Positions 1 to 64,000 of a stretch of DNA of 64,000 nucleotides are shown here, one piece after another. The translations under genes and the position numbers were made by a program. How positions within the stretch are numbered: the first letter of the stretch is position 1; every line of letters starts with the position of its first letter. The notes beneath the pieces were generated by a model. It saw only the letters and a list, made by a program, of their open reading frames with translations, did not search any database and was not told the origin of the DNA. The stretch is taken from assembly GCA_018436095.1 (NCBI GenBank), contig JAHDMJ010000013.1, forward strand, positions 124,001 through 188,000, read 5' to 3'. The stretch is from Clostridia bacterium. Lineage in GTDB: Bacteria; Bacillota; Peptococcia; DRI-13; UBA5745.

Positions 1-1074
1 GGGGCCGAATTCCTTAAGGGCGGTATCCAAGCCTGCCGGTTCAAGACCGGCATTTTTTTGCATGCCCTTGACAAAGTCCTGCTCCTCGGTGGTGAAATCC
101 GGCGGGCCATAGGCTGTGAAATTGCGGTGAACCACCTGGGACAGAGTCTTATTGGGAAGCTTATTGTGGGTAAAAGTGAGTATCTCACGTTCCACCATAG
201 TCTCGGTGGCCATAGCCGCCCCTTCCGCACAGAGGGTAATGCGCCGCAGGGCGTCCTCGGCTTGTGCAATTTCGTTGAAACGCCCGTATAGCCAAATACT
301 TGCCCGATCCGGCACGATATTGGGAAATTCGGGGCCGGTATCGCTGAAATTGTAGTTGACCGTATTGGCGGAATCCGCAGGCGCAGAAATCAAATGTTCC
401 CGCAGGATTTCTACTGCGTGGCCGAATAGCATGCCCGCATCCATTGCGCTTCTGCCCTCCCAGGGTGCGGCGCCGTGGGCGGTCTTGCCCCGCCAGTGAT
501 ACTTGACGCTGAAAACACTGTTGCAGGTGTCGTAGTCGGCCCGGTTATAATTCCATGGATGCCAGTCGATAAAGAAGTCGATGTCCCGGTAAAGGCCGGC
601 CCGCCCCATGTGGGGCTTGCCTACGCTGAATTCTTCGGCAGGGGAACCGAAAAGCTTGAGGGTTGCATTGATGCCGAATTGTTCAAAGGCATAACGCAAG
701 GCGACCCCTGCAAAAACCGCTGTCGAACCGAGAATGTTGTGGCCGCAGCCCTGTCCCGGGGCGCCGGGAATAACCGGGTCGGGATGGTCGCTATCCGCTT
801 TCTGGGACAGGCCGGGCAGGCAGTCATACTCTACGTTAATGCCCACCTTTGGACCGGAGCTGCCGTAGGATGCAATCATAGAGGTTGGCATGCCGGCAAG
901 GCCGGTTGCCACGGTAAAGCCATGTTTCTCCAAAAGCTTTTTGATTGCAGTGCAGGCCTTAAACTCCTCCAGTCCCAGTTCCGGGTTATCCCATATGTAG
1001 TCCGCAAGCTGATAGAACTCCTGCCGGTTATTCCGAAGCCATTGTTGAAGGTATGCTTTAATTTCCGTGTTCAT
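1..1074 (-). CDS. M20-family amidohydrolase (AbgB-like), 3' end outside window
   Basis: The reverse strand reads without a stop from an ATG at 1074 to the left edge (358 residues seen; AbgB-type enzymes are about 450-480). A GGAG ribosome site sits just upstream. The translation carries the M20 signature GQGCGHNILG near residue 110, with the metal-binding His, a carboxylate-rich segment (PAEEFSVGKPHMG) and the dimerisation-domain motif GKTAHGAAPWEGRSAMDA. The family hydrolyses amide bonds of N-acyl or aminobenzoyl amino acids with two metal ions, in the cytoplasm. It follows dctM by 11 bp and is probably the last or a late gene of the TRAP operon, so the imported solute may be its substrate or product. 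The exact substrate is unknown. Confidence 0.85.
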   Translation of the reverse strand, partial: MNTEIKAYLQQWLRNNRQEFYQLADYIWDNPELGLEEFKACTAIKKLLEKHGFTVATGLAGMPTSMIASYGSSGPKVGINVEYDCLPGLSQKADSDHPDPVIPGAPGQGCGHNILGSTAVFAGVALRYAFEQFGINATLKLFGSPAEEFSVGKPHMGRAGLYRDIDFFIDWHPWNYNRADYDTCNSVFSVKYHWRGKTAHGAAPWEGRSAMDAGMLFGHAVEILREHLISAPADSANTVNYNFSDTGPEFPNIVPDRASIWLYGRFNEIAQAEDALRRITLCAEGAAMATETMVEREILTFTHNKLPNKTLSQVVHRNFTAYGPPDFTTEEQDFVKGMQKNAGLEPAGLDTALKEFGP

Positions 1075-1085
1075 TTGCGTCTCCT

Positions 1086-2384
1086 TTACTTGCCGAAGAG
1101 CAGATTAGGTAAAAACAGGCTGATCTGCGGGAAATAGGTGATAAGCAGAAGGCACACAAGCAGGGCTATTAAAAACGGCACAGCGCTGGGCACAATCTGC
1201 TCAAGCTTGAGGCGTGATACCGCCGAAGCAATAAATAGATTAGCGCCGTAAGGCGGCGTCACAAAACCGATGGCCAGGGCCACTGTCATGAAAATACCGA
1301 AATGTACGGGATGTACGCCGAACTGGGTGATGATGGGCATAAACACCGGCGTCAGAATAATCATGGAGGAAATGTTGTCCACGAAGCAGCCTACGATCAG
1401 AAGGAAGATGTTGATGAGCAGCAAGATGAAAAACTTGCTGTCGGTCAATGACGTGATAAAGTTTGCAATGCGGACGGGAATCTGCTCCATGGTCAGATAG
1501 CTGGCAAAGGACATGGAAAGGCCGATGGTAAACAAGGTAATACCGGTCATAACGGCGGTTTCCCTGACTGAATCGATAAAGATTTTTATAGTCATTTCCT
1601 TGAAGAAGAATTTGCCCACGAACAGGGAATAGACAATAGCGATGACGGCGGATTCAGTGGGTGTAAAAATACCGCCGTAAATACCGCCCAGGACGATGAC
1701 CGGAGTCAAAAGGGCCCAAAAAGAGTTTAAAAATGTTGAGAGCATATAGCCGCAGCCCCGGTTTTGGCCTTCAGGCAGGCTGGAACCTTTGTAACCCTGT
1801 TTTTTTGAGAGAAGCAGGTTAACAAAAATGAGGGCAAAGCCGATCATAATTCCGGGAATAATGCCGGCAAGAAAAAGCTCCCCTATGGATTGCCCCGTTA
1901 CGACGCCATAGATCACGAAGGGGATAGAAGGCGGAATGATGACGCCGATGGTGCCGGCCACGGCAGTCAGGCCTGTGGCATAGCTGCGGCTGTAGCCGCT
2001 TTTTTCCATTTCGGGGATCATCATTGCGCCGATGGCCGAAACCGTTGCCGGACCGGAGCCTGAAATCGCCGCAAAGAACATGCAGGCAATAACCGTTACT
2101 GTACCCAGGCCGCCGGTTACATTACCGATCATGCTGTTGGCAAAAGCTACAATGCGCTTTGAAATACCGCCTTGAGACATCAGGTTGCCTGCCAAAATAA
2201 AAAACGGGATAGCCAGAAGAGGAAAAGAGTCAAGGGCGGCGAAGGCATTTTGGGTGATCATCACCACCGGAATATTGCTGGTCAACACCATGGTCAATAA
2301 TGTGGCCAGACCAAGGGCGACACCGATGGGTACGCTGAGGGCAATAAAGATAAGCAGAGCTGCAAACAAAAGAATAGGGGCCAT
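1086..2384 (-). CDS. dctM: TRAP transporter large permease (DctM)
   Basis: A 432-residue, highly hydrophobic protein of usual DctM length with about 12 predicted membrane segments. It has the family blocks GNLMSQGGISKRI, SGSGPATVSAIGAMMIP and GTIGVIIPPSIPFVIYG. It is the ion-coupled translocation subunit of a tripartite ATP-independent periplasmic transporter. Its ATG directly follows the dctQ stop (TAAATG) with GGAGG upstream, so translation is probably coupled. The substrate is not readable from the permease; the neighbouring M20 hydrolase hints at an amidated or N-acylated organic acid. Confidence 0.95.
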   Translation of the reverse strand: MAPILLFAALLIFIALSVPIGVALGLATLLTMVLTSNIPVVMITQNAFAALDSFPLLAIPFFILAGNLMSQGGISKRIVAFANSMIGNVTGGLGTVTVIACMFFAAISGSGPATVSAIGAMMIPEMEKSGYSRSYATGLTAVAGTIGVIIPPSIPFVIYGVVTGQSIGELFLAGIIPGIMIGFALIFVNLLLSKKQGYKGSSLPEGQNRGCGYMLSTFLNSFWALLTPVIVLGGIYGGIFTPTESAVIAIVYSLFVGKFFFKEMTIKIFIDSVRETAVMTGITLFTIGLSMSFASYLTMEQIPVRIANFITSLTDSKFFILLLINIFLLIVGCFVDNISSMIILTPVFMPIITQFGVHPVHFGIFMTVALAIGFVTPPYGANLFIASAVSRLKLEQIVPSAVPFLIALLVCLLLITYFPQISLFLPNLLFGK

Positions 2385-2957
2385 TTACTCCACCTCCTCA
2401 GGTGAATTTCCATCCTTCAGGCGAAATTCATCCTTCAGGCCAAGCTCATCCATGGCTTTTTTCATCTCCAGATTCCGGCTCTTGTTTGTTTCAAGGGGGG
2501 CCCGGATTGCCTCCGCAAGCTTTTCTGCAAGACGGATGAACATCAGGCCTGAGCCTGCCGGCACTGAAAGGTAGGCCCAACCCATGGGTATGCGCATAGC
2601 TGAGGATTTTTGGCCCAGAGTGAGAATTTTCTGGGTCATTTGACCGCCTTTAATTGCTAAAAAGCCCATGAAAACCATCCAAATGAGGATAACCATGATT
2701 TCCAACGCTTTTTTTGCTTTGGGGGGGAGAATATCTTTAAGCATCTCAATACGGATGTGGCGGGATTGTTTGGCGGCATAGCTTGCTCCCAGCCAAATCT
2801 GCCAGAGAAAAACGTAGCGGGCAAGCTCTTCCGACCAGCCTAGTGAGTTATCGAATACATACCGCATGATGACTTGAAAAAAAACCAAGGGTACGGAGAA
2901 AAAAAAGGAGCCGATGAGGATATATTCTTCAAAGTGATTCCAGGCTTTTTTTATCAT
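2385..2957 (-). CDS. dctQ: TRAP transporter small permease (DctQ)
   Basis: A 190-residue protein with four hydrophobic segments and the DctQ pattern (FFSVPLVFFQVIMRYVFDNS, then WSEELARYVFLWQIWLGASY). This is the small membrane subunit that works with DctM. The start ATG has GAGGTG eight bases upstream. The C-terminal 35 residues or so are charged and extend beyond the four-helix core. It lies between dctP and dctM in the usual order and is separated from dctP by a GC-rich hairpin. Confidence 0.93.
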   Translation of the reverse strand: MIKKAWNHFEEYILIGSFFFSVPLVFFQVIMRYVFDNSLGWSEELARYVFLWQIWLGASYAAKQSRHIRIEMLKDILPPKAKKALEIMVILIWMVFMGFLAIKGGQMTQKILTLGQKSSAMRIPMGWAYLSVPAGSGLMFIRLAEKLAEAIRAPLETNKSRNLEMKKAMDELGLKDEFRLKDGNSPEEVE

Positions 2958-2980
2958 TTATATCACCTCGTTTTGAGGAT

Positions 2981-2999
2981 GGGGCGTAAAATACGCCCC
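2981..2999 (-). terminator. Hairpin between dctP and dctQ
   Basis: An 8-bp perfect stem (GGGGCGTA/TACGCCCC) with a 3-base loop lies in the dctP-dctQ gap. It has no clear T-run, so it more likely stabilises the dctP mRNA 3' end or attenuates downstream expression than fully terminates. Binding-protein genes often need higher expression than permease genes. Confidence 0.5.
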
Positions 3000-3030
3000 T
3001 GTCAGCGCCTTCCCGATGTTGTATTTGGAG

Positions 3031-4110
3031 TTATTTAGCGTAAGTCTCGTTTGCCTTGATGGCCAGATCCACCAGATCCTGGCCCACAAGCTTGGCGACC
3101 TCATCATAAACGGGTTTAGTGATTTCGATGAACTCCCTTTTCTCCTCCGAAGTCAGCTCGTTAACTTCCATCTTCTCCTTGAGTTCTTCAAGATAGTCCC
3201 GGTTCTGCTGATCAAGAATTTCCCGCTGCATGGTTCGGAATTCGTAGGCGCCTTCCTGTAGAATTTTCTGCAAATCTGCGGGCAGCTTGTTCCAAAATTC
3301 ATCGCTAATGACGCAGATGCCCGGTGCATAGACGTGGCCCGTAAGGCTCAGGTATTTTTGGACCTCAAAGAATTTTGAAGTATAGGTGAGGAAAATGGGG
3401 TTTTCCTGAGCATCCACGGTTTTCTGCTGCAATGCGGTGTAAAGCTCGTTAAAGCTGATGGGAGTCGGGTTTGCGCCGATAAGCTCGAAGGCTTTCATGT
3501 GGATGGGGTTTTCCATTGTGCGGATTTTAATGCCCTTCATGTCTGCCGGTTTGTGGATAGGGCCCCGGTTGTTTGAGACATGACGATAGCCGTTTTCGCC
3601 GTAAGATAAATTCCGCAGGCCTACGGAGGGAAGGTTCTCGGTGACTTTATGGCCGAATTCATCGTCCAGGGCTTTTCTGGCGATATCAATGTCGTTGAAC
3701 AGAAAGGGCAGGTCGAAAACCTGGACTTTTGGCTCGAAATTAGCAAGAACCGCCGTCGTAACATAGGCTATCTCCAGCGTGCCAAGCTGTGCAGCTTCGA
3801 TCATTTGGCGTTCGCCGCCCAGTGCACTATTGGGAAAAATCTGAATTTCAAGCCTGCCGCCGGATTTTTCCTCGGCGTATTTCTTCAAGCCCTCTTCTAA
3901 AGCGATATGGCTTGCCGTATCAGCCTGAAGCACATGGCCGATACGCACAATGAATTTTTCGCCGGAGGCTGCCGGGGCGGAGGAAGGGGCTGCGGCGGGG
4001 GAGGGTGAACTGGTTCCGCTGCTTGAGGACGGCGCCGGCGCGGAACCGCCGCAGGCCGCCAGGCCCAGAAGGATGGTTGCCGTTAGTAAAATTGCCAGAA
4101 ATTTTTTCAT
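3031..4110 (-). CDS. dctP: TRAP transporter solute-binding lipoprotein (DctP)
   Basis: A DctP-family binding protein of 359 residues. The N-terminus (MKKFLAILLTATILLGLAACGG) is a lipoprotein signal peptide with a lipobox (LAAC) followed by a Ser/Pro/Ala linker, so it is anchored outside the membrane. The family motif GLRNLSYGENGYRHVSNNRG precedes the substrate-clamping region with the expected Arg (KGIKIRTMENP). I chose ATG 4110: the GTG at 4122 lies inside the ribosome site AAAAGGAGT. It is the first gene of the dctPQM-M20 unit, and a long palindrome 112 bp upstream suggests control by the neighbouring GntR protein. Confidence 0.93.
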   Translation of the reverse strand: MKKFLAILLTATILLGLAACGGSAPAPSSSSGTSSPSPAAAPSSAPAASGEKFIVRIGHVLQADTASHIALEEGLKKYAEEKSGGRLEIQIFPNSALGGERQMIEAAQLGTLEIAYVTTAVLANFEPKVQVFDLPFLFNDIDIARKALDDEFGHKVTENLPSVGLRNLSYGENGYRHVSNNRGPIHKPADMKGIKIRTMENPIHMKAFELIGANPTPISFNELYTALQQKTVDAQENPIFLTYTSKFFEVQKYLSLTGHVYAPGICVISDEFWNKLPADLQKILQEGAYEFRTMQREILDQQNRDYLEELKEKMEVNELTSEEKREFIEITKPVYDEVAKLVGQDLVDLAIKANETYAK

Positions 4111-4221
4111 ACCAAGTACCACTCCTTTTGCAGTTTTCGTTTATTAGCCTACCACCAAGTCTTTTGCGGGGCAAAGCCGTTGTCTGCGTCACTTCCTTCC
4201 GTCTAGATTTTTATCGAATCC

Positions 4222-4248
4222 TTAAGAAATATGTAATATATTTCTTAA
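4222..4248. promoter_or_regulatory. GntR-type operator upstream of dctP
   Basis: A 27-bp near-perfect palindrome with 11-bp identical arms (TTAAGAAATAT/ATATTTCTTAA). Its central 15 bases, AATATGTAATATATT, are identical and in the same orientation to the centre of the palindrome in front of gntR (5302-5322). Location and shared core make it a probable binding site for the GntR/FCD regulator. Confidence 0.65.
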
Positions 4249-4467
4249 ATGGCAAAGGACAGGACGACCCGGGGACAAATATAAATGCAGGGTGTGATTT
4301 GGGCGGATAATGCCGCTGATTCCGAGGGGGTTGAAAAAGCCGTACAAGCTGACCGTCGAAAAGCTGAAATGTACAAAATTTGAGGTTTTTTGGCTGTCGT
4401 TCCTTTGAAATAGTAGATTCAAACTGTGCCTAACACTAAATATAGAAAGGAATCAGTGTTTAGTAGC

Positions 4468-4494
4468 GTAAAACTCGAGATTTTGAGCAGTTAG
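4468..4494 (-). repeat. Dispersed repeat R, degenerate copy
   Basis: Reverse strand reads GCTAACTGCTCAAAATCTC followed by GAGTTTTAC. It matches the pattern GCTAACTGnGCAAAA-n-GTTTGT seen at 5461, 5502, 5615, 9911 and 46885. It sits 26 bases from repeat Z. Confidence 0.45.
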
Positions 4495-4520
4495 CTAAGG
4501 CAAATACACATAAAACCTCA

Positions 4521-4565
4521 TTTTTTGTACACACGGCTGGATGGGAAGCGGCTTTTTCAGTGCCC
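4521..4565 (-). repeat. 45-bp repeat Z, copy 1
   Basis: This segment, from TTTTTTGTACACACGGCTGG to TTTTTCAGTGCCC, is 43/45 identical to 46929-46973. Both copies lie immediately downstream of a reverse-strand gene (18 and 30 bp past the stop) and next to a copy of repeat R, so the two repeats form a composite 3' module. It contains the short palindrome GAAGCCGCTTC or a variant of it. Function unknown. Confidence 0.7.
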
Positions 4566-4583
4566 CCGCTGATTCCATTAATA

Positions 4584-5276
4584 TTAGTCAAGATTACGCT
4601 GAATTCCCACCCGATGGTATGTTTGGGACAAGTGCTGCTCCATTGCCCGGTCAGCTCCTTCCTCATCGCCGCTGGCAATTCTGTCATAAATGTGTTTATG
4701 CTCAGCCAAAACCTGATGCCGGACTTGCAGTTCTCTAAAAATGGTGCGATTTTCAAAGCGCAAAAAATTATCGCGCAAATCTTCGACAATCTTGAGTAAC
4801 CATATGTTTTTGCTTGCTTCCAGCAAAATATGATGGAAATAGCGGTCCATTTCGTAAAGTTCTTCACTGCCGCTGGTTTCCAGTTTCTCTTCCATTTGCG
4901 CCAAAACCTGACGCAGCCTTTTAAGGTCGGCCTCTGTTATGCGCCGGGCCGCAAGGCGGGCGCTGTATCGCTCATTATAGATGCGCATCTCAAGAATGCT
5001 TCCGACTTCGTCATTTGTCACCGGTAGAATGGAGATACCCCTGCCCCGGTGAAATTTAATATATCCTGCTTTTTGCAGCTCCAGCAAAGCCTCCCGCACA
5101 GGCGTACGGCTGATGCCCAGCTCGTTGCAGATGCTTTCCTGGGAATAAATTTCACCTATGGCAAAGCGTTGATAGATGATGGCTTCTTTTATTAACTCGT
5201 AAGCCTGCTCTTTATAAGTGGGCATGACAATGCCTTTTTTACCTTCAAAAATTCCTTTTGCATTAACCGTTTCCAA
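4584..5276 (-). CDS. GntR-family regulator, FadR/FCD subfamily
   Basis: A 230-residue regulator. The N-terminal winged helix shows the GntR pattern (GEIYSQESICNELGISRTPV then REALLELQKAGYI, about residues 40-80). The C-terminal all-helical FCD domain (about 95-220) has DRYFHHILLEAS and a late HIYDRIASGDEEGAD segment. Such proteins bind carboxylic acids and repress uptake operons. The start is probably TTG 5276, with GAGGTGA six bases upstream; an ATG at 5225 (MPTYKEQ) is the alternative. It is likely an autoregulator and controls the TRAP operon, because the same palindromic core occurs in front of both. Confidence 0.9.
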   Translation of the reverse strand: METVNAKGIFEGKKGIVMPTYKEQAYELIKEAIIYQRFAIGEIYSQESICNELGISRTPVREALLELQKAGYIKFHRGRGISILPVTNDEVGSILEMRIYNERYSARLAARRITEADLKRLRQVLAQMEEKLETSGSEELYEMDRYFHHILLEASKNIWLLKIVEDLRDNFLRFENRTIFRELQVRHQVLAEHKHIYDRIASGDEEGADRAMEQHLSQTYHRVGIQRNLD

Positions 5277-5301
5277 ATCAGCTCACCTCAACATCGCATT
5301 T

Positions 5302-5322
5302 GGTAATATGTAATATATTACC
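5302..5322. promoter_or_regulatory. GntR-type operator in front of gntR
   Basis: A 21-bp palindrome with 8-bp arms GGTAATAT/ATATTACC around the same core (AATATGTAATATATT) as the palindrome at 4222-4248. It lies 26-46 bp upstream of the TTG start, which suits autorepression. Confidence 0.65.
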
Positions 5323-5460
5323 GATGGCGCTATCATATTATAAATTTTGTTGATTTTGATTTTGCTTATGACCTAAATTCCCGCAAAATTAAACCATACA
5401 CTGGTGTTTCGTCCTTGAATTAACTGGACTTTTTAACCGGCAATGTATCAATTATAATTT

Positions 5461-5535
5461 CGCAAAGGCTAACTGAGTAAAAATGCAAGTTTGTCATCAT
5501 TCGCAAAGGCTAACTGAGCAAAAATGCAGGTTTGT
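5461..5535 (+). repeat. Dispersed repeat R, two direct copies
   Basis: Two 34-bp copies (5461-5494 and 5502-5535) are identical at 32 positions and separated by 7 bp. Each begins CGCAAAGGCTAACTGAG and ends GTTTGT. With only two adjacent units and other copies spread over the window, this is an interspersed intergenic repeat, not a CRISPR array. Confidence 0.8.
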
Positions 5536-5614
5536 ATACCTCTAAATCTCTGCTTTGGAACAAATTTGGCCCATAAATGGGGTGAAACCATGTTTCCAGG
5601 CCAAAATGCATTCT

Positions 5615-5674
5615 ACAAACTTGCATTTTTGAGCAAAACACTGTGACTGTTGGATACAAAGCTGCATTTTTGCA
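5615..5674 (-). repeat. Dispersed repeat R, two inverted copies
   Basis: 5615-5634 is the reverse complement of GCTCAAAAATGCAAGTTTGT, and 5656-5674 is a weaker copy. They face the direct pair at 5461-5535, so the transcript of the region could fold into long hairpins. Confidence 0.6.
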
Positions 5675-5796
5675 CAAAATAGACTATCCACATGAGAATC
5701 CTGAAAAGTCGTTCGAATTTTTCGGATTTAGACGGCGAGATTAGTTTACGTGACTTTTTCAATGCCCTTCTGGAGAGGGCCGCCCCGAGCGGAAAA

Positions 5797-6873
5797 TCAC
5801 AGCAGGAAAAGGCAGAACCTAAGTAAGATCAGCGAAAGCAGGGGCTGGGCGAGGCAGCCTATGAGGTAGTATTTCAGCGGCAGCCGGGCGGTGCCGGCTA
5901 AGCCCATGACTTGAGCCTGAATGGACAAGCCGCTCCAGCCTAATATGATCAGGCAGTAGGTAACCATATCGGCAGCCGCCAAGGGAATAGCCGTGAGCTG
6001 TCTCAAGCCTAAAGTCAGTTCAATAAAACCGGTGGCTAAAGCTTTGGATAATGGGGCCACATAAAGGCCGGCAGGCAAAAAGAAGGCGAATAGCCGGGCC
6101 AGCCGGTCCAAAAGATAGAGGTCCTCCAGCAATTGTAAAGCGGCGGCAAAAAGCAGCACAAAGCCGCCCAGAGCCAGAATGCTTTGGATAGCGGAGCTGA
6201 TGCTTTCTGTAATTATTCTGCTGAAGGATGGAGATAAATCAGAGCGGCGGGGAGTATCCCCGATGGCCTTAGCCTCCTCAGCCTGCTGCCGCCAGCCTGT
6301 TTCCTTGGCCCGGTCCCCGGCTGCTGCGCCGCCTCTTTTTTTTGCTGCTTTTCTGATCGGAAAGCGGCTGGCTATGCCTAAAATCATACCGAAAATTAAA
6401 TTGGAGCCGTAATGGCAAAGAACGAATAAAAGGCCGAAAGCGGGGTTGCCCAGCATGCCGGCAGCCAGGCTGGTCAGCAGAAAGCCGGGACTGGAGTTGT
6501 TGGTAAAGGCCAATAAGCGGCCGGCTTCATCCCGCCGCAGGAAGCCTTCCTGATACAGACGGCTGCTGATGACGGCTCCCATGGGAAAGCCGCTGGTATA
6601 GCCTAAAGCTATGCCCAGGCCGCCGGCACCGGGCAGGTTAAACAAAGGACCCATCACCGGGCTGAGCAGCCGGCCCAAAAGCCGGAGGATGCCGGAAGCC
6701 ATCAGAATTTCAGCCAAAATAAAAAAGGGCAGCATAGCCGGCACCAGTATGCCCGCCCAAAGGTCCAGTCCCCGGCGGGCTCCGGCATATATGCTGCCGG
6801 GGAAGAGGGCCATACAGATAAAAAAACCGGCGGCGGCAAAGCCCAGCAGATACCGTCTATGCTCCCGTTTCAC
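5797..6873 (-). CDS. ylbJ: Sporulation integral membrane protein YlbJ-like
   Basis: A 358-residue polytopic membrane protein with a nucleoside-recognition (gate) domain pattern: LVPAMLPFFILAEILMASG, then GYTSGFPMGAVISSRLYQEG and NNSSPGFLLTSLAAGMLG. In Bacillus, YlbJ is a sporulation membrane protein. The position next to tmcAL (ylbM) repeats the Bacillus neighbourhood ylbJ-ylbM. I chose GTG 6873, which has GGGGAGGG seven bases upstream, over the ATG at 6906. A charged insert of about 45 residues (near 185-230) separates the two hydrophobic halves. Confidence 0.8.
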   Translation of the reverse strand: MKREHRRYLLGFAAAGFFICMALFPGSIYAGARRGLDLWAGILVPAMLPFFILAEILMASGILRLLGRLLSPVMGPLFNLPGAGGLGIALGYTSGFPMGAVISSRLYQEGFLRRDEAGRLLAFTNNSSPGFLLTSLAAGMLGNPAFGLLFVLCHYGSNLIFGMILGIASRFPIRKAAKKRGGAAAGDRAKETGWRQQAEEAKAIGDTPRRSDLSPSFSRIITESISSAIQSILALGGFVLLFAAALQLLEDLYLLDRLARLFAFFLPAGLYVAPLSKALATGFIELTLGLRQLTAIPLAAADMVTYCLIILGWSGLSIQAQVMGLAGTARLPLKYYLIGCLAQPLLSLILLRFCLFLL

Positions 6874-7006
6874 ATAAAAGCCCTCCCCAATGAAAAGATT
6901 TATCATCTTATCTTGTGGCAGGTCAAGCCCTGCCGTTAAGATACATTCTCCTCTTATCTTATGGCAGGGCTGAGTGGAATATGTTATAGGGTTGTAGGTT
7001 ATCGGC

Positions 7007-8335
7007 TTATAAGCTTATCGGGGTAAACAGATATTCCGGATTGCCGCCGGCAGACTCGCTGCCGCTTATCAAGCTGTACAAAGCGGCGCTGCGGGCTTCC
7101 AACTCCCAGGCCGCCGCGGCGTGAGGATTTTGCCGGATCAGCTCCTTCATCTGTCTGGTTCGGGAGATTACAGGCAGGGGTGAGGCTTCCCGGGCCTGGT
7201 GAAGGAGGCGAAAGCCTGTGGAGTTAGCGCCCAGCACCCGGAGATAGGGCGGGCCGCCGGCCAAATGCCGGGCATGGATTTCCCGGTAGTCTAAAAGCAA
7301 ATGAGTCACCAGCCGCTGTAAACGGGTCAGCGGATATCGCTTGGTTTTCAGAAGGCGATAGAACTCTTCCAGGCTGCCGGCCCGGCAAGCTACGTCTACG
7401 ATGCGGTTTTCCAAGCCTTCGGTCATGTCCGGCAGGGTAAGGAGGGATTGATGATCTGCCCGCCGCAGAAGGGCCATTTGAATAGGGGCCAGATCAGCGG
7501 GGAAAACCAGGCAGGTATTGGCCAGGTAAGGCAATGAGGCTTCCGGAATGTGCTTGGCCACGCCCAGGGTGGTTAATTGAACTGCACTGAGCTTGCGGTA
7601 GTCGTAAAGGCGAATGCCTTCCTGAAGCCGGCGGCGCAAAGCTGTGGCCGAAGCCGGCGGCAAGCCGCTTAAGGATGCAGGCCCGCGGCCGGAAACAGGT
7701 CCGCCGGCGGCAAGACTACCGCCGGGAGGCTGGCTTTCCGGCAGCTTCGTTTCATGGTAGGCGCTGCCGCTGCGGGGGATCAGGATGGGCTCCAAAGGAA
7801 GATTCTTTTCGGCGATAACTTGAAGATAGGATAAGGCCAAACGGTCGTTGGGCAGGGCAGGCGCAAAGCTGTGGCTGCTGCTTTGGCCGTAGTTTAGGGC
7901 TTTGGCCTGGGCCTCGGGAAAAGGCAAGCCGGCGGCAAGAAAGCGGTGGAGGGCTTCGGTATAAAGGCGGTCAGGCTTGGCAAGCCTGGCCGCGGTAGCC
8001 TGAAAAGCCGGCAGATCATCGGTTTCCGCTCCGAAGGCTATGTGGGTGGCACCGGCGGCAGCCAGCAGTAAAACACCGCCCAGAGCAAACCAGTAGGCGC
8101 TGCGGGTGGCATAAAGGGCGGGCAGCTCCACTACCAGGTCTGCCCCGCCGGCCAAAGCCATCTTAACCCGTCTTTCTTTGCTGATTACCGAAGGCTCACC
8201 TCGCTGCATAAAGTGGCCGCTCATGGCGCAGATGACGGCATCAACGCCGTGCTCATAGCGCAGCTTGCTGATTTGCAGCCAATGGCCTTCATGAAAAGGG
8301 TTATATTCACATACGATACCGGCTATTTTCATCAT
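7007..8335 (-). CDS. tmcAL: tRNA(Met) cytidine acetate ligase TmcAL
   Basis: A nucleotidyltransferase-like protein of about 442 residues. It starts MMKIAGIVCEYNPFHEGH, the TmcAL/YlbM signature with the HxGH-like nucleotide-binding motif, followed by SGHFMQRGEPSVISK and the GGADLVVELP block. The family activates acetate with ATP and acetylates C34 of elongator tRNA-Met. I chose the first ATG of the MM pair; the ribosome site is weak. The protein has a low-complexity Gly/Pro/Ser insert around residues 205-235. It is co-directional with ylbJ. Confidence 0.9.
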   Translation of the reverse strand: MMKIAGIVCEYNPFHEGHWLQISKLRYEHGVDAVICAMSGHFMQRGEPSVISKERRVKMALAGGADLVVELPALYATRSAYWFALGGVLLLAAAGATHIAFGAETDDLPAFQATAARLAKPDRLYTEALHRFLAAGLPFPEAQAKALNYGQSSSHSFAPALPNDRLALSYLQVIAEKNLPLEPILIPRSGSAYHETKLPESQPPGGSLAAGGPVSGRGPASLSGLPPASATALRRRLQEGIRLYDYRKLSAVQLTTLGVAKHIPEASLPYLANTCLVFPADLAPIQMALLRRADHQSLLTLPDMTEGLENRIVDVACRAGSLEEFYRLLKTKRYPLTRLQRLVTHLLLDYREIHARHLAGGPPYLRVLGANSTGFRLLHQAREASPLPVISRTRQMKELIRQNPHAAAAWELEARSAALYSLISGSESAGGNPEYLFTPISL

Positions 8336-8716
8336 AATACGGCGAGATATGGACCGGGAGGCTGCGCTGATCATGTTATGTGCAAAATTTCAACTTTTGG
8401 GGTTTTTTGGGCCAGTTCAGCATAAGCATTCGCTTTTTACGTTTGTTATGCAAAAAGGCTGCCTTTATGCAAGAATTGTTAAGAAAACAATGGCTTGCCT
8501 ACATAAAAGTTGAGATTTTGCACAGTTGGCCGTTTTGCAGTTGGTTCCGGAATCGCCGCCTCCTTTCGAAAACTTGTTAAATGGCTTTATTGAAGGATTT
8601 TCTCCCATAAATGATTGAAAGGGGAGAAAAAATGAGATATTATTAGAAAGTCATAGAAAAAGTCGCTGGGGCGATGAGCAAGTATAAATTATTATATCAC
8701 AGGAGGTAGATAAAAG
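8336..8716. other. Intergenic region tmcAL-pta with inverted repeat
   Basis: A 381-bp gap between divergent genes. It holds a 20-bp inverted repeat at 8379-8398 and 8505-8524 and, at its right end, the pta ribosome site AGGAGG. No convincing gene. Confidence 0.6.
8379..8524. repeat. Inverted repeat pair (repeat R-like arms)
   Basis: TGTGCAAAATTTCAACTTTT (8379-8398) recurs inverted at 8505-8524 with one mismatch, 106 bp apart. The arms resemble the dispersed repeat R (GnGCAAAAT-n-GTTT). The first arm is about 45 bp upstream of the tmcAL start. Confidence 0.6.
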
Positions 8717-9709
8717 ATGGATTTGATTACAAAAATCAGGGAAAAGGCCAAAGCCGAGCAAAAGCATATCGTACTGCCGGAAGGCACTGAAAAGAGAACC
8801 GTAAAGGCGGCGGAAATTATTACGAAAGAGAAGATCGCCAAGATTACTTTGCTGGGCGACCCGGCAGCCATTGAGAAAGTAGCTGCTGAAGTTGGCGCCG
8901 ATCTGACAGGTGTGGATATTGTGGACCCCGTTAAATCTAAGGATTTCCAGAGTTTTGCCGACAGCTATTTTAAAATGAGAGAGAAAAAAGGCATGACGCC
9001 GGAAAAAGCAGTGGCCACGATGAAGGATCCTCTGTATTTCGGCGTGATGATGGTTTATACCGGCCAGTGCCACGGTATGGTGGCCGGCGCTGAGAATTCC
9101 ACCGGCAATGTTTTGCGTCCTGCCTTGCAAATCATCAAGACCAAGCCCGGCATTTCTTCCGTTTCCGGCGCTTTCCTGATGATTTCCAATAACAAAGACC
9201 TGGGCGACAATGGCATCAGCGTTTTTGCCGACTGCGCCGTCAATCCTACCGTTACTGCCGAGCAGATGGCGGAGATTGCTTATTGCTCTGCTCAGACCGC
9301 TAAGGAAATTGCCGGTATCGCCCAGCCCAAGATCGCTATGCTTTCCTTCTCCACTAAAGGAAGCGCCAGCCATGAGGCTGTGGACAAGGTTGTAGAGGCC
9401 GTCAAAATTGCCCATGAGCGTTATCCGGAACTGGAGCTGGACGGTGAGATGCAGATGGATGCGGCTATAGTGCCTTCCGTAGGCAAATCCAAGGCTCCCG
9501 GCAGCACGGTGGCGGGCCAGGCCAACGTATTGGTCTTCCCCAGCCTGGAAGCCGGCAATATCGCCTATAAGACGGCTCAGCGTTTCGGCGGTGTAGAAGC
9601 CGTAGGTCCCGTGCTTCAGGGTATGGCCAAGCCGGTAAACGACTTGTCCAGAGGCTGCAGCATCGAGGATGTGGTGAATACCGTAGCCATGGTCTGCTGC
9701 CAGCAGTAA
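8717..9709 (+). CDS. pta: Phosphate acetyltransferase
   Basis: A 330-residue Pta of the short bacterial form. It begins MDLITKIREKAKAEQKHIVLPEGTE and has the later blocks GDNGISVFADCAVNP, AMLSFSTKGSA and GEMQMDAAIVPSVG. It interconverts acetyl-CoA and acetyl phosphate in the cytoplasm; with acetate kinase (not in the window) it yields ATP. Some relatives act on propionyl- or butyryl-CoA. AGGAGG lies ten bases before the ATG, and a strong intrinsic terminator follows, so it appears monocistronic. Confidence 0.95.
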   Translation: MDLITKIREKAKAEQKHIVLPEGTEKRTVKAAEIITKEKIAKITLLGDPAAIEKVAAEVGADLTGVDIVDPVKSKDFQSFADSYFKMREKKGMTPEKAVATMKDPLYFGVMMVYTGQCHGMVAGAENSTGNVLRPALQIIKTKPGISSVSGAFLMISNNKDLGDNGISVFADCAVNPTVTAEQMAEIAYCSAQTAKEIAGIAQPKIAMLSFSTKGSASHEAVDKVVEAVKIAHERYPELELDGEMQMDAAIVPSVGKSKAPGSTVAGQANVLVFPSLEAGNIAYKTAQRFGGVEAVGPVLQGMAKPVNDLSRGCSIEDVVNTVAMVCCQQ

Positions 9710-9742
9710 AGCTGCTGCTCCTGTTGTTGTCTTAAATACAAG

Positions 9743-9791
9743 GGCTGCTGATCAAAGGGATATGTTTCCCTTTGCGGCAGCTCTTTTTTTT
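9743..9791 (+). terminator. Intrinsic terminator after pta
   Basis: The inverted repeat GGGCTGCTGATCAAAGGGA / TTCCCTTTGCGGCAGCTC forms a long stem with two internal mismatches, followed by a run of eight or more T. Confidence 0.85.
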
Positions 9792-9910
9792 ATTGGAATG
9801 ACGTATGCTGCCTTTGCCGGGGGCGGAGCCGGCAATGGAGCCGCCGACCCTATGGCGGCAATCGAATGGAAGATGAGCAAATTTTGCTCAAAAAGCTGCG
9901 AACGGCTTCT

Positions 9911-9933
9911 ACAAACCTGCAATTTTGAGCAAG
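9911..9933 (-). repeat. Dispersed repeat R copy
   Basis: The reverse strand reads CTTGCTCAAAATTGCAGG then TTTGT, close to 46885-46911. Next to it, AGCAAATTTTGCT (9876-9888) is itself a small palindrome. Confidence 0.55.
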
Positions 9934-10128
9934 CGGAAACCGGAAGCTGCATAAGGGGAACAGGGCTGTCAATTGAGCTGTAAAGTTTACTTAACGTAAA
10001 CATTGCTTTACAGGTGGACAATAGGAGCAGGGGCTGCTGCCGGATCAGCAAAGGGAGGCGCCTTAAAAAATGGCGGTGCAGTGCGGCTTTATCTGGTTTT
10101 TGATTGAAAAAACCGCAGCCGATTTTTG

Positions 10129-10143
10129 TGGCACGGAACTTGC
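10129..10143 (+). promoter_or_regulatory. Sigma-54 promoter of the mmd operon
   Basis: TGGCACGGAACTTGC matches the -24/-12 consensus fully, with GG and GC separated by 10 bases. It ends 74 bp before the mmdA ATG. An imperfect inverted repeat (TTTGTGTC-AAAT-GGCACAAA, 10153-10172) sits just downstream near the expected transcription start. A sigma-54 activator must act on it; either of the two encoded in this window could, but no site proves which. Confidence 0.8.
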
Positions 10144-10217
10144 TTATCCTATTTGTGTCAAATGGCACAAAGTGAAAAATCAGTAAAAATCATTGTGGAA
10201 GTGAGGAGCTACTGTCA

Positions 10218-11768
10218 ATGACAACAATGAAAAAGATGGAAAAGCTGAGGGAACTCAGCCGTAAAGTGGAGGCCGGCGGCGGCCAGGCGGCGATTGATAA
10301 GCAGCACAGTCTGGGCAAGCTGACGGCCCGGGAGCGGGTGTTAGCCCTGCTGGATGAGGGCAGCTTCACAGAGCTGGACAAATTTGTGGCCCATCATTGC
10401 AGTAATTTTGATATGGCCGGCAAGGAAGCTCCCGGTGAAGGCGTGATCACCGGCTACGGCACAATCGACGGACGCCTGACCTTTATTTATGCTCAAGATT
10501 TTACGGTGCTGGGAGGCTCCCTGGGGGAAATGCATGCCAATAAGATCTGCAAAGTAATGGATATGGCCATGAAAATGGGAGCGCCCATTATCGGCATCAG
10601 CGATTCCGGCGGCGCCCGGATTCAGGAGGCTATCAATGCTTTGGCAGGCTACGGCAAGATTTTTTACGCCAATACCATAGCTTCCGGTGTGGTGCCTCAG
10701 ATATCTGTGATTTTAGGACCCAGTGCCGGCGGCGCCGTTTACTCACCGGCTTTAACGGATTTCGTTTTTATGGTGAAGGACATCAGCAAGATGTTCATTA
10801 CGGGGCCTCAGGTCATTAAGACCGTCACCGGTGAGGACGTATCGGCGGAGGCTTTGGGCGGCGCCATGACCCACAATAAAATCAGCGGCGTGGCCCATTT
10901 TGCGGCGGATACGGAAGCGGAGTGCTTTGATCAAATCCGGCGGCTGCTGTCTTTTCTGCCCTCCAATAATTTGGAAGAAGGGCCGGCCTACGAATGCCAG
11001 GATGATCCCCTGCGGCAGGAGGAACTGTTAAACAGCATTATTCCCGATAACCCCAATGCGCCTTACGATATGAAAAAGGTTATTGCAGCCATTGCGGATA
11101 ACGGTGATTTCTTTGAAGTGCAGGAATACTATGCCGGCAACATCATTACCTGCTTTGCCCGTTTTGACGGACAATCCGTAGGGATTATTGCTAATCAGCC
11201 GAAGGTAATGGCCGGCTGCCTGGACATTAATGCTTCGGATAAAGCGGCTCGTTTCATTCGCTTTTGTGACGCCTTCAATATCCCTGTGCTGAATCTGGTG
11301 GATGTACCCGGCTTTTTGCCCGGGGTTAACCAGGAATACGGCGGTATAATCCGCCACGGAGCCAAGATGCTCTATGCTTATTCCGAAGCTACCGTACCGA
11401 AAATCACTTTGGTGACGAGAAAGGCTTACGGCGGCGCTTATTTAGCTATGTGCTCCAAGGATTTGGGCGCTGACCAGGTCATCGCCTGGCCCACGGCGGA
11501 AATTGCCGTTATGGGAGCCGAAGGGGCCGCTAATATCATTTTCCGCAAGGAGATTGAAGCCGCTGCCGACCCGGAAGCTACCCGCCAAAGGCTGATTGAG
11601 GAATATAAGGAGCGTTTCGCTACTCCTTATGTAGCGGCGGAAAGCGGCTTGGCCGATCTGGTTATTGAACCGGCGGAGACCCGGCCGGTACTGGTCAATG
11701 CTTTACGGATGCTGTCTACGAAGCGGGAAAGTCGTCCTGCCAAAAAGCACGGCAATATCCCCATGTAA
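10218..11768 (+). CDS. mmdA: Na+-translocating methylmalonyl-CoA decarboxylase, alpha subunit (carboxyltransferase)
   Basis: A 516-residue carboxyltransferase of the propionyl-CoA carboxylase beta/MmdA family. It shows DEGSFTELDKF, ISDSGGARIQEAINALAGYG (CoA and oxyanion region) and the C-terminal half-site MCSKDLGADQVIAWPTAEIAVMG. It transfers the carboxyl group from the acyl-CoA to biotin on MmdC; MmdB then releases CO2 while pumping Na+. It is not the roughly 587-residue GcdA type. Other substrates, such as malonyl-CoA, cannot be excluded. AGGAG lies nine bases before the ATG. It is the first gene behind a sigma-54 promoter. Confidence 0.9.
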   Translation: MTTMKKMEKLRELSRKVEAGGGQAAIDKQHSLGKLTARERVLALLDEGSFTELDKFVAHHCSNFDMAGKEAPGEGVITGYGTIDGRLTFIYAQDFTVLGGSLGEMHANKICKVMDMAMKMGAPIIGISDSGGARIQEAINALAGYGKIFYANTIASGVVPQISVILGPSAGGAVYSPALTDFVFMVKDISKMFITGPQVIKTVTGEDVSAEALGGAMTHNKISGVAHFAADTEAECFDQIRRLLSFLPSNNLEEGPAYECQDDPLRQEELLNSIIPDNPNAPYDMKKVIAAIADNGDFFEVQEYYAGNIITCFARFDGQSVGIIANQPKVMAGCLDINASDKAARFIRFCDAFNIPVLNLVDVPGFLPGVNQEYGGIIRHGAKMLYAYSEATVPKITLVTRKAYGGAYLAMCSKDLGADQVIAWPTAEIAVMGAEGAANIIFRKEIEAAADPEATRQRLIEEYKERFATPYVAAESGLADLVIEPAETRPVLVNALRMLSTKRESRPAKKHGNIPM

Positions 11769-11804
11769 CGGTTCTACGGCAGGCATTGAAAGGAGTAATC
11801 GGTC

Positions 11805-12233
11805 ATGAATCCTGATTTAGTGGTGATTAACCATCTGGGCCCTTTAGGCACCGGCTGGTATGGAATTAAAACAGCCGTCATCGGTATGGCTGTGGTTTTT
11901 GTAGCTTTGGTTATGCTGATCGGTATTATTAAGCTTATAGGCATATTTTCAGGAACAAAAGAAAAGCCGGCTCCGGCTTTAGCCGTCCAACAAGCAGCCC
12001 CGGCGGCCGCCGCCCAGCCGGGCAGGACTGAGGCAGAGCAGGCCGGCAGCAATGACCAGGCCGAAGGGGCCATCGATCCTCAACTGCTGGCTGCCATTAC
12101 GGCAGCGGTATATGCCATGCTGGAGGAAGAGAAAAAGCCTTGCGGCATGATCGAAAAGCAAGGGGCCTTCGCCGGTAAAGCCTGGGCCCAAAAAGGCCGG
12201 GAAGCCCTGATGGCCAAAAGACTGACGGTGTAA
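11805..12233 (+). CDS. mmdD: Decarboxylase delta/gamma subunit (OadG-like membrane anchor)
   Basis: A 142-residue protein with a single membrane helix (about residues 22-45: AVIGMAVVFVALVMLIGIIKL), an Ala/Pro-rich linker and a helical C-terminus including ITAAVYAMLEEE. This is the layout of OadG/MmdD, which tethers the carboxyltransferase to MmdB. The position directly after mmdA, with AAAGGAG upstream, supports the call. Confidence 0.85.
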   Translation: MNPDLVVINHLGPLGTGWYGIKTAVIGMAVVFVALVMLIGIIKLIGIFSGTKEKPAPALAVQQAAPAAAAQPGRTEAEQAGSNDQAEGAIDPQLLAAITAAVYAMLEEEKKPCGMIEKQGAFAGKAWAQKGREALMAKRLTV

Positions 12234-12272
12234 TACCCCTGAGCATTTAATAATGAAAGGATGAGTTGTAAT

Positions 12273-12707
12273 ATGCGTTTATTCAACATAAAAGTAAACG
12301 GCCAGGCTTATGAAGTGGAAGTGGAGGAAATCGGCGGCAGCCAGCCTGTGGTTCGCCAGGTGAAGCCAGCCCCGGCGGCGGCAACTTCTGCAGCCCCGGC
12401 AGCTCCGGCCGCCGCGGCAACGGCTGCTCCTGGCGGGCCGGCTCCTGCCCCGGCGCCCTCAACACCCGCCCCTCAGCCGGCGGCCGTAGCCGGCGGTGAA
12501 GCCATTACCTCGCCCATGCCCGGCAAAATTCAGAGCATTGCCGTCAAGGTAGGGGATAAAGTCAACGCCGGAGATTTGGTATTGATTCTGGAAGCCATGA
12601 AAATGGACAATGAAATATTCAGCAATGCCGCGGGAGAGGTTAAAGATATTCGCGTAGCGGCCGGCGCTGCCGTGAACCCCGGCGACGTCTTGGTGGTCAT
12701 CGGATGA
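12273..12707 (+). CDS. mmdC: Decarboxylase biotin carrier subunit
   Basis: A 144-residue biotin carrier. A short N-terminal domain (MRLFNIKVNGQAYEVEVEE) is followed by a roughly 45-residue Pro/Ala hinge and a biotinyl domain with EAMKMDNEI, where Lys110 is the biotinylation site. It shuttles carboxybiotin between MmdA and MmdB. I chose ATG 12273 over 12261 because the ribosome site GAAAGGA abuts the earlier ATG. Its last codons overlap the next gene by 4 bp. Confidence 0.92.
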   Translation: MRLFNIKVNGQAYEVEVEEIGGSQPVVRQVKPAPAAATSAAPAAPAAAATAAPGGPAPAPAPSTPAPQPAAVAGGEAITSPMPGKIQSIAVKVGDKVNAGDLVLILEAMKMDNEIFSNAAGEVKDIRVAAGAAVNPGDVLVVIG

Positions 12708-13120
12708 AAACCCATATTACAAAACGCTTGATAAAACAAGGGGATTTAAATCATCACGGTACTTTGTTTGCCGGCAGAGCGGCAGAGTGGTTTGTGGAGA
12801 CGGCTTTTATTGCGGCGGCGGCAGAAGTGGGGGATTCTTCTTCTATTCTTTGTCTGAATATTCATGGCCTGGTTTTTCGCAACCCCGTGCATCCCGGTGA
12901 AATTATTACCATCAAATCAAGGATTGCCGCTTTCGGCAATACCCGTATTGTCGTCCATGGAGAGATAACGGTGGTTAACCGGGCGATTCAGCCCATTGAG
13001 GGATTTCTTACCTTCATCTATGTGGACGGAGAGGGAAAAAAGCAGCCCCACGGACGGAAATTGGATGAAGCTGCCGATAGGGAGGAAGAGGAGATCAGGC
13101 GGAGAGCTATGCTGCTGTGA
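12704..13120 (+). CDS. Hotdog-fold acyl-CoA thioesterase (YciA/BACH-like)
   Basis: A 138-residue single-hotdog protein with the YciA-type start (LIKQGDLNHHGTLFAGRAAEW) and the VHPGEIITIKSRI strand block. Members hydrolyse acyl-CoA to free acid and CoA. The ATG overlaps the mmdC stop (ATGA), so it is translationally coupled. It is an unusual insertion between the biotin carrier and beta-subunit genes. It may release CoA from propionyl- or butyryl-CoA made by the pathway; the substrate is not known. Confidence 0.8.
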   Translation: MKTHITKRLIKQGDLNHHGTLFAGRAAEWFVETAFIAAAAEVGDSSSILCLNIHGLVFRNPVHPGEIITIKSRIAAFGNTRIVVHGEITVVNRAIQPIEGFLTFIYVDGEGKKQPHGRKLDEAADREEEEIRRRAMLL

Positions 13121-13206
13121 TAAGGCAGAATATTCCCCTGAGCGTAATGATTGGTTGATTAGCCAATACGCCGGTCAAAAAATCTGACGGATTTAGGAGT
13201 AATGAT

Positions 13207-14454
13207 ATGGATATCAATGTAATAGAAGCTTTAAAAGGCCTGTGGATGAGTACGGGAATCATGATGATTACCTATAAGCAGATTATTATGATCGCTATAT
13301 CCCTGATCCTTATCTATCTGGCTGTGGTCAAGAAGTTTGAACCTTTATTGCTCTTGCCTATCGCTTTTGGCATGCTGCTGATTAATTTGCCGGGGCCTTT
13401 GGACGGCGGCCTGATGTCGCCGGGTATTGAATCCCTCAGACCCATAGCCAGTGCGGCGGAACTGGGCTCCGGGGAACATTTGTGGCAAATCAAAGAAGGG
13501 AGCGAATACGTTTTATATGCTTCCAAACTGGCCCCCGGCGGCTTGCTCTACTATCTTTATCAAGGCGTTAAGCTGGGCATCTATCCTCCCCTGATTTTTT
13601 TGGGCATCGGCTGCATGACGGACTTTGGGCCTCTGATTGCCAATCCCAAAACCTTCTTGCTGGGAGCGGCGGCTCAATTAGGTATCTTTTTTGTGTTCAT
13701 CGCGGCTTTATACCTGGGCTTTGATGTGAGAGAAGCGGCTTCCACAGCCATCATCGGCGGCGCCGACGGTCCCACGGCTATTTACTTAACTTCCAAGCTG
13801 GCTCCTCACTTGCTGGGACCCATTGCTGTAGCGGCTTACTCTTACATGGCTTTGGTGCCTATTATCCAGCCGCCGATTATGCGTCTGTTGACGACGAAAG
13901 AAATGCGGATGGTGCGTATGGGCCAGTTGCGGCAAGTAAGCCAAAAAGAAAAAATCATCTTCCCCATCGTTGTTACCATCGCCGTAATTTTGCTGCTGCC
14001 CGATGCGGCGCCTCTGGTAGGTATGCTGATGCTGGGCAACTTATTCCGGGAGTCCGGTGTAGTAGGCCGCCTCAGCGAAACAGCTCAAAATGCTTTGATT
14101 AATATTATTACCATTTTCCTTGGCGTTACGGTAGGCGCTACCGCCAATGCGGAAACCTTTTTAAGCGGCAAAACCATCAGCATTATCGTTATGGGTCTGG
14201 TTGCCTTTGGCGTGGGTACCGCCGGCGGTACCCTTCTGGGTGTGGTTATGTATTATCTCAGCGGCAAGAAAATCAATCCCCTGATCGGCTCCGCCGGCGT
14301 ATCGGCGGTACCTATGGCGGCCCGGGTATCCCAGGTGGTAGGCCAAAAAGAGGACCCTCAGAACTTCCTGCTGATGCATGCTATGGGGCCCAATGTGGCC
14401 GGCGTTATCGGTTCGGCAGTAGCTGCCGGTGTATTGCTTAACATGTTTAAATAA
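13207..14454 (+). CDS. mmdB: Na+-translocating decarboxylase beta subunit
   Basis: A 415-residue polytopic membrane protein with the OadB/MmdB/GcdB signature GGADGPTAIYLTSKLAPHLL, the GIGCMTDFGPLIANP block, and the conserved C-terminal HAMGPNVAGVIGSAVAAG. It decarboxylates carboxybiotin and exports Na+, storing energy as a sodium gradient. Normal length. GGAG lies before the ATG. Confidence 0.95.
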   Translation: MDINVIEALKGLWMSTGIMMITYKQIIMIAISLILIYLAVVKKFEPLLLLPIAFGMLLINLPGPLDGGLMSPGIESLRPIASAAELGSGEHLWQIKEGSEYVLYASKLAPGGLLYYLYQGVKLGIYPPLIFLGIGCMTDFGPLIANPKTFLLGAAAQLGIFFVFIAALYLGFDVREAASTAIIGGADGPTAIYLTSKLAPHLLGPIAVAAYSYMALVPIIQPPIMRLLTTKEMRMVRMGQLRQVSQKEKIIFPIVVTIAVILLLPDAAPLVGMLMLGNLFRESGVVGRLSETAQNALINIITIFLGVTVGATANAETFLSGKTISIIVMGLVAFGVGTAGGTLLGVVMYYLSGKKINPLIGSAGVSAVPMAARVSQVVGQKEDPQNFLLMHAMGPNVAGVIGSAVAAGVLLNMFK

Positions 14455-14524
14455 GATCTTTGGATTTTATTTTTACATAGCTTTAGTTGTATAAAAAATA
14501 AAAATAAATTAAGGAGTGATTTAC

Positions 14525-15679
14525 ATGCAATTTTTCCAATTTACCGAGGAGCAGGAAATGCTCAGAAAAGCTGTAAGAGAGTTTGTAGAGGCAGAGATTG
14601 CCCCCAATGCCGCTAAATGGGATGAAGAGGACCATTTCCCGGCAGAGTTGCTGCCGGCTTTAGGCGAACTGGGGGTTTGCGGAATTTTCGTGCCGGAAGA
14701 GTACGGCGGCGCCGGTATGGGCTATATTGAAAGGGCTATTTGCCTGGAAGAAATCGCCCGTCATTCCGCCGGCCTGGCCATCGCTGTGATGACCCATCAC
14801 CTGGGCATGTCGGCTATTTTGGATGCCGGCAGTGAAGAGCAGAAGCAAAAGTATCTGCCTGACTGCTGCGCCGGCAAGAAGCTGGCCGGCCTTGCCACCA
14901 CCGAGCCCGGCGGCGGCTCCGACTATACGGGACAGAAGGCTGCGGCCAAGCTGGAGGACGGCTTCTGGATCATCAATGGCCGCAAGTGTTTTATCACCAA
15001 CCACCAGGCTGATGTCAACGTGGTTACCGCCGTTAACGGCCAGGATGAAAAGGGCCGCAACATGATCACCACCTTCATTATTGAAAAAGGCACCCCCGGC
15101 TTTAATACGGGCCGCCATGAAAACAAGCTGGGTCTGCGGGGTTCCATTACCGGCGACACCATCATGGATGATGTGAAGGTACCGGAAGCCAATGTCCTGG
15201 GCAAAGTAGGCGCCGGCGTCAAAATCGGCATGGCAGCCATCGGCGAAGTGGGCCGGGCCGGCATGAGCGCCATCTGCGTAGGCATTCTTCGGGGTTGTGT
15301 GGAAGAAGCCGTCAAGTTTGCCAACGAGCGCATCCTTTATGGCAAGCCCATCGCTAAGCTGCAGGCTATCCAATTTGAGGTGGCCAACATCCGGACGGAT
15401 TACGAAGCTGCTAAATATTTGACTTATGCGGCTTTTGCCAAGAAAGACGCCAAGATTCCGGCTACTACGGATTTTGCTATGGCCAAATATTTCTCTTCCG
15501 AGGCCGCTGTCCGTTCTGCCAAACGCTGCATGGATCTCATGGGCGGCTATGGCGTTATCAATGAGTACCCCGTAGGCCGTTTCCTCAGGGATGGCTTGGC
15601 TTCCATTCCTTCCGGCGGCACCTCTCACATCCAGCAGCTAATCATCGCCGGCAGCACTCTGGCAGACTTTAAAGCCTAG
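14525..15679 (+). CDS. Acyl-CoA dehydrogenase / enoyl-CoA reductase
   Basis: A 384-residue protein covering the full acyl-CoA dehydrogenase fold: FTEEQEMLRKAVREFV, ATTEPGGGSDYTGQKAAA for FAD, and NERILYGKPIAKLQAIQFEVA. The ATG at 14525 is eight bases after AAGGAG. Directly followed by etfB and etfA, it probably oxidises an acyl-CoA or, in fermentation, reduces an enoyl-CoA (acryloyl or crotonyl) using Etf. Odd: in the C-terminal motif where short-chain enzymes have IYEGTSEIQ, it reads IPSGGTSHIQ, so the usual catalytic Glu is Gly364. Glu241 lies in the helix region that carries the base in isovaleryl-CoA dehydrogenase. Substrate uncertain. Confidence 0.85.
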   Translation: MQFFQFTEEQEMLRKAVREFVEAEIAPNAAKWDEEDHFPAELLPALGELGVCGIFVPEEYGGAGMGYIERAICLEEIARHSAGLAIAVMTHHLGMSAILDAGSEEQKQKYLPDCCAGKKLAGLATTEPGGGSDYTGQKAAAKLEDGFWIINGRKCFITNHQADVNVVTAVNGQDEKGRNMITTFIIEKGTPGFNTGRHENKLGLRGSITGDTIMDDVKVPEANVLGKVGAGVKIGMAAIGEVGRAGMSAICVGILRGCVEEAVKFANERILYGKPIAKLQAIQFEVANIRTDYEAAKYLTYAAFAKKDAKIPATTDFAMAKYFSSEAAVRSAKRCMDLMGGYGVINEYPVGRFLRDGLASIPSGGTSHIQQLIIAGSTLADFKA

Positions 15680-15696
15680 AAAGGAATAGCTGAGTT

Positions 15697-16536
15697 ATGG
15701 CATTAAACATCGTTGTATGCATTAAGCCTGTACCGGATCCGGCTTATTACGATAAGGTCAGTATTGATCCTGTTACTAAGAGGATTACCCGGGAAGGGAT
15801 TCCCACCATCATCAATCCGGTGGATAAGAATGCCATCGAAGCGGCATTGCAGCTAAAGAGTGCTTATGGCGGCAAGGTTACGGTGATCACCATGGCTCCT
15901 CCCAACGCTACCGAGAACCTGCGGGAGGCTTTGGCTATGGGAGCTGACGAGGGCATACTGCTTTCCGACCGGGCCTTCGGCGGCGCCGATACCCTGGCCA
16001 CCTCTTATACCCTGGCCAAGGGTATTGAAAAGCTGGGCTCCTTTGATATCGTATTTTGCGGCGCCGAAAGCGCCGACGGAGCCACGGCGCAAGTATCCTC
16101 CCAATTGGGCGAGTGGCTGGGAGTGCCTCATCTTTGGAATGTCTTTGCCCTGGAGGCGCCGGAAGAAAAGCAGCTGCGGGTCAAAACCAAAATCGAAAAC
16201 GGCGCCATGGAATGGGAAATCAAAGCCCCTTGCCTTTTGGCCGTAGCCAGGGAGGTTAATAAGCCCAGGTTCATTTCCGCTATGGGTATCATTAAGGCGA
16301 AAAACAAGCCCATCAGCACCTGGAGTAAAGCCGACCTTATCGTGGAAGACAGCCGTTTGGGCCTTGAAGGCTCCCCGACCAAAGCCGGCGGCGTTTTCAC
16401 TCCCGATCTTAAGCGCAAAGGAGAAATGCTAAAAGGCGATCCGGAACAGATCGTAGAAGAGATACTGCAGCGTCTGCGGGCCGGTGGTATCAGCATTGAT
16501 CTGGATGGTAGCTGTGAATGGGGGGGCGGCAAATGA
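15697..16536 (+). CDS. etfB: Electron transfer flavoprotein beta subunit
   Basis: A 279-residue EtfB (MALNIVVCIKPVPDPAYYDK) with the nucleotide-binding half DIVFCGAESADGATAQV and the family block FISAMGIIKAKNKPI. With EtfA it forms the FAD-bearing electron carrier for the dehydrogenase 17 bp upstream. Whether it is flavin-based bifurcating cannot be decided by eye. It overlaps etfA by 4 bp. Confidence 0.93.
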   Translation: MALNIVVCIKPVPDPAYYDKVSIDPVTKRITREGIPTIINPVDKNAIEAALQLKSAYGGKVTVITMAPPNATENLREALAMGADEGILLSDRAFGGADTLATSYTLAKGIEKLGSFDIVFCGAESADGATAQVSSQLGEWLGVPHLWNVFALEAPEEKQLRVKTKIENGAMEWEIKAPCLLAVAREVNKPRFISAMGIIKAKNKPISTWSKADLIVEDSRLGLEGSPTKAGGVFTPDLKRKGEMLKGDPEQIVEEILQRLRAGGISIDLDGSCEWGGGK

Positions 16537-17519
16537 AAAAGAAAATTTGGGTTTTTGCCGAACAGGTAAAATGCGGGCTGGATCCGGTGGTCTTTGAATT
16601 ACTGACGAAAGCCGGGGAACTGGCGGCGGAGTTGGGCGGAGAAACGGAAGTGGCGGCCGTGCTTTTGGGCGACGGCGTAGAACCTTTCTGCGGCCTGCTG
16701 GCGGAGCAAGGGGCCGAAGTGGTTTATTTAGCCGACGATCCGGCTCTGGGTATGTATAATCCTATGCTTTACGCCCCGCTGATTGTTGAATTGGCCAAAA
16801 AAGAGGAGCCGGAGATTTTCCTCTTTGGCGCTACGGCCATCGGCTCTCAGTTGGGGCCTACGGTGGCGGCGGGCCTGTCCACCGGCGTGGCTGCCCATTG
16901 CGTGGATATGCGGATCAATAGCGATAAGCTTTTGGTGGCGGATGTGCCTTCTTTTGGCGGCAAGATACTGGGGGAGATACTCTGTCCCGATACCAGGCCC
17001 CAGATGGCCTCCGTCAAACCGGGGATTTTTGTTCAGGGTCCGCCCTGTCCCAAGCCTTTGAATGTGGTTAAAATGGATCTGTCCCTTCTGCCGAAAAGCG
17101 ACTTGCCTCTTAAGGCCCTCAGCCTGGAAAAGAAAGAAGTGGAAGGCGTGCCTCTGGAAAAAGCGGATATCGTATTTTGCGGCGGTTACGGTTTAGGCAA
17201 TAAGGAAAACTGGGATAAGCTGGTGAAGCTGGCGGCCATCTTCGGCGGCGCTGCCGCTTGCACCCGGCCGGCGGTGGACGAAGGCTGGTCCGGCGGCGAG
17301 CACCTGATGATCGGTACCAGCGGCAAATCCATCCGTCCTAAAGTATACGTGGGCTTTGGCATTTCCGGCGCCACCCACCACATCTGCGGCATGAAGGATT
17401 CCGGCTTGATTATCAGCGTCAATAAGGATGAAAAGGCGCCGGTCTTTGAGGTATCCGATGTGGCCGTGGCTATGGACTTGAATAAGGTACTGGACGGCAT
17501 GCTGGCAAGATTGAGCTAA
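16533..17519 (+). CDS. etfA: Electron transfer flavoprotein alpha subunit
   Basis: A 328-residue EtfA. It shows RPQMASVKPGIF, a variant of the usual RPQMxTxRPG motif, and the FAD-binding C-terminal blocks GTSGKSIRPKVYVGFGISGA and HICGMKDSGLIISVNKDEKAP. ATG 16533 overlaps the etfB stop (ATGA); the GGGGGG upstream serves as its ribosome site. A bidirectional terminator follows. Confidence 0.93.
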   Translation: MKKKIWVFAEQVKCGLDPVVFELLTKAGELAAELGGETEVAAVLLGDGVEPFCGLLAEQGAEVVYLADDPALGMYNPMLYAPLIVELAKKEEPEIFLFGATAIGSQLGPTVAAGLSTGVAAHCVDMRINSDKLLVADVPSFGGKILGEILCPDTRPQMASVKPGIFVQGPPCPKPLNVVKMDLSLLPKSDLPLKALSLEKKEVEGVPLEKADIVFCGGYGLGNKENWDKLVKLAAIFGGAAACTRPAVDEGWSGGEHLMIGTSGKSIRPKVYVGFGISGATHHICGMKDSGLIISVNKDEKAPVFEVSDVAVAMDLNKVLDGMLARLS

Positions 17520-17581
17520 AGCGCAAGGCCAGAGCAACAATAGGGCCTTTTGAAAGTTAATCAGTAGAAATAATAGGCATC

Positions 17582-17623
17582 GGCAAAAAACCCGGTCAGA
17601 TTTTATCTGAACCGGGTTTTGCC
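17582..17623. terminator. Bidirectional terminator between etfA and the carrier gene
   Basis: A stem of about 19 bp with one bulge (AACCCGGT-CAGAT / ATCTGAACCGGGTT), flanked by A-runs on the left and T-runs on the right, lies between convergent genes. Confidence 0.85.
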
Positions 17624-17664
17624 AATGTGTGCTTTTACTTGCTTAATACTGTTTAGCCCGGAAT

Positions 17665-19056
17665 TTACAGCAGGTAGAGGTAAATGAAAGAAACAACGAT
17701 CAGATAAAAACAGAATACGGAGGAATAAAGCATAGATTTGAGGGGATCAATTTTACGGCCCAAAATGCCGCCTACTACGCCGGCTACGGCAAAGGTCACC
17801 AGGTCGGCGGGCGGCAGACCCTGGCCGGCAGCGGCCATGTGGGAGCCGATGATGCCGGCTTGGCCGGCGGTATAGCCCATGTCCATCAGGATGGGGCCGA
17901 AGAAGCTGAAAATCGTGTTTTGAGCCGTGGCCTGAGAGCCGGTAAGCATACCCATAAGAGACATGGCAGCGGAGCCGCCTATTTTGATGACGTTGGCATT
18001 GAGGGTCTGGGCAAAAGCTTTAACGGCTTCAATTTGGCCGCCGGCGTAGAAGCCGCCCAGCATAACGGCTGCCGCCAACTGCACGCTGGTACAGGCCCAG
18101 ACGCTTTTTAAACCCCTGGTCAGAATGCCTTTGACGTTTTTTCTGACTACCGGGAAGAATAGGGTCAGCAAGGAAACGAACAGCATCGTCAAAACGATAC
18201 CGTTGGTAAAGCCTTTTAAGATGAGGATACCGCCCAGCCAAGTCAAAAATGGTTTGCCGGCAACGGTGATTGTATTTAACATGGAAGGTACCAGGTCAAA
18301 TTGCAGGGCTGCGATTGGTAAGGAACGGAAGATGATTAAAACAGTTAAAATGGTCAGAGGCACCAGGGTGACCCAGTTTTTGCTGAGGATTTCCCAGGCG
18401 GTCTCTTTGGGAATCAAGCTTTCATCAAATTTCAGATCTTTCTTAACAAAAACGAGACAAACAAAACTGATCGTAAAGATAACGCCGATTCCAATGGTTA
18501 TATAAGCATGGTTGACCACTACGTCGGGGTTTACGTTCAGCAAAGAGGCGGACAGGAAAATGGCCTGGCTGATGGGGGGCATGACGGAGCCCATGCTGCC
18601 GCCGATGACTAAAATAGCGCAGATCAGATCGCCGTTTAAGCCCAGCTCATCCATGGATTTGACGGCCAGGATGCCGACGATGGTGGCAGAAGCAATGGCT
18701 TCGCCCAGCAGGGCTCCGGCCAGGCCAAGAGCGATCATGGTGCAAGCTACCAGGCCCCGGGGAGAATGGCCGAATTTAGCCCGCAGGCTGCGCAAGACTG
18801 TGTCTAAGGTGCCGATTTCGATTTGGGTTTCCGCATAAATGCAGCCCACAAGGGCCAGCAGCATGACCCAGGCGATACGGTCGATGCCGTCAATCCAGGC
18901 CAAAAACCAATTAACAGGATTGTAGAAACCACCCATGATCAAGGCGGCTATGCCGGCTACGATCAGGGCTACCGAAACCTTCCCGCCTATATAGGGGATC
19001 TTGGGAACCAAAACGATGATCAGTAATAACAGAATAGGTACGATGACGGTAATCAA
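17665..19056 (-). CDS. DctM-like secondary carrier, tandem copy 1
   Basis: A 463-residue membrane protein of the DctM/ion-transporter superfamily with about 12 helices. GSMGSVMPPISQAIFLSASL corresponds to the DctM block GTIGVIIPPSIP, and AGQGLPPADLVTFAVAGVVG is near the C-terminus. No DctP or DctQ partner is adjacent, so it may work alone. I chose TTG 19056, which has AAAGGAGG just upstream; the longer upstream frame contains the sigma-54 promoter. It is closely similar and equal in length to the next gene upstream, showing a recent tandem duplication. Substrate unknown, probably an organic anion. Confidence 0.8.
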   Translation of the reverse strand: MITVIVPILLLLIIVLVPKIPYIGGKVSVALIVAGIAALIMGGFYNPVNWFLAWIDGIDRIAWVMLLALVGCIYAETQIEIGTLDTVLRSLRAKFGHSPRGLVACTMIALGLAGALLGEAIASATIVGILAVKSMDELGLNGDLICAILVIGGSMGSVMPPISQAIFLSASLLNVNPDVVVNHAYITIGIGVIFTISFVCLVFVKKDLKFDESLIPKETAWEILSKNWVTLVPLTILTVLIIFRSLPIAALQFDLVPSMLNTITVAGKPFLTWLGGILILKGFTNGIVLTMLFVSLLTLFFPVVRKNVKGILTRGLKSVWACTSVQLAAAVMLGGFYAGGQIEAVKAFAQTLNANVIKIGGSAAMSLMGMLTGSQATAQNTIFSFFGPILMDMGYTAGQAGIIGSHMAAAGQGLPPADLVTFAVAGVVGGILGRKIDPLKSMLYSSVFCFYLIVVSFIYLYLL

Positions 19057-19105
19057 TGAACTCCCTCCTTTTTCGATTTGTTGGACGATTTGCTTACTTT
19101 CATCA

Positions 19106-19121
19106 GCAAAAATCATGCCAA
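19106..19121 (-). promoter_or_regulatory. Sigma-54 promoter of carrier copy 1
   Basis: The reverse strand reads TTGGCATGATTTTTGC with GG and GC spaced by 10 bases. It lies 50 bp upstream of the TTG start. It shares TTGGCAT-n-TTGC with the promoters at 20822 and 21044. Confidence 0.75.
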
Positions 19122-19307
19122 AGTCGGAAAAGTCAGTCGTTATAAAGATTTTTTGATTAAAGAGTCCTTTTAGCAAGGAGTTAAAACGGAGACGGCAACC
19201 TAGTTAGGCAAAAATTGAGTATAAAATGTCTTGTCGATAAGTTATAACCAACTTAACTAAGGAATGAAACTGAGGGTGACCTGCAGCTTGTATGGCAGAA
19301 TAAGATG

Positions 19308-19345
19308 AAAAAACCCGATGCAGACAAGACTGATCGGGTTTTTTT
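19308..19345 (-). terminator. Terminator after carrier copy 2
   Basis: AAAAAACCCGAT / ATCGGGTTTTTT, a 12-bp perfect stem with T-runs on both strands, lies 33 bp past the stop of the upstream carrier gene. The two paralogues are therefore separate transcription units. Confidence 0.85.
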
Positions 19346-19377
19346 AATTTAATAGGGATTGGGTATGCCTCGGGATA

Positions 19378-20769
19378 TTACAGCAAGTAGAGATAAACGA
19401 AAGAGACAAGGATCAAATAAACACAAAATACGGAAGAATAAAACATAGATTTGAGAGGATCAATTTTACGGCCCAGCAAACCGCCTACCACACCGGCTAC
19501 GGCGAAGGTAACCAGATCCGCAGGAGGCAGGCCCTGACCGGCAGCAGACATATGGGAGCCGATGATGCCGGCCTGACCGACAGTATAGCCCATCTCAACC
19601 AGGATAGGGCCGAAGAAGCTAAAAATCGTATTTTGGGCGGTGGCCTGGGAGCCGGTAAGCATACCCATAAGGGTCATGGCAAAAGAACCGCCCACTTTAA
19701 TAACGTTGGCATTAAGAGTCAGGGCAAAGGCCTTAACAGCTTCAATCTGGCCGCCGGCATAAAATCCGCCCAGCATAACGGCTGCTCCCAGCTGAACGCT
19801 GGTGCTGACCCAGATATTTTTCAGGCCTCTCGTCATAATACTCTTGGCATTCTTTCTGACTGCCGGGAAGAACAAAGTTAAAATAGTGACAAACAACATT
19901 GTCAGGACAATGCCGTTGGTAAAGCCTTTCAAAATAAGGATGCCGCCCAGCCAAGTTAAAAAGGGCTTGCCCGCCACGGTGATCGTATTCAGCAATGCGG
20001 GAACCAAGTCAAATTGGAGAGCTTCAATGGGTAAAGAACGAAAAACGATTAAGACGGCCAAAATCGTTAAAGGAACCAGGGACAACCAGTTTTTGCTGAG
20101 AATTTGCCAAGCTGTCTCCTTAGGAATACTGCTTTCATCAAATTTCAAATCTTTTTTTACAAAGAAGAAACAGACGAAACTTATGGTAAAAATAATACCG
20201 ATGCCAATGGTAATATAAGCGTGGTTAATCACGGCGTCAGGATTGATGTTCAGCAGGGAGGCAGATAAAAAGCAAGCCTGGCTGATAGGCGGCATAACGG
20301 AGCCCATGGTGCCGCCGATGACGAGGATAGCGCAGATCAGCTCGCCGCTTAGGCCTAGTTCATCCATGGATTTAACGGCCAGGATGCCTACGATGGTAGC
20401 AGAGGCAATAGCCTCGCCTAAAAGGGCGCCGGCCATGCCGAGAGCAATCATGGTACAGGCCACCAGGCCCCGGGGAGAATGGCCGAATTTAGCCCGCAGA
20501 CTTCGCAAAACCGTATCGAGGGTACCGATTTCTACCTGGGTTTCCGAATAAATACAGCCCACAAGCATAAGAAGCATGACCCAGGCTATACGATCTATAC
20601 CGTCCACCCAGGCTAAAAGCCAGCTAAAAGGATTATAAATACCGCCCATAATCAGAGCTGTCAGGCCGGCTAAGGCCAGGCCGATGGTGACATTACCCCC
20701 GATATAGGGGATTTTAGGGACTAAAACGATGACCAACAATAATACAATAGGCACAATTACGGTAATCAA
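19378..20769 (-). CDS. DctM-like secondary carrier, tandem copy 2
   Basis: Also 463 residues. It keeps the blocks of copy 1 nearly unchanged (GGTMGSVMPPISQACFLSASL region, LTGSQATAQNTIFSFFGPIL). The start TTG 20769 follows AGGAGG by seven bases; copy 1 starts at the same codon in the same context (TTG ATT ACC GT). It is the first gene left of the divergent regulatory region shared with the IlvD-like gene. It is probably an uptake or exchange carrier for the substrate of that gene pair (inference from shared promoter type). Confidence 0.8.
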   Translation of the reverse strand: MITVIVPIVLLLVIVLVPKIPYIGGNVTIGLALAGLTALIMGGIYNPFSWLLAWVDGIDRIAWVMLLMLVGCIYSETQVEIGTLDTVLRSLRAKFGHSPRGLVACTMIALGMAGALLGEAIASATIVGILAVKSMDELGLSGELICAILVIGGTMGSVMPPISQACFLSASLLNINPDAVINHAYITIGIGIIFTISFVCFFFVKKDLKFDESSIPKETAWQILSKNWLSLVPLTILAVLIVFRSLPIEALQFDLVPALLNTITVAGKPFLTWLGGILILKGFTNGIVLTMLFVTILTLFFPAVRKNAKSIMTRGLKNIWVSTSVQLGAAVMLGGFYAGGQIEAVKAFALTLNANVIKVGGSFAMTLMGMLTGSQATAQNTIFSFFGPILVEMGYTVGQAGIIGSHMSAAGQGLPPADLVTFAVAGVVGGLLGRKIDPLKSMFYSSVFCVYLILVSFVYLYLL

Positions 20770-20821
20770 TGTTCTTCCTCCTGTTTTTTGTTTTGGCATG
20801 CATACCCAAGGTCAATAGTAA

Positions 20822-20837
20822 GCAAGAACTATGCCAA
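20822..20837 (-). promoter_or_regulatory. Sigma-54 promoter of carrier copy 2
   Basis: The reverse strand reads TTGGCATAGTTCTTGC, with 10-base GG-GC spacing, 53 bp upstream of the TTG start. Its -24 part, TTGGCATAG, is identical to that of the divergent promoter at 21044-21060. Confidence 0.8.
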
Positions 20838-20860
20838 AACTAACAAGGATAAATTTTTTT

Positions 20861-20926
20861 GTCAAAAGTACAGTTTTTTCGGCAGATCACTTGCTATAGA
20901 GCCCTTGTTACCCGTCAAAATTACAG
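20861..20926. promoter_or_regulatory. Candidate activator sites (direct repeats)
   Basis: GTCAAAAGTACAG (20861-20873) recurs as GTCAAAATTACAG (20914-20926), 53 bp (about five helical turns) apart. They lie between the two divergent sigma-54 promoters, where enhancer sites for the neighbouring activator would be expected. Confidence 0.4.
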
Positions 20927-21043
20927 CGGCGGCATTAGGGGCAACTAGAACCGGATAAGTATAAATAATGACTGATTAAGTTGAAAAGGACTTGTCCGAT
21001 GAAAGTAAATAAAGGGAAAGGCTTATTTTGCCGTTAAAGATAG

Positions 21044-21060
21044 TTGGCATAGATTTTGCA
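21044..21060 (+). promoter_or_regulatory. Sigma-54 promoter of the IlvD-like/larA operon
   Basis: TTGGCATAGATTTTGCA has GG (21046-21047) and GC (21058-21059) spaced by 10 bases, 58 bp before the TTG start. Confidence 0.8.
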
Positions 21061-21117
21061 ACAGACTAAGATTAGAAAGATTTATGCAATAATTTGCACA
21101 TTAAGGAGGAGATAAAG

Positions 21118-22776
21118 TTGAACTACCGCAGTAATGACATTATAGAGAAGATTGAAAGAGCCCCCCAGCGGGCTTATCTTCACGCCCTGGGGCTAAACGG
21201 CGCCGATTTGAAAAAGCCCTTTGTGGCCGTGGTCAATACATGGAACGAATCCTCTTTGCCAAATGCTCATTTGGATAAGCTGGCCGGGCATATAAAGGCG
21301 GGAGTATTGGCGGCAGGGGGTATTCCTTTTGAATTCAACACCATTGCCGTCAGCGACGGTTATACGGAGGCCCATGAGGGCATGCACTACGTATTGCCCA
21401 GCAGAGAGATCGTCGCCGACTCCATCGAGACCTTGGTCAATGCCCACCGGATGGACGGCATGGTGATCCTGGCTTCGGGGGATAAGCCCATACCCGGGGC
21501 CATGATGGCTATGATGCGATTGAACCTGCCGGCGGTACTGATCAATGGCGGCAGCATGATTCCGGCTTCATTTAAAGGAAAGCCCATCAGCTTTACCAAT
21601 GTTATGGAATCCGTGGCCGAATATAAGGCGGGCAAAATCTCGGAGGCGGAAGTCCATGAGATGGAGGAGGCGGCTCTGACCAGCGCCGGCGACGGCGCCG
21701 GCATGTATACGCCGGGTACCATGGCGGCATTGGCGGAAGCCTTGGGCTTGTCTCTGCCCTTTTCATCCACGACGCCCTCTATGCGTTCCAAGCGTCTGCG
21801 CCTTTGCCGGCAAGCAGGGGAGCTGGTTTGCCGGCTTATCGAAAAAGGCGTCACTCCCCGGCAGATTGTTACGGAGCGTTCCTTTGAAAATGCCATCAGC
21901 GTAGGCATGGCCATCAGCGGTTCCACCAACTTGGTTTTGCATCTTCTGGCTATAGCCAATGAAGCGGAGATTGAGCTTCCTTTGGAAGTGTTTAATAAGA
22001 TCAGCGCCCGGGTGCCTACCTTATGTCCCATTGACCCTGCCGGCCCCTACCATATTCCTGATTTGGACGAAGCGGGGGGGATTCCGGCAGTGATGAACAG
22101 AATCCGCCGGCATCTCCATTTGGAGGAGCAGACGGTGAACGGCAAAACCATCGGTGAAAACATCAAGGATGCCCAGGTCTACCGGGACGAGGTGATCCGG
22201 CCTTTATCCGATCCTTTCCTTGACCAGGGCAGCGTGATCATGCTCTGGGGCAATCTGGCCCCCGGCGGCGCCGTAGCCAAGCAATCGGCTATCCCCGCCG
22301 GCCTGCGGCAGCATAAAGGCCCGGCCCGGGTCTTTGACAGCGAAGAAAAGGCCATTCAAGCCGTTTACGGCGGCGGGATCAAAGCCGGCGATATTATTGT
22401 TTTACGCTATGAAGGGCCCAAGGGCGGTCCGGGCATGCGGGAGATGCTGGGCCTTACTTCTACCATCGTCGGCATGGGCTTGAAGGAAAGGGTAGCCATG
22501 GTCACCGACGGCCGCTTTTCCGGCGCCAGCCGGGGCTGCTGCATCGGCCATATCTGTCCTGAGGCGGCAGACGGCGGACCCATCGCCCTGGTTCGGGACG
22601 GCGACATTGTAGAGATCAATATAGATGAAAGAGCGATCAATGTATTGTTGACGCCGGAGGAAATGGAACGAAGGCGGCAAAGCCTAACTCCCTTTATTCC
22701 TAAGTATACGAGAGGCTATTTGGCCAGATACGGCAAGCATGTAGGGCCGGCCAACAAAGGAGCGGTGATGACATGA
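21118..22776 (+). CDS. IlvD/Edd-family dehydratase homologue lacking the Fe-S cysteines
   Basis: A 552-residue protein of full dihydroxy-acid dehydratase length. TTG 21118 follows AAGGAGGA by seven bases. Metal and active-site features are kept: Asp80 (SDGYTEAHEG), Asp122-Lys123 (GDKPIPG, the site of the carbamylated Lys in the family) and TDGRFSGASRG near the C-terminus. All three cluster cysteines are replaced: Pro48 in WNESSLPNAHL (normally TPCN), Gly121 in SGDK (normally CDK), and Gly193 in GDGAGMYT (normally GACGGMYT). It is therefore probably not an Fe-S dehydratase of valine/isoleucine synthesis. It overlaps the LarA gene by 4 bp, so the two likely act on the same 2-hydroxy acid. Confidence 0.85.
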   Translation: MNYRSNDIIEKIERAPQRAYLHALGLNGADLKKPFVAVVNTWNESSLPNAHLDKLAGHIKAGVLAAGGIPFEFNTIAVSDGYTEAHEGMHYVLPSREIVADSIETLVNAHRMDGMVILASGDKPIPGAMMAMMRLNLPAVLINGGSMIPASFKGKPISFTNVMESVAEYKAGKISEAEVHEMEEAALTSAGDGAGMYTPGTMAALAEALGLSLPFSSTTPSMRSKRLRLCRQAGELVCRLIEKGVTPRQIVTERSFENAISVGMAISGSTNLVLHLLAIANEAEIELPLEVFNKISARVPTLCPIDPAGPYHIPDLDEAGGIPAVMNRIRRHLHLEEQTVNGKTIGENIKDAQVYRDEVIRPLSDPFLDQGSVIMLWGNLAPGGAVAKQSAIPAGLRQHKGPARVFDSEEKAIQAVYGGGIKAGDIIVLRYEGPKGGPGMREMLGLTSTIVGMGLKERVAMVTDGRFSGASRGCCIGHICPEAADGGPIALVRDGDIVEINIDERAINVLLTPEEMERRRQSLTPFIPKYTRGYLARYGKHVGPANKGAVMT

Positions 22777-24071
22777 GAATCAAGCTGCATTATGAAGACC
22801 CAGCTTTCATTGAGCTGCCGGAGGATAAGGAGGTGCACGTCTACGAATTGCCGCCGGTAGTGGCGCCGGACGCCGCAGGACTGATCCGCCAGGCTTTGGA
22901 AAACCCCATAGGCTTGCCGGACTTTTTTGCCGGGATCAAACCCTCGGACCGCTTGCTTTTGCTTTGCGACGATTTAACCCGGCAAACCCGGGCGGATTTA
23001 ATCCTGCCCCTGCTGATACCTTATTTCAAAGAAAGAGGAATCAGAGATGAAAACATTAAAATCATGATCGCTTACGGCACCCACCGGGCCATGACCAAGG
23101 AGGAAAAGGTGGAAAAGCTGGGGCGGGAGATTGTGGACCATTATGAGGTGCTGGATCATGATTACCATGACAAAAGCTCCCTGCGCTACATTGGCAAGAC
23201 GCCGGGGGGAGTGGATATCGAAATCAACAAGCACCTGGAAGAATTCAGCATTATCCTGGCCGTAGGGCAAATATCCCCTCATCCTTTGGCGGGCTGGGGC
23301 GGCGGCTGCAAAATGGTGATGCCCGGCGTTTCCAGCAAGCTGACGGCAGATCAGATTCACTGGCTGGGTGCGAAGGCTACCGATGAATTAGGCAATCTGG
23401 TTTGTTTGACGGCGGGCCCCGGCGAAGAAGGGGAAGATCCCAACCCCATGCGCCGGGAACTGGAGGCCGTGGGTATGGAAGCCGGCCTCACCGCTATATT
23501 TAACGTTATCCAAAATACCGCAGGGGAAATGATCGCCGCCGTCTTCGGCCATCCCATCGCCGCTTTCCGCCAGGGAGTGGGCATTGCCAGGGAGCGTTTA
23601 TGCGTCAAGGCTTCCCGGCAATACGATCTCGTTATTGCCGAATCTTACCCTACGGACATTAGTTTTTGGCAAGCCAACAAAGCCCTGCGCAATGCAGAAC
23701 TGCTGTGCCGGGAAGGGGGAATGGTGGTCTTGATTACGCCTTGCCCGGAAGGCTTTGTACCGGATCATCCCATCATTGAGGAGTACGGTTATATTTCCTT
23801 TGCCAAAGCCGACGGGCTGATCCGGGAAGGGGTGATCGACGACTATGTGGCTGCCGGCAATATGACTACCGTAGGCAAGATTTTATCCGCGAAATCCTGT
23901 GTGCTGGTGACAAAAGGCATTAAGAAAGAAACCTGCCTCAACGTCGGTTTAGGCCATGAAGAGGAGCCGGCAGCAGCCATCGCCAAGGCTCTGGACAAAA
24001 CAAAAGCACAGCAGATTGCTGTACTTTTGTGCGGCGGCGAGACTGTGCCCAGAGTGGCAAAAATGGAATAG
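22773..24071 (+). CDS. larA: LarA-type nickel-dependent 2-hydroxyacid racemase/epimerase
   Basis: A 432-residue LarA (DUF2088) protein. It shows CDDLTRQTR, AYGTHRAMTKEEK and SPHPLAGWGGGCKMVMPG. His104, His170, Lys180 and His196 keep exactly the spacing of His108, His174, Lys184 and His200 of Lactobacillus plantarum LarA, which are the catalytic histidines, the lysine carrying the pincer cofactor and the nickel ligand. It therefore probably binds the nickel-pincer nucleotide and racemises or epimerises a 2-hydroxy acid. No larB, larC or larE is in the window. The ATG overlaps the upstream stop (ATGA), so both proteins are made together. Confidence 0.88.
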   Translation: MRIKLHYEDPAFIELPEDKEVHVYELPPVVAPDAAGLIRQALENPIGLPDFFAGIKPSDRLLLLCDDLTRQTRADLILPLLIPYFKERGIRDENIKIMIAYGTHRAMTKEEKVEKLGREIVDHYEVLDHDYHDKSSLRYIGKTPGGVDIEINKHLEEFSIILAVGQISPHPLAGWGGGCKMVMPGVSSKLTADQIHWLGAKATDELGNLVCLTAGPGEEGEDPNPMRRELEAVGMEAGLTAIFNVIQNTAGEMIAAVFGHPIAAFRQGVGIARERLCVKASRQYDLVIAESYPTDISFWQANKALRNAELLCREGGMVVLITPCPEGFVPDHPIIEEYGYISFAKADGLIREGVIDDYVAAGNMTTVGKILSAKSCVLVTKGIKKETCLNVGLGHEEEPAAAIAKALDKTKAQQIAVLLCGGETVPRVAKME

Positions 24072-24076
24072 GCTGG

Positions 24077-25801
24077 TCAGCCGATCTGATGTTTTTTCAA
24101 TTTTTGATATAAAGCGGTTCTGGTGATGCCCAGGAGCTTAGCTGCCTGAGTCCGGTTGCCGCCGCATTTTTCCAAAGCCAGCAATACGCTGGCTTTTTCC
24201 GCTTCCTGCCTGTTGGCGGACAGGTCAAAGGAATTGCCTTCGGGGATGGCGGCGGCGACTGCCGGCTGCTGCAGATAGGAGGGCAGCATATCCGGGGTAA
24301 TTTCTCCCCGGCTGCCCAAGAGGTTGCAGGCTCTTTCCGCTGCATTTTCCAATTGCCGTACGTTGCCGGGCCAATGATAGGCTTCCAGCAGAGCTATGGC
24401 CTGGGGCGTAATCCGGGGCGGCGGCAAAAGCAGCTCCCGGCTGTATTTTTCCACGAAATGGCTGAAAAGCTGGGGGATGTCTTCCTTATGCTGCCGCAAA
24501 GGGGGCATATCGATGGTGATCACCTGCAGGCGATAGAATAAATCCTCCCTAAAGGTACCGTCGAGGATCTTTTGGGCCAGGTTTTGGTTGGTGGCGGCAA
24601 TAACCCGCACATCCACCTGACGCATCTTGTTTTCGCCAAGGCGTTCGAATTCTTTTTCCTGCAAAAAGCGCAGCAGCTTTGCCTGCATATGAAAGGACAT
24701 ATCACCGATTTCATCTAAAAATACGGTGCCTTTGTCAGCCATTTCAAACTTGCCGATTTTGCCGCCTTTTTGAGAACCGGTAAAAGCGCCGCCGGCATAG
24801 CCGAAAAGCTCCGATTCCAATATAGCCTCGGGGATGGCGGCGCAGTTGATGCGCACGAAGGGCTGGTGGCGGCGGGCCGAGGAGTCATGGATGGAATGGG
24901 CCACCAGCTCCTTGCCGGTGCCGCTTTCTCCCAAAATCAGCACGGTGGAGGGAGAACGGCCGGCAGTCTGGATCCAATGCTTTAAAGTAGTAATAGCGGG
25001 ACTTGTGCCAATGATGTGGTTCAGCGTATATTTGCTGCCCTGCTTGCGGCGCAATTCTTCCTTATAGTAAGCCAGCTCGTCTTCCAGGCTTGAAAGCTGA
25101 CGGTAAAGATGCTCCATGTCTTTTAAATCCCGGAACCAGATATTGCTGACTCCTGCCACTACTTCATCGTCGATTTTAATGGGCATGCTTTTGACAACGG
25201 CATTGTGGTTGCCGATTTTTTGGATCATGCTGATATCGGATATGCCCTTATCCATAACCTCGATCAGCCGGCTGTCGGGAAAGACCTCGGAAACCGGTTT
25301 GCCTAAGGCCTTTTCCGGCGAGACGGCCAGGAAGTCGGCATAGGCGCCGTTAAACATTAAAATATTGCCTTCTTTATTGACCACCACGATGCCTTCGGTA
25401 ACGTTTTGCAGGATGGTTTCCAAAATGGATTTATAAGTATTGACAGCCGTCAATTCGCTGCTGATTTTTTCTGTGGTGGTAATATCATAAAAGACGGCCA
25501 CGCCCCCTAATAAAGCTTCCTCAATTTTTAAAGGGAAATAATTGGCTTTATAAATGCGGCCGTTCATTTTGTAAATATTGTTGGTGCTGGGCAGGCCGGC
25601 GGCCATAACCCGCTTTAACTGGCATTTAGGCACCACCGATTGGATGTCCATACCCAGGACATCTTTTTCTTTTACTTGAAGTATCTCTTCGAAGGCCTGG
25701 TTGATCACCAGGATACTGCCCGTGGGATCTACGATCAGGACGCCGTGAAGAAAGGTATTGGCCAGGGCCAAGAGAAACTGCCGGGAGAATTCGGGTGCCA
25801 T
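24077..25801 (-). CDS. Sigma-54-dependent activator (PAS-PAS-AAA-Fis)
   Basis: A 574-residue enhancer-binding protein. Two PAS domains (about 10-110 and 125-225) precede the AAA+ domain (about 270-505) with Walker A GESGTGKE, and a C-terminal Fis-type helix-turn-helix (GGNRTQAAKLLGITRTALYQ). The sigma-54 contact loop reads GAFTGS instead of the usual GAFTGA. I chose ATG 25801 with AGGAGG nearby. It converges on larA with a 5-bp gap and probably senses a small ligand through PAS to switch on the three sigma-54 promoters at 19.1-21.1 kb. Confidence 0.9.
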   Translation of the reverse strand: MAPEFSRQFLLALANTFLHGVLIVDPTGSILVINQAFEEILQVKEKDVLGMDIQSVVPKCQLKRVMAAGLPSTNNIYKMNGRIYKANYFPLKIEEALLGGVAVFYDITTTEKISSELTAVNTYKSILETILQNVTEGIVVVNKEGNILMFNGAYADFLAVSPEKALGKPVSEVFPDSRLIEVMDKGISDISMIQKIGNHNAVVKSMPIKIDDEVVAGVSNIWFRDLKDMEHLYRQLSSLEDELAYYKEELRRKQGSKYTLNHIIGTSPAITTLKHWIQTAGRSPSTVLILGESGTGKELVAHSIHDSSARRHQPFVRINCAAIPEAILESELFGYAGGAFTGSQKGGKIGKFEMADKGTVFLDEIGDMSFHMQAKLLRFLQEKEFERLGENKMRQVDVRVIAATNQNLAQKILDGTFREDLFYRLQVITIDMPPLRQHKEDIPQLFSHFVEKYSRELLLPPPRITPQAIALLEAYHWPGNVRQLENAAERACNLLGSRGEITPDMLPSYLQQPAVAAAIPEGNSFDLSANRQEAEKASVLLALEKCGGNRTQAAKLLGITRTALYQKLKKHQIG

Positions 25802-26109
25802 GGGGGTACCTCCTGGAAATTGCAGAGCAACTAATCGGGCATTTTCAACTGCTGACAGTGTCTCAGCAGTTGTGTTCATTATATACCAAAAGCTTGCTTA
25901 TTCCAAGGAGGCTTTGCCAACAAGGCAGGGTAACAGCATTTAAAAAATCCACCTATAACCGAAAAATTTGTACACCTCGCCCTAGCTAATTATCTATAAA
26001 CGTAAATTTTGTACGCCATAGCTGACATGGCCTTATTTTTTTCCTTGCCAGCCTTAGAAATAAATGGTATTATATGGTAAATAATGGGAGTAGAAGGAGG
26101 AATAGGTGC
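25802..26109. other. Intergenic region activator-stalk protein gene
   Basis: A 308-bp gap between divergent genes with no gene seen. AAATTTGTAC-like segments at 25965 and 26007 loosely resemble repeat R. The right end holds AGAAGGAGGAATAG, the ribosome site of the next gene. Confidence 0.5.
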
Positions 26110-26784
26110 ATGGAGGGGAAAATTTGGCGTATTTTGTTGGGATTTGTAGTGTTTTGCAGTTGTTTTCTCATCGGCAACCGCCTGGTTGCGGCAGAGGCCG
26201 GACTGCCTTTGCCCGGTTATGAAAATACGGTATGGGGGGTGACGGCTGAGGATGGCCAGGCGGTATCGGGACTGACGCCCCAAAAGGCGGCGGAGCTGGC
26301 CCAAGAAAGCCGGCAGGGCATCCGGGTACGGGTAGGCGGCCAGGAAGTGGCTTTCCCCGACCAGTTGCCACTTTTGGAAAAGGGCAGGGTTTTGGTACCT
26401 TTGCGTCCTTTATTGGAAAGCGAATACGTACAATGCCGGGTCAGCTGGCAGGAGGAGGACCGCCAGGCTGTAGTAACGGACCAAAAGGGCCGTCAGGTAA
26501 TTTTCCGGCCTGGCGAGAGCAGCTATAGGGTTATGGGAGAGGGGGCAGAGGCCAGGGATTACCCCTTGGACGTACCGGCCCTGCTGCAGGAAGGCAGGGT
26601 GTTTTTGCCCCTGCGGGTCTTGCTGGAGACTTTTGCCTATAAGGTAGCCTGGCTGGAGGCAGAGCAACTGGTGGATATTCAAGATACTTATCCCGGCTGG
26701 CGAAGGCTCTTGCCTCCCGAGGAGTGGAAAAGGGTGCTGGCAGAGGACTGTAAGCCCTGCGCTCTATTAAAGGAGGTCCAATGA
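26110..26784 (+). CDS. Secreted protein with copper-amine-oxidase-like (stalk) N-domain
   Basis: A 224-residue protein. The first 30 residues form a signal peptide (LLGFVVFCSCFLIGNRLVAA). Residues of about 80-195 contain two repeats of the stalk pattern: GRVLVPLRPLLE then VSWQEEDRQAVV, and GRVFLPLRVLLE then VAWLEAEQLVDI. In Gram-positive bacteria this domain occurs in surface-attached proteins and is not an oxidase active site. ATG 26110 follows GGAGGAATAG. It overlaps the next gene by 4 bp, so the two are co-produced. Confidence 0.75.
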   Translation: MEGKIWRILLGFVVFCSCFLIGNRLVAAEAGLPLPGYENTVWGVTAEDGQAVSGLTPQKAAELAQESRQGIRVRVGGQEVAFPDQLPLLEKGRVLVPLRPLLESEYVQCRVSWQEEDRQAVVTDQKGRQVIFRPGESSYRVMGEGAEARDYPLDVPALLQEGRVFLPLRVLLETFAYKVAWLEAEQLVDIQDTYPGWRRLLPPEEWKRVLAEDCKPCALLKEVQ

Positions 26785-29306
26785 AACAAAAAAACCTGCT
26801 TGCAAAGAACCGGCTGACCTGGCTAGCAGCGGGCCCTGCTGTCTCGTCTTCTGCTTTACTATCTGCCTTGCTGCTTATGGCGGCGGCTGCCGTAGTGGTT
26901 GTTCTTTTGATCAGCGGGACCGTTGCCGGTCCCCTATGGGGGGCGGTACCCCGTTTCGGCGTAGACCAGCAAAACAGCCGGCGGATTACCGACAGCCTGG
27001 CGGAGACGGGATTTCCTTTTCAAAAAGCATGGCAAACCTATCTGGGCGGTGAAGTGGAAAGCCAGCCCATCGTCTGCGGCGGCCGTATATATGTTCAGGC
27101 CGGCAGCCGCCTGCTGCGGCTGGATATGCAGGGCGGTATAAAAGCCCGGTCTCCGGTTTTAAGCGAAAGCCCGATGGCTTCCGGCTCCAGCCCCACCTAT
27201 ACCCATACCGTATTCGGTGAAAGGCTGTACCAAGCCACCAGAGACCACCGGATTTGGGCTTTGGACCCGGATACTTTGGAACCTTTATGGCAGGAGGATT
27301 ACCTCATCCTCAGCGCCGGCAGCCGGCCGGAACTCCACTACCGGGTGACGGCCAGCCCTCTGGCGGTCAATTACCGGGGCAGGACGCTGCTTGCTGTGGG
27401 TACGGCTAACGGCGACCAGACGGACAGGCCCGGCCAGTATGCCGATAATGGCTTCTTCCTTTTAGAAGACCGGGGAACGGAAGGACAGGTGGTTTACTGC
27501 CGGCAGACCCAAGGGGAGGTTACGGGCAGCCCCCTGCTGATGGGAGATTTGATTGTGGCTACCCAAAATATCGCCGGCAATGAAGGCGGGGAAGATAACC
27601 TTTTGATCTGTTATGATTTGGCGGCGGAGAGGGAGTGGGAGAATTGCCCCCGAACCCCAAGAGGCATACCCGGTTCACCGGCGGCAGAAGGCAGCCGGCT
27701 TTACGTGGCCGACCGCCGGGGCTATATGTATTGTTATGACAGCGGCAGCGGCAGGGGTTTTCAGCTCCTTTGGCAAAAAGAGCCTCCGGGTAAAGGCGGC
27801 AGCTATAATTTGAATTCGCCTACCCTGGGCAGTCAATACGTTTATTTGCCTATCCGCCAGCAAGAGGGTAAGGGAGGCTTGCTGGCGGCCTACGATAAAG
27901 CAAGCGGCGCTGTAGCCTTGACTCTGGCCTTCGACAGCCAGCTTTGCTCCAACGTAGTTTATTGGCAGCCGTCAGACAGTGAGCGGGAGTTTTTGCTGGT
28001 TTATGAAGCTTCCGGCCTTACCCGGCTGCTGGATGCCGCCACCCTGCAGCCGGTCAGCGGGTTTATGGACGAAGAGGGAAAGCTCCTTAAGAAAAATAAG
28101 CTGCCTCATGCTCCGGCAGGTATTAAGGCGCCGGAGCCCATCATCGGAGAAAATTACTTGCTGCTGGCAGACGGTGCAGGAGTTCTTCATGCCTATTTGG
28201 GCAAAGGCCGGGAGCTGGAAAGAACTGCCGATCTGGCCATTACTGAGTTTCTGGCCCCTTCCCCTGTCTTGGCGGGAGAAAAGAGGCTATGGCAGGCTAA
28301 GGTGGCCAATCTGGGGGAAGAGGCCGTAGAGCAAGCCAGGGTTTGCTGGGTCCAGGACGGCCGGATTCTGCACCGTCAGAACCTGGATATCCCAGGCAAG
28401 ACAAGCGTCGAAATGGCTTTTGACTGGCCGGGGGCGGCAGGACCCGGCTCTGTCCGGGGAGAGGTTTGGGTGGAGCCGCCGGAATTGCTGTTTGATCCTG
28501 ACGAAAGCAACAACCGCCGCTGGTCCTACATCCAGGTGAGCAATCCCCGGAGTAAGGTCAACTGCGGCCAAACAAAAGAGCGGGGGGATTGGACCGTGAC
28601 CTATGCCGTATTGGCCGGTTACCAAACCAGAAGCCGCACCACCTGCCATACTACGGCGGAGGGTACAAGCTGCTCCACCAGTTCTTACACCGATTACAAT
28701 AGTCCCATTTACAATTATGCAGATGTATCCTATAGGGAAAGCTTGTCTGCCGCCCTTGCCCTTTACACCGGCCAGGGCAGGCTGCCTGATCCGGCCAAGC
28801 CTGCTCCTGAGGATCGAGAGAGCCGGGGGGCTTGGGCGATTATCCCTTACGCCCGGAAAAGAGGCTGGGATCCCAATCAGGTTACCAGAGCAGGGGCAGG
28901 CTTTACCTTTCAGGTAGAGACTGTTTATCAGACGGATTGGGAAACAAAAATACCCGCCAAGGCTGAGGCCATCGGCGGGGTATTGACGGGGCCGGATAAA
29001 GTAACGGCGGAGCTTTATGATACCCGGGGGATTTTAGTAAAAACCTTAACGCTGCAAAAAATCCAAGATGATGAAAATAGCGGCCGCAGCTTATGGCAGT
29101 TGCCGGTGGCGGAGCACACCTATCAGGACGGTACCGTCAGCCGCAAACCCTGGTTTTATACGGCGCCGGATATTCCTGACGGGGAGTTTCAAATACTGGT
29201 AAAAGCGGAAGGGGCCGGTCTCCACGGTCTTCATATTTGCATGGCAGCCGGAATAAAAATCTATGGTTCCATCTATGATGATATTTATGAAAGGATTTTA
29301 CTTTAA
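26781..29306 (+). CDS. Exported PQQ-like beta-propeller protein with CARDB-type domain
   Basis: An 841-residue protein with an N-terminal membrane helix (about residues 20-50) that anchors or exports it. Residues of about 75-480 show repeated propeller blades (GRIYVQAGSRLLRLD, ERLYQATRDHRIWALD, SRLYVADRRGYMYCYD). A CARDB-like adhesion fold follows (about 480-590: KVANLGEEAVEQARVCW then DPDESNN). The remaining 250 residues are unrecognised and include a paired-Cys segment (TCHTTAEGTSCSTSS). It probably acts outside the cell with the stalk-domain protein; function unknown. Its stop overlaps that of the convergent gene. Confidence 0.7.
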   Translation: MKQKNLLAKNRLTWLAAGPAVSSSALLSALLLMAAAAVVVVLLISGTVAGPLWGAVPRFGVDQQNSRRITDSLAETGFPFQKAWQTYLGGEVESQPIVCGGRIYVQAGSRLLRLDMQGGIKARSPVLSESPMASGSSPTYTHTVFGERLYQATRDHRIWALDPDTLEPLWQEDYLILSAGSRPELHYRVTASPLAVNYRGRTLLAVGTANGDQTDRPGQYADNGFFLLEDRGTEGQVVYCRQTQGEVTGSPLLMGDLIVATQNIAGNEGGEDNLLICYDLAAEREWENCPRTPRGIPGSPAAEGSRLYVADRRGYMYCYDSGSGRGFQLLWQKEPPGKGGSYNLNSPTLGSQYVYLPIRQQEGKGGLLAAYDKASGAVALTLAFDSQLCSNVVYWQPSDSEREFLLVYEASGLTRLLDAATLQPVSGFMDEEGKLLKKNKLPHAPAGIKAPEPIIGENYLLLADGAGVLHAYLGKGRELERTADLAITEFLAPSPVLAGEKRLWQAKVANLGEEAVEQARVCWVQDGRILHRQNLDIPGKTSVEMAFDWPGAAGPGSVRGEVWVEPPELLFDPDESNNRRWSYIQVSNPRSKVNCGQTKERGDWTVTYAVLAGYQTRSRTTCHTTAEGTSCSTSSYTDYNSPIYNYADVSYRESLSAALALYTGQGRLPDPAKPAPEDRESRGAWAIIPYARKRGWDPNQVTRAGAGFTFQVETVYQTDWETKIPAKAEAIGGVLTGPDKVTAELYDTRGILVKTLTLQKIQDDENSGRSLWQLPVAEHTYQDGTVSRKPWFYTAPDIPDGEFQILVKAEGAGLHGLHICMAAGIKIYGSIYDDIYERILL

Positions 29307-30574
29307 ATTACAGTCTTAAGGTCCCCCGCTTCATCGAATTCCAAATCAAAGGGCTGGCTTACAATGGTGAGTTCTTCCCGGGTTTTTGCTTCGGGGATTA
29401 AGGTTTCCGAAATCAAAATATCCTCAATTTCCAGAGAGTTTTTCAAAATAATGATCCTGGGGTTTTCGTAATCGATATTGAGACAGATAGCCATGGCCGT
29501 TTGCATAGCTTCCCGCTCATTGTCCACAATCAGAGGGATCTTATAGGTCGAACTGTCGTGGTCGGTGACGGCGTTAGGGTAGGTGGCGTCAAAGGAAAGC
29601 TGGCTAAGAAACTTCTTGGTGGCTACGTCCGCCCGGCCCATGCCGGTGGCATTGCCGTGGGATTCGGCGCTGAGCTCAAAAATAGCCATTCTCTCGGATT
29701 TGATACCGATAGGCAGACGGGAGCGGCCGACTATATTGGTATCCATGCCGCCGCCGCTATAATTTTTGCCGATCTTCTGAAGGACCAGCACATCGCAGGC
29801 GTCAAGGAAGATTCTGCCCATGGCGGCTTTGGCCTCCAGCAGCAGCTTAGGCTCCTCTTCCGGGATTGCGGCGCCGGGCAGAAAGGCTATCTTGTACGTC
29901 TTGTCAAAGGCATTTTCCATCAAGCCTACGCCCATAATAATGTTGCGTTTCTTAATCATCTCACTGCCGATGAGGAACAAACGCTCCGGCATATTATCGT
30001 CACCGGCGGAATGGGCCAGATAAGCGCCTTTTTGCTTGCCCAAACCAATGGTGATCATCTTCATCAGGCCGCTTTCGTAGGTTCCTTTAAAGCCGGTATG
30101 GGCTTTAATGCGGTTGACGACGATGATGCCGTCGGCCTCGTCGGCATACTTATCCAGATTGACGGACAAACCGCCGGCTTCACCGACTACCACCGTCTCC
30201 ATAGAGGAAAGAATAGGGCAGCCCATAGTGGCTTCCGTGATATCATAACTAGCCAGGATATCCAGTTGGCCTTCGGCGGTGGCTCCGCCGTGGCTGCCCA
30301 TGGCTGGGATGATAAAAGGCTCAGCTCCCAGGGCCTTTACTTGATTGACAATTTCCCGCAGCACCAAAACGATATTGGAGATACCCCGGCTGCCGGCGGT
30401 AATGCAGATGCGCTGGCCCTGCTTGATGCGCTCTTTCAGCTCCGGACGCCGGAAATTCTCCCGGACGATATCAATAATTTCTTCTTCGTTCAGTTCGTTG
30501 TGGGGAAAATACTGCTTGACTTTGACAAAAGGGGGGATTTTTGCGTGTTCCACTAGCTTAGTAATACCGGACAT
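29303..30574 (-). CDS. LarA-superfamily protein (divergent clade)
   Basis: A 423-residue protein resembling LarA/DUF2088 and homologous to the gene at 61967. IIPAMGSHGG replaces AYGTH; RIKAHTGF and SGLMKMITIGLGKQKGA follow. His95, His159, Lys172 and His188 correspond to the four LarA active-site residues, and the Lys-to-His spacing of 16 is the same as in LarA. It is likely to bind nickel-pincer nucleotide or a related cofactor; the substrate is unknown. It is the last gene of the long unit starting at 38987. AAGGCGGTG precedes the ATG. Confidence 0.75.
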   Translation of the reverse strand: MSGITKLVEHAKIPPFVKVKQYFPHNELNEEEIIDIVRENFRRPELKERIKQGQRICITAGSRGISNIVLVLREIVNQVKALGAEPFIIPAMGSHGGATAEGQLDILASYDITEATMGCPILSSMETVVVGEAGGLSVNLDKYADEADGIIVVNRIKAHTGFKGTYESGLMKMITIGLGKQKGAYLAHSAGDDNMPERLFLIGSEMIKKRNIIMGVGLMENAFDKTYKIAFLPGAAIPEEEPKLLLEAKAAMGRIFLDACDVLVLQKIGKNYSGGGMDTNIVGRSRLPIGIKSERMAIFELSAESHGNATGMGRADVATKKFLSQLSFDATYPNAVTDHDSSTYKIPLIVDNEREAMQTAMAICLNIDYENPRIIILKNSLEIEDILISETLIPEAKTREELTIVSQPFDLEFDEAGDLKTVI

Positions 30575-30577
30575 TTC

Positions 30578-31171
30578 TTACACCGCCTTTTCGATCAAAA
30601 TGGTTTCTAAATAGTCCTGGCAAAAAACCGACAGGCAACCTGTTCCCATTCCCGTACCGTCTAAAACCAGGATGCCCGTATCCACCTGGTATTGGCGCAG
30701 CAATGACTGCCAGTTTTTGCCGCCAAAATACAGAAAGTCCTCTTTGCCCCGGTGGGCCAGTTCCCGCAGGGTAGCAAAATCGGCAATGGCCGCCAGGCCG
30801 GGGCCGCCGGCAGCAGTATACATGGCAAAGCCTTGTGGCAACTGCTGACAATCGTCTGCGGCGGAGCTGCTTTGCTGACGGGGATCCCCCAGGACGCCGC
30901 CGGTACTCAACCCGGCGGTTTTGGCAAGACCCGGAGCATAAGCGGAGGCTCCTGCCAGCAGCAAGCTGTCGGTGCTGAGGCTGGCCAGAGCCTGAGCCAG
31001 CATCAGGTCTACATCGTAGACGTCATAGGCAGGATGCAGTCCCATCTGCTCCAGCTCTTGAAACCGCTGCCGCCAATAAGAAGCAAAGCCTTTTTGGCAG
31101 ATGCCGCCGGCGGCAATTTTCAGGCCGTCACGGGCTGAAATGCAGAGGGCTACACCTTCGTAGCTGCTCAT
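30578..31171 (-). CDS. Unrecognised 197-residue protein
   Basis: I do not recognise a family. The protein is soluble, rich in Gly and Ala, with the segments YTAAGGPGLAAIADFATL and VLDGTGMGTGCLSVF that could form nucleotide- or cofactor-binding turns. It has no signal or membrane helix. The ATG overlaps the upstream stop (ATGA) and the LarA-like gene follows after 3 bp, so it is firmly part of the operon and may assist that enzyme. Confidence 0.6.
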   Translation of the reverse strand: MSSYEGVALCISARDGLKIAAGGICQKGFASYWRQRFQELEQMGLHPAYDVYDVDLMLAQALASLSTDSLLLAGASAYAPGLAKTAGLSTGGVLGDPRQQSSSAADDCQQLPQGFAMYTAAGGPGLAAIADFATLRELAHRGKEDFLYFGGKNWQSLLRQYQVDTGILVLDGTGMGTGCLSVFCQDYLETILIEKAV

Positions 31172-31701
31172 AGCGGCAGGCTGGCCTGACTGGGATAGAG
31201 GGACAGTACCGCTTCTGCCATGGCATGGTTGATTTCTTTTAAATCCAGGCCTGAGGCAAGGCCTTTTAAAAAAGCCTCATAAGCGGACTTTGCCTCCACA
31301 TAGGGACCGGGAACATTGATAAAAATCGTAGGGCCTTTTTTACCGATGATCAGTTTACACCACATATGGCCGTTTTTGCCATAGATTTCATGGGAAAAAT
31401 GCTCATCCAAATACCGTTCCATAGCGGTATGGGTGAAGTCCTTGCCCAGGGACTTGCTGAAGCGGTGGCCGCCGCCGCTGCCGCCAATGAGCACGATCAG
31501 GTCCGGCTGCCGCCGGGCCAGATCTTTTATCTTCTCCACAATAGTCTGTTCCACATCTAAGACAGGGGGGATACGGGTTACCTCTGCCTGGGGAAAGGCG
31601 GCCAAGCTTTGGCTGATGATTTCCGGAGAGTCGATATCCCGTACGATGCCCTGGTGAATTTCATCCCCTGTGGGGAGGATAAAAATAAGATTCATTACCA
31701 T
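31168..31701 (-). CDS. Molybdopterin-binding-like (MogA/CinA fold) protein
   Basis: A 177-residue soluble protein. The start LIFILPTGDEIHQGIVRDID resembles the TGDE(x)xxGxxxD motif of CinA/MoeA-type molybdopterin-binding domains. IVLIGGSGGGHRF matches their Gly-rich loop, and INVPGPYVEA their late PGxP-like segment. I chose ATG 31701 with AAAGGTGG five bases upstream over GTG 31710. It overlaps both neighbours. In this operon it could handle a nucleotide-like cofactor for the LarA-like protein (inference). Confidence 0.55.
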   Translation of the reverse strand: MVMNLIFILPTGDEIHQGIVRDIDSPEIISQSLAAFPQAEVTRIPPVLDVEQTIVEKIKDLARRQPDLIVLIGGSGGGHRFSKSLGKDFTHTAMERYLDEHFSHEIYGKNGHMWCKLIIGKKGPTIFINVPGPYVEAKSAYEAFLKGLASGLDLKEINHAMAEAVLSLYPSQASLPL

Positions 31702-32054
31702 TTTATCCACCTTTCCCTGGCGCAGGCAGATAAGGGTTGATCGGGAATGGAATCAAAGTCCACGTCAACGATTTTCTCGCCGCAGACCATCTTCGTCAGA
31801 TCCGTCAGCCTGATGCCTTCAGCCAGGGAGACTGCTTCAATCAAGCCCCGCTCATCCCGGCGGATCTGTTCCGGATCGATATTATAGACGTCCATTTCAA
31901 TGGCATCCCCTGTAACGCCGATGACGCGGACAGCAGTTTTCATTCGGGCCGCCAGCAGTTCTTCGATTTGGGCGGTGTTCAGCCCTTTGATTTCCAGACC
32001 GGAAATTTTCAGAACGGACTTATCGGCGTGGGCAATAATATATTGATTCTCCAT
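31695..32054 (-). CDS. Unrecognised 119-residue protein
   Basis: No known family recognised. A small soluble protein with alternating beta/alpha character (KISGLEIKGLNTAQIEELLA, then VIGVTGDAIEMDVYNID) and two cysteines in its C-terminal third. GGGAGG lies eight bases before the ATG. It starts the four-gene block 119 aa - MogA-like - 197 aa - LarA-like that follows the dipeptide transporter genes, overlapping the next gene by 7 bp. Confidence 0.6.
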   Translation of the reverse strand: MENQYIIAHADKSVLKISGLEIKGLNTAQIEELLAARMKTAVRVIGVTGDAIEMDVYNIDPEQIRRDERGLIEAVSLAEGIRLTDLTKMVCGEKIVDVDFDSIPDQPLSACARERWIKW

Positions 32055-32093
32055 ATGGCAAGCCTCCCAAAGGATTACATTTTAACGTCAGGA

Positions 32094-33065
32094 CTATTTC
32101 AGGCCGTTGATTTCCCGGACCAGATGGCAGGCCACGAAATGACCGGGTTCAATCTCTTCCAAAACAGGAACCTGGCAGTGGCATATATCGCAAGCATAAT
32201 TACAGCGGGGAGCAAAGCGGCAGGCCTCCTTGGGATTGATGGGGGAGGTCAGCTCGCCCTTCAGAAGGATGCGTTTTTTGCTGTCGTCGGGGTTAACATG
32301 GGGAATGGCGGAAATCAATGCTTTGGTATAAGGATGATACTGATGGGCAAACAACTCTTTGGCATTGGTTCTCTCAACGGTGCAGCCCAGGTACATAACC
32401 ATGATATCCGTGGAGATATGCCTCACCACGCTGAGGTTATGGGTGACAAAAATATAGGTGAGATTGCGCTCTTCCTGCAGGTCCTGCATCAGGTTGAGAA
32501 TCTGGGCCTGAATCGATACGTCCAAAGCGGATACAGGCTCGTCGCAGACGATAAAAGAGGGATTCAAAATAATGGCCCGGCCCACACCGATTCTTTGGCG
32601 GCGGCCGCCGTCCAGTTCGTGAGCGTAGGAATCGGCCAGCCGGCTGGCAAGGCCCACGATATCCATGATTTCCTTAACCTTCTTCTCCAGCTCTTCCTTG
32701 CTTTTGGTCAGCTTATAAATCTTCAAAGGCTCGGAAATCAATTGCTTAACGGACATACGGGGATCAATGGAAGAAAAGGGATCCTGAAAAATGATCTGCA
32801 TCTGCTTGCGCAGCTCATGGAGCTCAGCCCTGGAGACGTTGGTAATGTCTTTGCCGTTAAAGAAAATCTGACCTGCAGTGGAAGGCAGAAGATGGAGCAC
32901 TACCCGGCCGAGAGTGGATTTGCCGCAGCCGGACTCGCCGACGACGCCCAGGGTAGTGCCTTTTTTAATGTCGAAGCTAACGCCGTCAACGGCATGGAGC
33001 ATACCGCCGGCTGTAGGAAAATATTTGCTGAGATTTTTTACACTAAGCATAACGTTGTTATCCAT
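32094..33065 (-). CDS. dppF: Oligopeptide/dipeptide ABC transporter ATPase (DppF)
   Basis: A 323-residue ATPase. Walker A is GESGCGKST, the signature is LDGGRRQRIGVGRAI, Walker B is FIVCDEPVSALD, and the C-terminal oligopeptide domain has the Cys-rich end CRFAPRCNYACDICHC that binds an Fe-S cluster in this family. I chose ATG 33065 with AAGGAGCG upstream; it overlaps dppD by 8 bp. It powers uptake with DppD. Confidence 0.92.
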   Translation of the reverse strand: MDNNVMLSVKNLSKYFPTAGGMLHAVDGVSFDIKKGTTLGVVGESGCGKSTLGRVVLHLLPSTAGQIFFNGKDITNVSRAELHELRKQMQIIFQDPFSSIDPRMSVKQLISEPLKIYKLTKSKEELEKKVKEIMDIVGLASRLADSYAHELDGGRRQRIGVGRAIILNPSFIVCDEPVSALDVSIQAQILNLMQDLQEERNLTYIFVTHNLSVVRHISTDIMVMYLGCTVERTNAKELFAHQYHPYTKALISAIPHVNPDDSKKRILLKGELTSPINPKEACRFAPRCNYACDICHCQVPVLEEIEPGHFVACHLVREINGLK

Positions 33066-34044
33066 CTGAACGCTCCTTATCAATTGCATGGAAACAGGCA
33101 ATGCAGTGGCCATTTTCCATTTCGGTCAGGGGTGGAAGCTCCTGGGCACACCTTTCGTCGGCTTGGGGACAGCGCTGGTGAAAGGCGCAGCCTGCCGGCA
33201 AATTGGCGGGATCAGGCATCATGCCCTTGATGGGTTCAAGACGGTCCGTATCAATATCCAGCCTGGGCAGAGAGTTAAAGAGGCCGATAGTATAAGGATG
33301 CTGCATGTTCTTGTATACGGTGCGTACCGGGCCGGATTCCACAATGCGTCCGGCATACATGATCATGATACGGTCGCAGGTCTCGGACACAACGCCCAGG
33401 TCATGGGTAATCAGCAGCAAGGACATATTGAATTTTTCTCTTAGTTCAGCAATCAGCTCCAGAACCTGAGCCTGAATGGTAACATCCAAAGCGGAAGTGG
33501 GTTCGTCGGCGATCAGCAGCTTGGGATTACAGGCCAAGGCGATGGCAATCAGCACCCGCTGCTTCATACCGCCGGAAAACTGATGGGGATATTCGGCATA
33601 ACGCTCGCCGGGAATGCCCACCAGCTCCAGCATTTCCCTGGCCCGCAGGGCGGCTTCGCTTTTGCTCATATCATTATGAAGAAGAACCACCTCCATGATT
33701 TGATCGCCTACAGTCATCACGGGACTTAGGGAGGTCATGGGGTCCTGAAAAACCATGGACACATCGTTGCCCCGGATCTTGCGCATCTCTTTCTCAGAGG
33801 TCTCCATCAGATTCCGGCCGCCCAGCATAATCTTGCCGTTGGTGATTTTGCCGGGAGGCTCCGGAATCAGCTTCAAAATAGATAAAGCGGTAGTGGTTTT
33901 GCCGGCGCCGGTTTCACCCACCAGACCAACCCGCTCTCCTTTATTAATGGTGAAAGAAATGCCGTTTACTGCATTAACCGTCGATCTTCTCAGAATATAT
34001 TTAATTTCCAGATTTTCGATGGACAAAAGTTCGTTTTCTCGCAT
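33058..34044 (-). CDS. dppD: Oligopeptide/dipeptide ABC transporter ATPase (DppD)
   Basis: A 328-residue ATPase with Walker [10 protein letters not shown], signature [15 protein letters not shown], Walker B LLIADEPTSALD, and the C-terminal CAFHQRCPQADERC segment. It is the partner of DppF. GAGGGAAAAAAT precedes the ATG. Confidence 0.92.
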   Translation of the reverse strand: MRENELLSIENLEIKYILRRSTVNAVNGISFTINKGERVGLVGETGAGKTTTALSILKLIPEPPGKITNGKIMLGGRNLMETSEKEMRKIRGNDVSMVFQDPMTSLSPVMTVGDQIMEVVLLHNDMSKSEAALRAREMLELVGIPGERYAEYPHQFSGGMKQRVLIAIALACNPKLLIADEPTSALDVTIQAQVLELIAELREKFNMSLLLITHDLGVVSETCDRIMIMYAGRIVESGPVRTVYKNMQHPYTIGLFNSLPRLDIDTDRLEPIKGMMPDPANLPAGCAFHQRCPQADERCAQELPPLTEMENGHCIACFHAIDKERSDG

Positions 34045-34064
34045 ATTTTTTCCCTCACATTAGA

Positions 34065-34937
34065 TTAGTGGTTCAATCTGGGATCTAGTGCATCCCGCAG
34101 ACCGTCTCCTACGTAATTTAAGATATAGGTCAGGAAGACGATACATAGGCCGGGAATAATGGAGTAATACCAATAGGTACTCAGAAATTGGCGGCCCTGG
34201 GAGATCATGAGACCCCACTCAGGCTCGGGAGGCTGGATGCCCAGGCCAATATAAGACAGAGCAGCGGCCTCCAGGATAGAACCACCGGTGGAGAGGGTAA
34301 ACTGCACAATAATGGGAGCCAAAGAGTTGGGCAGGATATGATGCAGCAGGATCCGGCCGTCGCTGGCGCCTAAAGCGATAGAGGCTTCCACATATTCTTC
34401 GTTTCTCAAGGTCAGCACCTTTGCCCTGGCAATACGGGCAAAACTGGGGGTGTAGTACAAAATCAGGCAGATCAGCAGATTTTTCAGGCTGGTGCCCATA
34501 ATGATGACCAGACACATCAATAAAGGCATATCGGGAATATTGCTGAAGATTTCCAGGAAACGCATGATCGGGTTGTCCAGCTTAGGATAATAAGCTGCAA
34601 AAATGCCAAGGGGAATGCCCATCAGGCAGGCGCCGGTCATGGTGCCGAAGCCGATAATTACGGTATAACGGCTGCCGTAAATAATGCGGCTCAGAATATC
34701 CCGGCCAAACTGGTCGGTGCCGAAGGGATGCTGGGCATTAGGCGTAACCATGATGTTGTCGTAGTCCTGGGCAGCATAGTCATAAGGGGCAAGCACCGGA
34801 GCAAAGACAGCGATGAGAATTACCACGATGATCATCCAAAAGCTGAACATGGCGAATTTGTTTTCGCCTAGTTTCATCCAGACCAGTGCCCACTGACTGT
34901 TGCCATACTCTTTTTTGCGTTTGTAGTAGCCGCTCAT
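34065..34937 (-). CDS. dppC: Dipeptide ABC transporter permease (DppC)
   Basis: A 290-residue permease with the typical opening FGTDQFGRDILSRIIYGSRY and the EAA loop EASIALGASDGRILLHHILP. It has six membrane helices and pairs with DppB, overlapping its stop by 1-2 bases. Confidence 0.93.
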   Translation of the reverse strand: MSGYYKRKKEYGNSQWALVWMKLGENKFAMFSFWMIIVVILIAVFAPVLAPYDYAAQDYDNIMVTPNAQHPFGTDQFGRDILSRIIYGSRYTVIIGFGTMTGACLMGIPLGIFAAYYPKLDNPIMRFLEIFSNIPDMPLLMCLVIIMGTSLKNLLICLILYYTPSFARIARAKVLTLRNEEYVEASIALGASDGRILLHHILPNSLAPIIVQFTLSTGGSILEAAALSYIGLGIQPPEPEWGLMISQGRQFLSTYWYYSIIPGLCIVFLTYILNYVGDGLRDALDPRLNH

Positions 34938-35929
34938 CAGACATTTCCTCCTTCGGTTGCTTTAGCCACAAGTCCTGCCCTTTTTCTGGCTCTTTTGACG
35001 CCAAATCCATAAGTGGACTTGATCCGGGGATCAATGAAGGCATAAGCCATATCCGTCAAAAAGGTAACGATAGTACACATAAAGCAGATGAAGACGACGC
35101 CGCTTAACACCACAGGCGTATCCATAGTCTTTACGCCATCCAAAACGTAGTTGCCCAGGCCGGGGATGGCAAACACGGATTCCACCAGCACAGTGCCGCC
35201 CAGATAGCCGTTGATCCTGGTGCAGATAACCGTCAGAATGGGAATGAAAGCATTGCGCAGTCCGTGGGAAATGACGACTTTAAACTGAGTCTGGCCCTTG
35301 GCCCGGGCGGTTCGGACGTAATCCTGGCGGATGACTTCCAGCATGCTGGAACGGGTCATCCGGGTAATGGTGGCGCTGGCCTGCAGGCCGATAGTGGCTA
35401 CGGGTAAAATCCAGTGTTTAAGCGTATAGCTGCCGGTGGCCGGCAGCCAGCCCAGCTTCAAGGTGAAGATCAGGACGAAGAGCATGGCCAGCCAAAAAGA
35501 TGGGGCGGAGGCGCCAAACAGGGAGATAAAGGTCAGAATCCGGTCAAACAGGGAATATTGTTTGACCGCCGATACCACGCCGGCGATCAGGCCGATGATC
35601 GTACCCACAATAATACCCCAGACCGCAATGGTCATCGTCAGGGGCAGACGGGCAAACAGGGCAGGCGCAATAGGCTGCCGGGTTTTATAAGAATTGCCCA
35701 TATCCCCCTGAATCAGATTGCCGATATATCTGGTCAGCCGGACAATATAGGGGTCGTCCAGTTTTAATTCCTTGTGAATGGCCACGATGTTTTCCTCTGT
35801 GGCCCCTTCGCCCAAAACTACCAAAGCGGGATCGCCGGGCACAAACTCCATCAAGGTAAACAGGAAAACCACAGTGGCCAGCAGCGTAATAACCATGTAA
35901 ATCAAACGTTTGATTATATAGCGAAGCAT
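34937..35929 (-). CDS. dppB: Dipeptide ABC transporter permease (DppB)
   Basis: A 330-residue permease starting MLRYIIKRLIYMVITLL, with FVPGDPALVVLGEGAT, the EAA loop DYVRTARAKGQTQFKVVISH, and the C-terminal VESVFAIPGLGNYV block. It is preceded by a hairpin separating it from dppA; its ribosome site is weak. Confidence 0.93.
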   Translation of the reverse strand: MLRYIIKRLIYMVITLLATVVFLFTLMEFVPGDPALVVLGEGATEENIVAIHKELKLDDPYIVRLTRYIGNLIQGDMGNSYKTRQPIAPALFARLPLTMTIAVWGIIVGTIIGLIAGVVSAVKQYSLFDRILTFISLFGASAPSFWLAMLFVLIFTLKLGWLPATGSYTLKHWILPVATIGLQASATITRMTRSSMLEVIRQDYVRTARAKGQTQFKVVISHGLRNAFIPILTVICTRINGYLGGTVLVESVFAIPGLGNYVLDGVKTMDTPVVLSGVVFICFMCTIVTFLTDMAYAFIDPRIKSTYGFGVKRARKRAGLVAKATEGGNV

Positions 35930-36017
35930 ATTAGTAAAAATGAAATCAAAGCGATTTCATCCTTTCTCCTATTTTAGGCTAGAATAGGAAATCCAAGGTT
36001 CCCTGTGAAAGGCGATG

Positions 36018-36054
36018 AAGATGGGGAAGAGTAACTATTTACTTTCCCCATCTT
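36018..36054 (-). terminator. Hairpin between dppA and dppB
   Basis: An 11-bp perfect stem, AAGATGGGGAA / TTCCCCATCTT, with a 15-base loop and no strong T-run lies downstream of the binding-protein gene. It probably protects the dppA mRNA or attenuates read-through. Confidence 0.6.
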
Positions 36055-36104
36055 TCGTCTCAAATGCTTCCAAAATAAGTTGCGATATTAGTTTCCGTAC
36101 CGTA

Positions 36105-37715
36105 TTACTTGCTGATGAATTGGTAGTAAACCTGTTCGTAGTCGGTAGCCCAATAGAAGCCTTCCACATTGTCTCTGACGGCGGCTCCCAGAGCCTTATG
36201 CCATACGGGGATCATGGTATAGTCCTGCATCAGCATTTCACAGCACTCTTCCCAGATTTTGCCCCGGGCGGTGATATCTTCAGTAGCGGCGCCTTCGGAG
36301 TACTTTTTGAAGAAGTTCTGGTTGTCATAACCGATACGGGCCAGGGCGGCGGAGCCGGGCTGGAGCTGAGCCAGGAAACCGTCGGCTTCCATGGTCAGGG
36401 AAGTAAAGCCGTAGATGCAGATCTGATGGTTGCCCCGGCCCAGGTATTCCCGCATGGGGGCGGATTCCATCTTGTTGACCTTCAAGTTGATGCCGGCGGC
36501 GGCAACTTGAGCCTGGATAGCTTCGGCCATGTCGCAGCGCTGGGTATCGGTGCTTTCCACGGTGATCTCCAAATCAACGCCGTTGGGGAAGCCGGCTTCC
36601 GCCAGCAATTTCTTGGCAGTCTCCACATCATGGCCGGCGCCGTAATATTTCTGATAAGTGGCTTCATTGCGGCCCAGGATGTTGGGAGCAACCAAAGCGG
36701 AGGCGGGCTGGCCGAAATCGCCGTAAGTCAGCTTGACGGTAGCCGCCACGTTGACGGCCCGGGCAAAGGCCTCGCGAACCTTTATATTGTCCATGGGAGC
36801 CTTGGCGGTGTTCAGCAGCAGATAGGTGGTATTGGCACACATATGCTCATTCATGTGTACGCCGTCAATGGCGTCGATGGCGGCAAATTCCCGGGTGTTG
36901 GCGCCGATAACGATATCGTAGTTTAAGGTTTTGGCTTCGGTGGCGGCGGACTCATTGCTCTTGACTATCCGCATATCGATGTTTTTGACTTTGGGTTCGC
37001 CCTGGCGCCAGTAGTGTTCATTGGCAGTAAGCTGGACCATGTCGCCGGGGTTATATTTAACCAGCTTGTAGGGGCCGGTGCCGACGACGGAGGCGCTCAT
37101 CCAGTCGCCTTTGCCTTCTTCAAAGGCTTTCTTGGAGCCGATGGTGCATTGGCTGTTGCACAGGTGGGCAGCCAGAGTCATGCAGGGTTCTTTCAGGTTA
37201 AGGGCAACGGTGTAGGGATCAACGACCTCGGCATCGGTAATGACGTTATAGTGAGAATTGGGAAGGGCAATTTCCTTGGCATAGTTGATGGTCCAGGCCA
37301 CGTCTTCGGCAGTGAAATCAGAACCGTCACTGAACTTCACGTCGTCACGGAGGGTAATGACCATACGGGTGGGCGTTTCCCAGGTGTAGCCGGTAGCCAG
37401 CCAGGGGGTAACCTCACCTTCGGGGGTCATCATAAACAAGGTCTCATAGATCTGGCGGACAATACGATTGTAGCCTTGCTCGTCGTTGTTGCCGGGCTGG
37501 AATACCTCAGGGTCAAAGTTTTGGATAACCTTCAGGGTGTCGGGATCGCCGGTATCAAAGGAGAAGCCGCTTTGTTGGGTTTCGCCGCCGCCGGCAGGGG
37601 CAGTGGCTTCGGTACCGCCGCTGGTGCCGGTGCTGCCGCCGCAGCCGGCCAGCCCGAAAGTGATAAGACTGAGTAACATTGTCAGTGCCAGGGATAAAGA
37701 GACAAACTTTTTCAT
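36105..37715 (-). CDS. dppA: Dipeptide/oligopeptide-binding lipoprotein (SBP family 5)
   Basis: A 536-residue family 5 binding protein. The signal peptide ends in the lipobox GLAGCGG (Cys near residue 25) and is followed by a Gly/Thr/Ser linker. MVITLRDDVKFSDGSDFTAE is the family signature. I chose ATG 37715 (MKKFVSL) with GGAGAGAAGG upstream over 37736. It delivers peptides or related solutes to DppBC. It lies 66 bp after the PLP-lyase gene in the same direction. Confidence 0.93.
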   Translation of the reverse strand: MKKFVSLSLALTMLLSLITFGLAGCGGSTGTSGGTEATAPAGGGETQQSGFSFDTGDPDTLKVIQNFDPEVFQPGNNDEQGYNRIVRQIYETLFMMTPEGEVTPWLATGYTWETPTRMVITLRDDVKFSDGSDFTAEDVAWTINYAKEIALPNSHYNVITDAEVVDPYTVALNLKEPCMTLAAHLCNSQCTIGSKKAFEEGKGDWMSASVVGTGPYKLVKYNPGDMVQLTANEHYWRQGEPKVKNIDMRIVKSNESAATEAKTLNYDIVIGANTREFAAIDAIDGVHMNEHMCANTTYLLLNTAKAPMDNIKVREAFARAVNVAATVKLTYGDFGQPASALVAPNILGRNEATYQKYYGAGHDVETAKKLLAEAGFPNGVDLEITVESTDTQRCDMAEAIQAQVAAAGINLKVNKMESAPMREYLGRGNHQICIYGFTSLTMEADGFLAQLQPGSAALARIGYDNQNFFKKYSEGAATEDITARGKIWEECCEMLMQDYTMIPVWHKALGAAVRDNVEGFYWATDYEQVYYQFISK

Positions 37716-37781
37716 AAATCCTTCTCTCCTAACCATAATATATTTACAGCTTTACTAAGCTGTAGGGAAACAATGTCGGAA

Positions 37782-38987
37782 TTATCTGCCAAATACATCC
37801 AAGGCTTGCAAGAAGTCGTTGACCAGATCCTCGGTGTTTTCCATACCGACGGAGATGCGCATCAGACCATCGGTAATACCCAAAGCTTCCCGTTCTTCCT
37901 TGGACACGCCGGAGTGAGAGGAGATGATGGGATAAGATAAAGACGTGCGGTAGCCCCCCAGAGTCATAGCGTAATGAGGCACCCGTAGCTTAGCCATGAA
38001 CTCATTAATCTTTTGCCAATTCTCGGGCATGTAGAAGGAGAGCATAGCGCCGCAGACGTCACCCTTAAACTGCTTGAGAGCCGTTGCCTTCTGAGGGTGG
38101 CTGGCAAGGCTGGGATGGAGAACTTTTTCCACATAAGGGCAGGATTCCAGAGCCTTGGCCAGAGCGGCGGCGTTTTTGCACTGCCGCTCCAGGCGGACGT
38201 CCATGGTGCGCATGCCCCGCTGGCACAGATAAGCGCTGAAAGGATCCAGGATGCCGCCTACCAGCTTTTGCCGCTGCCAGATTTTGTCCATGGCTTTAGC
38301 ATTACCGGTAGCAGCGCCGGCGCAGACGTCGCTGTGGCCGTTGGCAAACTTGGTCAGGCTGTTGACGGCTATGTCGGCGCCCAGATCCAGGGGCTTGATC
38401 ACGAAGGAAGTGGTAAAGGTATTGTCAACAATATAACAGGCGCCGGCGCCATGGGCGATTTCCGCCACGGCGGCTACATCGATAACTTTAATGGTAGGGT
38501 TGGTGACAACTTCGCTGAAAACCACCTTGGTATTAGGACGAATGTTAGCCTTCACGTTTTCAATGTTGGTGAAGTCTGTCATGGTTATCTCAACACCGTA
38601 GGAGGGCATTACGTCTTCAATAAACTGCATAGTTTCGCCGTACAGGGTGTCATCGGCCAGAATATGGTCGCCGGCTTTCACATGAGCGGAGATGGCGGTG
38701 GTGATGGCAGCCATACCGGAGGAAAATACCAGGCTCTGCTCACCGCCCTCCAGATAGGAAATCATTTCGCTAAGCATGTTGCGGTTAGGATTGCGGGTAC
38801 GGATATAGCTGTAACCCTGGGCCTTGTGCAGCTCCTGAAGCTCGTCCAGGGTGTCTACACAAAAAGCGGTGGACAGATAGACGGGAGGATTAATCGGCGT
38901 GTCCAACCGGCGGTCGCAGAGGACTGCACCTTCACCCAAAATCAGAGTTTCCCGGTGAAGACCATCTTTGTCCGTGACATGATGCAT
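37782..38987 (-). CDS. Cys/Met-metabolism PLP enzyme (methionine gamma-lyase type)
   Basis: A 401-residue fold-type I PLP enzyme. YIRTRNPNRNMLSEM replaces the usual YxRxxNPT; SSGMAAITTAI binds the phosphate and Lys213 in NSLTKFANGHSD carries PLP. Members include methionine gamma-lyase, cystathionine beta/gamma-lyase and gamma-synthase. Beside a peptide transporter a degradative lyase is most likely, releasing ammonia, a 2-oxoacid and a thiol. It is the first gene after the sigma-54 promoter; GGAGG is eight bases before the ATG. A paralogue lies at 44175. Confidence 0.85.
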   Translation of the reverse strand: MHHVTDKDGLHRETLILGEGAVLCDRRLDTPINPPVYLSTAFCVDTLDELQELHKAQGYSYIRTRNPNRNMLSEMISYLEGGEQSLVFSSGMAAITTAISAHVKAGDHILADDTLYGETMQFIEDVMPSYGVEITMTDFTNIENVKANIRPNTKVVFSEVVTNPTIKVIDVAAVAEIAHGAGACYIVDNTFTTSFVIKPLDLGADIAVNSLTKFANGHSDVCAGAATGNAKAMDKIWQRQKLVGGILDPFSAYLCQRGMRTMDVRLERQCKNAAALAKALESCPYVEKVLHPSLASHPQKATALKQFKGDVCGAMLSFYMPENWQKINEFMAKLRVPHYAMTLGGYRTSLSYPIISSHSGVSKEEREALGITDGLMRISVGMENTEDLVNDFLQALDVFGR

Positions 38988-39034
38988 TTACATTACCTCC
39001 TAAATTTAGATATTAGATTGAACTGATTTGATTA

Positions 39035-39050
39035 GCAATTTTCAGGCCAA
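39035..39050 (-). promoter_or_regulatory. Sigma-54 promoter of the PLP lyase-dpp-LarA-like unit
   Basis: The reverse strand reads TTGGCCTGAAAATTGC, with GG and GC spaced by 10 bases, 48 bp before the ATG. All genes from 38987 down to 29303 run in the same direction without another obvious promoter. Confidence 0.75.
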
Positions 39051-39089
39051 TTTGCCGATGTTCTCTGATTGCATAAAATCTTTTTCTAA

Positions 39090-39135
39090 ATTTAGCGAAG
39101 ATGAAATACATCGTTATCTTTAATTTAACGAAAAT
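39090..39135. promoter_or_regulatory. Candidate activator sites (direct repeats)
   Basis: ATTTAGCGAAGAT (39090-39102) and ATTTAACGAAAAT (39123-39135) match at 11 of 13 positions, 33 bp apart. They are upstream of the sigma-54 promoter and in front of the divergent activator gene, as expected for enhancer sites. Confidence 0.4.
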
Positions 39136-39317
39136 ATTTCACTTTGTCAATAATTCCAGAATAGCTTTCTAAATATAAGAACATAAAAATCCGGCAAATT
39201 TCTTGCTTTATTTTTGTCATGATAAGGATGTTTTCTTGCCAAGTCCTAACTTTGACGAGTATAATGGGTTTTAAATATATATATCAGGATTTTGTTGGAT
39301 TTAGATGGGAGGGAATT

Positions 39318-41489
39318 ATGCGTCCAAGAATTGCGATTATATCCGGTTTCTCCAATTGGAGCTCTTATCTGCATGACATGCTATCTTCACTTTTTTCTGA
39401 AAAAATCGAGATTATTGAATATAACAGCGATAAAAACATAATAAGTGAACCTGTAAGCGCAGACCTGATTTTGATATCGGAACCAATAATTTACTATTCT
39501 TCTTACCGCTTTTTTGACTTGTCCACTCCCACTGTCACCATTTCTTCTACTATTACACTCCAGCAATACGAAATGCTGCGGACAATTCCTGTCGGCACCC
39601 GGGTACTGGTAGTTAATGATACAAACAATGCAGTAATTGAAACGATATCTAAATTTATGGATCTTGGATTGAATCATCTGGAATATTATCCTTATAGCCC
39701 TGACAGCATTACTATCACCAATGAAGAGCAGCCTACTGTTGCTGTTACTCCGGGTGAACCCGAATTAGTCCCCAGTTACATTGAGACCGTTATTAATATA
39801 GGAAACCGGGTTATTGACCCCCATTCTCTTTCCGAGATTGCAATACGGACGGGCTTAGAGTATTTGCTTGAAAGTGAAACTATTATTCAATATATGGACA
39901 ATGTTTGCACTTCAAAAAACAGCTTGTCTTATTTGCTGGATCGTACCACAGCAACCAGCAAGGCCTTTTTCTCCCTATCAGATAATCTTGACAAAGGTAT
40001 TGTTGTTGTTGACCAGACAGGCTTGCTTCAGAACTGTAATGAAAAAGCGGCTAACATTATTGGAAATCGTGAAAATACTATAGGAAAGCATATTAGTCAG
40101 GTGTTGCCATGCCAGTTGACGAAGGATATCCGGAAAATAAGCCGTGATACCGGTATAAAGCTTATTAAAATCGGCGGCATTACCGTTTCTCTTCGGATTA
40201 TTCCTATCAGTGCTAATGGGGCCTTTTGCGGCGCAATTATTGAGATCAGCCATTTTGCTGAAGAGGAAAAACGGCAATTTGTTCTGCAACAACATGTATT
40301 GAAAAAAGGCCATATCGCTAAAAGGACGTTTGAGGATGTTATTGCGTTAAATCCTGATATGCTGAACTTAAAGTCAATGGCAGAAAAGTATGCCAAATCC
40401 GCTGCCACGATTCTGATAACCGGTGAGAGCGGAACAGGAAAGGAAATTCTGGCTCAGGCTATTCACAATGCTTCCGATAGAAAAAATGGTCCTTTTGTGG
40501 CTGTAAACTGTTCCGCCCTGCCGGTGAACCTTCTTGAAAGCGAATTATTCGGATACGAAGAAGGAGCATTTACCGGCGCTAAAAAAAGCGGTAAAGCCGG
40601 TTTATTTGAGCTTGCCTCCACCGGCACCTTCTTTTTGGATGAAATCGGCGATATGGATCTATATCTGCAAAGCCGCATTCTGCGGGTGCTGGAAGAACGG
40701 GAAATCCGCAGAATCGGCGGCGGCTCCGTATATCCTGTTGATATCCGCATGGTTGCCGCCACCAACCAAAACCTTTTGGATATGATCGATAAAGGTGCCT
40801 TTCGCAAGGATCTTTACTATCGCCTAAATGTTATTCCTCTGGAGCTCATACCTTTGCGCCATCGTCCGGAGGATATTCTTCCTCTATTCCATCATTTTGC
40901 GAAATTGCAGGGTTTCACCTTCACCCTGTCGCCTCAGGCGGAAAGCAAGCTTATCGCTTATCCTTGGTATGGTAATGTAAGAGAGTTGAAAAATAAGGTT
41001 GAGCATCTGGCCGCATTGAATATGTTTCACTTGGAAGTTGAAGATCTGGAAAACTTGCTTAATACCGGATCAAATGCTTTTGTAACGAAAGCTTCCTTTA
41101 CTGCCAGGCTGATGCAGGATTGTGCCTCTTATGATCCGGCAGAAAGCGCCGGTCTGTCTTCGGACCAAAGTCAAGAGAGGGCCATGAGGCAATTCCGTAA
41201 TGAAATTGCGGGACGGGAATTTTACTATTACCTGGTGATGAAAGCCCTTGTTAAAAGCTGTGGTCAGGGCGTGGGACGTTTGACCATTTTTCAGGATATA
41301 CGGAAGGAAAAATATCAGATGAGCGAGGTGGAAATCCGAAAAATCATCGGGGTGCTTTGCCGTCATCAACTGGCTATACAAGGCAAAGGCAGAATGGGCG
41401 CCCGAATTACCCCGCTGGGTGTTGAATATTTTGAACAGATGCAGGAAAGCTCCTCTTTAAAGAAAATGCTCAGCCATCTTGAGCGCTAA
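39318..41489 (+). CDS. Sigma-54-dependent activator with atypical C-terminus
   Basis: A 723-residue enhancer-binding protein. An N-terminal sensor region (about 1-180, resembling PrpR-type domains) and a PAS domain (about 205-320: LDKGIVVVDQTGLLQNCNEK) precede the AAA+ domain (about 340-580, Walker A GESGTGKE, loop EGAFTGAKKSG). The last 120 residues lack a Fis-type motif and instead resemble a winged helix (MSEVEIRKIIGVLCRHQLAI then GARITPLGVEYF). ATG 39318 follows GGGAGGG. It is divergent from the sigma-54-driven lyase/dpp unit and probably its dedicated activator. The region is AT-richer than its neighbours. Confidence 0.85.
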   Translation: MRPRIAIISGFSNWSSYLHDMLSSLFSEKIEIIEYNSDKNIISEPVSADLILISEPIIYYSSYRFFDLSTPTVTISSTITLQQYEMLRTIPVGTRVLVVNDTNNAVIETISKFMDLGLNHLEYYPYSPDSITITNEEQPTVAVTPGEPELVPSYIETVINIGNRVIDPHSLSEIAIRTGLEYLLESETIIQYMDNVCTSKNSLSYLLDRTTATSKAFFSLSDNLDKGIVVVDQTGLLQNCNEKAANIIGNRENTIGKHISQVLPCQLTKDIRKISRDTGIKLIKIGGITVSLRIIPISANGAFCGAIIEISHFAEEEKRQFVLQQHVLKKGHIAKRTFEDVIALNPDMLNLKSMAEKYAKSAATILITGESGTGKEILAQAIHNASDRKNGPFVAVNCSALPVNLLESELFGYEEGAFTGAKKSGKAGLFELASTGTFFLDEIGDMDLYLQSRILRVLEEREIRRIGGGSVYPVDIRMVAATNQNLLDMIDKGAFRKDLYYRLNVIPLELIPLRHRPEDILPLFHHFAKLQGFTFTLSPQAESKLIAYPWYGNVRELKNKVEHLAALNMFHLEVEDLENLLNTGSNAFVTKASFTARLMQDCASYDPAESAGLSSDQSQERAMRQFRNEIAGREFYYYLVMKALVKSCGQGVGRLTIFQDIRKEKYQMSEVEIRKIIGVLCRHQLAIQGKGRMGARITPLGVEYFEQMQESSSLKKMLSHLER

Positions 41490-41582
41490 ACATTACTGTC
41501 TGAAAACTGATTTAACGTTGCCTGGGGCGAAAGTCCGTGATATTATCGTCGTAGAAGGTATAAACAAAGGATGGTGAAGTTT

Positions 41583-42428
41583 ATGCGGGAGATCAAGGCG
41601 GCGCTGATTACAGAAAAGGTGAAGGAGCTTTTTCTGAAGATCAGCTATGAGATTGGCGACGACGTGTTGTGCAGCCTTAAGGAAGGCAAAGACAAAGAAA
41701 TATCGCCTATCGGTAAGGCGATATTGGAGGAGATTATTGAGAATGATACGTTGGCGGCCAAAGAGCGGATGGCTGTTTGCCAGGATACGGGCATGGCTGT
41801 AGTCTTTGCGGAAGTAGGCCAGGAGGTTCATATTACCGGCGGAGATTTTCAGGAAGCCATCAATCAAGGAGTGAGGGAAGCTTACGGCCAAGGCTACCTG
41901 CGCAAGTCTGTGGTGTCCGATCCCTTGTTTGAACGCAAAAATACCCAGGATAATACGCCGGCGGTAATTTATACGGACATCGTGGCCGGCGGCGGTATAA
42001 AGCTGGCGGCTACGGCCAAGGGCTTTGGCAGCGAAAACATGAGCCGGCTTAAAATGCTGACCCCTGCCGACGGCCAGCAGGGTGTGCTGGATTTTATTGT
42101 TGAAACGGTATCTTTGGCCGGACCCAATCCTTGCCCGCCCCTGGTGGTGGGGGTATGCGTGGGAGGCACTATGGATAAAGCAGCCCAATTAGCCAAAAAG
42201 GCCACTATGCGTCATCTGGGTTTCTCAAATCCTGATCCCCGCTACCAGGCTTTAGAGGAAAAAGCCTTGGCGCTGATCAATGAGACAGGCATCGGCCCCG
42301 GCGGTTTAGGAGGCCTGACCACCGGTTTGGCAGTGCATATCGATTGGTATCCCACCCATATTGCCGGTTTGCCGGTGGCGGTAAACATCTGCTGCCATGC
42401 GGTACGTCACGATACTGTGGAAATATGA
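41583..42428 (+). CDS. Class I fumarate hydratase/tartrate dehydratase alpha subunit
   Basis: A 281-residue alpha subunit of the two-subunit Fe-S hydratases. Cysteines lie in AVCQDTGMAVVF, GVCVGGTMDKAA and the late ICCHAVRHD; GPNPCPP is also conserved. It hydrates fumarate to malate with a 4Fe-4S cluster; some relatives use tartrate. GGTGAAG precedes ATG 41583; ATG 41571 is possible. It is 17 bp from the beta-subunit gene. Confidence 0.88.
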   Translation: MREIKAALITEKVKELFLKISYEIGDDVLCSLKEGKDKEISPIGKAILEEIIENDTLAAKERMAVCQDTGMAVVFAEVGQEVHITGGDFQEAINQGVREAYGQGYLRKSVVSDPLFERKNTQDNTPAVIYTDIVAGGGIKLAATAKGFGSENMSRLKMLTPADGQQGVLDFIVETVSLAGPNPCPPLVVGVCVGGTMDKAAQLAKKATMRHLGFSNPDPRYQALEEKALALINETGIGPGGLGGLTTGLAVHIDWYPTHIAGLPVAVNICCHAVRHDTVEI

Positions 42429-42445
42429 GGAAGGGAGGGGTTACT

Positions 42446-43021
42446 GTGGCAGAGGTAAAGAGAATACAAACGCCGCTGACCAAGGATGTGGCTGCCGGAC
42501 TGCGGGCCGGCGACAGGGTGCTGATCAGCGGTATCATTTATACCGGCAGGGATGCGGCCCACAAAAGACTGGTTGCCCTTTTGGAAGAGGGCAAAGAATT
42601 GCCGGTGGATATCCGCAATCAAATTATTTATTATGTGGGGCCGGCGCCGGCTCCGCCGGGCAAGGCTATTGGGTCTGCCGGCCCTACCAGCAGCTACCGG
42701 ATGGACCGCTATGCTCCTGTTTTGATCGAAAAGGGGCTAACCGGTATGATTGGCAAGGGCTTGCGGGGGCCGGCGGTAATTGAGGCCATGAAAGCCCATC
42801 AGGCGGTGTATTTTGCGGCTACGGGGGGAGCGGCTGTAGTCATTGCCCAATCCATTATTTCCCAGGAAATTATCGCCTATGAAGATTTAGGGACGGAAGC
42901 TATTCACCGCTTAGAGGTGAAGGATTTTCCCGTTATTGTGGCCATTGACAGCCAGGGCAATAATCTTTATGAGACGGGCAGAAAAGAGTATCAGGGCAAA
43001 GGCAATCACAGCAATATTTGA
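42446..43021 (+). CDS. Class I fumarate hydratase/tartrate dehydratase beta subunit
   Basis: A 191-residue beta subunit starting at GTG 42446 behind GGGAGGGG. It has GDRVLISGIIYTGRDAAHKR, the YVGPAPAPPGKAIGSAGPTS block and GKGLRGPAV, all typical of the swivel-like C-terminal domain. With the preceding protein it makes one enzyme. Its last 16 bp overlap the convergent MerR gene. Confidence 0.9.
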   Translation: MAEVKRIQTPLTKDVAAGLRAGDRVLISGIIYTGRDAAHKRLVALLEEGKELPVDIRNQIIYYVGPAPAPPGKAIGSAGPTSSYRMDRYAPVLIEKGLTGMIGKGLRGPAVIEAMKAHQAVYFAATGGAAVVIAQSIISQEIIAYEDLGTEAIHRLEVKDFPVIVAIDSQGNNLYETGRKEYQGKGNHSNI

Positions 43022-43824
43022 ATTTCGTACACGCACTCCATAAATTGATGGAAATTATCTTCATATTCGTTGGCAACAACAAGACGGTTATCGTTGATCG
43101 TCTTGTTGTTTTCTTTATCTCCGAAATATTTGCGGATATAACCGGGGTCGAAGTCTTCCGTAAGGATTTTGCCCCGAAAGCACAGATATTCGCCGGCAGG
43201 AATGCTGCGGATGAAGGGATGATCCAGTTCAGGCTTATCTTTCAAATAGACGAAATAGGCTTGAGGACGGATATTGCCGTCTAAGAGCTCCCGGAAATCT
43301 AAAATATAACCGACCTGGCGCAAGAAAGAGACTTCTTCAAACTCTTTCTTGCTTTTTTCTTTGGTTAAGCGGTAGCCGGCAGAGCCGTAGGTGGAGTCCC
43401 CGGGGAAAAAGGGAGCGGCCAGCATATGGCGTTCCGGTTCCCGAACCTTGAAAGGAATATCGGGATAGTGGTTTTTTTCGATATGCTGATAATAATCCAC
43501 GTACCAATCGATACAGTTTTCGATTTCCTGTAATTTTTTTATCTTGTGCTGTAAAGCTTGTTTCTGGTTATGCAGGACCCGTACCAGGTCCTTGGGGTTG
43601 GAGCTGGCTAAAGCCTCCTGAATATCCGTCAGGCTGAGGCCCAGGTTCTGAAGGTATTTGATCCGCTCGATAAAGTGGATCTGATCGTAAGTGTACTGGC
43701 GGTAGCCTGTCTGCTCGTTGATGACAGCCGGCTGAACCAGGCCCACCCTGTCATAGTAACGGAGGGTTTGGGAGGAGATGCCCAAAAGGGATGAGACTTC
43801 GCCAATAAAATATAGGTCCTTCAT
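43006..43824 (-). CDS. MerR-family regulator with effector-binding domain
   Basis: A 272-residue regulator. The N-terminal MerR domain (IGEVSSLLGISSQTLRYYDR, then TGYRQYTYDQIHFIERIKYL) is joined by a coiled coil (about 80-120) to a GyrI/BmrR-like ligand domain (to 272). Such proteins untwist promoters with long spacers. It is divergent from the PLP lyase gene, whose promoter has a 19-bp spacer, so it probably activates lyase and nhaC. Confidence 0.88.
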   Translation of the reverse strand: MKDLYFIGEVSSLLGISSQTLRYYDRVGLVQPAVINEQTGYRQYTYDQIHFIERIKYLQNLGLSLTDIQEALASSNPKDLVRVLHNQKQALQHKIKKLQEIENCIDWYVDYYQHIEKNHYPDIPFKVREPERHMLAAPFFPGDSTYGSAGYRLTKEKSKKEFEEVSFLRQVGYILDFRELLDGNIRPQAYFVYLKDKPELDHPFIRSIPAGEYLCFRGKILTEDFDPGYIRKYFGDKENNKTINDNRLVVANEYEDNFHQFMECVYEIQILL

Positions 43825-44080
43825 ATGAGCCTCCCTGCATTAAAAAATATGTGTGGTCTGAGCAAGCTTATTTTAACGCAGCAAATGGGGGAATTCAATG
43901 ATTTACAGGATTTACTTGTGGAAAAAGCCTTGCAGTTAACTATAAGGTTAGCTGTCCCGTTCTGGGCAGGAGAGAGGGAAGGGAGGTTTTGCACCGGGAA
44001 AAAACCCAGGCAAGGGAAGGATCAAGTTAAAAAACAGCAAAAGTTAAGAGAATATTTTTTGTTTTCCGCTCCGCAGCCTG

Positions 44081-44111
44081 TTGACTTTATAGTTAACTAA
44101 AATGATAGGAT
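44081..44111 (+). promoter_or_regulatory. MerR-type promoter with 19-bp spacer
   Basis: TTGACT (44081-44086) and TAGGAT (44106-44111) are separated by 19 bp. The spacer contains the perfect 10-bp palindrome TAGTTAACTA (44090-44099), close to its centre. This is the layout of MerR-activated promoters. A second TTAAC-containing dyad lies at 43934-43956. The rest of the 43825-44174 gap holds no gene. Confidence 0.55.
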
Positions 44112-44174
44112 CAAATCGCAAGCAAATGAACCGCAGCAATAGCGTGAAATGTGGAAAAGGAGCTGACACAACTT

Positions 44175-45365
44175 ATGAAGGATGCAACGGGATATACAAG
44201 GGAGTCGGAAATTTTATATGAGGGAAGCGATATACCGGGCTTGGGTTTTAAACCGGAAACAGTGCCCTGTTTTCTAACCACGGCCTTTGTAATGGATAGC
44301 CTCAGCGAAGTCCAGGAAGTGACGAAGCAAAAAGGCTATACTTATATCAGAACCAACAATCCTAACCGTACGATACTGGGTCAGGCCATCAGCTACCTGG
44401 AAGGCGGCGAAAGCTCCCTGATCTTTTCTTCCGGGATGGGAGCTATTACAACTACCTTGATTGCTTTATTGGCGCCGGGAGATCACGTGATCTGCAATGC
44501 CGATATTTATGGAGAAACTTTTGAAACCATGACCAAGGTCATGGGAAAAATGTCGGTTAATGTGGAGTTTATGGATTTAAATGATCTTGCGGCAGTTCAA
44601 AAGGCAATCCGCCCGGAAACAAAAATGATTTATACGGAGGTGATCAGCAACCCTACATTGACGCTGGCGGACTTGAAGGCTTTGGCGGCCATGATCCATG
44701 CAGCCGGGGGCTTATTGATGGTGGATAATACCTTTACTACCCCTTTGGCTATCCGGCCTCTGGACTTTGGCGCCGATCTGGTGATGAATAGCCTGACCAA
44801 GTTCCTCAACGGTCATAGCGATGCTATGGGCGGCTCCATTACGGCCGGGGGAGAATTGATTGACAAAATTAAAGCTTTTTCTATGCTCTGCGGCACTCCC
44901 GGCGACCCTTTCAGTTCCTGGCTGATTTATCGGGGTCTGCATACGGTGGAGCTGCGGGTTCCCAAACAGATGGCCACGGCGGCCAAACTGGCCAAGGCTT
45001 TACAGGCCAACGCGCACGTAACCATGGTCAACCACCCCAGCTTGCCGGATTATCCGCAAAGGGAATTGGCCGACGCCATGTTCATGGATAAAGGCTGCAG
45101 CGCCATGTTGAGCTTTACCGTTGGCGAGGATATGGAGAAAATCGACCGCTTCATGAAAGAACTGCATTTTGCCCATTATGCTCCTACCTTGGGGGGCATA
45201 CGGACTTCATTAAGCCACCCTGTTACTTCATCCCATTATAATGTGCCTGATGAAATCCGGCGGCAAAGGGGTATAACACCGGGCATGATTCGGGTATCCG
45301 TCGGCGTTGAAAATGCCGATGATTTGATTAAGGATTTTATGCAAGCCCTGGAAATATTCAATTAA
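44175..45365 (+). CDS. Cys/Met-metabolism PLP enzyme (methionine gamma-lyase type), second copy
   Basis: A 396-residue paralogue of the protein at 37782, sharing YIRTNNPNRTILGQAISYLE, SSGMGAITTTL and NSLTKFLNGHSD with Lys209 as the PLP lysine. I chose ATG 44175 by alignment with the paralogue and the GGAG upstream; GTG 44151 is in frame. It is probably a degradative lyase on a sulfur- or hydroxy-amino acid. It is followed after 28 bp by an NhaC-type antiporter, presumably co-transcribed under MerR control. Confidence 0.85.
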   Translation: MKDATGYTRESEILYEGSDIPGLGFKPETVPCFLTTAFVMDSLSEVQEVTKQKGYTYIRTNNPNRTILGQAISYLEGGESSLIFSSGMGAITTTLIALLAPGDHVICNADIYGETFETMTKVMGKMSVNVEFMDLNDLAAVQKAIRPETKMIYTEVISNPTLTLADLKALAAMIHAAGGLLMVDNTFTTPLAIRPLDFGADLVMNSLTKFLNGHSDAMGGSITAGGELIDKIKAFSMLCGTPGDPFSSWLIYRGLHTVELRVPKQMATAAKLAKALQANAHVTMVNHPSLPDYPQRELADAMFMDKGCSAMLSFTVGEDMEKIDRFMKELHFAHYAPTLGGIRTSLSHPVTSSHYNVPDEIRRQRGITPGMIRVSVGVENADDLIKDFMQALEIFN

Positions 45366-45393
45366 ACATTGCAAAATAAAAGGAGAGAATTAT

Positions 45394-46785
45394 ATGTCGG
45401 AGCGCAGGAAGATGCCATTGATCCTTGCCTTAATTCCCTTGGTGACTCTTGTGGGCTGTCTTTTTATTTCCTTAAGACTTTTAGGCGCCGGCCCTCATAT
45501 TCCCATTGTATTTTCCACCGCTGTGGCTGCTTTGATAGCGGTAAAGGCCGGCTACAAATGGGACGATATTGAAAAATATATTCTGGAGACCATGGCTTCT
45601 TCTCTGCAAGCCATAGCCATTTTGCTGATTGTCGGCGCTTTGATCGGCACCTGGATACTGTCCGGTGTAGTTCCCACCATGATTTATTACGGCTTGATGA
45701 TTATTTCGCCAAAAGCTTTTCTGTTAATTGCCTGCGTTCTTTGCGCTATTGTAAGCCTGGCCACCGGCGCTTCCTGGAGTACGGTAGGTACCGTGGGTAT
45801 CGCTTTAATGGGTATCGGCCAAACCATGAATATTCCCTTGCCCATGGTAGCCGGAGCTATCATCAGCGGCTCCTATTTCGGTGATAAAATGTCCCCTTTG
45901 TCCGATACCACGAATATGGCGCCGGCAGTGGCAGGCTCTGAGCTCTTTGAGCATATTAAGCATATGGTCTATACCACTGTTCCCAGCATACTGCTTACTT
46001 TAGTTCTCTATACCGTTATGGGCTTTAAATATGGCAGCAACTCTATTGATCCCACCAGCCTTAACGAAATCATGGCTTTGCTGGCCGATAAATTTACGAT
46101 TAACCCTATCCTTTTGGTACCGCCGATTATGGTTATCGCCATGGTTGTCAAGAAGGTTCCTTCTATACCGGGCTTGTTTGCCGGCGCCTTTCTGGGAGCT
46201 GTATTGGCGTTGATTGTGCAAGGAGCAGGTTTGGGAGAGGTGATAAACGTTTCCTTCTCCGGTTATACTTCCCAGACCGGCAACGAGATGGTGGACAAAT
46301 TGTTGTCCAGCGGCGGCATGTCCAGCATGGGCTGGACCATCACTCTGATCTTTGTGGCCATGGCCTTTGGCGGCGTTGTTCAAAAAACCGGCATGCTAGA
46401 CGCTATTATTGATAAAGTTCTGGCGGCAGCCAAAAGCACCGGTTCCTTGATTCTGGCCACCCTGCTTACTTGTATAGCTGTTAATATCCTGACGGCCAGC
46501 CAATATCTTTCCATCGTGGTCACCGGCAATATGTACAAGCAGCGTTATATTGAAAAGGGCCTGCATCCCAAAAACCTTTCCCGTGCTCTGGAAGACGGCG
46601 GTACGGTGACCTCGCCTTTGATTCCCTGGAACAACTGCGGCGCTTTTATGGCCTCTACCTTGGGCGTGTCAGCTTTCGCTTATGCCCCCTTTGCCTTCTT
46701 CTGTTACATTACGCCTATCATTTCCGCTATTTACGGCTATACGGGATTTTCAATTGAGAAATTGGACAAAGTAAAAGAAGCCTAA
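45394..46785 (+). CDS. nhaC: NhaC-family Na+/H+ (or amino-acid/Na+) antiporter
   Basis: A 463-residue membrane protein with about 11 helices and the NhaC blocks SLATGASWSTVGTVGIALMG, ISGSYFGDKMSPLSDTTNMA and VTSPLIPWNNCGAFMASTLG. Family members exchange Na+ for H+ or for amino and organic acids (malate/lactate, arginine/ornithine). Next to the PLP lyase it may exchange the substrate or product. GGAG precedes the ATG. Confidence 0.9.
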   Translation: MSERRKMPLILALIPLVTLVGCLFISLRLLGAGPHIPIVFSTAVAALIAVKAGYKWDDIEKYILETMASSLQAIAILLIVGALIGTWILSGVVPTMIYYGLMIISPKAFLLIACVLCAIVSLATGASWSTVGTVGIALMGIGQTMNIPLPMVAGAIISGSYFGDKMSPLSDTTNMAPAVAGSELFEHIKHMVYTTVPSILLTLVLYTVMGFKYGSNSIDPTSLNEIMALLADKFTINPILLVPPIMVIAMVVKKVPSIPGLFAGAFLGAVLALIVQGAGLGEVINVSFSGYTSQTGNEMVDKLLSSGGMSSMGWTITLIFVAMAFGGVVQKTGMLDAIIDKVLAAAKSTGSLILATLLTCIAVNILTASQYLSIVVTGNMYKQRYIEKGLHPKNLSRALEDGGTVTSPLIPWNNCGAFMASTLGVSAFAYAPFAFFCYITPIISAIYGYTGFSIEKLDKVKEA

Positions 46786-46812
46786 GCCTAGGAGTCTCTC
46801 AGATAACCCTCT

Positions 46813-46894
46813 CTCAGTTAGCGATGGATAAGGCAAAGAAGCTTGACCCTTTGAGCCGGGGCAAGCTTCTTTGCCTTATCCATCGCTAACTGAG
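46813..46894. repeat. 33-bp perfect palindrome between nhaC and threonine dehydratase
   Basis: Two perfectly complementary 33-base arms (46813-46845 and 46862-46894; outer end CTCAGTTAGCGATGG, inner end AAGAAGCTTG) surround a 16-base loop. No T-run follows on either side, so it is not a standard intrinsic terminator, although a transcript would fold very stably between the convergent genes. The right arm runs into a copy of repeat R. Confidence 0.9.
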
Positions 46895-46911
46895 CAAAAT
46901 TGCAGGTTTGT
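46885..46911 (+). repeat. Dispersed repeat R copy
   Basis: GCTAACTGAGCAAAATTGCA then GGTTTGT, very close to 5509-5535. It overlaps the right arm of the palindrome and lies 17 bp before repeat Z. Confidence 0.75.
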
Positions 46912-46928
46912 CGTCGTTTGGCAGGACG

Positions 46929-46973
46929 TTTTTTGTACACAGGGCTGGATGGGAAGCGGCTTCTTCAGTGCCC
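46929..46973 (-). repeat. 45-bp repeat Z, copy 2
   Basis: 43 of 45 bases are identical to 4521-4565. It is again located just past the stop of a reverse-strand gene and beside repeat R. Confidence 0.7.
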
Positions 46974-47003
46974 TCGTATAAATCTGTAATCGGGGGCAGC
47001 GGC

Positions 47004-47993
47004 TTAATGGGCTGCCTCTGCCAGTTCGTTATTGTATAACCTTCCCAACATCTCCAAGCTCCAGTTGCCTCCGGACAGGATGGCGCCCACCTTTTCACCG
47101 GGACGAAGAGCTATTTTTTGAGAAAGCAAAGCACCGATGCCCACACAGGCGGAAGGCTCCGCTATCAGCTTGGCATTACGGGCCACCAGCTTCACCGCCT
47201 CCTTGATGGTCTCTTCTTCCACAATTACAAAATCATCCACATATTTCTCGATGATAGGATAGTTTTTCTCTGAAATACGGTCGGATTCCAAGGCGTCTGC
47301 AATGGAGGGCCGGCTTTTCACCTCAACGGGATGACCGGCCTGGCGGCTGTAGTAGTAAGCGGCGCTGGCGGCTGACTGAACTCCGATTACTCTGATATTT
47401 TTGCCTAGTTCTTTGGCTGCTGTGGCAACACCGCAGAGAAGTCCGCCGCCGCTGGCCGGTACCAGCAGGGTATCGATATCCGGGCAATCTGCCAGCACCT
47501 CCAGAGCAATGGTACCCTGGCCCGCTACCACCAGAAAATCGGAGTCAGAGCTGATGATGTTGTAGCCCTTTTCCTCCACTTCCTGCTTAACCTTTTGCCA
47601 GCGTGCCGAAAAGGGCCGGTCCCACAAAATCACTTGGGCTCCCATGGCCCGGGTATTTTCAATCTTTATTTTCGGGCAGTCCTCTGGTACAACCACCACC
47701 ACCGGCACCCCCAGCATGCGGCCCGCATAGGCGCAAGCTTGAGCGTGGTTGCCGGAAGAGGTGCAGATGATGCCTTTTTTTACTTCTTCGGCAGGCAGGG
47801 ATAAAATCTTATTCAGAGCACCCCGCAGCTTGAAAGCGCCAGTATGCTGAAGCATCTCAGCTTTCAGAAAAATCTCGCAGCCCAGAGCCTTATCCATGTT
47901 TTCCTGCCGCAACAAAGGGGTACGGCGGGCGTAAGGGCGGATTCGCTCCGCAGCTTCCTGCACATCCTGCAGGGTCAAAATCATCTTCTCCAA
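47004..47993 (-). CDS. Threonine/serine dehydratase (threonine ammonia-lyase)
   Basis: A 329-residue fold-type II PLP enzyme. HTGAFKLRGALNK carries the PLP Lys55; SSGNHAQACAYAGRMLGVPV and the PLP-phosphate loop PASGGGLLCGVA follow, with the late LSGGN motif. Length matches the catabolic, ACT-free type that deaminates threonine to 2-oxobutyrate plus ammonia. The 2-oxobutyrate would feed propionyl-CoA formation. It starts at ATG 47993 and is divergent from the IclR gene. Confidence 0.85.
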   Translation of the reverse strand: MEKMILTLQDVQEAAERIRPYARRTPLLRQENMDKALGCEIFLKAEMLQHTGAFKLRGALNKILSLPAEEVKKGIICTSSGNHAQACAYAGRMLGVPVVVVVPEDCPKIKIENTRAMGAQVILWDRPFSARWQKVKQEVEEKGYNIISSDSDFLVVAGQGTIALEVLADCPDIDTLLVPASGGGLLCGVATAAKELGKNIRVIGVQSAASAAYYYSRQAGHPVEVKSRPSIADALESDRISEKNYPIIEKYVDDFVIVEEETIKEAVKLVARNAKLIAEPSACVGIGALLSQKIALRPGEKVGAILSGGNWSLEMLGRLYNNELAEAAH

Positions 47994-48310
47994 AATTTGA
48001 CCTCCTCATCTCGTTGAATATTCAGTTAGATTAGGCAAATTTCCATATTTACCATATTAAAGCATGAGCATAAAGGAATTGCAACCGCTATTCCCTATAG
48101 GAAGGATACGATAATAGTTATCATTTATATTAATTTAATTGCAGTATTTGCACCGTAATTTGATAACTTTTGTTATTGAATCCTTGGAAATATTGGGTTT
48201 TTGTCGAAAGGGGCGTTCCGATATTTAGAAAAATGTTATAAATGCCCTTGCTTTTTCGATTATAAAAATGCTATGATAGAAGAAAATAAAGTACATGGAG
48301 TGACTTATTT
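47994..48310. promoter_or_regulatory. Divergent control region, threonine dehydratase-IclR
   Basis: A 317-bp AT-rich gap with three dyads: ATTCCCTATAGGAA (48090-48103), GATAATAGTTATC (48110-48122) and GATAACTTTTGTTATT (48162-48177). The first matches a site before the ferredoxin gene (63286-63299) at 12 of 14 bases. IclR autoregulation through one of these is plausible. No gene in the gap. Confidence 0.45.
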
Positions 48311-49117
48311 ATGAATAAGCCAAAATACCCTGTGCTGACTGTAATGAAAGCGTTAGAGATTATTGAAGTGCTATCCCAGGACAGCAGCAACCGAGGCGTA
48401 GGAATCAGCGAGCTCAGCCGCAAATTGGATTTAGGTAAAAGTACGGTTCATCGAATATTAGAAACATTAAAGTATTATGGTTTTATTGACAAGAATGAGG
48501 AAACCAACCGTTATCGTTTGGGCTGGTCTCTGTACAATATCGGCCAGATGGTACCCCGGCAAAACCAGCTTTATAATCTGGACAATACCCTTTTGATCGA
48601 ACTAAGCCAGAAAGTTAAAGAAACGGTAAATGTAGGTGTAATCAGCGGCAGTGAAGTTGTAATCATCTCCAAAATAGAGGGCTCTGCCGAAAACCTGCGG
48701 GTAAACCTGCAGCCCGGCGAGCATGAGGCTCTTCACGCTACGGCCTTGGGTAAAATGCTGATCAGCGAGCTACCGGAAGAGGCCATCCGCTCAATGATGG
48801 ACAAAGACAGAGGCAGGCTGAAAAAGCTGACCCACAACACCATTACCAGTGTGGATGATTTGATCAAAGAGATTGAAAAAACCAAAAGGCAAGGCTATGC
48901 GGTGGATAACGAGGAGTTTTGCATCGGCCTATATTGTATGGCCATGCCCCTGCGGGATTATACCGGCAATATTATTGCCGCCCTTAGTGTCAGCACCCCT
49001 TATGCCCGGATCAATGAGACAAAAATCAAAGAGACACTGGAAGACTTAAAGGAATACAGCGGCAAAATATCTAAAATTCTGGGCTATCAGGGAAAGGATT
49101 CACGCCCCCTGCCTTAA
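48311..49117 (+). CDS. IclR-family transcriptional regulator
   Basis: A 268-residue protein with an IclR winged helix (GISELSRKLDLGKSTVHRIL then FIDKNEETNRYRLGW) and the effector domain blocks ALHATALGKMLISELPEEAI and EFCIGLYCMAMPLRD. Such regulators respond to small carboxylates or aromatic acids. It may control the divergent threonine dehydratase and the deacylase gene downstream, where a TGTTCT-n7-AGAACA palindrome sits. GGAG lies before the ATG. Confidence 0.9.
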   Translation: MNKPKYPVLTVMKALEIIEVLSQDSSNRGVGISELSRKLDLGKSTVHRILETLKYYGFIDKNEETNRYRLGWSLYNIGQMVPRQNQLYNLDNTLLIELSQKVKETVNVGVISGSEVVIISKIEGSAENLRVNLQPGEHEALHATALGKMLISELPEEAIRSMMDKDRGRLKKLTHNTITSVDDLIKEIEKTKRQGYAVDNEEFCIGLYCMAMPLRDYTGNIIAALSVSTPYARINETKIKETLEDLKEYSGKISKILGYQGKDSRPLP

Positions 49118-49160
49118 AAAAATAGAATTCTATAAGGATGGCCGCAAAGGAAAACCATGG

Positions 49161-49192
49161 CGCCGTCAGGAGAGATCCTGGCGGCGTTTTTT
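49161..49192 (+). terminator. Terminator after iclR
   Basis: CGCCGTCAGG-AGAGAT-CCTGGCGGCG forms a stem of about 10 bp with one mismatch, followed by six T. Confidence 0.8.
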
Positions 49193-49258
49193 GGTGCGCC
49201 CGGTATTGGGGTACATTGACAGATAGCTTCGGGAGGGATATAATTGTTTATAGAATAC

Positions 49259-49277
49259 TGTTCTATAAAATAGAACA
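49259..49277. promoter_or_regulatory. Palindromic operator upstream of deacylase gene
   Basis: TGTTCTATAAAATAGAACA has 8-bp perfect arms and a 3-base centre. It lies 62 bp before the next ATG. Sites with the same TGTTCT-n7-AGAACA layout occur at 61773-61791 and, degenerate, at 60241-60259. Confidence 0.55.
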
Positions 49278-49338
49278 ATGTGGATTGAAATGAGCTGCAT
49301 AGTAAAAAAATTATTAATTAAAGGAAGGTGGCGAGAGG

Positions 49339-50292
49339 ATGAATAAACAAGAGCTGCGGGCCGGCGGCCTGGTGGCCAAGCCCGGCGAGAAGGTGCAAGG
49401 TTTTATGACGGTAACGGGTACCGATTACCAGATGCCTGCTACCCTGGTTAATGGGACCGGAGAAGGGAAAACTATTTTACTGACGGCGGGAATCCATGGC
49501 GGCGAATATCCCTGTATCCAGGCGGCTATCGAGTTGGGAAGGGAATTGCAGCCGGAAAAGGTAAAGGGTCAAATTATCATCGTGCACATAGTAAACCCGC
49601 CGGCTTTTAACGCCAGGCTTTCCTATATCAATCCCCTGGACGAAAAAAATATCAACCGCCTGTTTCCGGGAGACCCCAAGGGCACCATATCTCAGCAGAT
49701 TGCCTGGTTCATCACTCAGGAGCTCCAGGGCCAGGCCGATTTTTATGTGGACATGCATGGCGGAGATATCCATGAGGAATTACCGCCTTATGCCTATTAC
49801 CCCGGAGTAGCCTCAGCGGAAGTGGTGGCGGCATCCCGGGCTGTGGTGGTAAAGCTGGATGTGGATTTCATCGTTAAGTCCAGCGCCACCACCGGGGCCT
49901 ATAATTCCGCCGCTATCCGGGGGCTGCCTTGCATCCTGATGGAACGCGGCAGTTCGGGCCTTTGGAGCCCCCGGGAGGTTGAGCTGTACAAAAAAGACCT
50001 ATTAACGGTACTGGGAGTCCAGGGATTGATCGAAGGCTATGATTCGGTTCCGGATAAGGAATCGATGGAAATTACCAAAGCCGTCTACCTTGACTCCACC
50101 TGCAGCGGTTGCTGGTATCCGGCTGTAAAAGTAAAAGAAACGGTGAAAAAAGGGCAGAAAATCGGGGAGATCAGGGACTTTTTCGGAGAGGTTCTGGAAA
50201 CCTTCTACGCCGATTTTGACAGTATAATTTTGTTTGTCACCAGCTCACTGGCTATTGGCCAGGGGGACGCGATTATTACTTATGGGATTTAA
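49339..50292 (+). CDS. Succinylglutamate desuccinylase/aspartoacylase-family deacylase
   Basis: A 317-residue AstE/AspA-family zinc enzyme. TAGIHGGEYPCIQAA gives the zinc ligands His53 and Glu56; DFYVDMHGGDIHEELPPYAY supplies the third His. A C-terminal beta domain follows (VKKGQKIGEIRDFFGEVL). The family cleaves N-acyl amino acids or amidated carboxylates. It is convergent with, and related to, the protein at 50376. GGAAGGTGG precedes the ATG. The substrate cannot be read from the sequence. Confidence 0.85.
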   Translation: MNKQELRAGGLVAKPGEKVQGFMTVTGTDYQMPATLVNGTGEGKTILLTAGIHGGEYPCIQAAIELGRELQPEKVKGQIIIVHIVNPPAFNARLSYINPLDEKNINRLFPGDPKGTISQQIAWFITQELQGQADFYVDMHGGDIHEELPPYAYYPGVASAEVVAASRAVVVKLDVDFIVKSSATTGAYNSAAIRGLPCILMERGSSGLWSPREVELYKKDLLTVLGVQGLIEGYDSVPDKESMEITKAVYLDSTCSGCWYPAVKVKETVKKGQKIGEIRDFFGEVLETFYADFDSIILFVTSSLAIGQGDAIITYGI

Positions 50293-50317
50293 GCCTCTTT
50301 TGTAGTATAAAATTGCC

Positions 50318-50364
50318 CCCTTCAAAGTTTTCAGATGGTTTTGGTGTCTGTCTGCTTTGAAGGG
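50318..50364. terminator. Bidirectional hairpin between two deacylase genes
   Basis: CCCTTCAAAG and CTTTGAAGGG form a 10-bp stem with a 27-base loop between convergent genes; it probably terminates both. Confidence 0.6.
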
Positions 50365-50375
50365 AGCATAATAAT

Positions 50376-51392
50376 TTAATCCTGTACAATCTTACCGTAA
50401 ATGCAGCACCACTCTCTTGGCTGAATAACGGGAGGCGTCCAGGTTCCCACAACAATACCATCGTATGGAGCTATACATTCATCAATCTTTTCGCCAAAAA
50501 CATCGGTAACATAACCCAATACTTCACCCTTTTCAGCGGTTTCACCAAGATATTTTACCATATGATATTTGCCGCCGTGAGTATTGTGAAGATATTCAAC
50601 TGTTACATCAATAATATCCTCCCGGAATACAGGCTCGGGACCGTCTGTCATTTTAATGAGGTTCATCAGGTTTTTTATACCGTCATGACAAAGCCTGTAC
50701 ATTTCTTCCCTGTCTTTTCCGAACATTACATTACCGCCCATTTCAAGACAAATGTATGCGATACCGTTTTTGTCGGACATTGCCCGCATTGATTTGTCGC
50801 CGTCAATAGTTGTGCCGGGGTCATTTCTCCAAATGAAGGGAGTGTCGAAGCACCTTGCCATTTTAAGGGTAAGGTCGCCAAATTTTTTATCAAGGTGAGG
50901 AGTTGTGTAGCAAGCAACAGGGCTCAGCATAAGCTTATTGCCGCCGCTATGGAAGGTTAACCAGTAATCTGCGTGGCGTACGAAGTTTTTAACGTATTTA
51001 GCTAAAACAGTTGAGCTAATATTTCCGTTAACATCATCGCCGGGCATATTGCGGTTCATATCCGCTGCAGTATAGTCGATGGAGCTGGCCACACGCTTGC
51101 CGATGCTGTAGGCCTCAAGATTAAGATGAGGTACGCCAAGATAAACGCCTTTAAGCTTTTGGGGGTCAATCTCCTTGAATACGCGGGCGATGGCATCCGC
51201 TCCTTCAACCTCATCTCCATGAATACCGCCGTCCATCAGAAGCGTAGGTCCATCCATAGCTCCGACAGCAATAACGTAAGGTATTTTCATCATGGAACCG
51301 TCTGCTTTTAAGGCCACCTCCAGAAAACCTTTTGTCTTCGTACCCCGATGTTTAATCAGTTCTTCATAATCAAATTTTGCCAATTCAATCAT
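50376..51392 (-). CDS. Succinylglutamate desuccinylase/aspartoacylase-family deacylase, second copy
   Basis: A 338-residue paralogue with GGIHGDEVEGADAI (His58, Glu61), YTAADMNRNMPGDDV and a later LTFHSGGNKL histidine. The C-terminal beta domain carries AEKGEVLGYVTDVFGEKI. AGGAGG lies upstream of the ATG. It is divergent from the second dipeptide transporter operon and may act on what that system imports (inference). Confidence 0.85.
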   Translation of the reverse strand: MIELAKFDYEELIKHRGTKTKGFLEVALKADGSMMKIPYVIAVGAMDGPTLLMDGGIHGDEVEGADAIARVFKEIDPQKLKGVYLGVPHLNLEAYSIGKRVASSIDYTAADMNRNMPGDDVNGNISSTVLAKYVKNFVRHADYWLTFHSGGNKLMLSPVACYTTPHLDKKFGDLTLKMARCFDTPFIWRNDPGTTIDGDKSMRAMSDKNGIAYICLEMGGNVMFGKDREEMYRLCHDGIKNLMNLIKMTDGPEPVFREDIIDVTVEYLHNTHGGKYHMVKYLGETAEKGEVLGYVTDVFGEKIDECIAPYDGIVVGTWTPPVIQPREWCCIYGKIVQD

Positions 51393-51748
51393 TAATTAAT
51401 CCCTCCTGTAAGTTGGTTTGTTGCAATATTCAGAACTGCTGCCGTATCCAGCCCAAGATATAACTACATTTTAATAACGGAAGCTTTTATACTCAATATT
51501 CACAAGTCGTCAAATTCATATGCAATAGCACAAAATTGCCCTGTTTTTATCTTGGCCGGTGTTAAACTGACAATTGACATCTCTGAAACGATGTTATACA
51601 ATTTAGAAAGGGTTTCGTTCTTTTGGAACGATTTGGAGTTCGGACGGTATTCTATAGGGGAGGTTTAATATGTTTGCCGGTGAAATAATCAGAAGATTGC
51701 ATTAGGGGATGGCCAAATATCCAAACACTATTTTTAAGGAGGATTTCC
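51393..51748. promoter_or_regulatory. Divergent control region, deacylase-dppA2
   Basis: A 356-bp gap without a gene. It contains the dyad TCGTTC-TTTTG-GAACGA (51615-51631) and the motif GTATTCTATAG (51647-51657), which resembles the TTC-TATA-type dyads near the IclR gene. AAGGAGG precedes dppA2. Confidence 0.4.
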
Positions 51749-53371
51749 ATGAATCGATTTGCAAGGTTAATCTCGGTGACTCTGTGTGCTTTAATGCTTA
51801 TTAGCTTGGCTGCCTGCGGTTCAACAGATGCAAATACCGGGGGCACCACACCACCTGTCAATGACACTGAGGAAATCGTAGCGTTTGAGGGTCAAGAAAC
51901 ACCTACCCATTCATCAAAAGATTCGTTAATCATGGGCTATACGAGGGAGCCTGACACCATTGCTCCCGGCGGCGATTCAAAAACTAATGCTCAGATGGTA
52001 GTTGCTATACTTCACGACACCATTGTAGGAAAGGATCCGGCTGATCAATCAGTAATCGTGCCCTCGATTTCTGACACATGGGATTTCAGTGAAGACGGCA
52101 CAGAGATTACCTTCCATATTCGTGATGATATTAAGTTTCACGATGGCACAGCCTTAACCGTAGAGGACGTTCTATTTTCGCTGGATTATGCGACAAAGCA
52201 GGGGCTTAATTCCAGCGGCGCCAGTATTCTTAAAAGCTGGGAAGACATAGGGGACAATAAGATCAAGGTTACTCTTGCCTATCCCTACAAGCCAATTCTG
52301 CAAATTCTTGCCACACCTGGTTTCTCGATAATTTCTAAGGCCACCTACGAAAAATCCCAGGCCGAAGGCAAAAACTTTGGTATGATGGAAAATGGCACCG
52401 GTCCCTACAAGCTTATCAGCTGGACAACCGGTGACCGGATGGTCCTTGAGGCCAACAACAGCTGGCATAGAGGAGCTCCCGCAATTAAGAAGGTTGAAAT
52501 CAGGCTTTTATCCGATGAAACTTCCGGCGGCTTGATGATTGAAAATGGTGAGATTGACTTCTTTATTGGGATGAACAGCGCCGACCGTCCCCGTTTCCTC
52601 GCTAACGACAGTCTCGAGGTTATTAATGCTCCTTCAGCCGGTACCTACATTGTAACGATGAACCTTAAAGAAGGCCCCTTTGCTGACAACCTTGCCCTTC
52701 GTGAAGCAGTGGCCTATGCCATCAATCGTCAGGACATGCTTGACGGCGGCATGAACGGCGTCGGCGAAGTTACACCCGGACCGATTACGCCTGGCTATTT
52801 TGGCTTCGTTGAGGGTTTTGAGCCCTATCCCTACGACCCTGAAATGGCTAAAGCAAAGTTGGCGGAGGCTGGTTACCCCAACGGTATTGACGTAAGCTTT
52901 AAGACGGCCTCTGACTCCTGGTATTCCAATCCCGCCCAGATTGTTGTGGAGCAGCTTCGTCAGGTCGGCATAAGGTGTAAGCTTGAAATTATGGAACGGG
53001 CTCCTTACCTTAAAGAGGTTCAGGAAGACATGAACTATGAAATGTGCTACTACATGACATGGGGTGATTTCCCGGATGCAGACCCTGTTATGTGGGGCAA
53101 ATTCCACAGTGAGACCATTGGTAAACAGATGCAGAACTTTGCGGGGGTGGACAACCCGGAGGTTGATGCCCTTCTTCTCAAAGCCCGTACCTCTATCGAT
53201 GACAATGAACGCAAAGCGCTGTATGCCCAGTTGGCGGAAATGAATAAAGAGAATGTTTGGTATCTGATGATTCTTACGACGTACAACAGCATGGTTATCA
53301 ATAAAGACCTTAAAGGTGTTGAGCCGATTCCGGCCGGTTATTACAATCCCGCTTTCTATTATTGGGAATAG
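51749..53371 (+). CDS. dppA: Peptide-binding lipoprotein (SBP family 5), second system
   Basis: A 540-residue family 5 binding protein with a lipoprotein signal (LMLISLAACGS, Cys near residue 23). The family signature is EITFHIRDDIKFHDGTALTV. It heads dppA-B-C-D-F in one direction, with a hairpin before dppB. It differs clearly in sequence from the first DppA, so the solute probably differs. Confidence 0.93.
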   Translation: MNRFARLISVTLCALMLISLAACGSTDANTGGTTPPVNDTEEIVAFEGQETPTHSSKDSLIMGYTREPDTIAPGGDSKTNAQMVVAILHDTIVGKDPADQSVIVPSISDTWDFSEDGTEITFHIRDDIKFHDGTALTVEDVLFSLDYATKQGLNSSGASILKSWEDIGDNKIKVTLAYPYKPILQILATPGFSIISKATYEKSQAEGKNFGMMENGTGPYKLISWTTGDRMVLEANNSWHRGAPAIKKVEIRLLSDETSGGLMIENGEIDFFIGMNSADRPRFLANDSLEVINAPSAGTYIVTMNLKEGPFADNLALREAVAYAINRQDMLDGGMNGVGEVTPGPITPGYFGFVEGFEPYPYDPEMAKAKLAEAGYPNGIDVSFKTASDSWYSNPAQIVVEQLRQVGIRCKLEIMERAPYLKEVQEDMNYEMCYYMTWGDFPDADPVMWGKFHSETIGKQMQNFAGVDNPEVDALLLKARTSIDDNERKALYAQLAEMNKENVWYLMILTTYNSMVINKDLKGVEPIPAGYYNPAFYYWE

Positions 53372-53409
53372 ACCGATAGGGCAAAAGCCGCAAACTTCAA
53401 TAATCTTAG

Positions 53410-53449
53410 CGGGCAGGCAGCAATACTGCCTGCCCGTTTAATCTTTTTT
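53410..53449 (+). terminator. Attenuating terminator between dppA2 and dppB2
   Basis: CGGGCAGGCAG-CAATA-CTGCCTGCCCG is an 11-bp perfect stem, followed after a few bases by a T-run. It should stop most transcripts after dppA and allow partial read-through. Confidence 0.8.
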
Positions 53450-53526
53450 GTCCAGCGAAGGGCGAAAAATTTATAGGAGGGTTAAAGTGTTTTGAGATAA
53501 GGCCGGTATCGAAAGGACGATGGTGC

Positions 53527-54489
53527 ATGACAAAGTTTATTATAAAAAGACTATTGATGTTGATTCCTGTATTATTGGGCATATCCTTTATCCTTTTTTC
53601 TATAATGAACCTTACACCCGGCGACGCCGCCACATTGCTTCTTGGCGATAGCTCAAAGCCTGAGGCTGTAGAAATGCTTAGGGAAGAGCTGGGCTTAAAC
53701 GGAGGCTTTTTTGAACGCTATTTCAATTATATAGGAAATATTCTTCTTCGCGGTGATTTCGGGATATCCTACCGGACAAAAAATCCAGTGTTTACCGAAG
53801 TGTTTACACGATTTCATTATACTCTAAGGCTGGCATTTGCGGCTATTGCCATTTCATCTATCCTTGGAGTGCTCCTGGGTATTTTGTCAGCGATTAAGCA
53901 ATATACCGCTCCGGATAATATCATCACTGCTATTACACTGGGACTAACGTCTATGCCGGATTTTTGGCTGGGCCTAATGCTGATTATTTTATTCGCCGTT
54001 AAGTTAAGAATTCTCCCTATATCGGGGGCAACCTCATGGAAACATTTTATCTTGCCGGGCTTTACGGCAGCGGCAAACTATTTGGCAAATACCATACGCA
54101 TGTCACGGTCATCTATGCTGGAAGTATCGAGAATGGACTATATTCGTACGGCAAGAGCAAAGGGTGTCCCGGAAAAAGACGTCATATTTAAGCATACCTT
54201 CAAAAACGCTCTTATGCCCATCGTAACTCTTGTCGGCGTAAATATGGGCTGGCAGCTTGGCGGTACAATCATCATTGAGCAAATCTTCGGTATTCCGGGA
54301 ATAGGCTCATTGATGATCCAATCCATAAGGCTCAAGGATGTGCCGGTTGTAATTGGCTGTGTGATGTTTGTCGCCTTATTATCATCACTTATTAATCTTG
54401 CCACAGATATAATCTATATGTATATTGACCCTCGTCTTAGAGCGCAATTTGCTAAGGTTAAGAAGAAGGCGGTGACGGCAAATGATTAG
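53527..54489 (+). CDS. dppB: Peptide ABC transporter permease (DppB), second system
   Basis: A 320-residue permease with MNLTPGDAATLLLGDSS, the EAA loop DYIRTARAKGVPEKDVIFKH and IIEQIFGIPGIGSLM. Six helices. It overlaps dppC by 8 bp. Confidence 0.93.
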   Translation: MTKFIIKRLLMLIPVLLGISFILFSIMNLTPGDAATLLLGDSSKPEAVEMLREELGLNGGFFERYFNYIGNILLRGDFGISYRTKNPVFTEVFTRFHYTLRLAFAAIAISSILGVLLGILSAIKQYTAPDNIITAITLGLTSMPDFWLGLMLIILFAVKLRILPISGATSWKHFILPGFTAAANYLANTIRMSRSSMLEVSRMDYIRTARAKGVPEKDVIFKHTFKNALMPIVTLVGVNMGWQLGGTIIIEQIFGIPGIGSLMIQSIRLKDVPVVIGCVMFVALLSSLINLATDIIYMYIDPRLRAQFAKVKKKAVTAND

Positions 54490-55384
54490 GATCAATGCTA
54501 ATATAGATAAAAAATCCGGCGGGATAATAAAAAGAAGAAGCCAATTGGCGTCAATATGGTTTAGGTTCCGCAAAAATAAAATGGCTTTTCTGGGATTAAT
54601 CATGTTTTTAATACTGGTGGTAATTGCCTTTGCGGCGCCGCTGGTTCTTGATTATGAACGGGATATCATCAGCCAGAATATCTCCCAACGGTTTCTCGGC
54701 CCCAGCAGCCAGCATATTTTTGGCACAGACCAATTTGGACGGGATATCTTTAAGCGGATACTTTGGGGTTCCAGGCTGTCTATGTTTGTCGGCCTTGGTG
54801 TTGTCGGCATTTCTCTTGGCGGCGGCACCATTATCGGTTCTCTCTCCGGGTATTATGAAGGCAGTGTATTGGATAACGTGTTAATGCGTTTTTGCGATAT
54901 GTTTCTTGCTATACCGGGAACGCTTCTGGCTATCGCCCTGGTTTCCGGCTTTGGCAACAGTATTCCTAATCTTATGCTTGCTCTCGGCATAAGTACGATG
55001 CCAAAGATGTCCCGCATTGTAAGAGCGTCGGTCCTTTCCATAAAAAACCAAGAATTTGTAGAAGCGGCCATAAGCTGCGGCACCAGCGATTTCAGGATTA
55101 TGTTCAGGCATATTATTCCTAATGCGGTAGGGCCCATGATCGTTGAAGGCACTTTATCTGTGGCACGAAGCATTATTTCTATTGCTTCAATGAGCTTTAT
55201 TGGTCTTGGGGTACAGCCGCCCAATCCAGAATGGGGAGCAATGCTTTCGGAAGCAAAGGCACAGATGATCAACTATCCCTATCTTGTATATGCACCGGGT
55301 ATTGCCATCGTTCTTACTGTTATGTCACTAACCCTTATCGGAGACGGGCTGAGAGACGCCTTGGATCCCAAGATGAAGAATTAG
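54482..55384 (+). CDS. dppC: Peptide ABC transporter permease (DppC), second system
   Basis: A 300-residue permease with FGTDQFGRDIFKRILWGSRL, the EAA loop EAAISCGTSDFRIMFRHIIP and SFIGLGVQPPNPEWGAML. It is the partner of DppB. Confidence 0.93.
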   Translation: MIRINANIDKKSGGIIKRRSQLASIWFRFRKNKMAFLGLIMFLILVVIAFAAPLVLDYERDIISQNISQRFLGPSSQHIFGTDQFGRDIFKRILWGSRLSMFVGLGVVGISLGGGTIIGSLSGYYEGSVLDNVLMRFCDMFLAIPGTLLAIALVSGFGNSIPNLMLALGISTMPKMSRIVRASVLSIKNQEFVEAAISCGTSDFRIMFRHIIPNAVGPMIVEGTLSVARSIISIASMSFIGLGVQPPNPEWGAMLSEAKAQMINYPYLVYAPGIAIVLTVMSLTLIGDGLRDALDPKMKN

Positions 55385-55404
55385 TGAGGAAGGGAAGAAG
55401 AGCT

Positions 55405-56397
55405 GTGAAAAATGAAAAACTCTTAGAGATAAAAGATTTATATGCGCAGTACAATACAGATGAAGATATCGTATATGCGGTAAATGATCTTTCCCTTTCC
55501 TTAGATAGGGGCAGGACCTTGGGGCTGGTTGGTGAAACCGGCGCAGGTAAAACAACAACCTGTTTGAGTATACTGAGACTTCTGCCGGAGAGAATCGGGG
55601 AGATTTCAAAAGGTGAGATTATTTTTGACGGTATGGATATTCTGTCACTGTCTGAAGATGAGATGAGAAAAATCCGCGGCAAGGATATTGCAATGATCTT
55701 CCAGGACCCCTTATCAAGCCTTAATCCTGTATATACCATAGGCATGCAGATCGGAGAGGTTCTCAAATATCACGGAATTTATAAGGATGACCAAGCAATT
55801 GAGAATAGAGTTGAAGAAATGCTTGATCTGGTAGGCCTTCCTAAGGAAAGAAAAAATGACTACCCCCACCAGTTTTCCGGGGGAATGAAGCAAAGGGTTG
55901 TAATTGCCATGGCTCTTGCCTGCGAGCCTAAGCTTTTGCTGGCGGACGAACCCACAACAGCCCTTGATGTTACCATTCAGGCCCAGGTGTTGAAGCTGAT
56001 GAATGAGCTTAAAGAGCGCCTGCAAACCGCCATGATTCTTGTCACCCATGATCTGGGCATTGTGGCCGAAATCTGTGATGATGTGGCGGTAATGTATGCC
56101 GGCTCAATCATTGAAAAGGGAAGGATTGAGGATATTTTTGAAGGGCAGGTCCATCATCCCTATACAGTTGGCCTTTTTGCCTCAATACCCAACCTTAAGG
56201 TTAAAACCCGCCGTCTTAGCCCTATTGATGGTCTGATGCCCGATCCGGCTGATTTGCCAAAGGGATGTACATTTAATCCCCGTTGTCCCCACCGCATGGA
56301 GGTTTGTAAAACTGAGGAGCCTCCCTGTGTGATGATTGGTGAGGAGCATATGGTAAAATGTCATCTGTTTGCGTCAAAAGAGGGGGGAAGGCCATGA
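55405..56397 (+). CDS. dppD: Peptide ABC transporter ATPase (DppD), second system
   Basis: A 330-residue ATPase starting at GTG 55405 ([16 protein letters not shown]) with AAGGGAAGAAG upstream. Walker [10 protein letters not shown], signature [15 protein letters not shown], Walker [13 protein letters not shown], and a Cys-bearing C-terminus ([14 protein letters not shown]). Confidence 0.92.
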
Positions 56398-57341
56398 AAG
56401 ACTTAATTTATACAGAGGGTTTAAAAAAGTATTTTAAGACGCCGGCTGGCTTGCTGCACGCAGTTGATGACATCAACCTTAGAATCCCGGCAGGACAGAC
56501 CCTTGGCGTCGTAGGGGAATCCGGCTGCGGAAAATCCACTCTGGGGAGAACGATGATTCGCCTGATCGATTCCACTGAAGGCAAGGTTTTCTTTGACGGC
56601 GAGGATATTAATACATTTGATAAGAAGCAGCTTAAGCATTTTCGTAAAAACGCCCAGATGATTTTTCAGGACCCCTATTCATCCATAAACCCCCGTATGT
56701 CAGTATCTCAGATTATAGCGGAGCCCATGAAAGTATGTAAAACGGAAGCGAACAAAAAGGCCAGAGATGATAAAGTAAAGGAAATAATGAACACCGTTGG
56801 TCTAGCCCTTCGCTTTTATAATGCTTATCCCCATGAGTTAGACGGCGGAAGAAGACAGAGAATCGGCGTGGCAAGAGCCTTGGCCCTTGATCCAAGATTT
56901 GTAGTATGTGATGAACCTGTTTCTGCCCTTGACGTCTCCATCCAAGCCCAGATTCTCAATCTGCTGATGGATTTGCAGGAAACGAATAACTTGTCCTATA
57001 TGTTTATTACCCACGATCTTAGTGTTGTAAAGCATATTAGTCACAGCATCATGGTTATGTATCTGGGCGAGTGCATAGAGCAGGCGGATACCGATGAATT
57101 ATACGAGAATCCCTTGCATCCCTATACAAGGGCTTTGCTTAGCGCTATTCCTATTCCTGAGCTTAGGCGCGAAAAAAGAGCGGAGGTCATTCGGGGCGAG
57201 GTAAAAAGTCCGGTTAATCCCGCTCCCGGCTGCCGCTTTGCTCCCCGTTGCCCCCACGCAAAACCTGAATGTGTCGGTGAAAAAATCAATGAGGTACAGA
57301 TTACTCCGACTCATAAGGTGGCTTGCGTATTGTATTATTAG
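56394..57341 (+). CDS. dppF: Peptide ABC transporter ATPase (DppF), second system
   Basis: A 315-residue ATPase starting at ATG 56394, which overlaps the dppD stop (ATGA). Walker A GESGCGKST, signature LDGGRRQRIGVARAL, Walker B FVVCDEPVSALD, and end block CRFAPRCPHAKPEC. Confidence 0.92.
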   Translation: MKDLIYTEGLKKYFKTPAGLLHAVDDINLRIPAGQTLGVVGESGCGKSTLGRTMIRLIDSTEGKVFFDGEDINTFDKKQLKHFRKNAQMIFQDPYSSINPRMSVSQIIAEPMKVCKTEANKKARDDKVKEIMNTVGLALRFYNAYPHELDGGRRQRIGVARALALDPRFVVCDEPVSALDVSIQAQILNLLMDLQETNNLSYMFITHDLSVVKHISHSIMVMYLGECIEQADTDELYENPLHPYTRALLSAIPIPELRREKRAEVIRGEVKSPVNPAPGCRFAPRCPHAKPECVGEKINEVQITPTHKVACVLYY

Positions 57342-57412
57342 AGCAGATAGATTGTGATTAAATAGTTGTGCTAATGATGGCATGACTATTTTTCATAAAG
57401 GAGAGGCTGTAA

Positions 57413-58669
57413 ATGAAAGCGATAAAGGTAAAAAAGCTGTATAGCGGTCAAATTGGTTCAGCCCTGGATAATGCCGTAGCTGTAATTGACGGGGAGAAAA
57501 TAAGGGACGTATTGACTGATGAAGAGTTTAAGAAAACCGATAGATACAGCCAGGCTGACCTTATGGATTATTCCGACTATTATATGATGCCGGGATTGAT
57601 CGATTGCCATGTCCATCTTATGTTTCCGGGAAACGATTCCTGGGGCAATGTTTTTGGAGAATACATCGTAAGGGATTGGACAGAGGGCGAAATAAATATC
57701 ATGGCCTTCAGAAATGCCATGACGGCCCTTTCCCAGGGGGTCACCACTTTAAGGGATTGCGGAACCTTAAACTATGCGTCAATCAATGTAAAGCAGGCCA
57801 TTAAAAATCAGCATATTACAGGGCCTGATATTTTAAGCTGCGGAGCTCCTCTTACCTGTACCGGCGGCCACTGCCACTACGCAGGCGGAGAAGCTGACGG
57901 TCCCTGGGAAATTAGAAAGAAAATTCGGGAACAGCAAAAAGCCGGCGCCGACTTTGTTAAGGTTATGGGGACCTACGGCGGTACCATTGGCGTTACCAAA
58001 ACGGCTACTTTTAGCGATGAGGAATTACAAGCAGCCATTGATGAAGCCCATTTAAGAGGCATGAAAATTGCCGTACACAGTTGTACCTTTGAAATGACGG
58101 AAAAGCTTTCCCGGCTGGCTGTGGACACCATTGAGCATACCGTACTTTGCAGCGCCGATTGCTCAAAAAATAATTTGGATATAGAGCTTGTTCAGAGAAT
58201 TATTGATCATAATATATATGTAGACCATACGATTTGCTGTGTCAAAGGCGCTATTGCAATGTTCGGCCAGCTTGTTAAGGCGGGGGTTGCCACAGCAGAG
58301 GAAGAGGCCAGCTACTATTCTAATTTAAATTATGACCGGCTTACCGTAGAAAGCTTCAAGTTTCAAGCCGGCAAGGGAGTGCCCTATATAATCGGCACCG
58401 ATGCGGGATGGAGAGCGGCGGATTTTAAGGCCAGCTACTATGAAAACTTATACGTTATGGAAAGAAACGGCGCTGATTCTATGGAACTGATCCATGCTTC
58501 AACACTAAGGGGGGCAAAGGCTCTGGGCATTGATGAACATGTGGGATCTGTGGAAAAGGGCAAACAGGCTGATCTGCTGCTGTTAAAAAAAGACCCTGCC
58601 GCTGATATCGCAGAGGCCATAAAGAATCCTGAGATCGTCATAAAAAAAGGCGAAATGGTCAACAGATAG
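57413..58669 (+). CDS. Metal-dependent amidohydrolase (prolidase/imidazolonepropionase-like)
   Basis: A 418-residue amidohydrolase-superfamily protein. MPGLIDCHVHLMFPG gives metal ligands His66 and His68; ADFVKVMGTYGG holds the likely carboxylated Lys. AVHSCTFEM, DTIEHTVLC and GTDAGWRA supply the remaining His/Asp ligands. Related enzymes cleave Xaa-Pro/Xaa-Arg dipeptides or cyclic amides. Directly downstream of dppF with AAAGGAGAGG, it probably acts on the imported solute in the cytoplasm. Confidence 0.85.
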   Translation: MKAIKVKKLYSGQIGSALDNAVAVIDGEKIRDVLTDEEFKKTDRYSQADLMDYSDYYMMPGLIDCHVHLMFPGNDSWGNVFGEYIVRDWTEGEINIMAFRNAMTALSQGVTTLRDCGTLNYASINVKQAIKNQHITGPDILSCGAPLTCTGGHCHYAGGEADGPWEIRKKIREQQKAGADFVKVMGTYGGTIGVTKTATFSDEELQAAIDEAHLRGMKIAVHSCTFEMTEKLSRLAVDTIEHTVLCSADCSKNNLDIELVQRIIDHNIYVDHTICCVKGAIAMFGQLVKAGVATAEEEASYYSNLNYDRLTVESFKFQAGKGVPYIIGTDAGWRAADFKASYYENLYVMERNGADSMELIHASTLRGAKALGIDEHVGSVEKGKQADLLLLKKDPAADIAEAIKNPEIVIKKGEMVNR

Positions 58670-58692
58670 ATTAAGCTTTGGGCATACAAAAA

Positions 58693-58717
58693 ACAGGGCA
58701 GAAACAATCTGCCCTGT
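58693..58717. terminator. Bidirectional terminator
   Basis: ACAGGGCAGA-AACAA-TCTGCCCTGT, a 10-bp perfect stem between convergent genes, with an A-run on the left serving the reverse strand. Confidence 0.8.
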
Positions 58718-58737
58718 AAAGTATGGATTAGCCCCTG

Positions 58738-59781
58738 TTAAACCTCAGCGTATCTGATTTCGCAGATATCCGAAGCCTTATACGTCTTTGCCCCAGGCAT
58801 ACCGGGAATGATTTCGTCAGCCTTAGCGATGATTTCGTCACGGCTTAAGATCTCTGCGGGGGCTTCCAGCTTCTCTCTTGTTATGCCAACGCTTTCAAGC
58901 TCAACCCAGGCTCTTGGCGCAATATTGTCCAGGGCAATGGGCTTGCCGTAGGCTTTGGCAAGGGCAAGTACCGCAGGAGAGCAGCCGATGTCTTTGCCGG
59001 GAACAAGATCAATATCAAGGGCGCGAAGGGTGTATTCCGCAAGCACCGGCTTGGGAGCGCAGATAGCGGGGTAATCGCTCTTAACTGTTTTGGCGAATTC
59101 GCCGGAGTTATGAGCCGTCATACCTGCCTTATAGGAGCCCAGGTTGACTCCGCCAAAAATTCTGCCGTGGCGTTCGCTTACGACCATACCGATCCCCACG
59201 GAGACCTCAGGTCCGGCGACACCGATTATAACCTCACCGTCATTCATGATTTGATACATGCCAAAGTAAGGTGCAAGTATCTCTGTCATTTCAACCATGT
59301 TCATCACTTCAGAGCCGCAGTTGTTGTTGGCAATCCGGCCGGACATTGTCATGTTTTCATTGTTAGCGCCCCTGTTGCCCCTGTCCTCTTTGCTGGGACC
59401 CCGGTGAAGGGTTTTACCCTTGTAAGGCTCGGTGAGCCATAACCTCATGTGGGGTTCTTCCTCGATCATTTTATCGGAATAGGGCAGAGGACTGATATTC
59501 AGGTATCCATAGGAGGGGTTGATCAGGCCGTGATCAACGGAAGCCACGCCGATAACAGCTCCCGGCGCCACAATACCGTCACTTGTCACCGTAACAGCGT
59601 CTTCCATATCCATAATATCAATGGCGGCGCAATCATCACCAAGGTCTTTGCCCACAGCAAAGCATGCCTCAAGGTGTGTAAGCCCCGCAGCTTCAATATC
59701 TTTTTTTTCGATAAAAACCCAGTTTAACGGTACTATCCCATCAGCAGCTCCCTGTGGTACAATACGATATTTCAGCTTCAC
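58738..59781 (-). CDS. Unrecognised 347-residue protein
   Basis: I do not recognise a family. A soluble protein without signal peptide. Notable segments are PSYGYLNISPLPYSD, IANNNCGSEVMNMVEMTEIL (with one Cys), IGVAGPEVSVGIGMVVSE and GGVNLGSYKAGMTAHNSGEF, suggesting an alpha/beta enzyme with Gly-rich loops. The start is GTG 59781 with AGGAGG. It follows the 125-residue gene by 17 bp; the pair converges on the dpp2/amidohydrolase operon and is divergent from PucR, suggesting a role in using the same nitrogenous substrate. Confidence 0.65.
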   Translation of the reverse strand: MKLKYRIVPQGAADGIVPLNWVFIEKKDIEAAGLTHLEACFAVGKDLGDDCAAIDIMDMEDAVTVTSDGIVAPGAVIGVASVDHGLINPSYGYLNISPLPYSDKMIEEEPHMRLWLTEPYKGKTLHRGPSKEDRGNRGANNENMTMSGRIANNNCGSEVMNMVEMTEILAPYFGMYQIMNDGEVIIGVAGPEVSVGIGMVVSERHGRIFGGVNLGSYKAGMTAHNSGEFAKTVKSDYPAICAPKPVLAEYTLRALDIDLVPGKDIGCSPAVLALAKAYGKPIALDNIAPRAWVELESVGITREKLEAPAEILSRDEIIAKADEIIPGMPGAKTYKASDICEIRYAEV

Positions 59782-59798
59782 GTTATTTCCTCCTGCTA

Positions 59799-60176
59799 TT
59801 ATTTTTTCATATTACTGCGGCGGTCTATAATTTCTTTGACGCCAAAAAGATGAGTTTCAACTGTAGGAGCTGACAGCATCATGTTTTCAAGAATGACCTT
59901 TTTGCAGGTGCCGTCCTCCTGAATCCCTTTAATGACAACTGTATATAAGGTTTCCGGGTTGTCAGGTGTAAGTACAATTTCAACCTTTTTAACATCCTCG
60001 TCTTCAGTAATGTCCATTATTTCATCTTCGACCCGGCCAACCCTCAGTGAAGCAAGCTTCGCCGTCTTAACATTCTCCAGGCCGCTGATGGAAAATTCTG
60101 TTTCCGGGTTACGCTTTTTTGCGGCTGCCTCTGCTTTTGAGTAGAAATCCGGTAGTCTTGTGTGCATTAGCTTCAT
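59799..60176 (-). CDS. Unrecognised 125-residue protein
   Basis: No family recognised. Small, charged and soluble. The centre alternates strands and helices (FSISGLENVKTAKLASLRVG, then EIVLTPDNPETLYTVVIKG). AAAGGAG precedes the ATG. It forms a two-gene unit with the 347-residue gene, so the two may be subunits of one enzyme. There is a faint similarity of layout (ISGLE start, then VEI-DNPE) to the 119-residue protein at 31695, not enough to claim homology. Confidence 0.6.
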   Translation of the reverse strand: MKLMHTRLPDFYSKAEAAAKKRNPETEFSISGLENVKTAKLASLRVGRVEDEIMDITEDEDVKKVEIVLTPDNPETLYTVVIKGIQEDGTCKKVILENMMLSAPTVETHLFGVKEIIDRRSNMKK

Positions 60177-60240
60177 ATATAACGATACTCCTTTCGCATA
60201 TTTAACGATAGCTATATACTGACATTATAGAATGATGGAA

Positions 60241-60259
60241 TGTTCTTTTAAATAGAGAT
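60241..60259. promoter_or_regulatory. Degenerate TGTTCT-type palindrome
   Basis: TGTTCTTTTAAATAGAGAT keeps 10 of the 12 arm positions of the sites at 49259 and 61773. It lies between the divergent unknown pair and pucR. Confidence 0.35.
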
Positions 60260-60333
60260 ATGTCGCACAATTTTTGTTTGAATGCACATTTACCTATTAG
60301 CATGAGCCTAAGGATTAAAGGGGGGTGCAATAA

Positions 60334-61524
60334 ATGCCTTTAAGCGTAAAAAAATTAATGAGTCTTCTATCTCCGGCCTACAACATAAGGCTGGTAGCCG
60401 GAGCAGGCGGAATTGAGCAGACAAATATAGAATGGGTCTCAATTGTAGAAGATTATGATACGGAGAGATTCGGGAGACAGGGGCGTTTGGTGATAACCTC
60501 GGGGATGAAATATGTTAACGACGATATTGAAGGCGTTTTAACAGGATTGATTAACGGCCTGATTAAAGCGAAGGGCAAGGCTCTTATTATCAATACGGGG
60601 AAATATATAAAAGAAATACCCGGGAGCATTATTGACTACTGCGATCAAAAGAATCTGCCCTTATATACCATGTCCAGTGACTTTTATATGAATGATGTGG
60701 TAAAAGACATAGCGGAGCTAATTATTCGTGATGAAGAAAAATTTACCAACCTGGGCAATTATATGAGAAGCATCCTCTTTGATACAGAGAACTTATCGTC
60801 AAATATAAAAAAACTTGCTTTGTACAACTTATCAATCGATGATTTTTTCTGCCCTATGATTTTCAGCATAAAGAACGAGGACTATAAAGAAAATATAAAT
60901 ATAGTGATCAATAGGATCAATATGCTATGCAGAGAGTTTATGGAGCATCAATCGGCATATTTTAAATACGTGTGCTTTCAGTATGAAAATATGGTTATCG
61001 TTATTGTTATTTATAAGTACGAGGATACCTGTAATAAATATATTCAGCATATTCAATACAATATGCTGGACATGCTTTCAGGCAATAAAATGTACATTTA
61101 TATAGGTCATATGCAGGACAACATACATAGAATTTCCGATAATTTCAAACAGTTGCTGATGATAAAAAATGCCATAAAGCCTGAGAAACCGCTTATCATC
61201 TATGATCAGCTTATTTTCCAAAGATTGCTGACCAATGTATCAGACCCACAGTTTCTTACCGATTTATATAACAATAGCCTGGGTAAGCTTAAAAAATATG
61301 ATAAGGAAGCTCATACGGAGCTTGCCGCCTGCATAGCTGCCTACTTAGAGTGCGGAGCAAACATAAAAGAAACCTCAAACAAGCTCTATGTGCATAGAAA
61401 TACCATCAATAATTACTTTAAGAAAATAACCGGCATTACAGGAATCAATCCTCTTACCCTTGAAGGCAAGCTGATCTTTTTTGTAGCCATGAAAACGGAG
61501 GCGCTGTTTATAACGCCTCACTAG
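60334..61524 (+). CDS. PucR-family transcriptional regulator
   Basis: A 396-residue protein. The N-terminal PucR domain (about 5-125) opens LSVKKLMSLLSPAYNIRLVAG and has ERFGRQGRLVITSGMK. The C-terminal helix-turn-helix (about 335-390) reads NIKETSNKLYVHRNTINNYF. Family members control purine, amino-acid and other nitrogen catabolism. Its position suggests control of the adjacent unknown pair, the dpp2 operon, or the LarA-like operon. AAAGGGGGG precedes the ATG. Confidence 0.9.
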   Translation: MPLSVKKLMSLLSPAYNIRLVAGAGGIEQTNIEWVSIVEDYDTERFGRQGRLVITSGMKYVNDDIEGVLTGLINGLIKAKGKALIINTGKYIKEIPGSIIDYCDQKNLPLYTMSSDFYMNDVVKDIAELIIRDEEKFTNLGNYMRSILFDTENLSSNIKKLALYNLSIDDFFCPMIFSIKNEDYKENINIVINRINMLCREFMEHQSAYFKYVCFQYENMVIVIVIYKYEDTCNKYIQHIQYNMLDMLSGNKMYIYIGHMQDNIHRISDNFKQLLMIKNAIKPEKPLIIYDQLIFQRLLTNVSDPQFLTDLYNNSLGKLKKYDKEAHTELAACIAAYLECGANIKETSNKLYVHRNTINNYFKKITGITGINPLTLEGKLIFFVAMKTEALFITPH

Positions 61525-61618
61525 AAAATTTTTCCATGGTAGACGTACCAATAAAACCCTGCAGGGATTTGAAAAACAGAAAATCAAAAACTTTTTTCTA
61601 AACAAAAAGACAAAGTGA

Positions 61619-61657
61619 GGACAAAGTGAGTTTTTAAAACACACTTTGTCCTTTTCT
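61619..61657 (+). terminator. Terminator after pucR
   Basis: GGACAAAGTG / CACTTTGTCC, a 10-bp perfect stem with a 13-base loop, is followed by TTTTCT. Confidence 0.8.
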
Positions 61658-61772
61658 GTCTGCATTTTTATATAAAAATTAGAATTAATAGAGAATTTTA
61701 AAGAATTTTTTTGAAATAAAATGTGGACAAAGCAAGGGAACGTGAATATACATTACTATGGAAATAGACTAA

Positions 61773-61791
61773 TGTTCTTATATTTAGAACA
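61773..61791. promoter_or_regulatory. Palindromic operator upstream of LarA-like operon
   Basis: TGTTCTTATATTTAGAACA has 6-bp perfect arms identical in sequence and spacing to the site at 49259-49277. Confidence 0.5.
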
Positions 61792-61807
61792 AAAGGAGGT
61801 GTAGATA

Positions 61808-61935
61808 ATGAAATCACCTTTGCCTCCGATCCGGAGGTTAAGGTCAGGGCTAAAAAGTACGTGGCGATCTTCCTGGTTTGGGGCTTGGTTTGCTACACGG
61901 TGCAATATTTGGCGGGCTGGGGTGCGGTCCTGTAG
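61808..61935 (+). pseudogene. Small membrane-protein ORF without an in-frame start (possible frameshift)
   Basis: A strong ribosome site (AAAGGAGGT, 61792-61800) stands seven bases before ATG 61808. The frame that reads like protein is offset: from 61810 to the TAG at 61933-61935 it gives EITFASDPEVKVRAKKYVAI then FLVWGLVCYTVQYLAGW, a short soluble start plus one membrane helix. That frame has no ATG, GTG or TTG after its last upstream stop at 61765. A single-base change near 61808-61815 would restore it. Either a decayed or mis-sequenced small transporter-accessory protein, or coincidence. Confidence 0.4.
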
Positions 61936-61966
61936 AAAAGAATTGGTTCCTAAGGAGTGGCAAAGC

Positions 61967-63223
61967 ATGGCGGTAAAACTGGTACTGGCAGAAAGAATAT
62001 CGCCTCCCTCTCCCTGCTTGCCGGAGGGGGGCAAGGCCTTGGAACAAGCATTAACGAATCTGGCCGGCAGCTTAAACAAACTAAAGGGGCAAAAGGTGGC
62101 TTTAGCCGTGGGCAGCCGGGGCATCCATCAGCTTCCTGCCTTAGTCGGGAAGGCGGTGGAAATAATCAGGACGGCCGGCGGTGAGCCGGTAATTTTCCCG
62201 GCTATGGGCAGCCATGGAGGCGGCAGGGCTTCGGGCCAGCAGGCCATATTGGCGGATCTGGGTATAACGGAAGCAGGGGTCGGGGCCCCGGTGGTTTGCA
62301 GTGCGGAAAGCACTTTATTGGGAATTACCGGGACCGGCTGTCCCGTATATATCAATCCTCTATATAAGACGGTGGATCAAATTGTGCTGTTGAACAGGAT
62401 CAAGTATCATACGGATTTTTCCGGGGAGACGGAAAGCGGCCTGCTGAAAATGCTGGCTATCGGCCTGGGCAATCCCCGGGGCTGCCGGGCCATCCATGGC
62501 TTCGCTTTGAAAGAGGGCTATGTCAAAGCTATTCAAGAGGCCGCCGGCTATATGCTGGAACATCTGCCTGTGGCCTTCGGCATAGCGGTGACGGAAAACA
62601 GCCAGGGCAAGTTAGACGGGGTGGAAGCCGTTATACCGCCGGATTTCCTGGCAGCGGAAAAACGTCTTTTACAAAAGGTGAAGACCGGAAGCCGGGGCCT
62701 GCCGGTGGAGGAATTGGATGTGCTGCTGGTGCAGGAGATAGGAAAAAATATTTCCGGTACCGGTATGGATACAAAGGTCATCGGCAGGATTATGGTGAAG
62801 GGACAGCAGGAGCCGGCAGAGCCCAGGATCGGCCGGATTGCGGTATTGGGTTTGACGGAAGAGTCCCACGGCAACGCCATCGGCATTGGCCTGGCAGATA
62901 TCACTACCCGGCAGGTATTGGCAAAAATTGATCTGGCGGCCACGGCCCTGAACAGCATTTCTTCCATGGCCCCGGAGCAGGGGCGCATACCTTGTGTGGC
63001 CGAAAATGACAAGGCTGCCCTGGAAGGGGCTTTCCTGTCCTTGGGTTGCGAAAGTCCGGAGGAGCTGGACATTATTCTGATCAAAAATACGATGGAGCTT
63101 GAACGCATGGCTATTTCCCAGCCTTTATTTGAACGGCTGCGGGATCGGGGCAAGGTCAGGGCAATAAATGAGCCCGCAGAACTGAAATACGATACGGAGG
63201 GCCGGCTTTTATTCACCTTCTAA
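61967..63223 (+). CDS. LarA-superfamily protein (divergent clade), second member
   Basis: A 418-residue homologue of the protein at 29303. IFPAMGSHGGG, RIKYHTDFSGETESGLLKM and GRAIH-type late histidine give His83, His148, Lys161 and His177, matching the four LarA active-site residues, with the same Lys-to-His spacing of 16. It has EIGKNISGTGMDTKVIGR in common with its paralogue. I chose ATG 61967 with AAGGAGTGG upstream; a longer frame from 61808 looks non-coding. It is followed by ferredoxin and oxidoreductase genes 100 bp downstream. Substrate unknown. Confidence 0.75.
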   Translation: MAVKLVLAERISPPSPCLPEGGKALEQALTNLAGSLNKLKGQKVALAVGSRGIHQLPALVGKAVEIIRTAGGEPVIFPAMGSHGGGRASGQQAILADLGITEAGVGAPVVCSAESTLLGITGTGCPVYINPLYKTVDQIVLLNRIKYHTDFSGETESGLLKMLAIGLGNPRGCRAIHGFALKEGYVKAIQEAAGYMLEHLPVAFGIAVTENSQGKLDGVEAVIPPDFLAAEKRLLQKVKTGSRGLPVEELDVLLVQEIGKNISGTGMDTKVIGRIMVKGQQEPAEPRIGRIAVLGLTEESHGNAIGIGLADITTRQVLAKIDLAATALNSISSMAPEQGRIPCVAENDKAALEGAFLSLGCESPEELDIILIKNTMELERMAISQPLFERLRDRGKVRAINEPAELKYDTEGRLLFTF

Positions 63224-63283
63224 ACTGCAGGGTAAAAAATATAGCAGCTTGGACGAATATTTATAACTGAATGAAATAGAATA

Positions 63284-63302
63284 GTATTCCAAATAGGAAT
63301 AC
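63284..63302. promoter_or_regulatory. Palindromic site upstream of ferredoxin gene
   Basis: GTATTCCAAATAGGAATAC has 7-bp perfect arms and a 5-base centre, 21 bp before the ATG. Its core ATTCCAAATAGGAA resembles ATTCCCTATAGGAA at 48090-48103, upstream of iclR. Confidence 0.5.
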
Positions 63303-63322
63303 GATTGGAAAGGGGGAAGCCC

Positions 63323-63532
63323 ATGAACCGGACGGAAATTGAATTCGAGCGCTGCAAGGAATGCGGGTATTGTGTGGAATTCTGCCCCAAAGAAGTACTG
63401 GCTTTCAGGGACAAGGTCAACAAGAGGGGATATTATCCGCCGGCCCCGGTAAAGCAGGAGGCTTGTATTGCCTGCGGCATCTGTGCCCGGGTCTGCCCGG
63501 AAGGCGCCATCGAAGTCTATAAGGAAGTATAG
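63323..63532 (+). CDS. 2x[4Fe-4S] ferredoxin subunit (KorD/VorD-like)
   Basis: A 69-residue ferredoxin with two clusters: CKECGYCVEFCPK and CIACGICARVCPE. This is the delta-type subunit usually encoded with 2-oxoacid:ferredoxin oxidoreductases, passing electrons out of the thiamine-diphosphate enzyme. I chose ATG 63323 with AAAGGGGG upstream. The alpha-subunit gene follows after 11 bp. Confidence 0.9.
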   Translation: MNRTEIEFERCKECGYCVEFCPKEVLAFRDKVNKRGYYPPAPVKQEACIACGICARVCPEGAIEVYKEV

Positions 63533-63543
63533 GAGGAATCGAC

Positions 63544-64000
63544 GTGGGAGAAAAAGTCTTTATGCAAGGCAATGCCGCCATGGCCGAATCAGCCATTCGG
63601 GCAGATTGCAAGTTTTTCTTTGGCTATCCGATCACCCCCTCCAGCGAGGTGCCGGAATATTACGCCCGGACAGCCAAGGAGAGGCCGGAAGAAAATATTG
63701 TGTTTGTGCAAGGGGAGACGGAGGTAGCCGTATTCAATATGATCGCCGGCACCGCCGCCACGGGTAAACGGGTGATGACGGCTACCAGCGGACCGGGTTT
63801 TAGTCTGGGCCAGGAAGCCATGAGCTTCATGTCGGCGGCGGGACTGCCGGCGGTGGTGGTGGAAGTGATGCGCTCCGGCCCCGCCGACGGTGAGATCCTG
63901 GCGGCCCAGGGGGATTACTTCCAGGCCGTCAAAGGCGGCGGTCACGGAGATTACCGGGTGCTGGTCTTAGCCCCTTATTCCATTCAGGAAATGTGTGAAT
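63544..64000 (+). CDS. 2-oxoacid:ferredoxin oxidoreductase alpha subunit, 3' end outside window
   Basis: The forward frame from GTG 63544 (AGGAGG upstream) is open to the right edge: 152 residues. MQGNAAMAESAIRADCKFFF, GYPITPSSEVPEYYA and the ATSGPGFSLGQEAMSF block are typical of KorA/VorB. The enzyme oxidises a 2-oxoacid (2-oxoglutarate or branched-chain) to acyl-CoA and reduced ferredoxin. The beta and gamma genes should lie beyond the window. Confidence 0.92.
   Translation, partial: MGEKVFMQGNAAMAESAIRADCKFFFGYPITPSSEVPEYYARTAKERPEENIVFVQGETEVAVFNMIAGTAATGKRVMTATSGPGFSLGQEAMSFMSAAGLPAVVVEVMRSGPADGEILAAQGDYFQAVKGGGHGDYRVLVLAPYSIQEMCE

Follow-up and report, generated by a model that had tools for sequence, protein, structure and literature searches.

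Enzymes of the LarA superfamily epimerise sugar acids and many 2-hydroxyacids, as set out in two papers (PMC7583248, PMC11770544). LarAH22 is not among the 13 enzymes tested in the first, where we equate the NCBI group number with that paper's numbering by assumption, and the passages covered by our literature search gave no assigned reaction for the nickel-pincer isomerases of group 22. In a window of 64,000 nucleotides, the whole stretch of clostridial DNA analysed here, we found two linked genes, c1 and c0, whose relatives elsewhere are regularly accompanied by such an isomerase. The proteins c1 (125 aa), c0 (347 aa), c4 (~120 aa), c3 (~180 aa) and c8 (~195 aa) form a conserved module, normally beside a LarA-type isomerase, c2. 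Unlike c2, these five proteins are none of LarA, LarB, LarC or LarE. We are highly confident that the module is a real, unnamed and conserved system, and that an earlier note on this DNA had caught two of its parts in an unusual place.

The c1–c0 gene pair

The gene for c0 lies at 58738..59781 on the minus strand (347 aa, GTG start), with the gene for c1 directly upstream on the same strand at 59799..60176 (125 aa, ATG start). The two are spaced by 17 nt, and a GGAG-type ribosome site can be read upstream of each start. Homologues of c0 with 76–82% identity are present in five other clostridial contigs, one contig holds a homologue of about 60%, and more distant ones across Bacillota share 40–60%. 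In all 22 c0 loci the two genes share a strand, with c1 upstream; they are adjacent in 20 of these loci, and two dehydrogenase genes, encoding an SDR and a zinc ADH, stand between them in the other two (L034 and L035). Because homologues exist and c1 keeps its place upstream of c0 throughout, c1 and c0 are taken as real, intact genes and not chance frames.

Both proteins fall outside the families of Pfam and NCBIfam. A scan of the two with c0 returned zero families at E<=1, and when each of the 20 aligned c0 sequences was scanned, any one family matched at most one of them (best E 0.013 in Pfam and 0.017 in NCBIfam). The same databases gave only sub-cut-off noise for c1 (PepSY, E=0.048; PRK15369, E=0.026). 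Weak matches of one c0 row to EutB and of the c1 profile to the DsbG-like structure 8pxe (E=0.019) were set aside. An AlphaFold2 model of c0 from seven close sequences (the window and L001–L006) reached a pLDDT of 45.5 and was not used. The c1 model reached 76.5, with a best Foldseek E of 0.064 in the PDB; its best VIA-align match, to histidine-kinase ATPase domains, had a Z of 6.9 (rmsd 4.1, 95 aligned), below the stated noise level of 8, and was not read as homology. The earlier note had reported two tightly linked genes here whose families it could not name, and this description holds: both ORFs are in place, neither protein exceeds any Pfam or NCBIfam cut-off, and the confident match to a known family that it had named as counting against its reading did not occur in our Pfam/NCBIfam scans and profile searches.

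Across 20 sequences, H111, H224, E109, E158, N152–N154, K234, K244 and R207 of c0 are invariant, and because so many invariant residues are polar, c0 is the best candidate for a catalytic subunit. Its motif NNN[CST][GA][ST]E is conserved across the alignment and contains an Asn-[Cys/Ser/Thr] pair that resembles what we take to be known self-cleaving sites. N154-[CST]155 would be the candidate cleavage site if the module were a pyruvoyl or self-cleaving enzyme with a mechanism akin to that of D-proline or glycine reductase. Sigma-54 regulators, which adjoin several module operons, fit this proposal, and the module is presumably like GrdE and PrdA in being anaerobic and in having several subunits, one of which conserves an Asn-[Cys/Ser/Thr] pair. 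However, the module shares neither a sequence nor a profile relation with the glycine and D-proline reductase proproteins GrdE and PrdA: no module protein has profile similarity to either, and hhalign gave c0 a probability of 0.1% for both, as against 99.5% for the GrdE–PrdA control. We regard a self-cleaving enzyme of this kind as very improbable.

Composition and distribution of the module

We mapped 22 c0 loci, namely the window, L001–L006 and L025–L039, of which L006, L038 and L039 are cut off by the end of a contig. By tblastn, c4 is present at the locus in 17 of them, c3 in 14, c8 in 9 (L030 and L031 carry a diverged form in addition) and c2 (~425 aa) in 17, and for each of these four the window adds one more, 27 kb away. 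Within their locus stretches, L003–L005 show only c1-c0-M20-c2, c4, c3 and c8 not being seen there, and c3 and c8 were not seen in L001 and L002.

The distribution among genomes gives a second line of evidence. The c0 profile matches 10 of 398 Bacillota genomes, the window's own included, and the c4 profile matches the identical ten; the c1 profile matches these ten together with G376, marginally (E=9.8e-4). Among 71 genomes searched, c8 is present in 11 of the 14 with c0 versus none of the 57 without it, and it was not found in the c0 genomes G362, G407 and G411. Quite apart from gene order, this shared distribution ties c0, c1, c4 and c8 together as one system. The window's own genome carries three copies each of c0, c1, c4 and c8, the c0 copies being on contigs C22 (the window), C7 and C31. 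The marginal c1 match (G376:C1:1281743-1281958) lies in a genome with neither a c0 nor a c4 match and is probably due to chance.

Copies of c4 and c8 that were scanned reached no Pfam or NCBIfam cut-off. Weak profile matches were set aside for both c8 (CoA transferase, E=0.019) and c4 (lysine aminomutase, E=0.056); c4 has a conserved C-terminal C..ERW. The one member with a recognisable domain is c3, which shares the MoCF domain of the MogA/MoaB/CinA/MoeA proteins (PF00994, 55.3 bits against a cut-off of 26.6 in the L028 copy) and whose profile, with the window copy included, matches Cnx1 at E=2.7e-4. Unlike those proteins, c3 stays below the cut-offs of the functional NCBIfam members and has invariant motifs of its own, GG.GGG and NGH. 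A second MogA/MoaB-like gene with the motif TNGGTG..RDNT lies beside c3 at L032:8062-8568 and L038:74-568. A description of the module was not found in the literature, which is weak evidence, as the search covered open-licence PMC text only.

The search for c0 covered Bacillota, plasmids and a pattern scan of genome contigs. A single c0 protein searched against 100 relatives matched seven, four of them new (G402, G403, G407 and G411), which brings the module genomes to 14 in total. The order that includes G250 has c0 matches in 3 of 22 genomes. The pattern scan yielded six c0 loci, from Clostridia, Eubacteriales and Ca. Neoanaerotignum, and the plasmids gave zero c0 matches. Because the distribution is patchy, it suggests horizontal spread. 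A match in G284 (L019, E=1.7e-4) fell on a radical-SAM/B12-binding protein, was lost under profile search and was dismissed as chance.

A split module in the window

In the congener G368 (L027) the genes run in the unbroken order dpp-c1-c0-c4-c3-c8-c2. The window has the same operon on its minus strand with one gap. It comprises c2, a LarA-like isomerase of NCBIfam group 22 (29303..30574), homologues of c8 (30578..31171, 197 aa), c3 (31168..31710, 180 aa, with the MogA/CinA/MoeA-like MoCF domain) and c4 (31695..32054, 119 aa), the c8 and c4 homologues being outside known families, and, preceding c4 and oriented like it, a dpp-type ABC transporter (32094..37736) syntenic with that of G368. At the junction (32046..32094) there are 49 bp here versus 1.5 kb with c1–c0 in G368. 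The window's c1 and c0 are instead in an island of 12.4 kb (49193..61618), together with two deacylases, a dpp operon, an amidohydrolase and a PucR-type regulator (60334..61524, plus strand) that is divergent from c1–c0, as is its relative in L001–L005. The island is absent from G368, where alignment shows that it is an insertion relative to an interval of 24 bp.

The c4, c3, c8 and c2 proteins of the window are 85, 68, 80 and 90% identical to those of G368, whereas its c0 and c1 are 76–81% and 68–89% identical to those of L001–L005 and only 57–58% to those of G368. Together, the identities and the alignment indicate that the operon's own c1–c0 is gone and that the island holds a pair from another lineage. 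Since the operon at 29–32 kb is left without its own pair, and since the genome has equal numbers of c0, c1, c4 and c8, the pair in the window probably acts in trans with the c4-c3-c8-c2 set 27 kb away. A parallel to this split is G403, which has a lone c1–c0 pair (L036) besides a full set (L037).

The earlier note had read the peptide-use genes, amidohydrolase, deacylases and PucR around the pair as a clue to its substrate, and a purely local role has to be weighed. The pair would then be an enzyme for a nitrogen compound or an N-acyl amino acid, the link to LarA being a matter for other copies. The two AstE/AspA-like deacylases, the amidohydrolase, the dpp operon and PucR of the island fit such a role, as do the M20 peptidase that in L001–L005 separates c0 from c4 or c2 and the second pair without the remaining module genes in L036. 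However, the co-occurrence check that the note had proposed, once run, found the amidohydrolase and the two deacylases in none of the 21 other c0 loci; the PucR-type regulator is present in 6 of 22, window included. The closest relatives of the window pair, L001–L005 (76–82%), keep c2 in the same operon, and the genome's three c0 and three c4 leave the c4 set of the window as the counterpart of the window pair. We consider a local enzyme quite unlikely, and these results do not support the surroundings as a guide to the substrate; the pair itself lies in an island that the congener lacks. The "clean two-gene unit" of the note stands locally and fails as a description of the whole, since c4, c3, c8 and a LarA-type isomerase recur with the pair. 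When a gene has moved in an island, its local neighbours, here peptidases and PucR, can mislead. The window also encodes two PLP enzymes of Cys/Met metabolism (37782-38987 and 44151-45365), and members of their cluster adjoin L002, L027 and L032 as well.

Association with LarA-type isomerases

The window c2 scores 477.6 bits against the curated cut-off of 400 for NF052515, the group-22 model. All 53 group-22 sequences compared keep its H95, H159, K172 and H188 unchanged, and hhalign places these residues at the His/Lys positions of a canonical LarA-type protein encoded at 22773-24071 of the window. We take these positions to be a pair of catalytic His residues, the Lys that bears the NPN and the His that serves as Ni ligand. 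With the LarA superfamily, c2 thus shares both the score and the His/His/Lys/His set, and it is a candidate nickel-pincer (NPN) 2-hydroxyacid isomerase. The canonical LarA-type gene directly follows one for an IlvD/Edd-type dehydratase (21094-22776), both named by eye or alignment, and 21094-24071 is likely a sugar-acid epimerase/dehydratase pair. A second group-22 gene lies at 61808-63223, with 87% identity to L088 of G368 and about 40% or less to the module-linked ones; behind it come genes that look by eye like those of a 2-oxoacid ferredoxin oxidoreductase and continue past the window edge (61808-63999).

Group-22 c2 accompanies 18 of the 22 c0 loci, the split window counted. At L025, the copy on contig C7, a LarAH6-like, malate-racemase-like enzyme takes the place of group 22 in the operon. 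When 54 group-22 sequences are placed on a tree, the 18 that are module-linked require 4 changes (no fewer than 3 of them forced), compared with 15.3 when the labels are shuffled, and none of 500 shuffles was as low as observed. Transporters at the module loci vary as well (TRAP, dpp, DcuC, DUF819 and SSF). As the module is paired with several group-22 lineages and one LarAH6-like enzyme, it is the set of five proteins that seems to stay constant, with isomerases and transporters that look exchangeable.

LarB, LarC and LarE are the NPN partners, and one module operon is joined to them: in G403 it is followed by TRAP genes, larE, larB and larC, with a NadD-like gene nearby. This neighbourhood, the MoCF-type (MogA/CinA-like) domain of c3 and the presence of the module beside LarA-type genes of several lineages would suit a machine of five proteins that loads or repairs the nucleotide cofactor of the isomerase, in which c3 would bind a nucleotide-like cofactor. 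Against it, most group-22 genes have no module beside them (36 of the 54 sequences in the tree), and of the 29 genomes in which group 22 exceeds the cut-off, 17 have zero c0 match. In hhalign comparisons none of the five families showed a relation to LarB, LarC or LarE, and in 4 of 14 module genomes (G225, G297, which is 77% complete, G368 and G402) LarE and LarC do not exceed the cut-off. A loading or repair role is in our judgement unlikely. The window's own genome, G000, has both LarE (251.9 bits) and LarC (220.3 bits). Six of the 29 genomes that carry an above-cut-off group-22 gene have neither a LarE nor a LarC match above cut-off (G007, G021, G049, G225, G297 and G368), five of these being at least 93% complete, and G016 has LarC only. 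Group-22 enzymes in genomes without LarE and LarC would either obtain their cofactor by another route, or part of group 22 would do without NPN.

Discussion

With the module as the unit, we put it at about even that c1 and c0 are subunits of a five-protein catabolic system working with a LarA-type NPN isomerase, with c0 likely catalytic. The earlier proposal that the two genes encode two subunits of a new enzyme is to this extent supported as probable. To judge from gene context, a transporter that differs from operon to operon would import a 2-hydroxy or polyhydroxy (sugar) acid. The LarA-type enzyme, by its family and conserved residues, would invert C2, so that either stereoisomer could enter, and the five-protein complex, probably with c0 as its catalytic part, may then transform the correct stereoisomer.

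This third step would take the place that IlvD/Edd dehydratases or GlcD/GlcF-type oxidases hold elsewhere. Such enzymes adjoin group-22 isomerases where the module is absent: IlvD or GlcD/GlcF-type genes are present in 2 of 22 c0 loci versus 19 of 36 group-22 loci without c0 (Fisher p=7.5e-4, with related loci counted as independent). Unlike them, the module proteins match none of these families, and the equivalence is drawn from gene exchange only. Two c0 loci also contain an OtnK-type kinase and PdxA, which we take to represent a four-carbon acid-sugar route. The peptidases, deacylases and PucR that flank the pair in the window point instead to a nitrogen compound and run counter to a hydroxy-acid reading. 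Also against the joint system are the four module genomes in which LarE and LarC stay below cut-off, whose c2 would be NPN enzymes only tentatively, and the loci and genomes in which c4, c3 or c8 were not seen.

We infer that hydroxy or sugar acids of one C2 configuration may be what the five proteins process, and we hold this type of chemistry tentatively, as somewhat less probable than the existence of a joint catabolic system. With similar reserve, the module can be seen as a possible new enzyme class with several subunits, assembled from four families that Pfam and NCBIfam do not model and a repurposed MogA/CinA-type domain. It would carry out a common step on hydroxy or sugar acids of a single C2 configuration and would have repeatedly recruited different nickel-pincer isomerases and transporters for new substrates.

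For the group-22 isomerases, a fixed partner of five proteins with a clean phyletic signature offers a handle on their role. For the bacteria that carry it, the module predicts an undescribed enzyme in the anaerobic breakdown of hydroxy acids or sugar acids.
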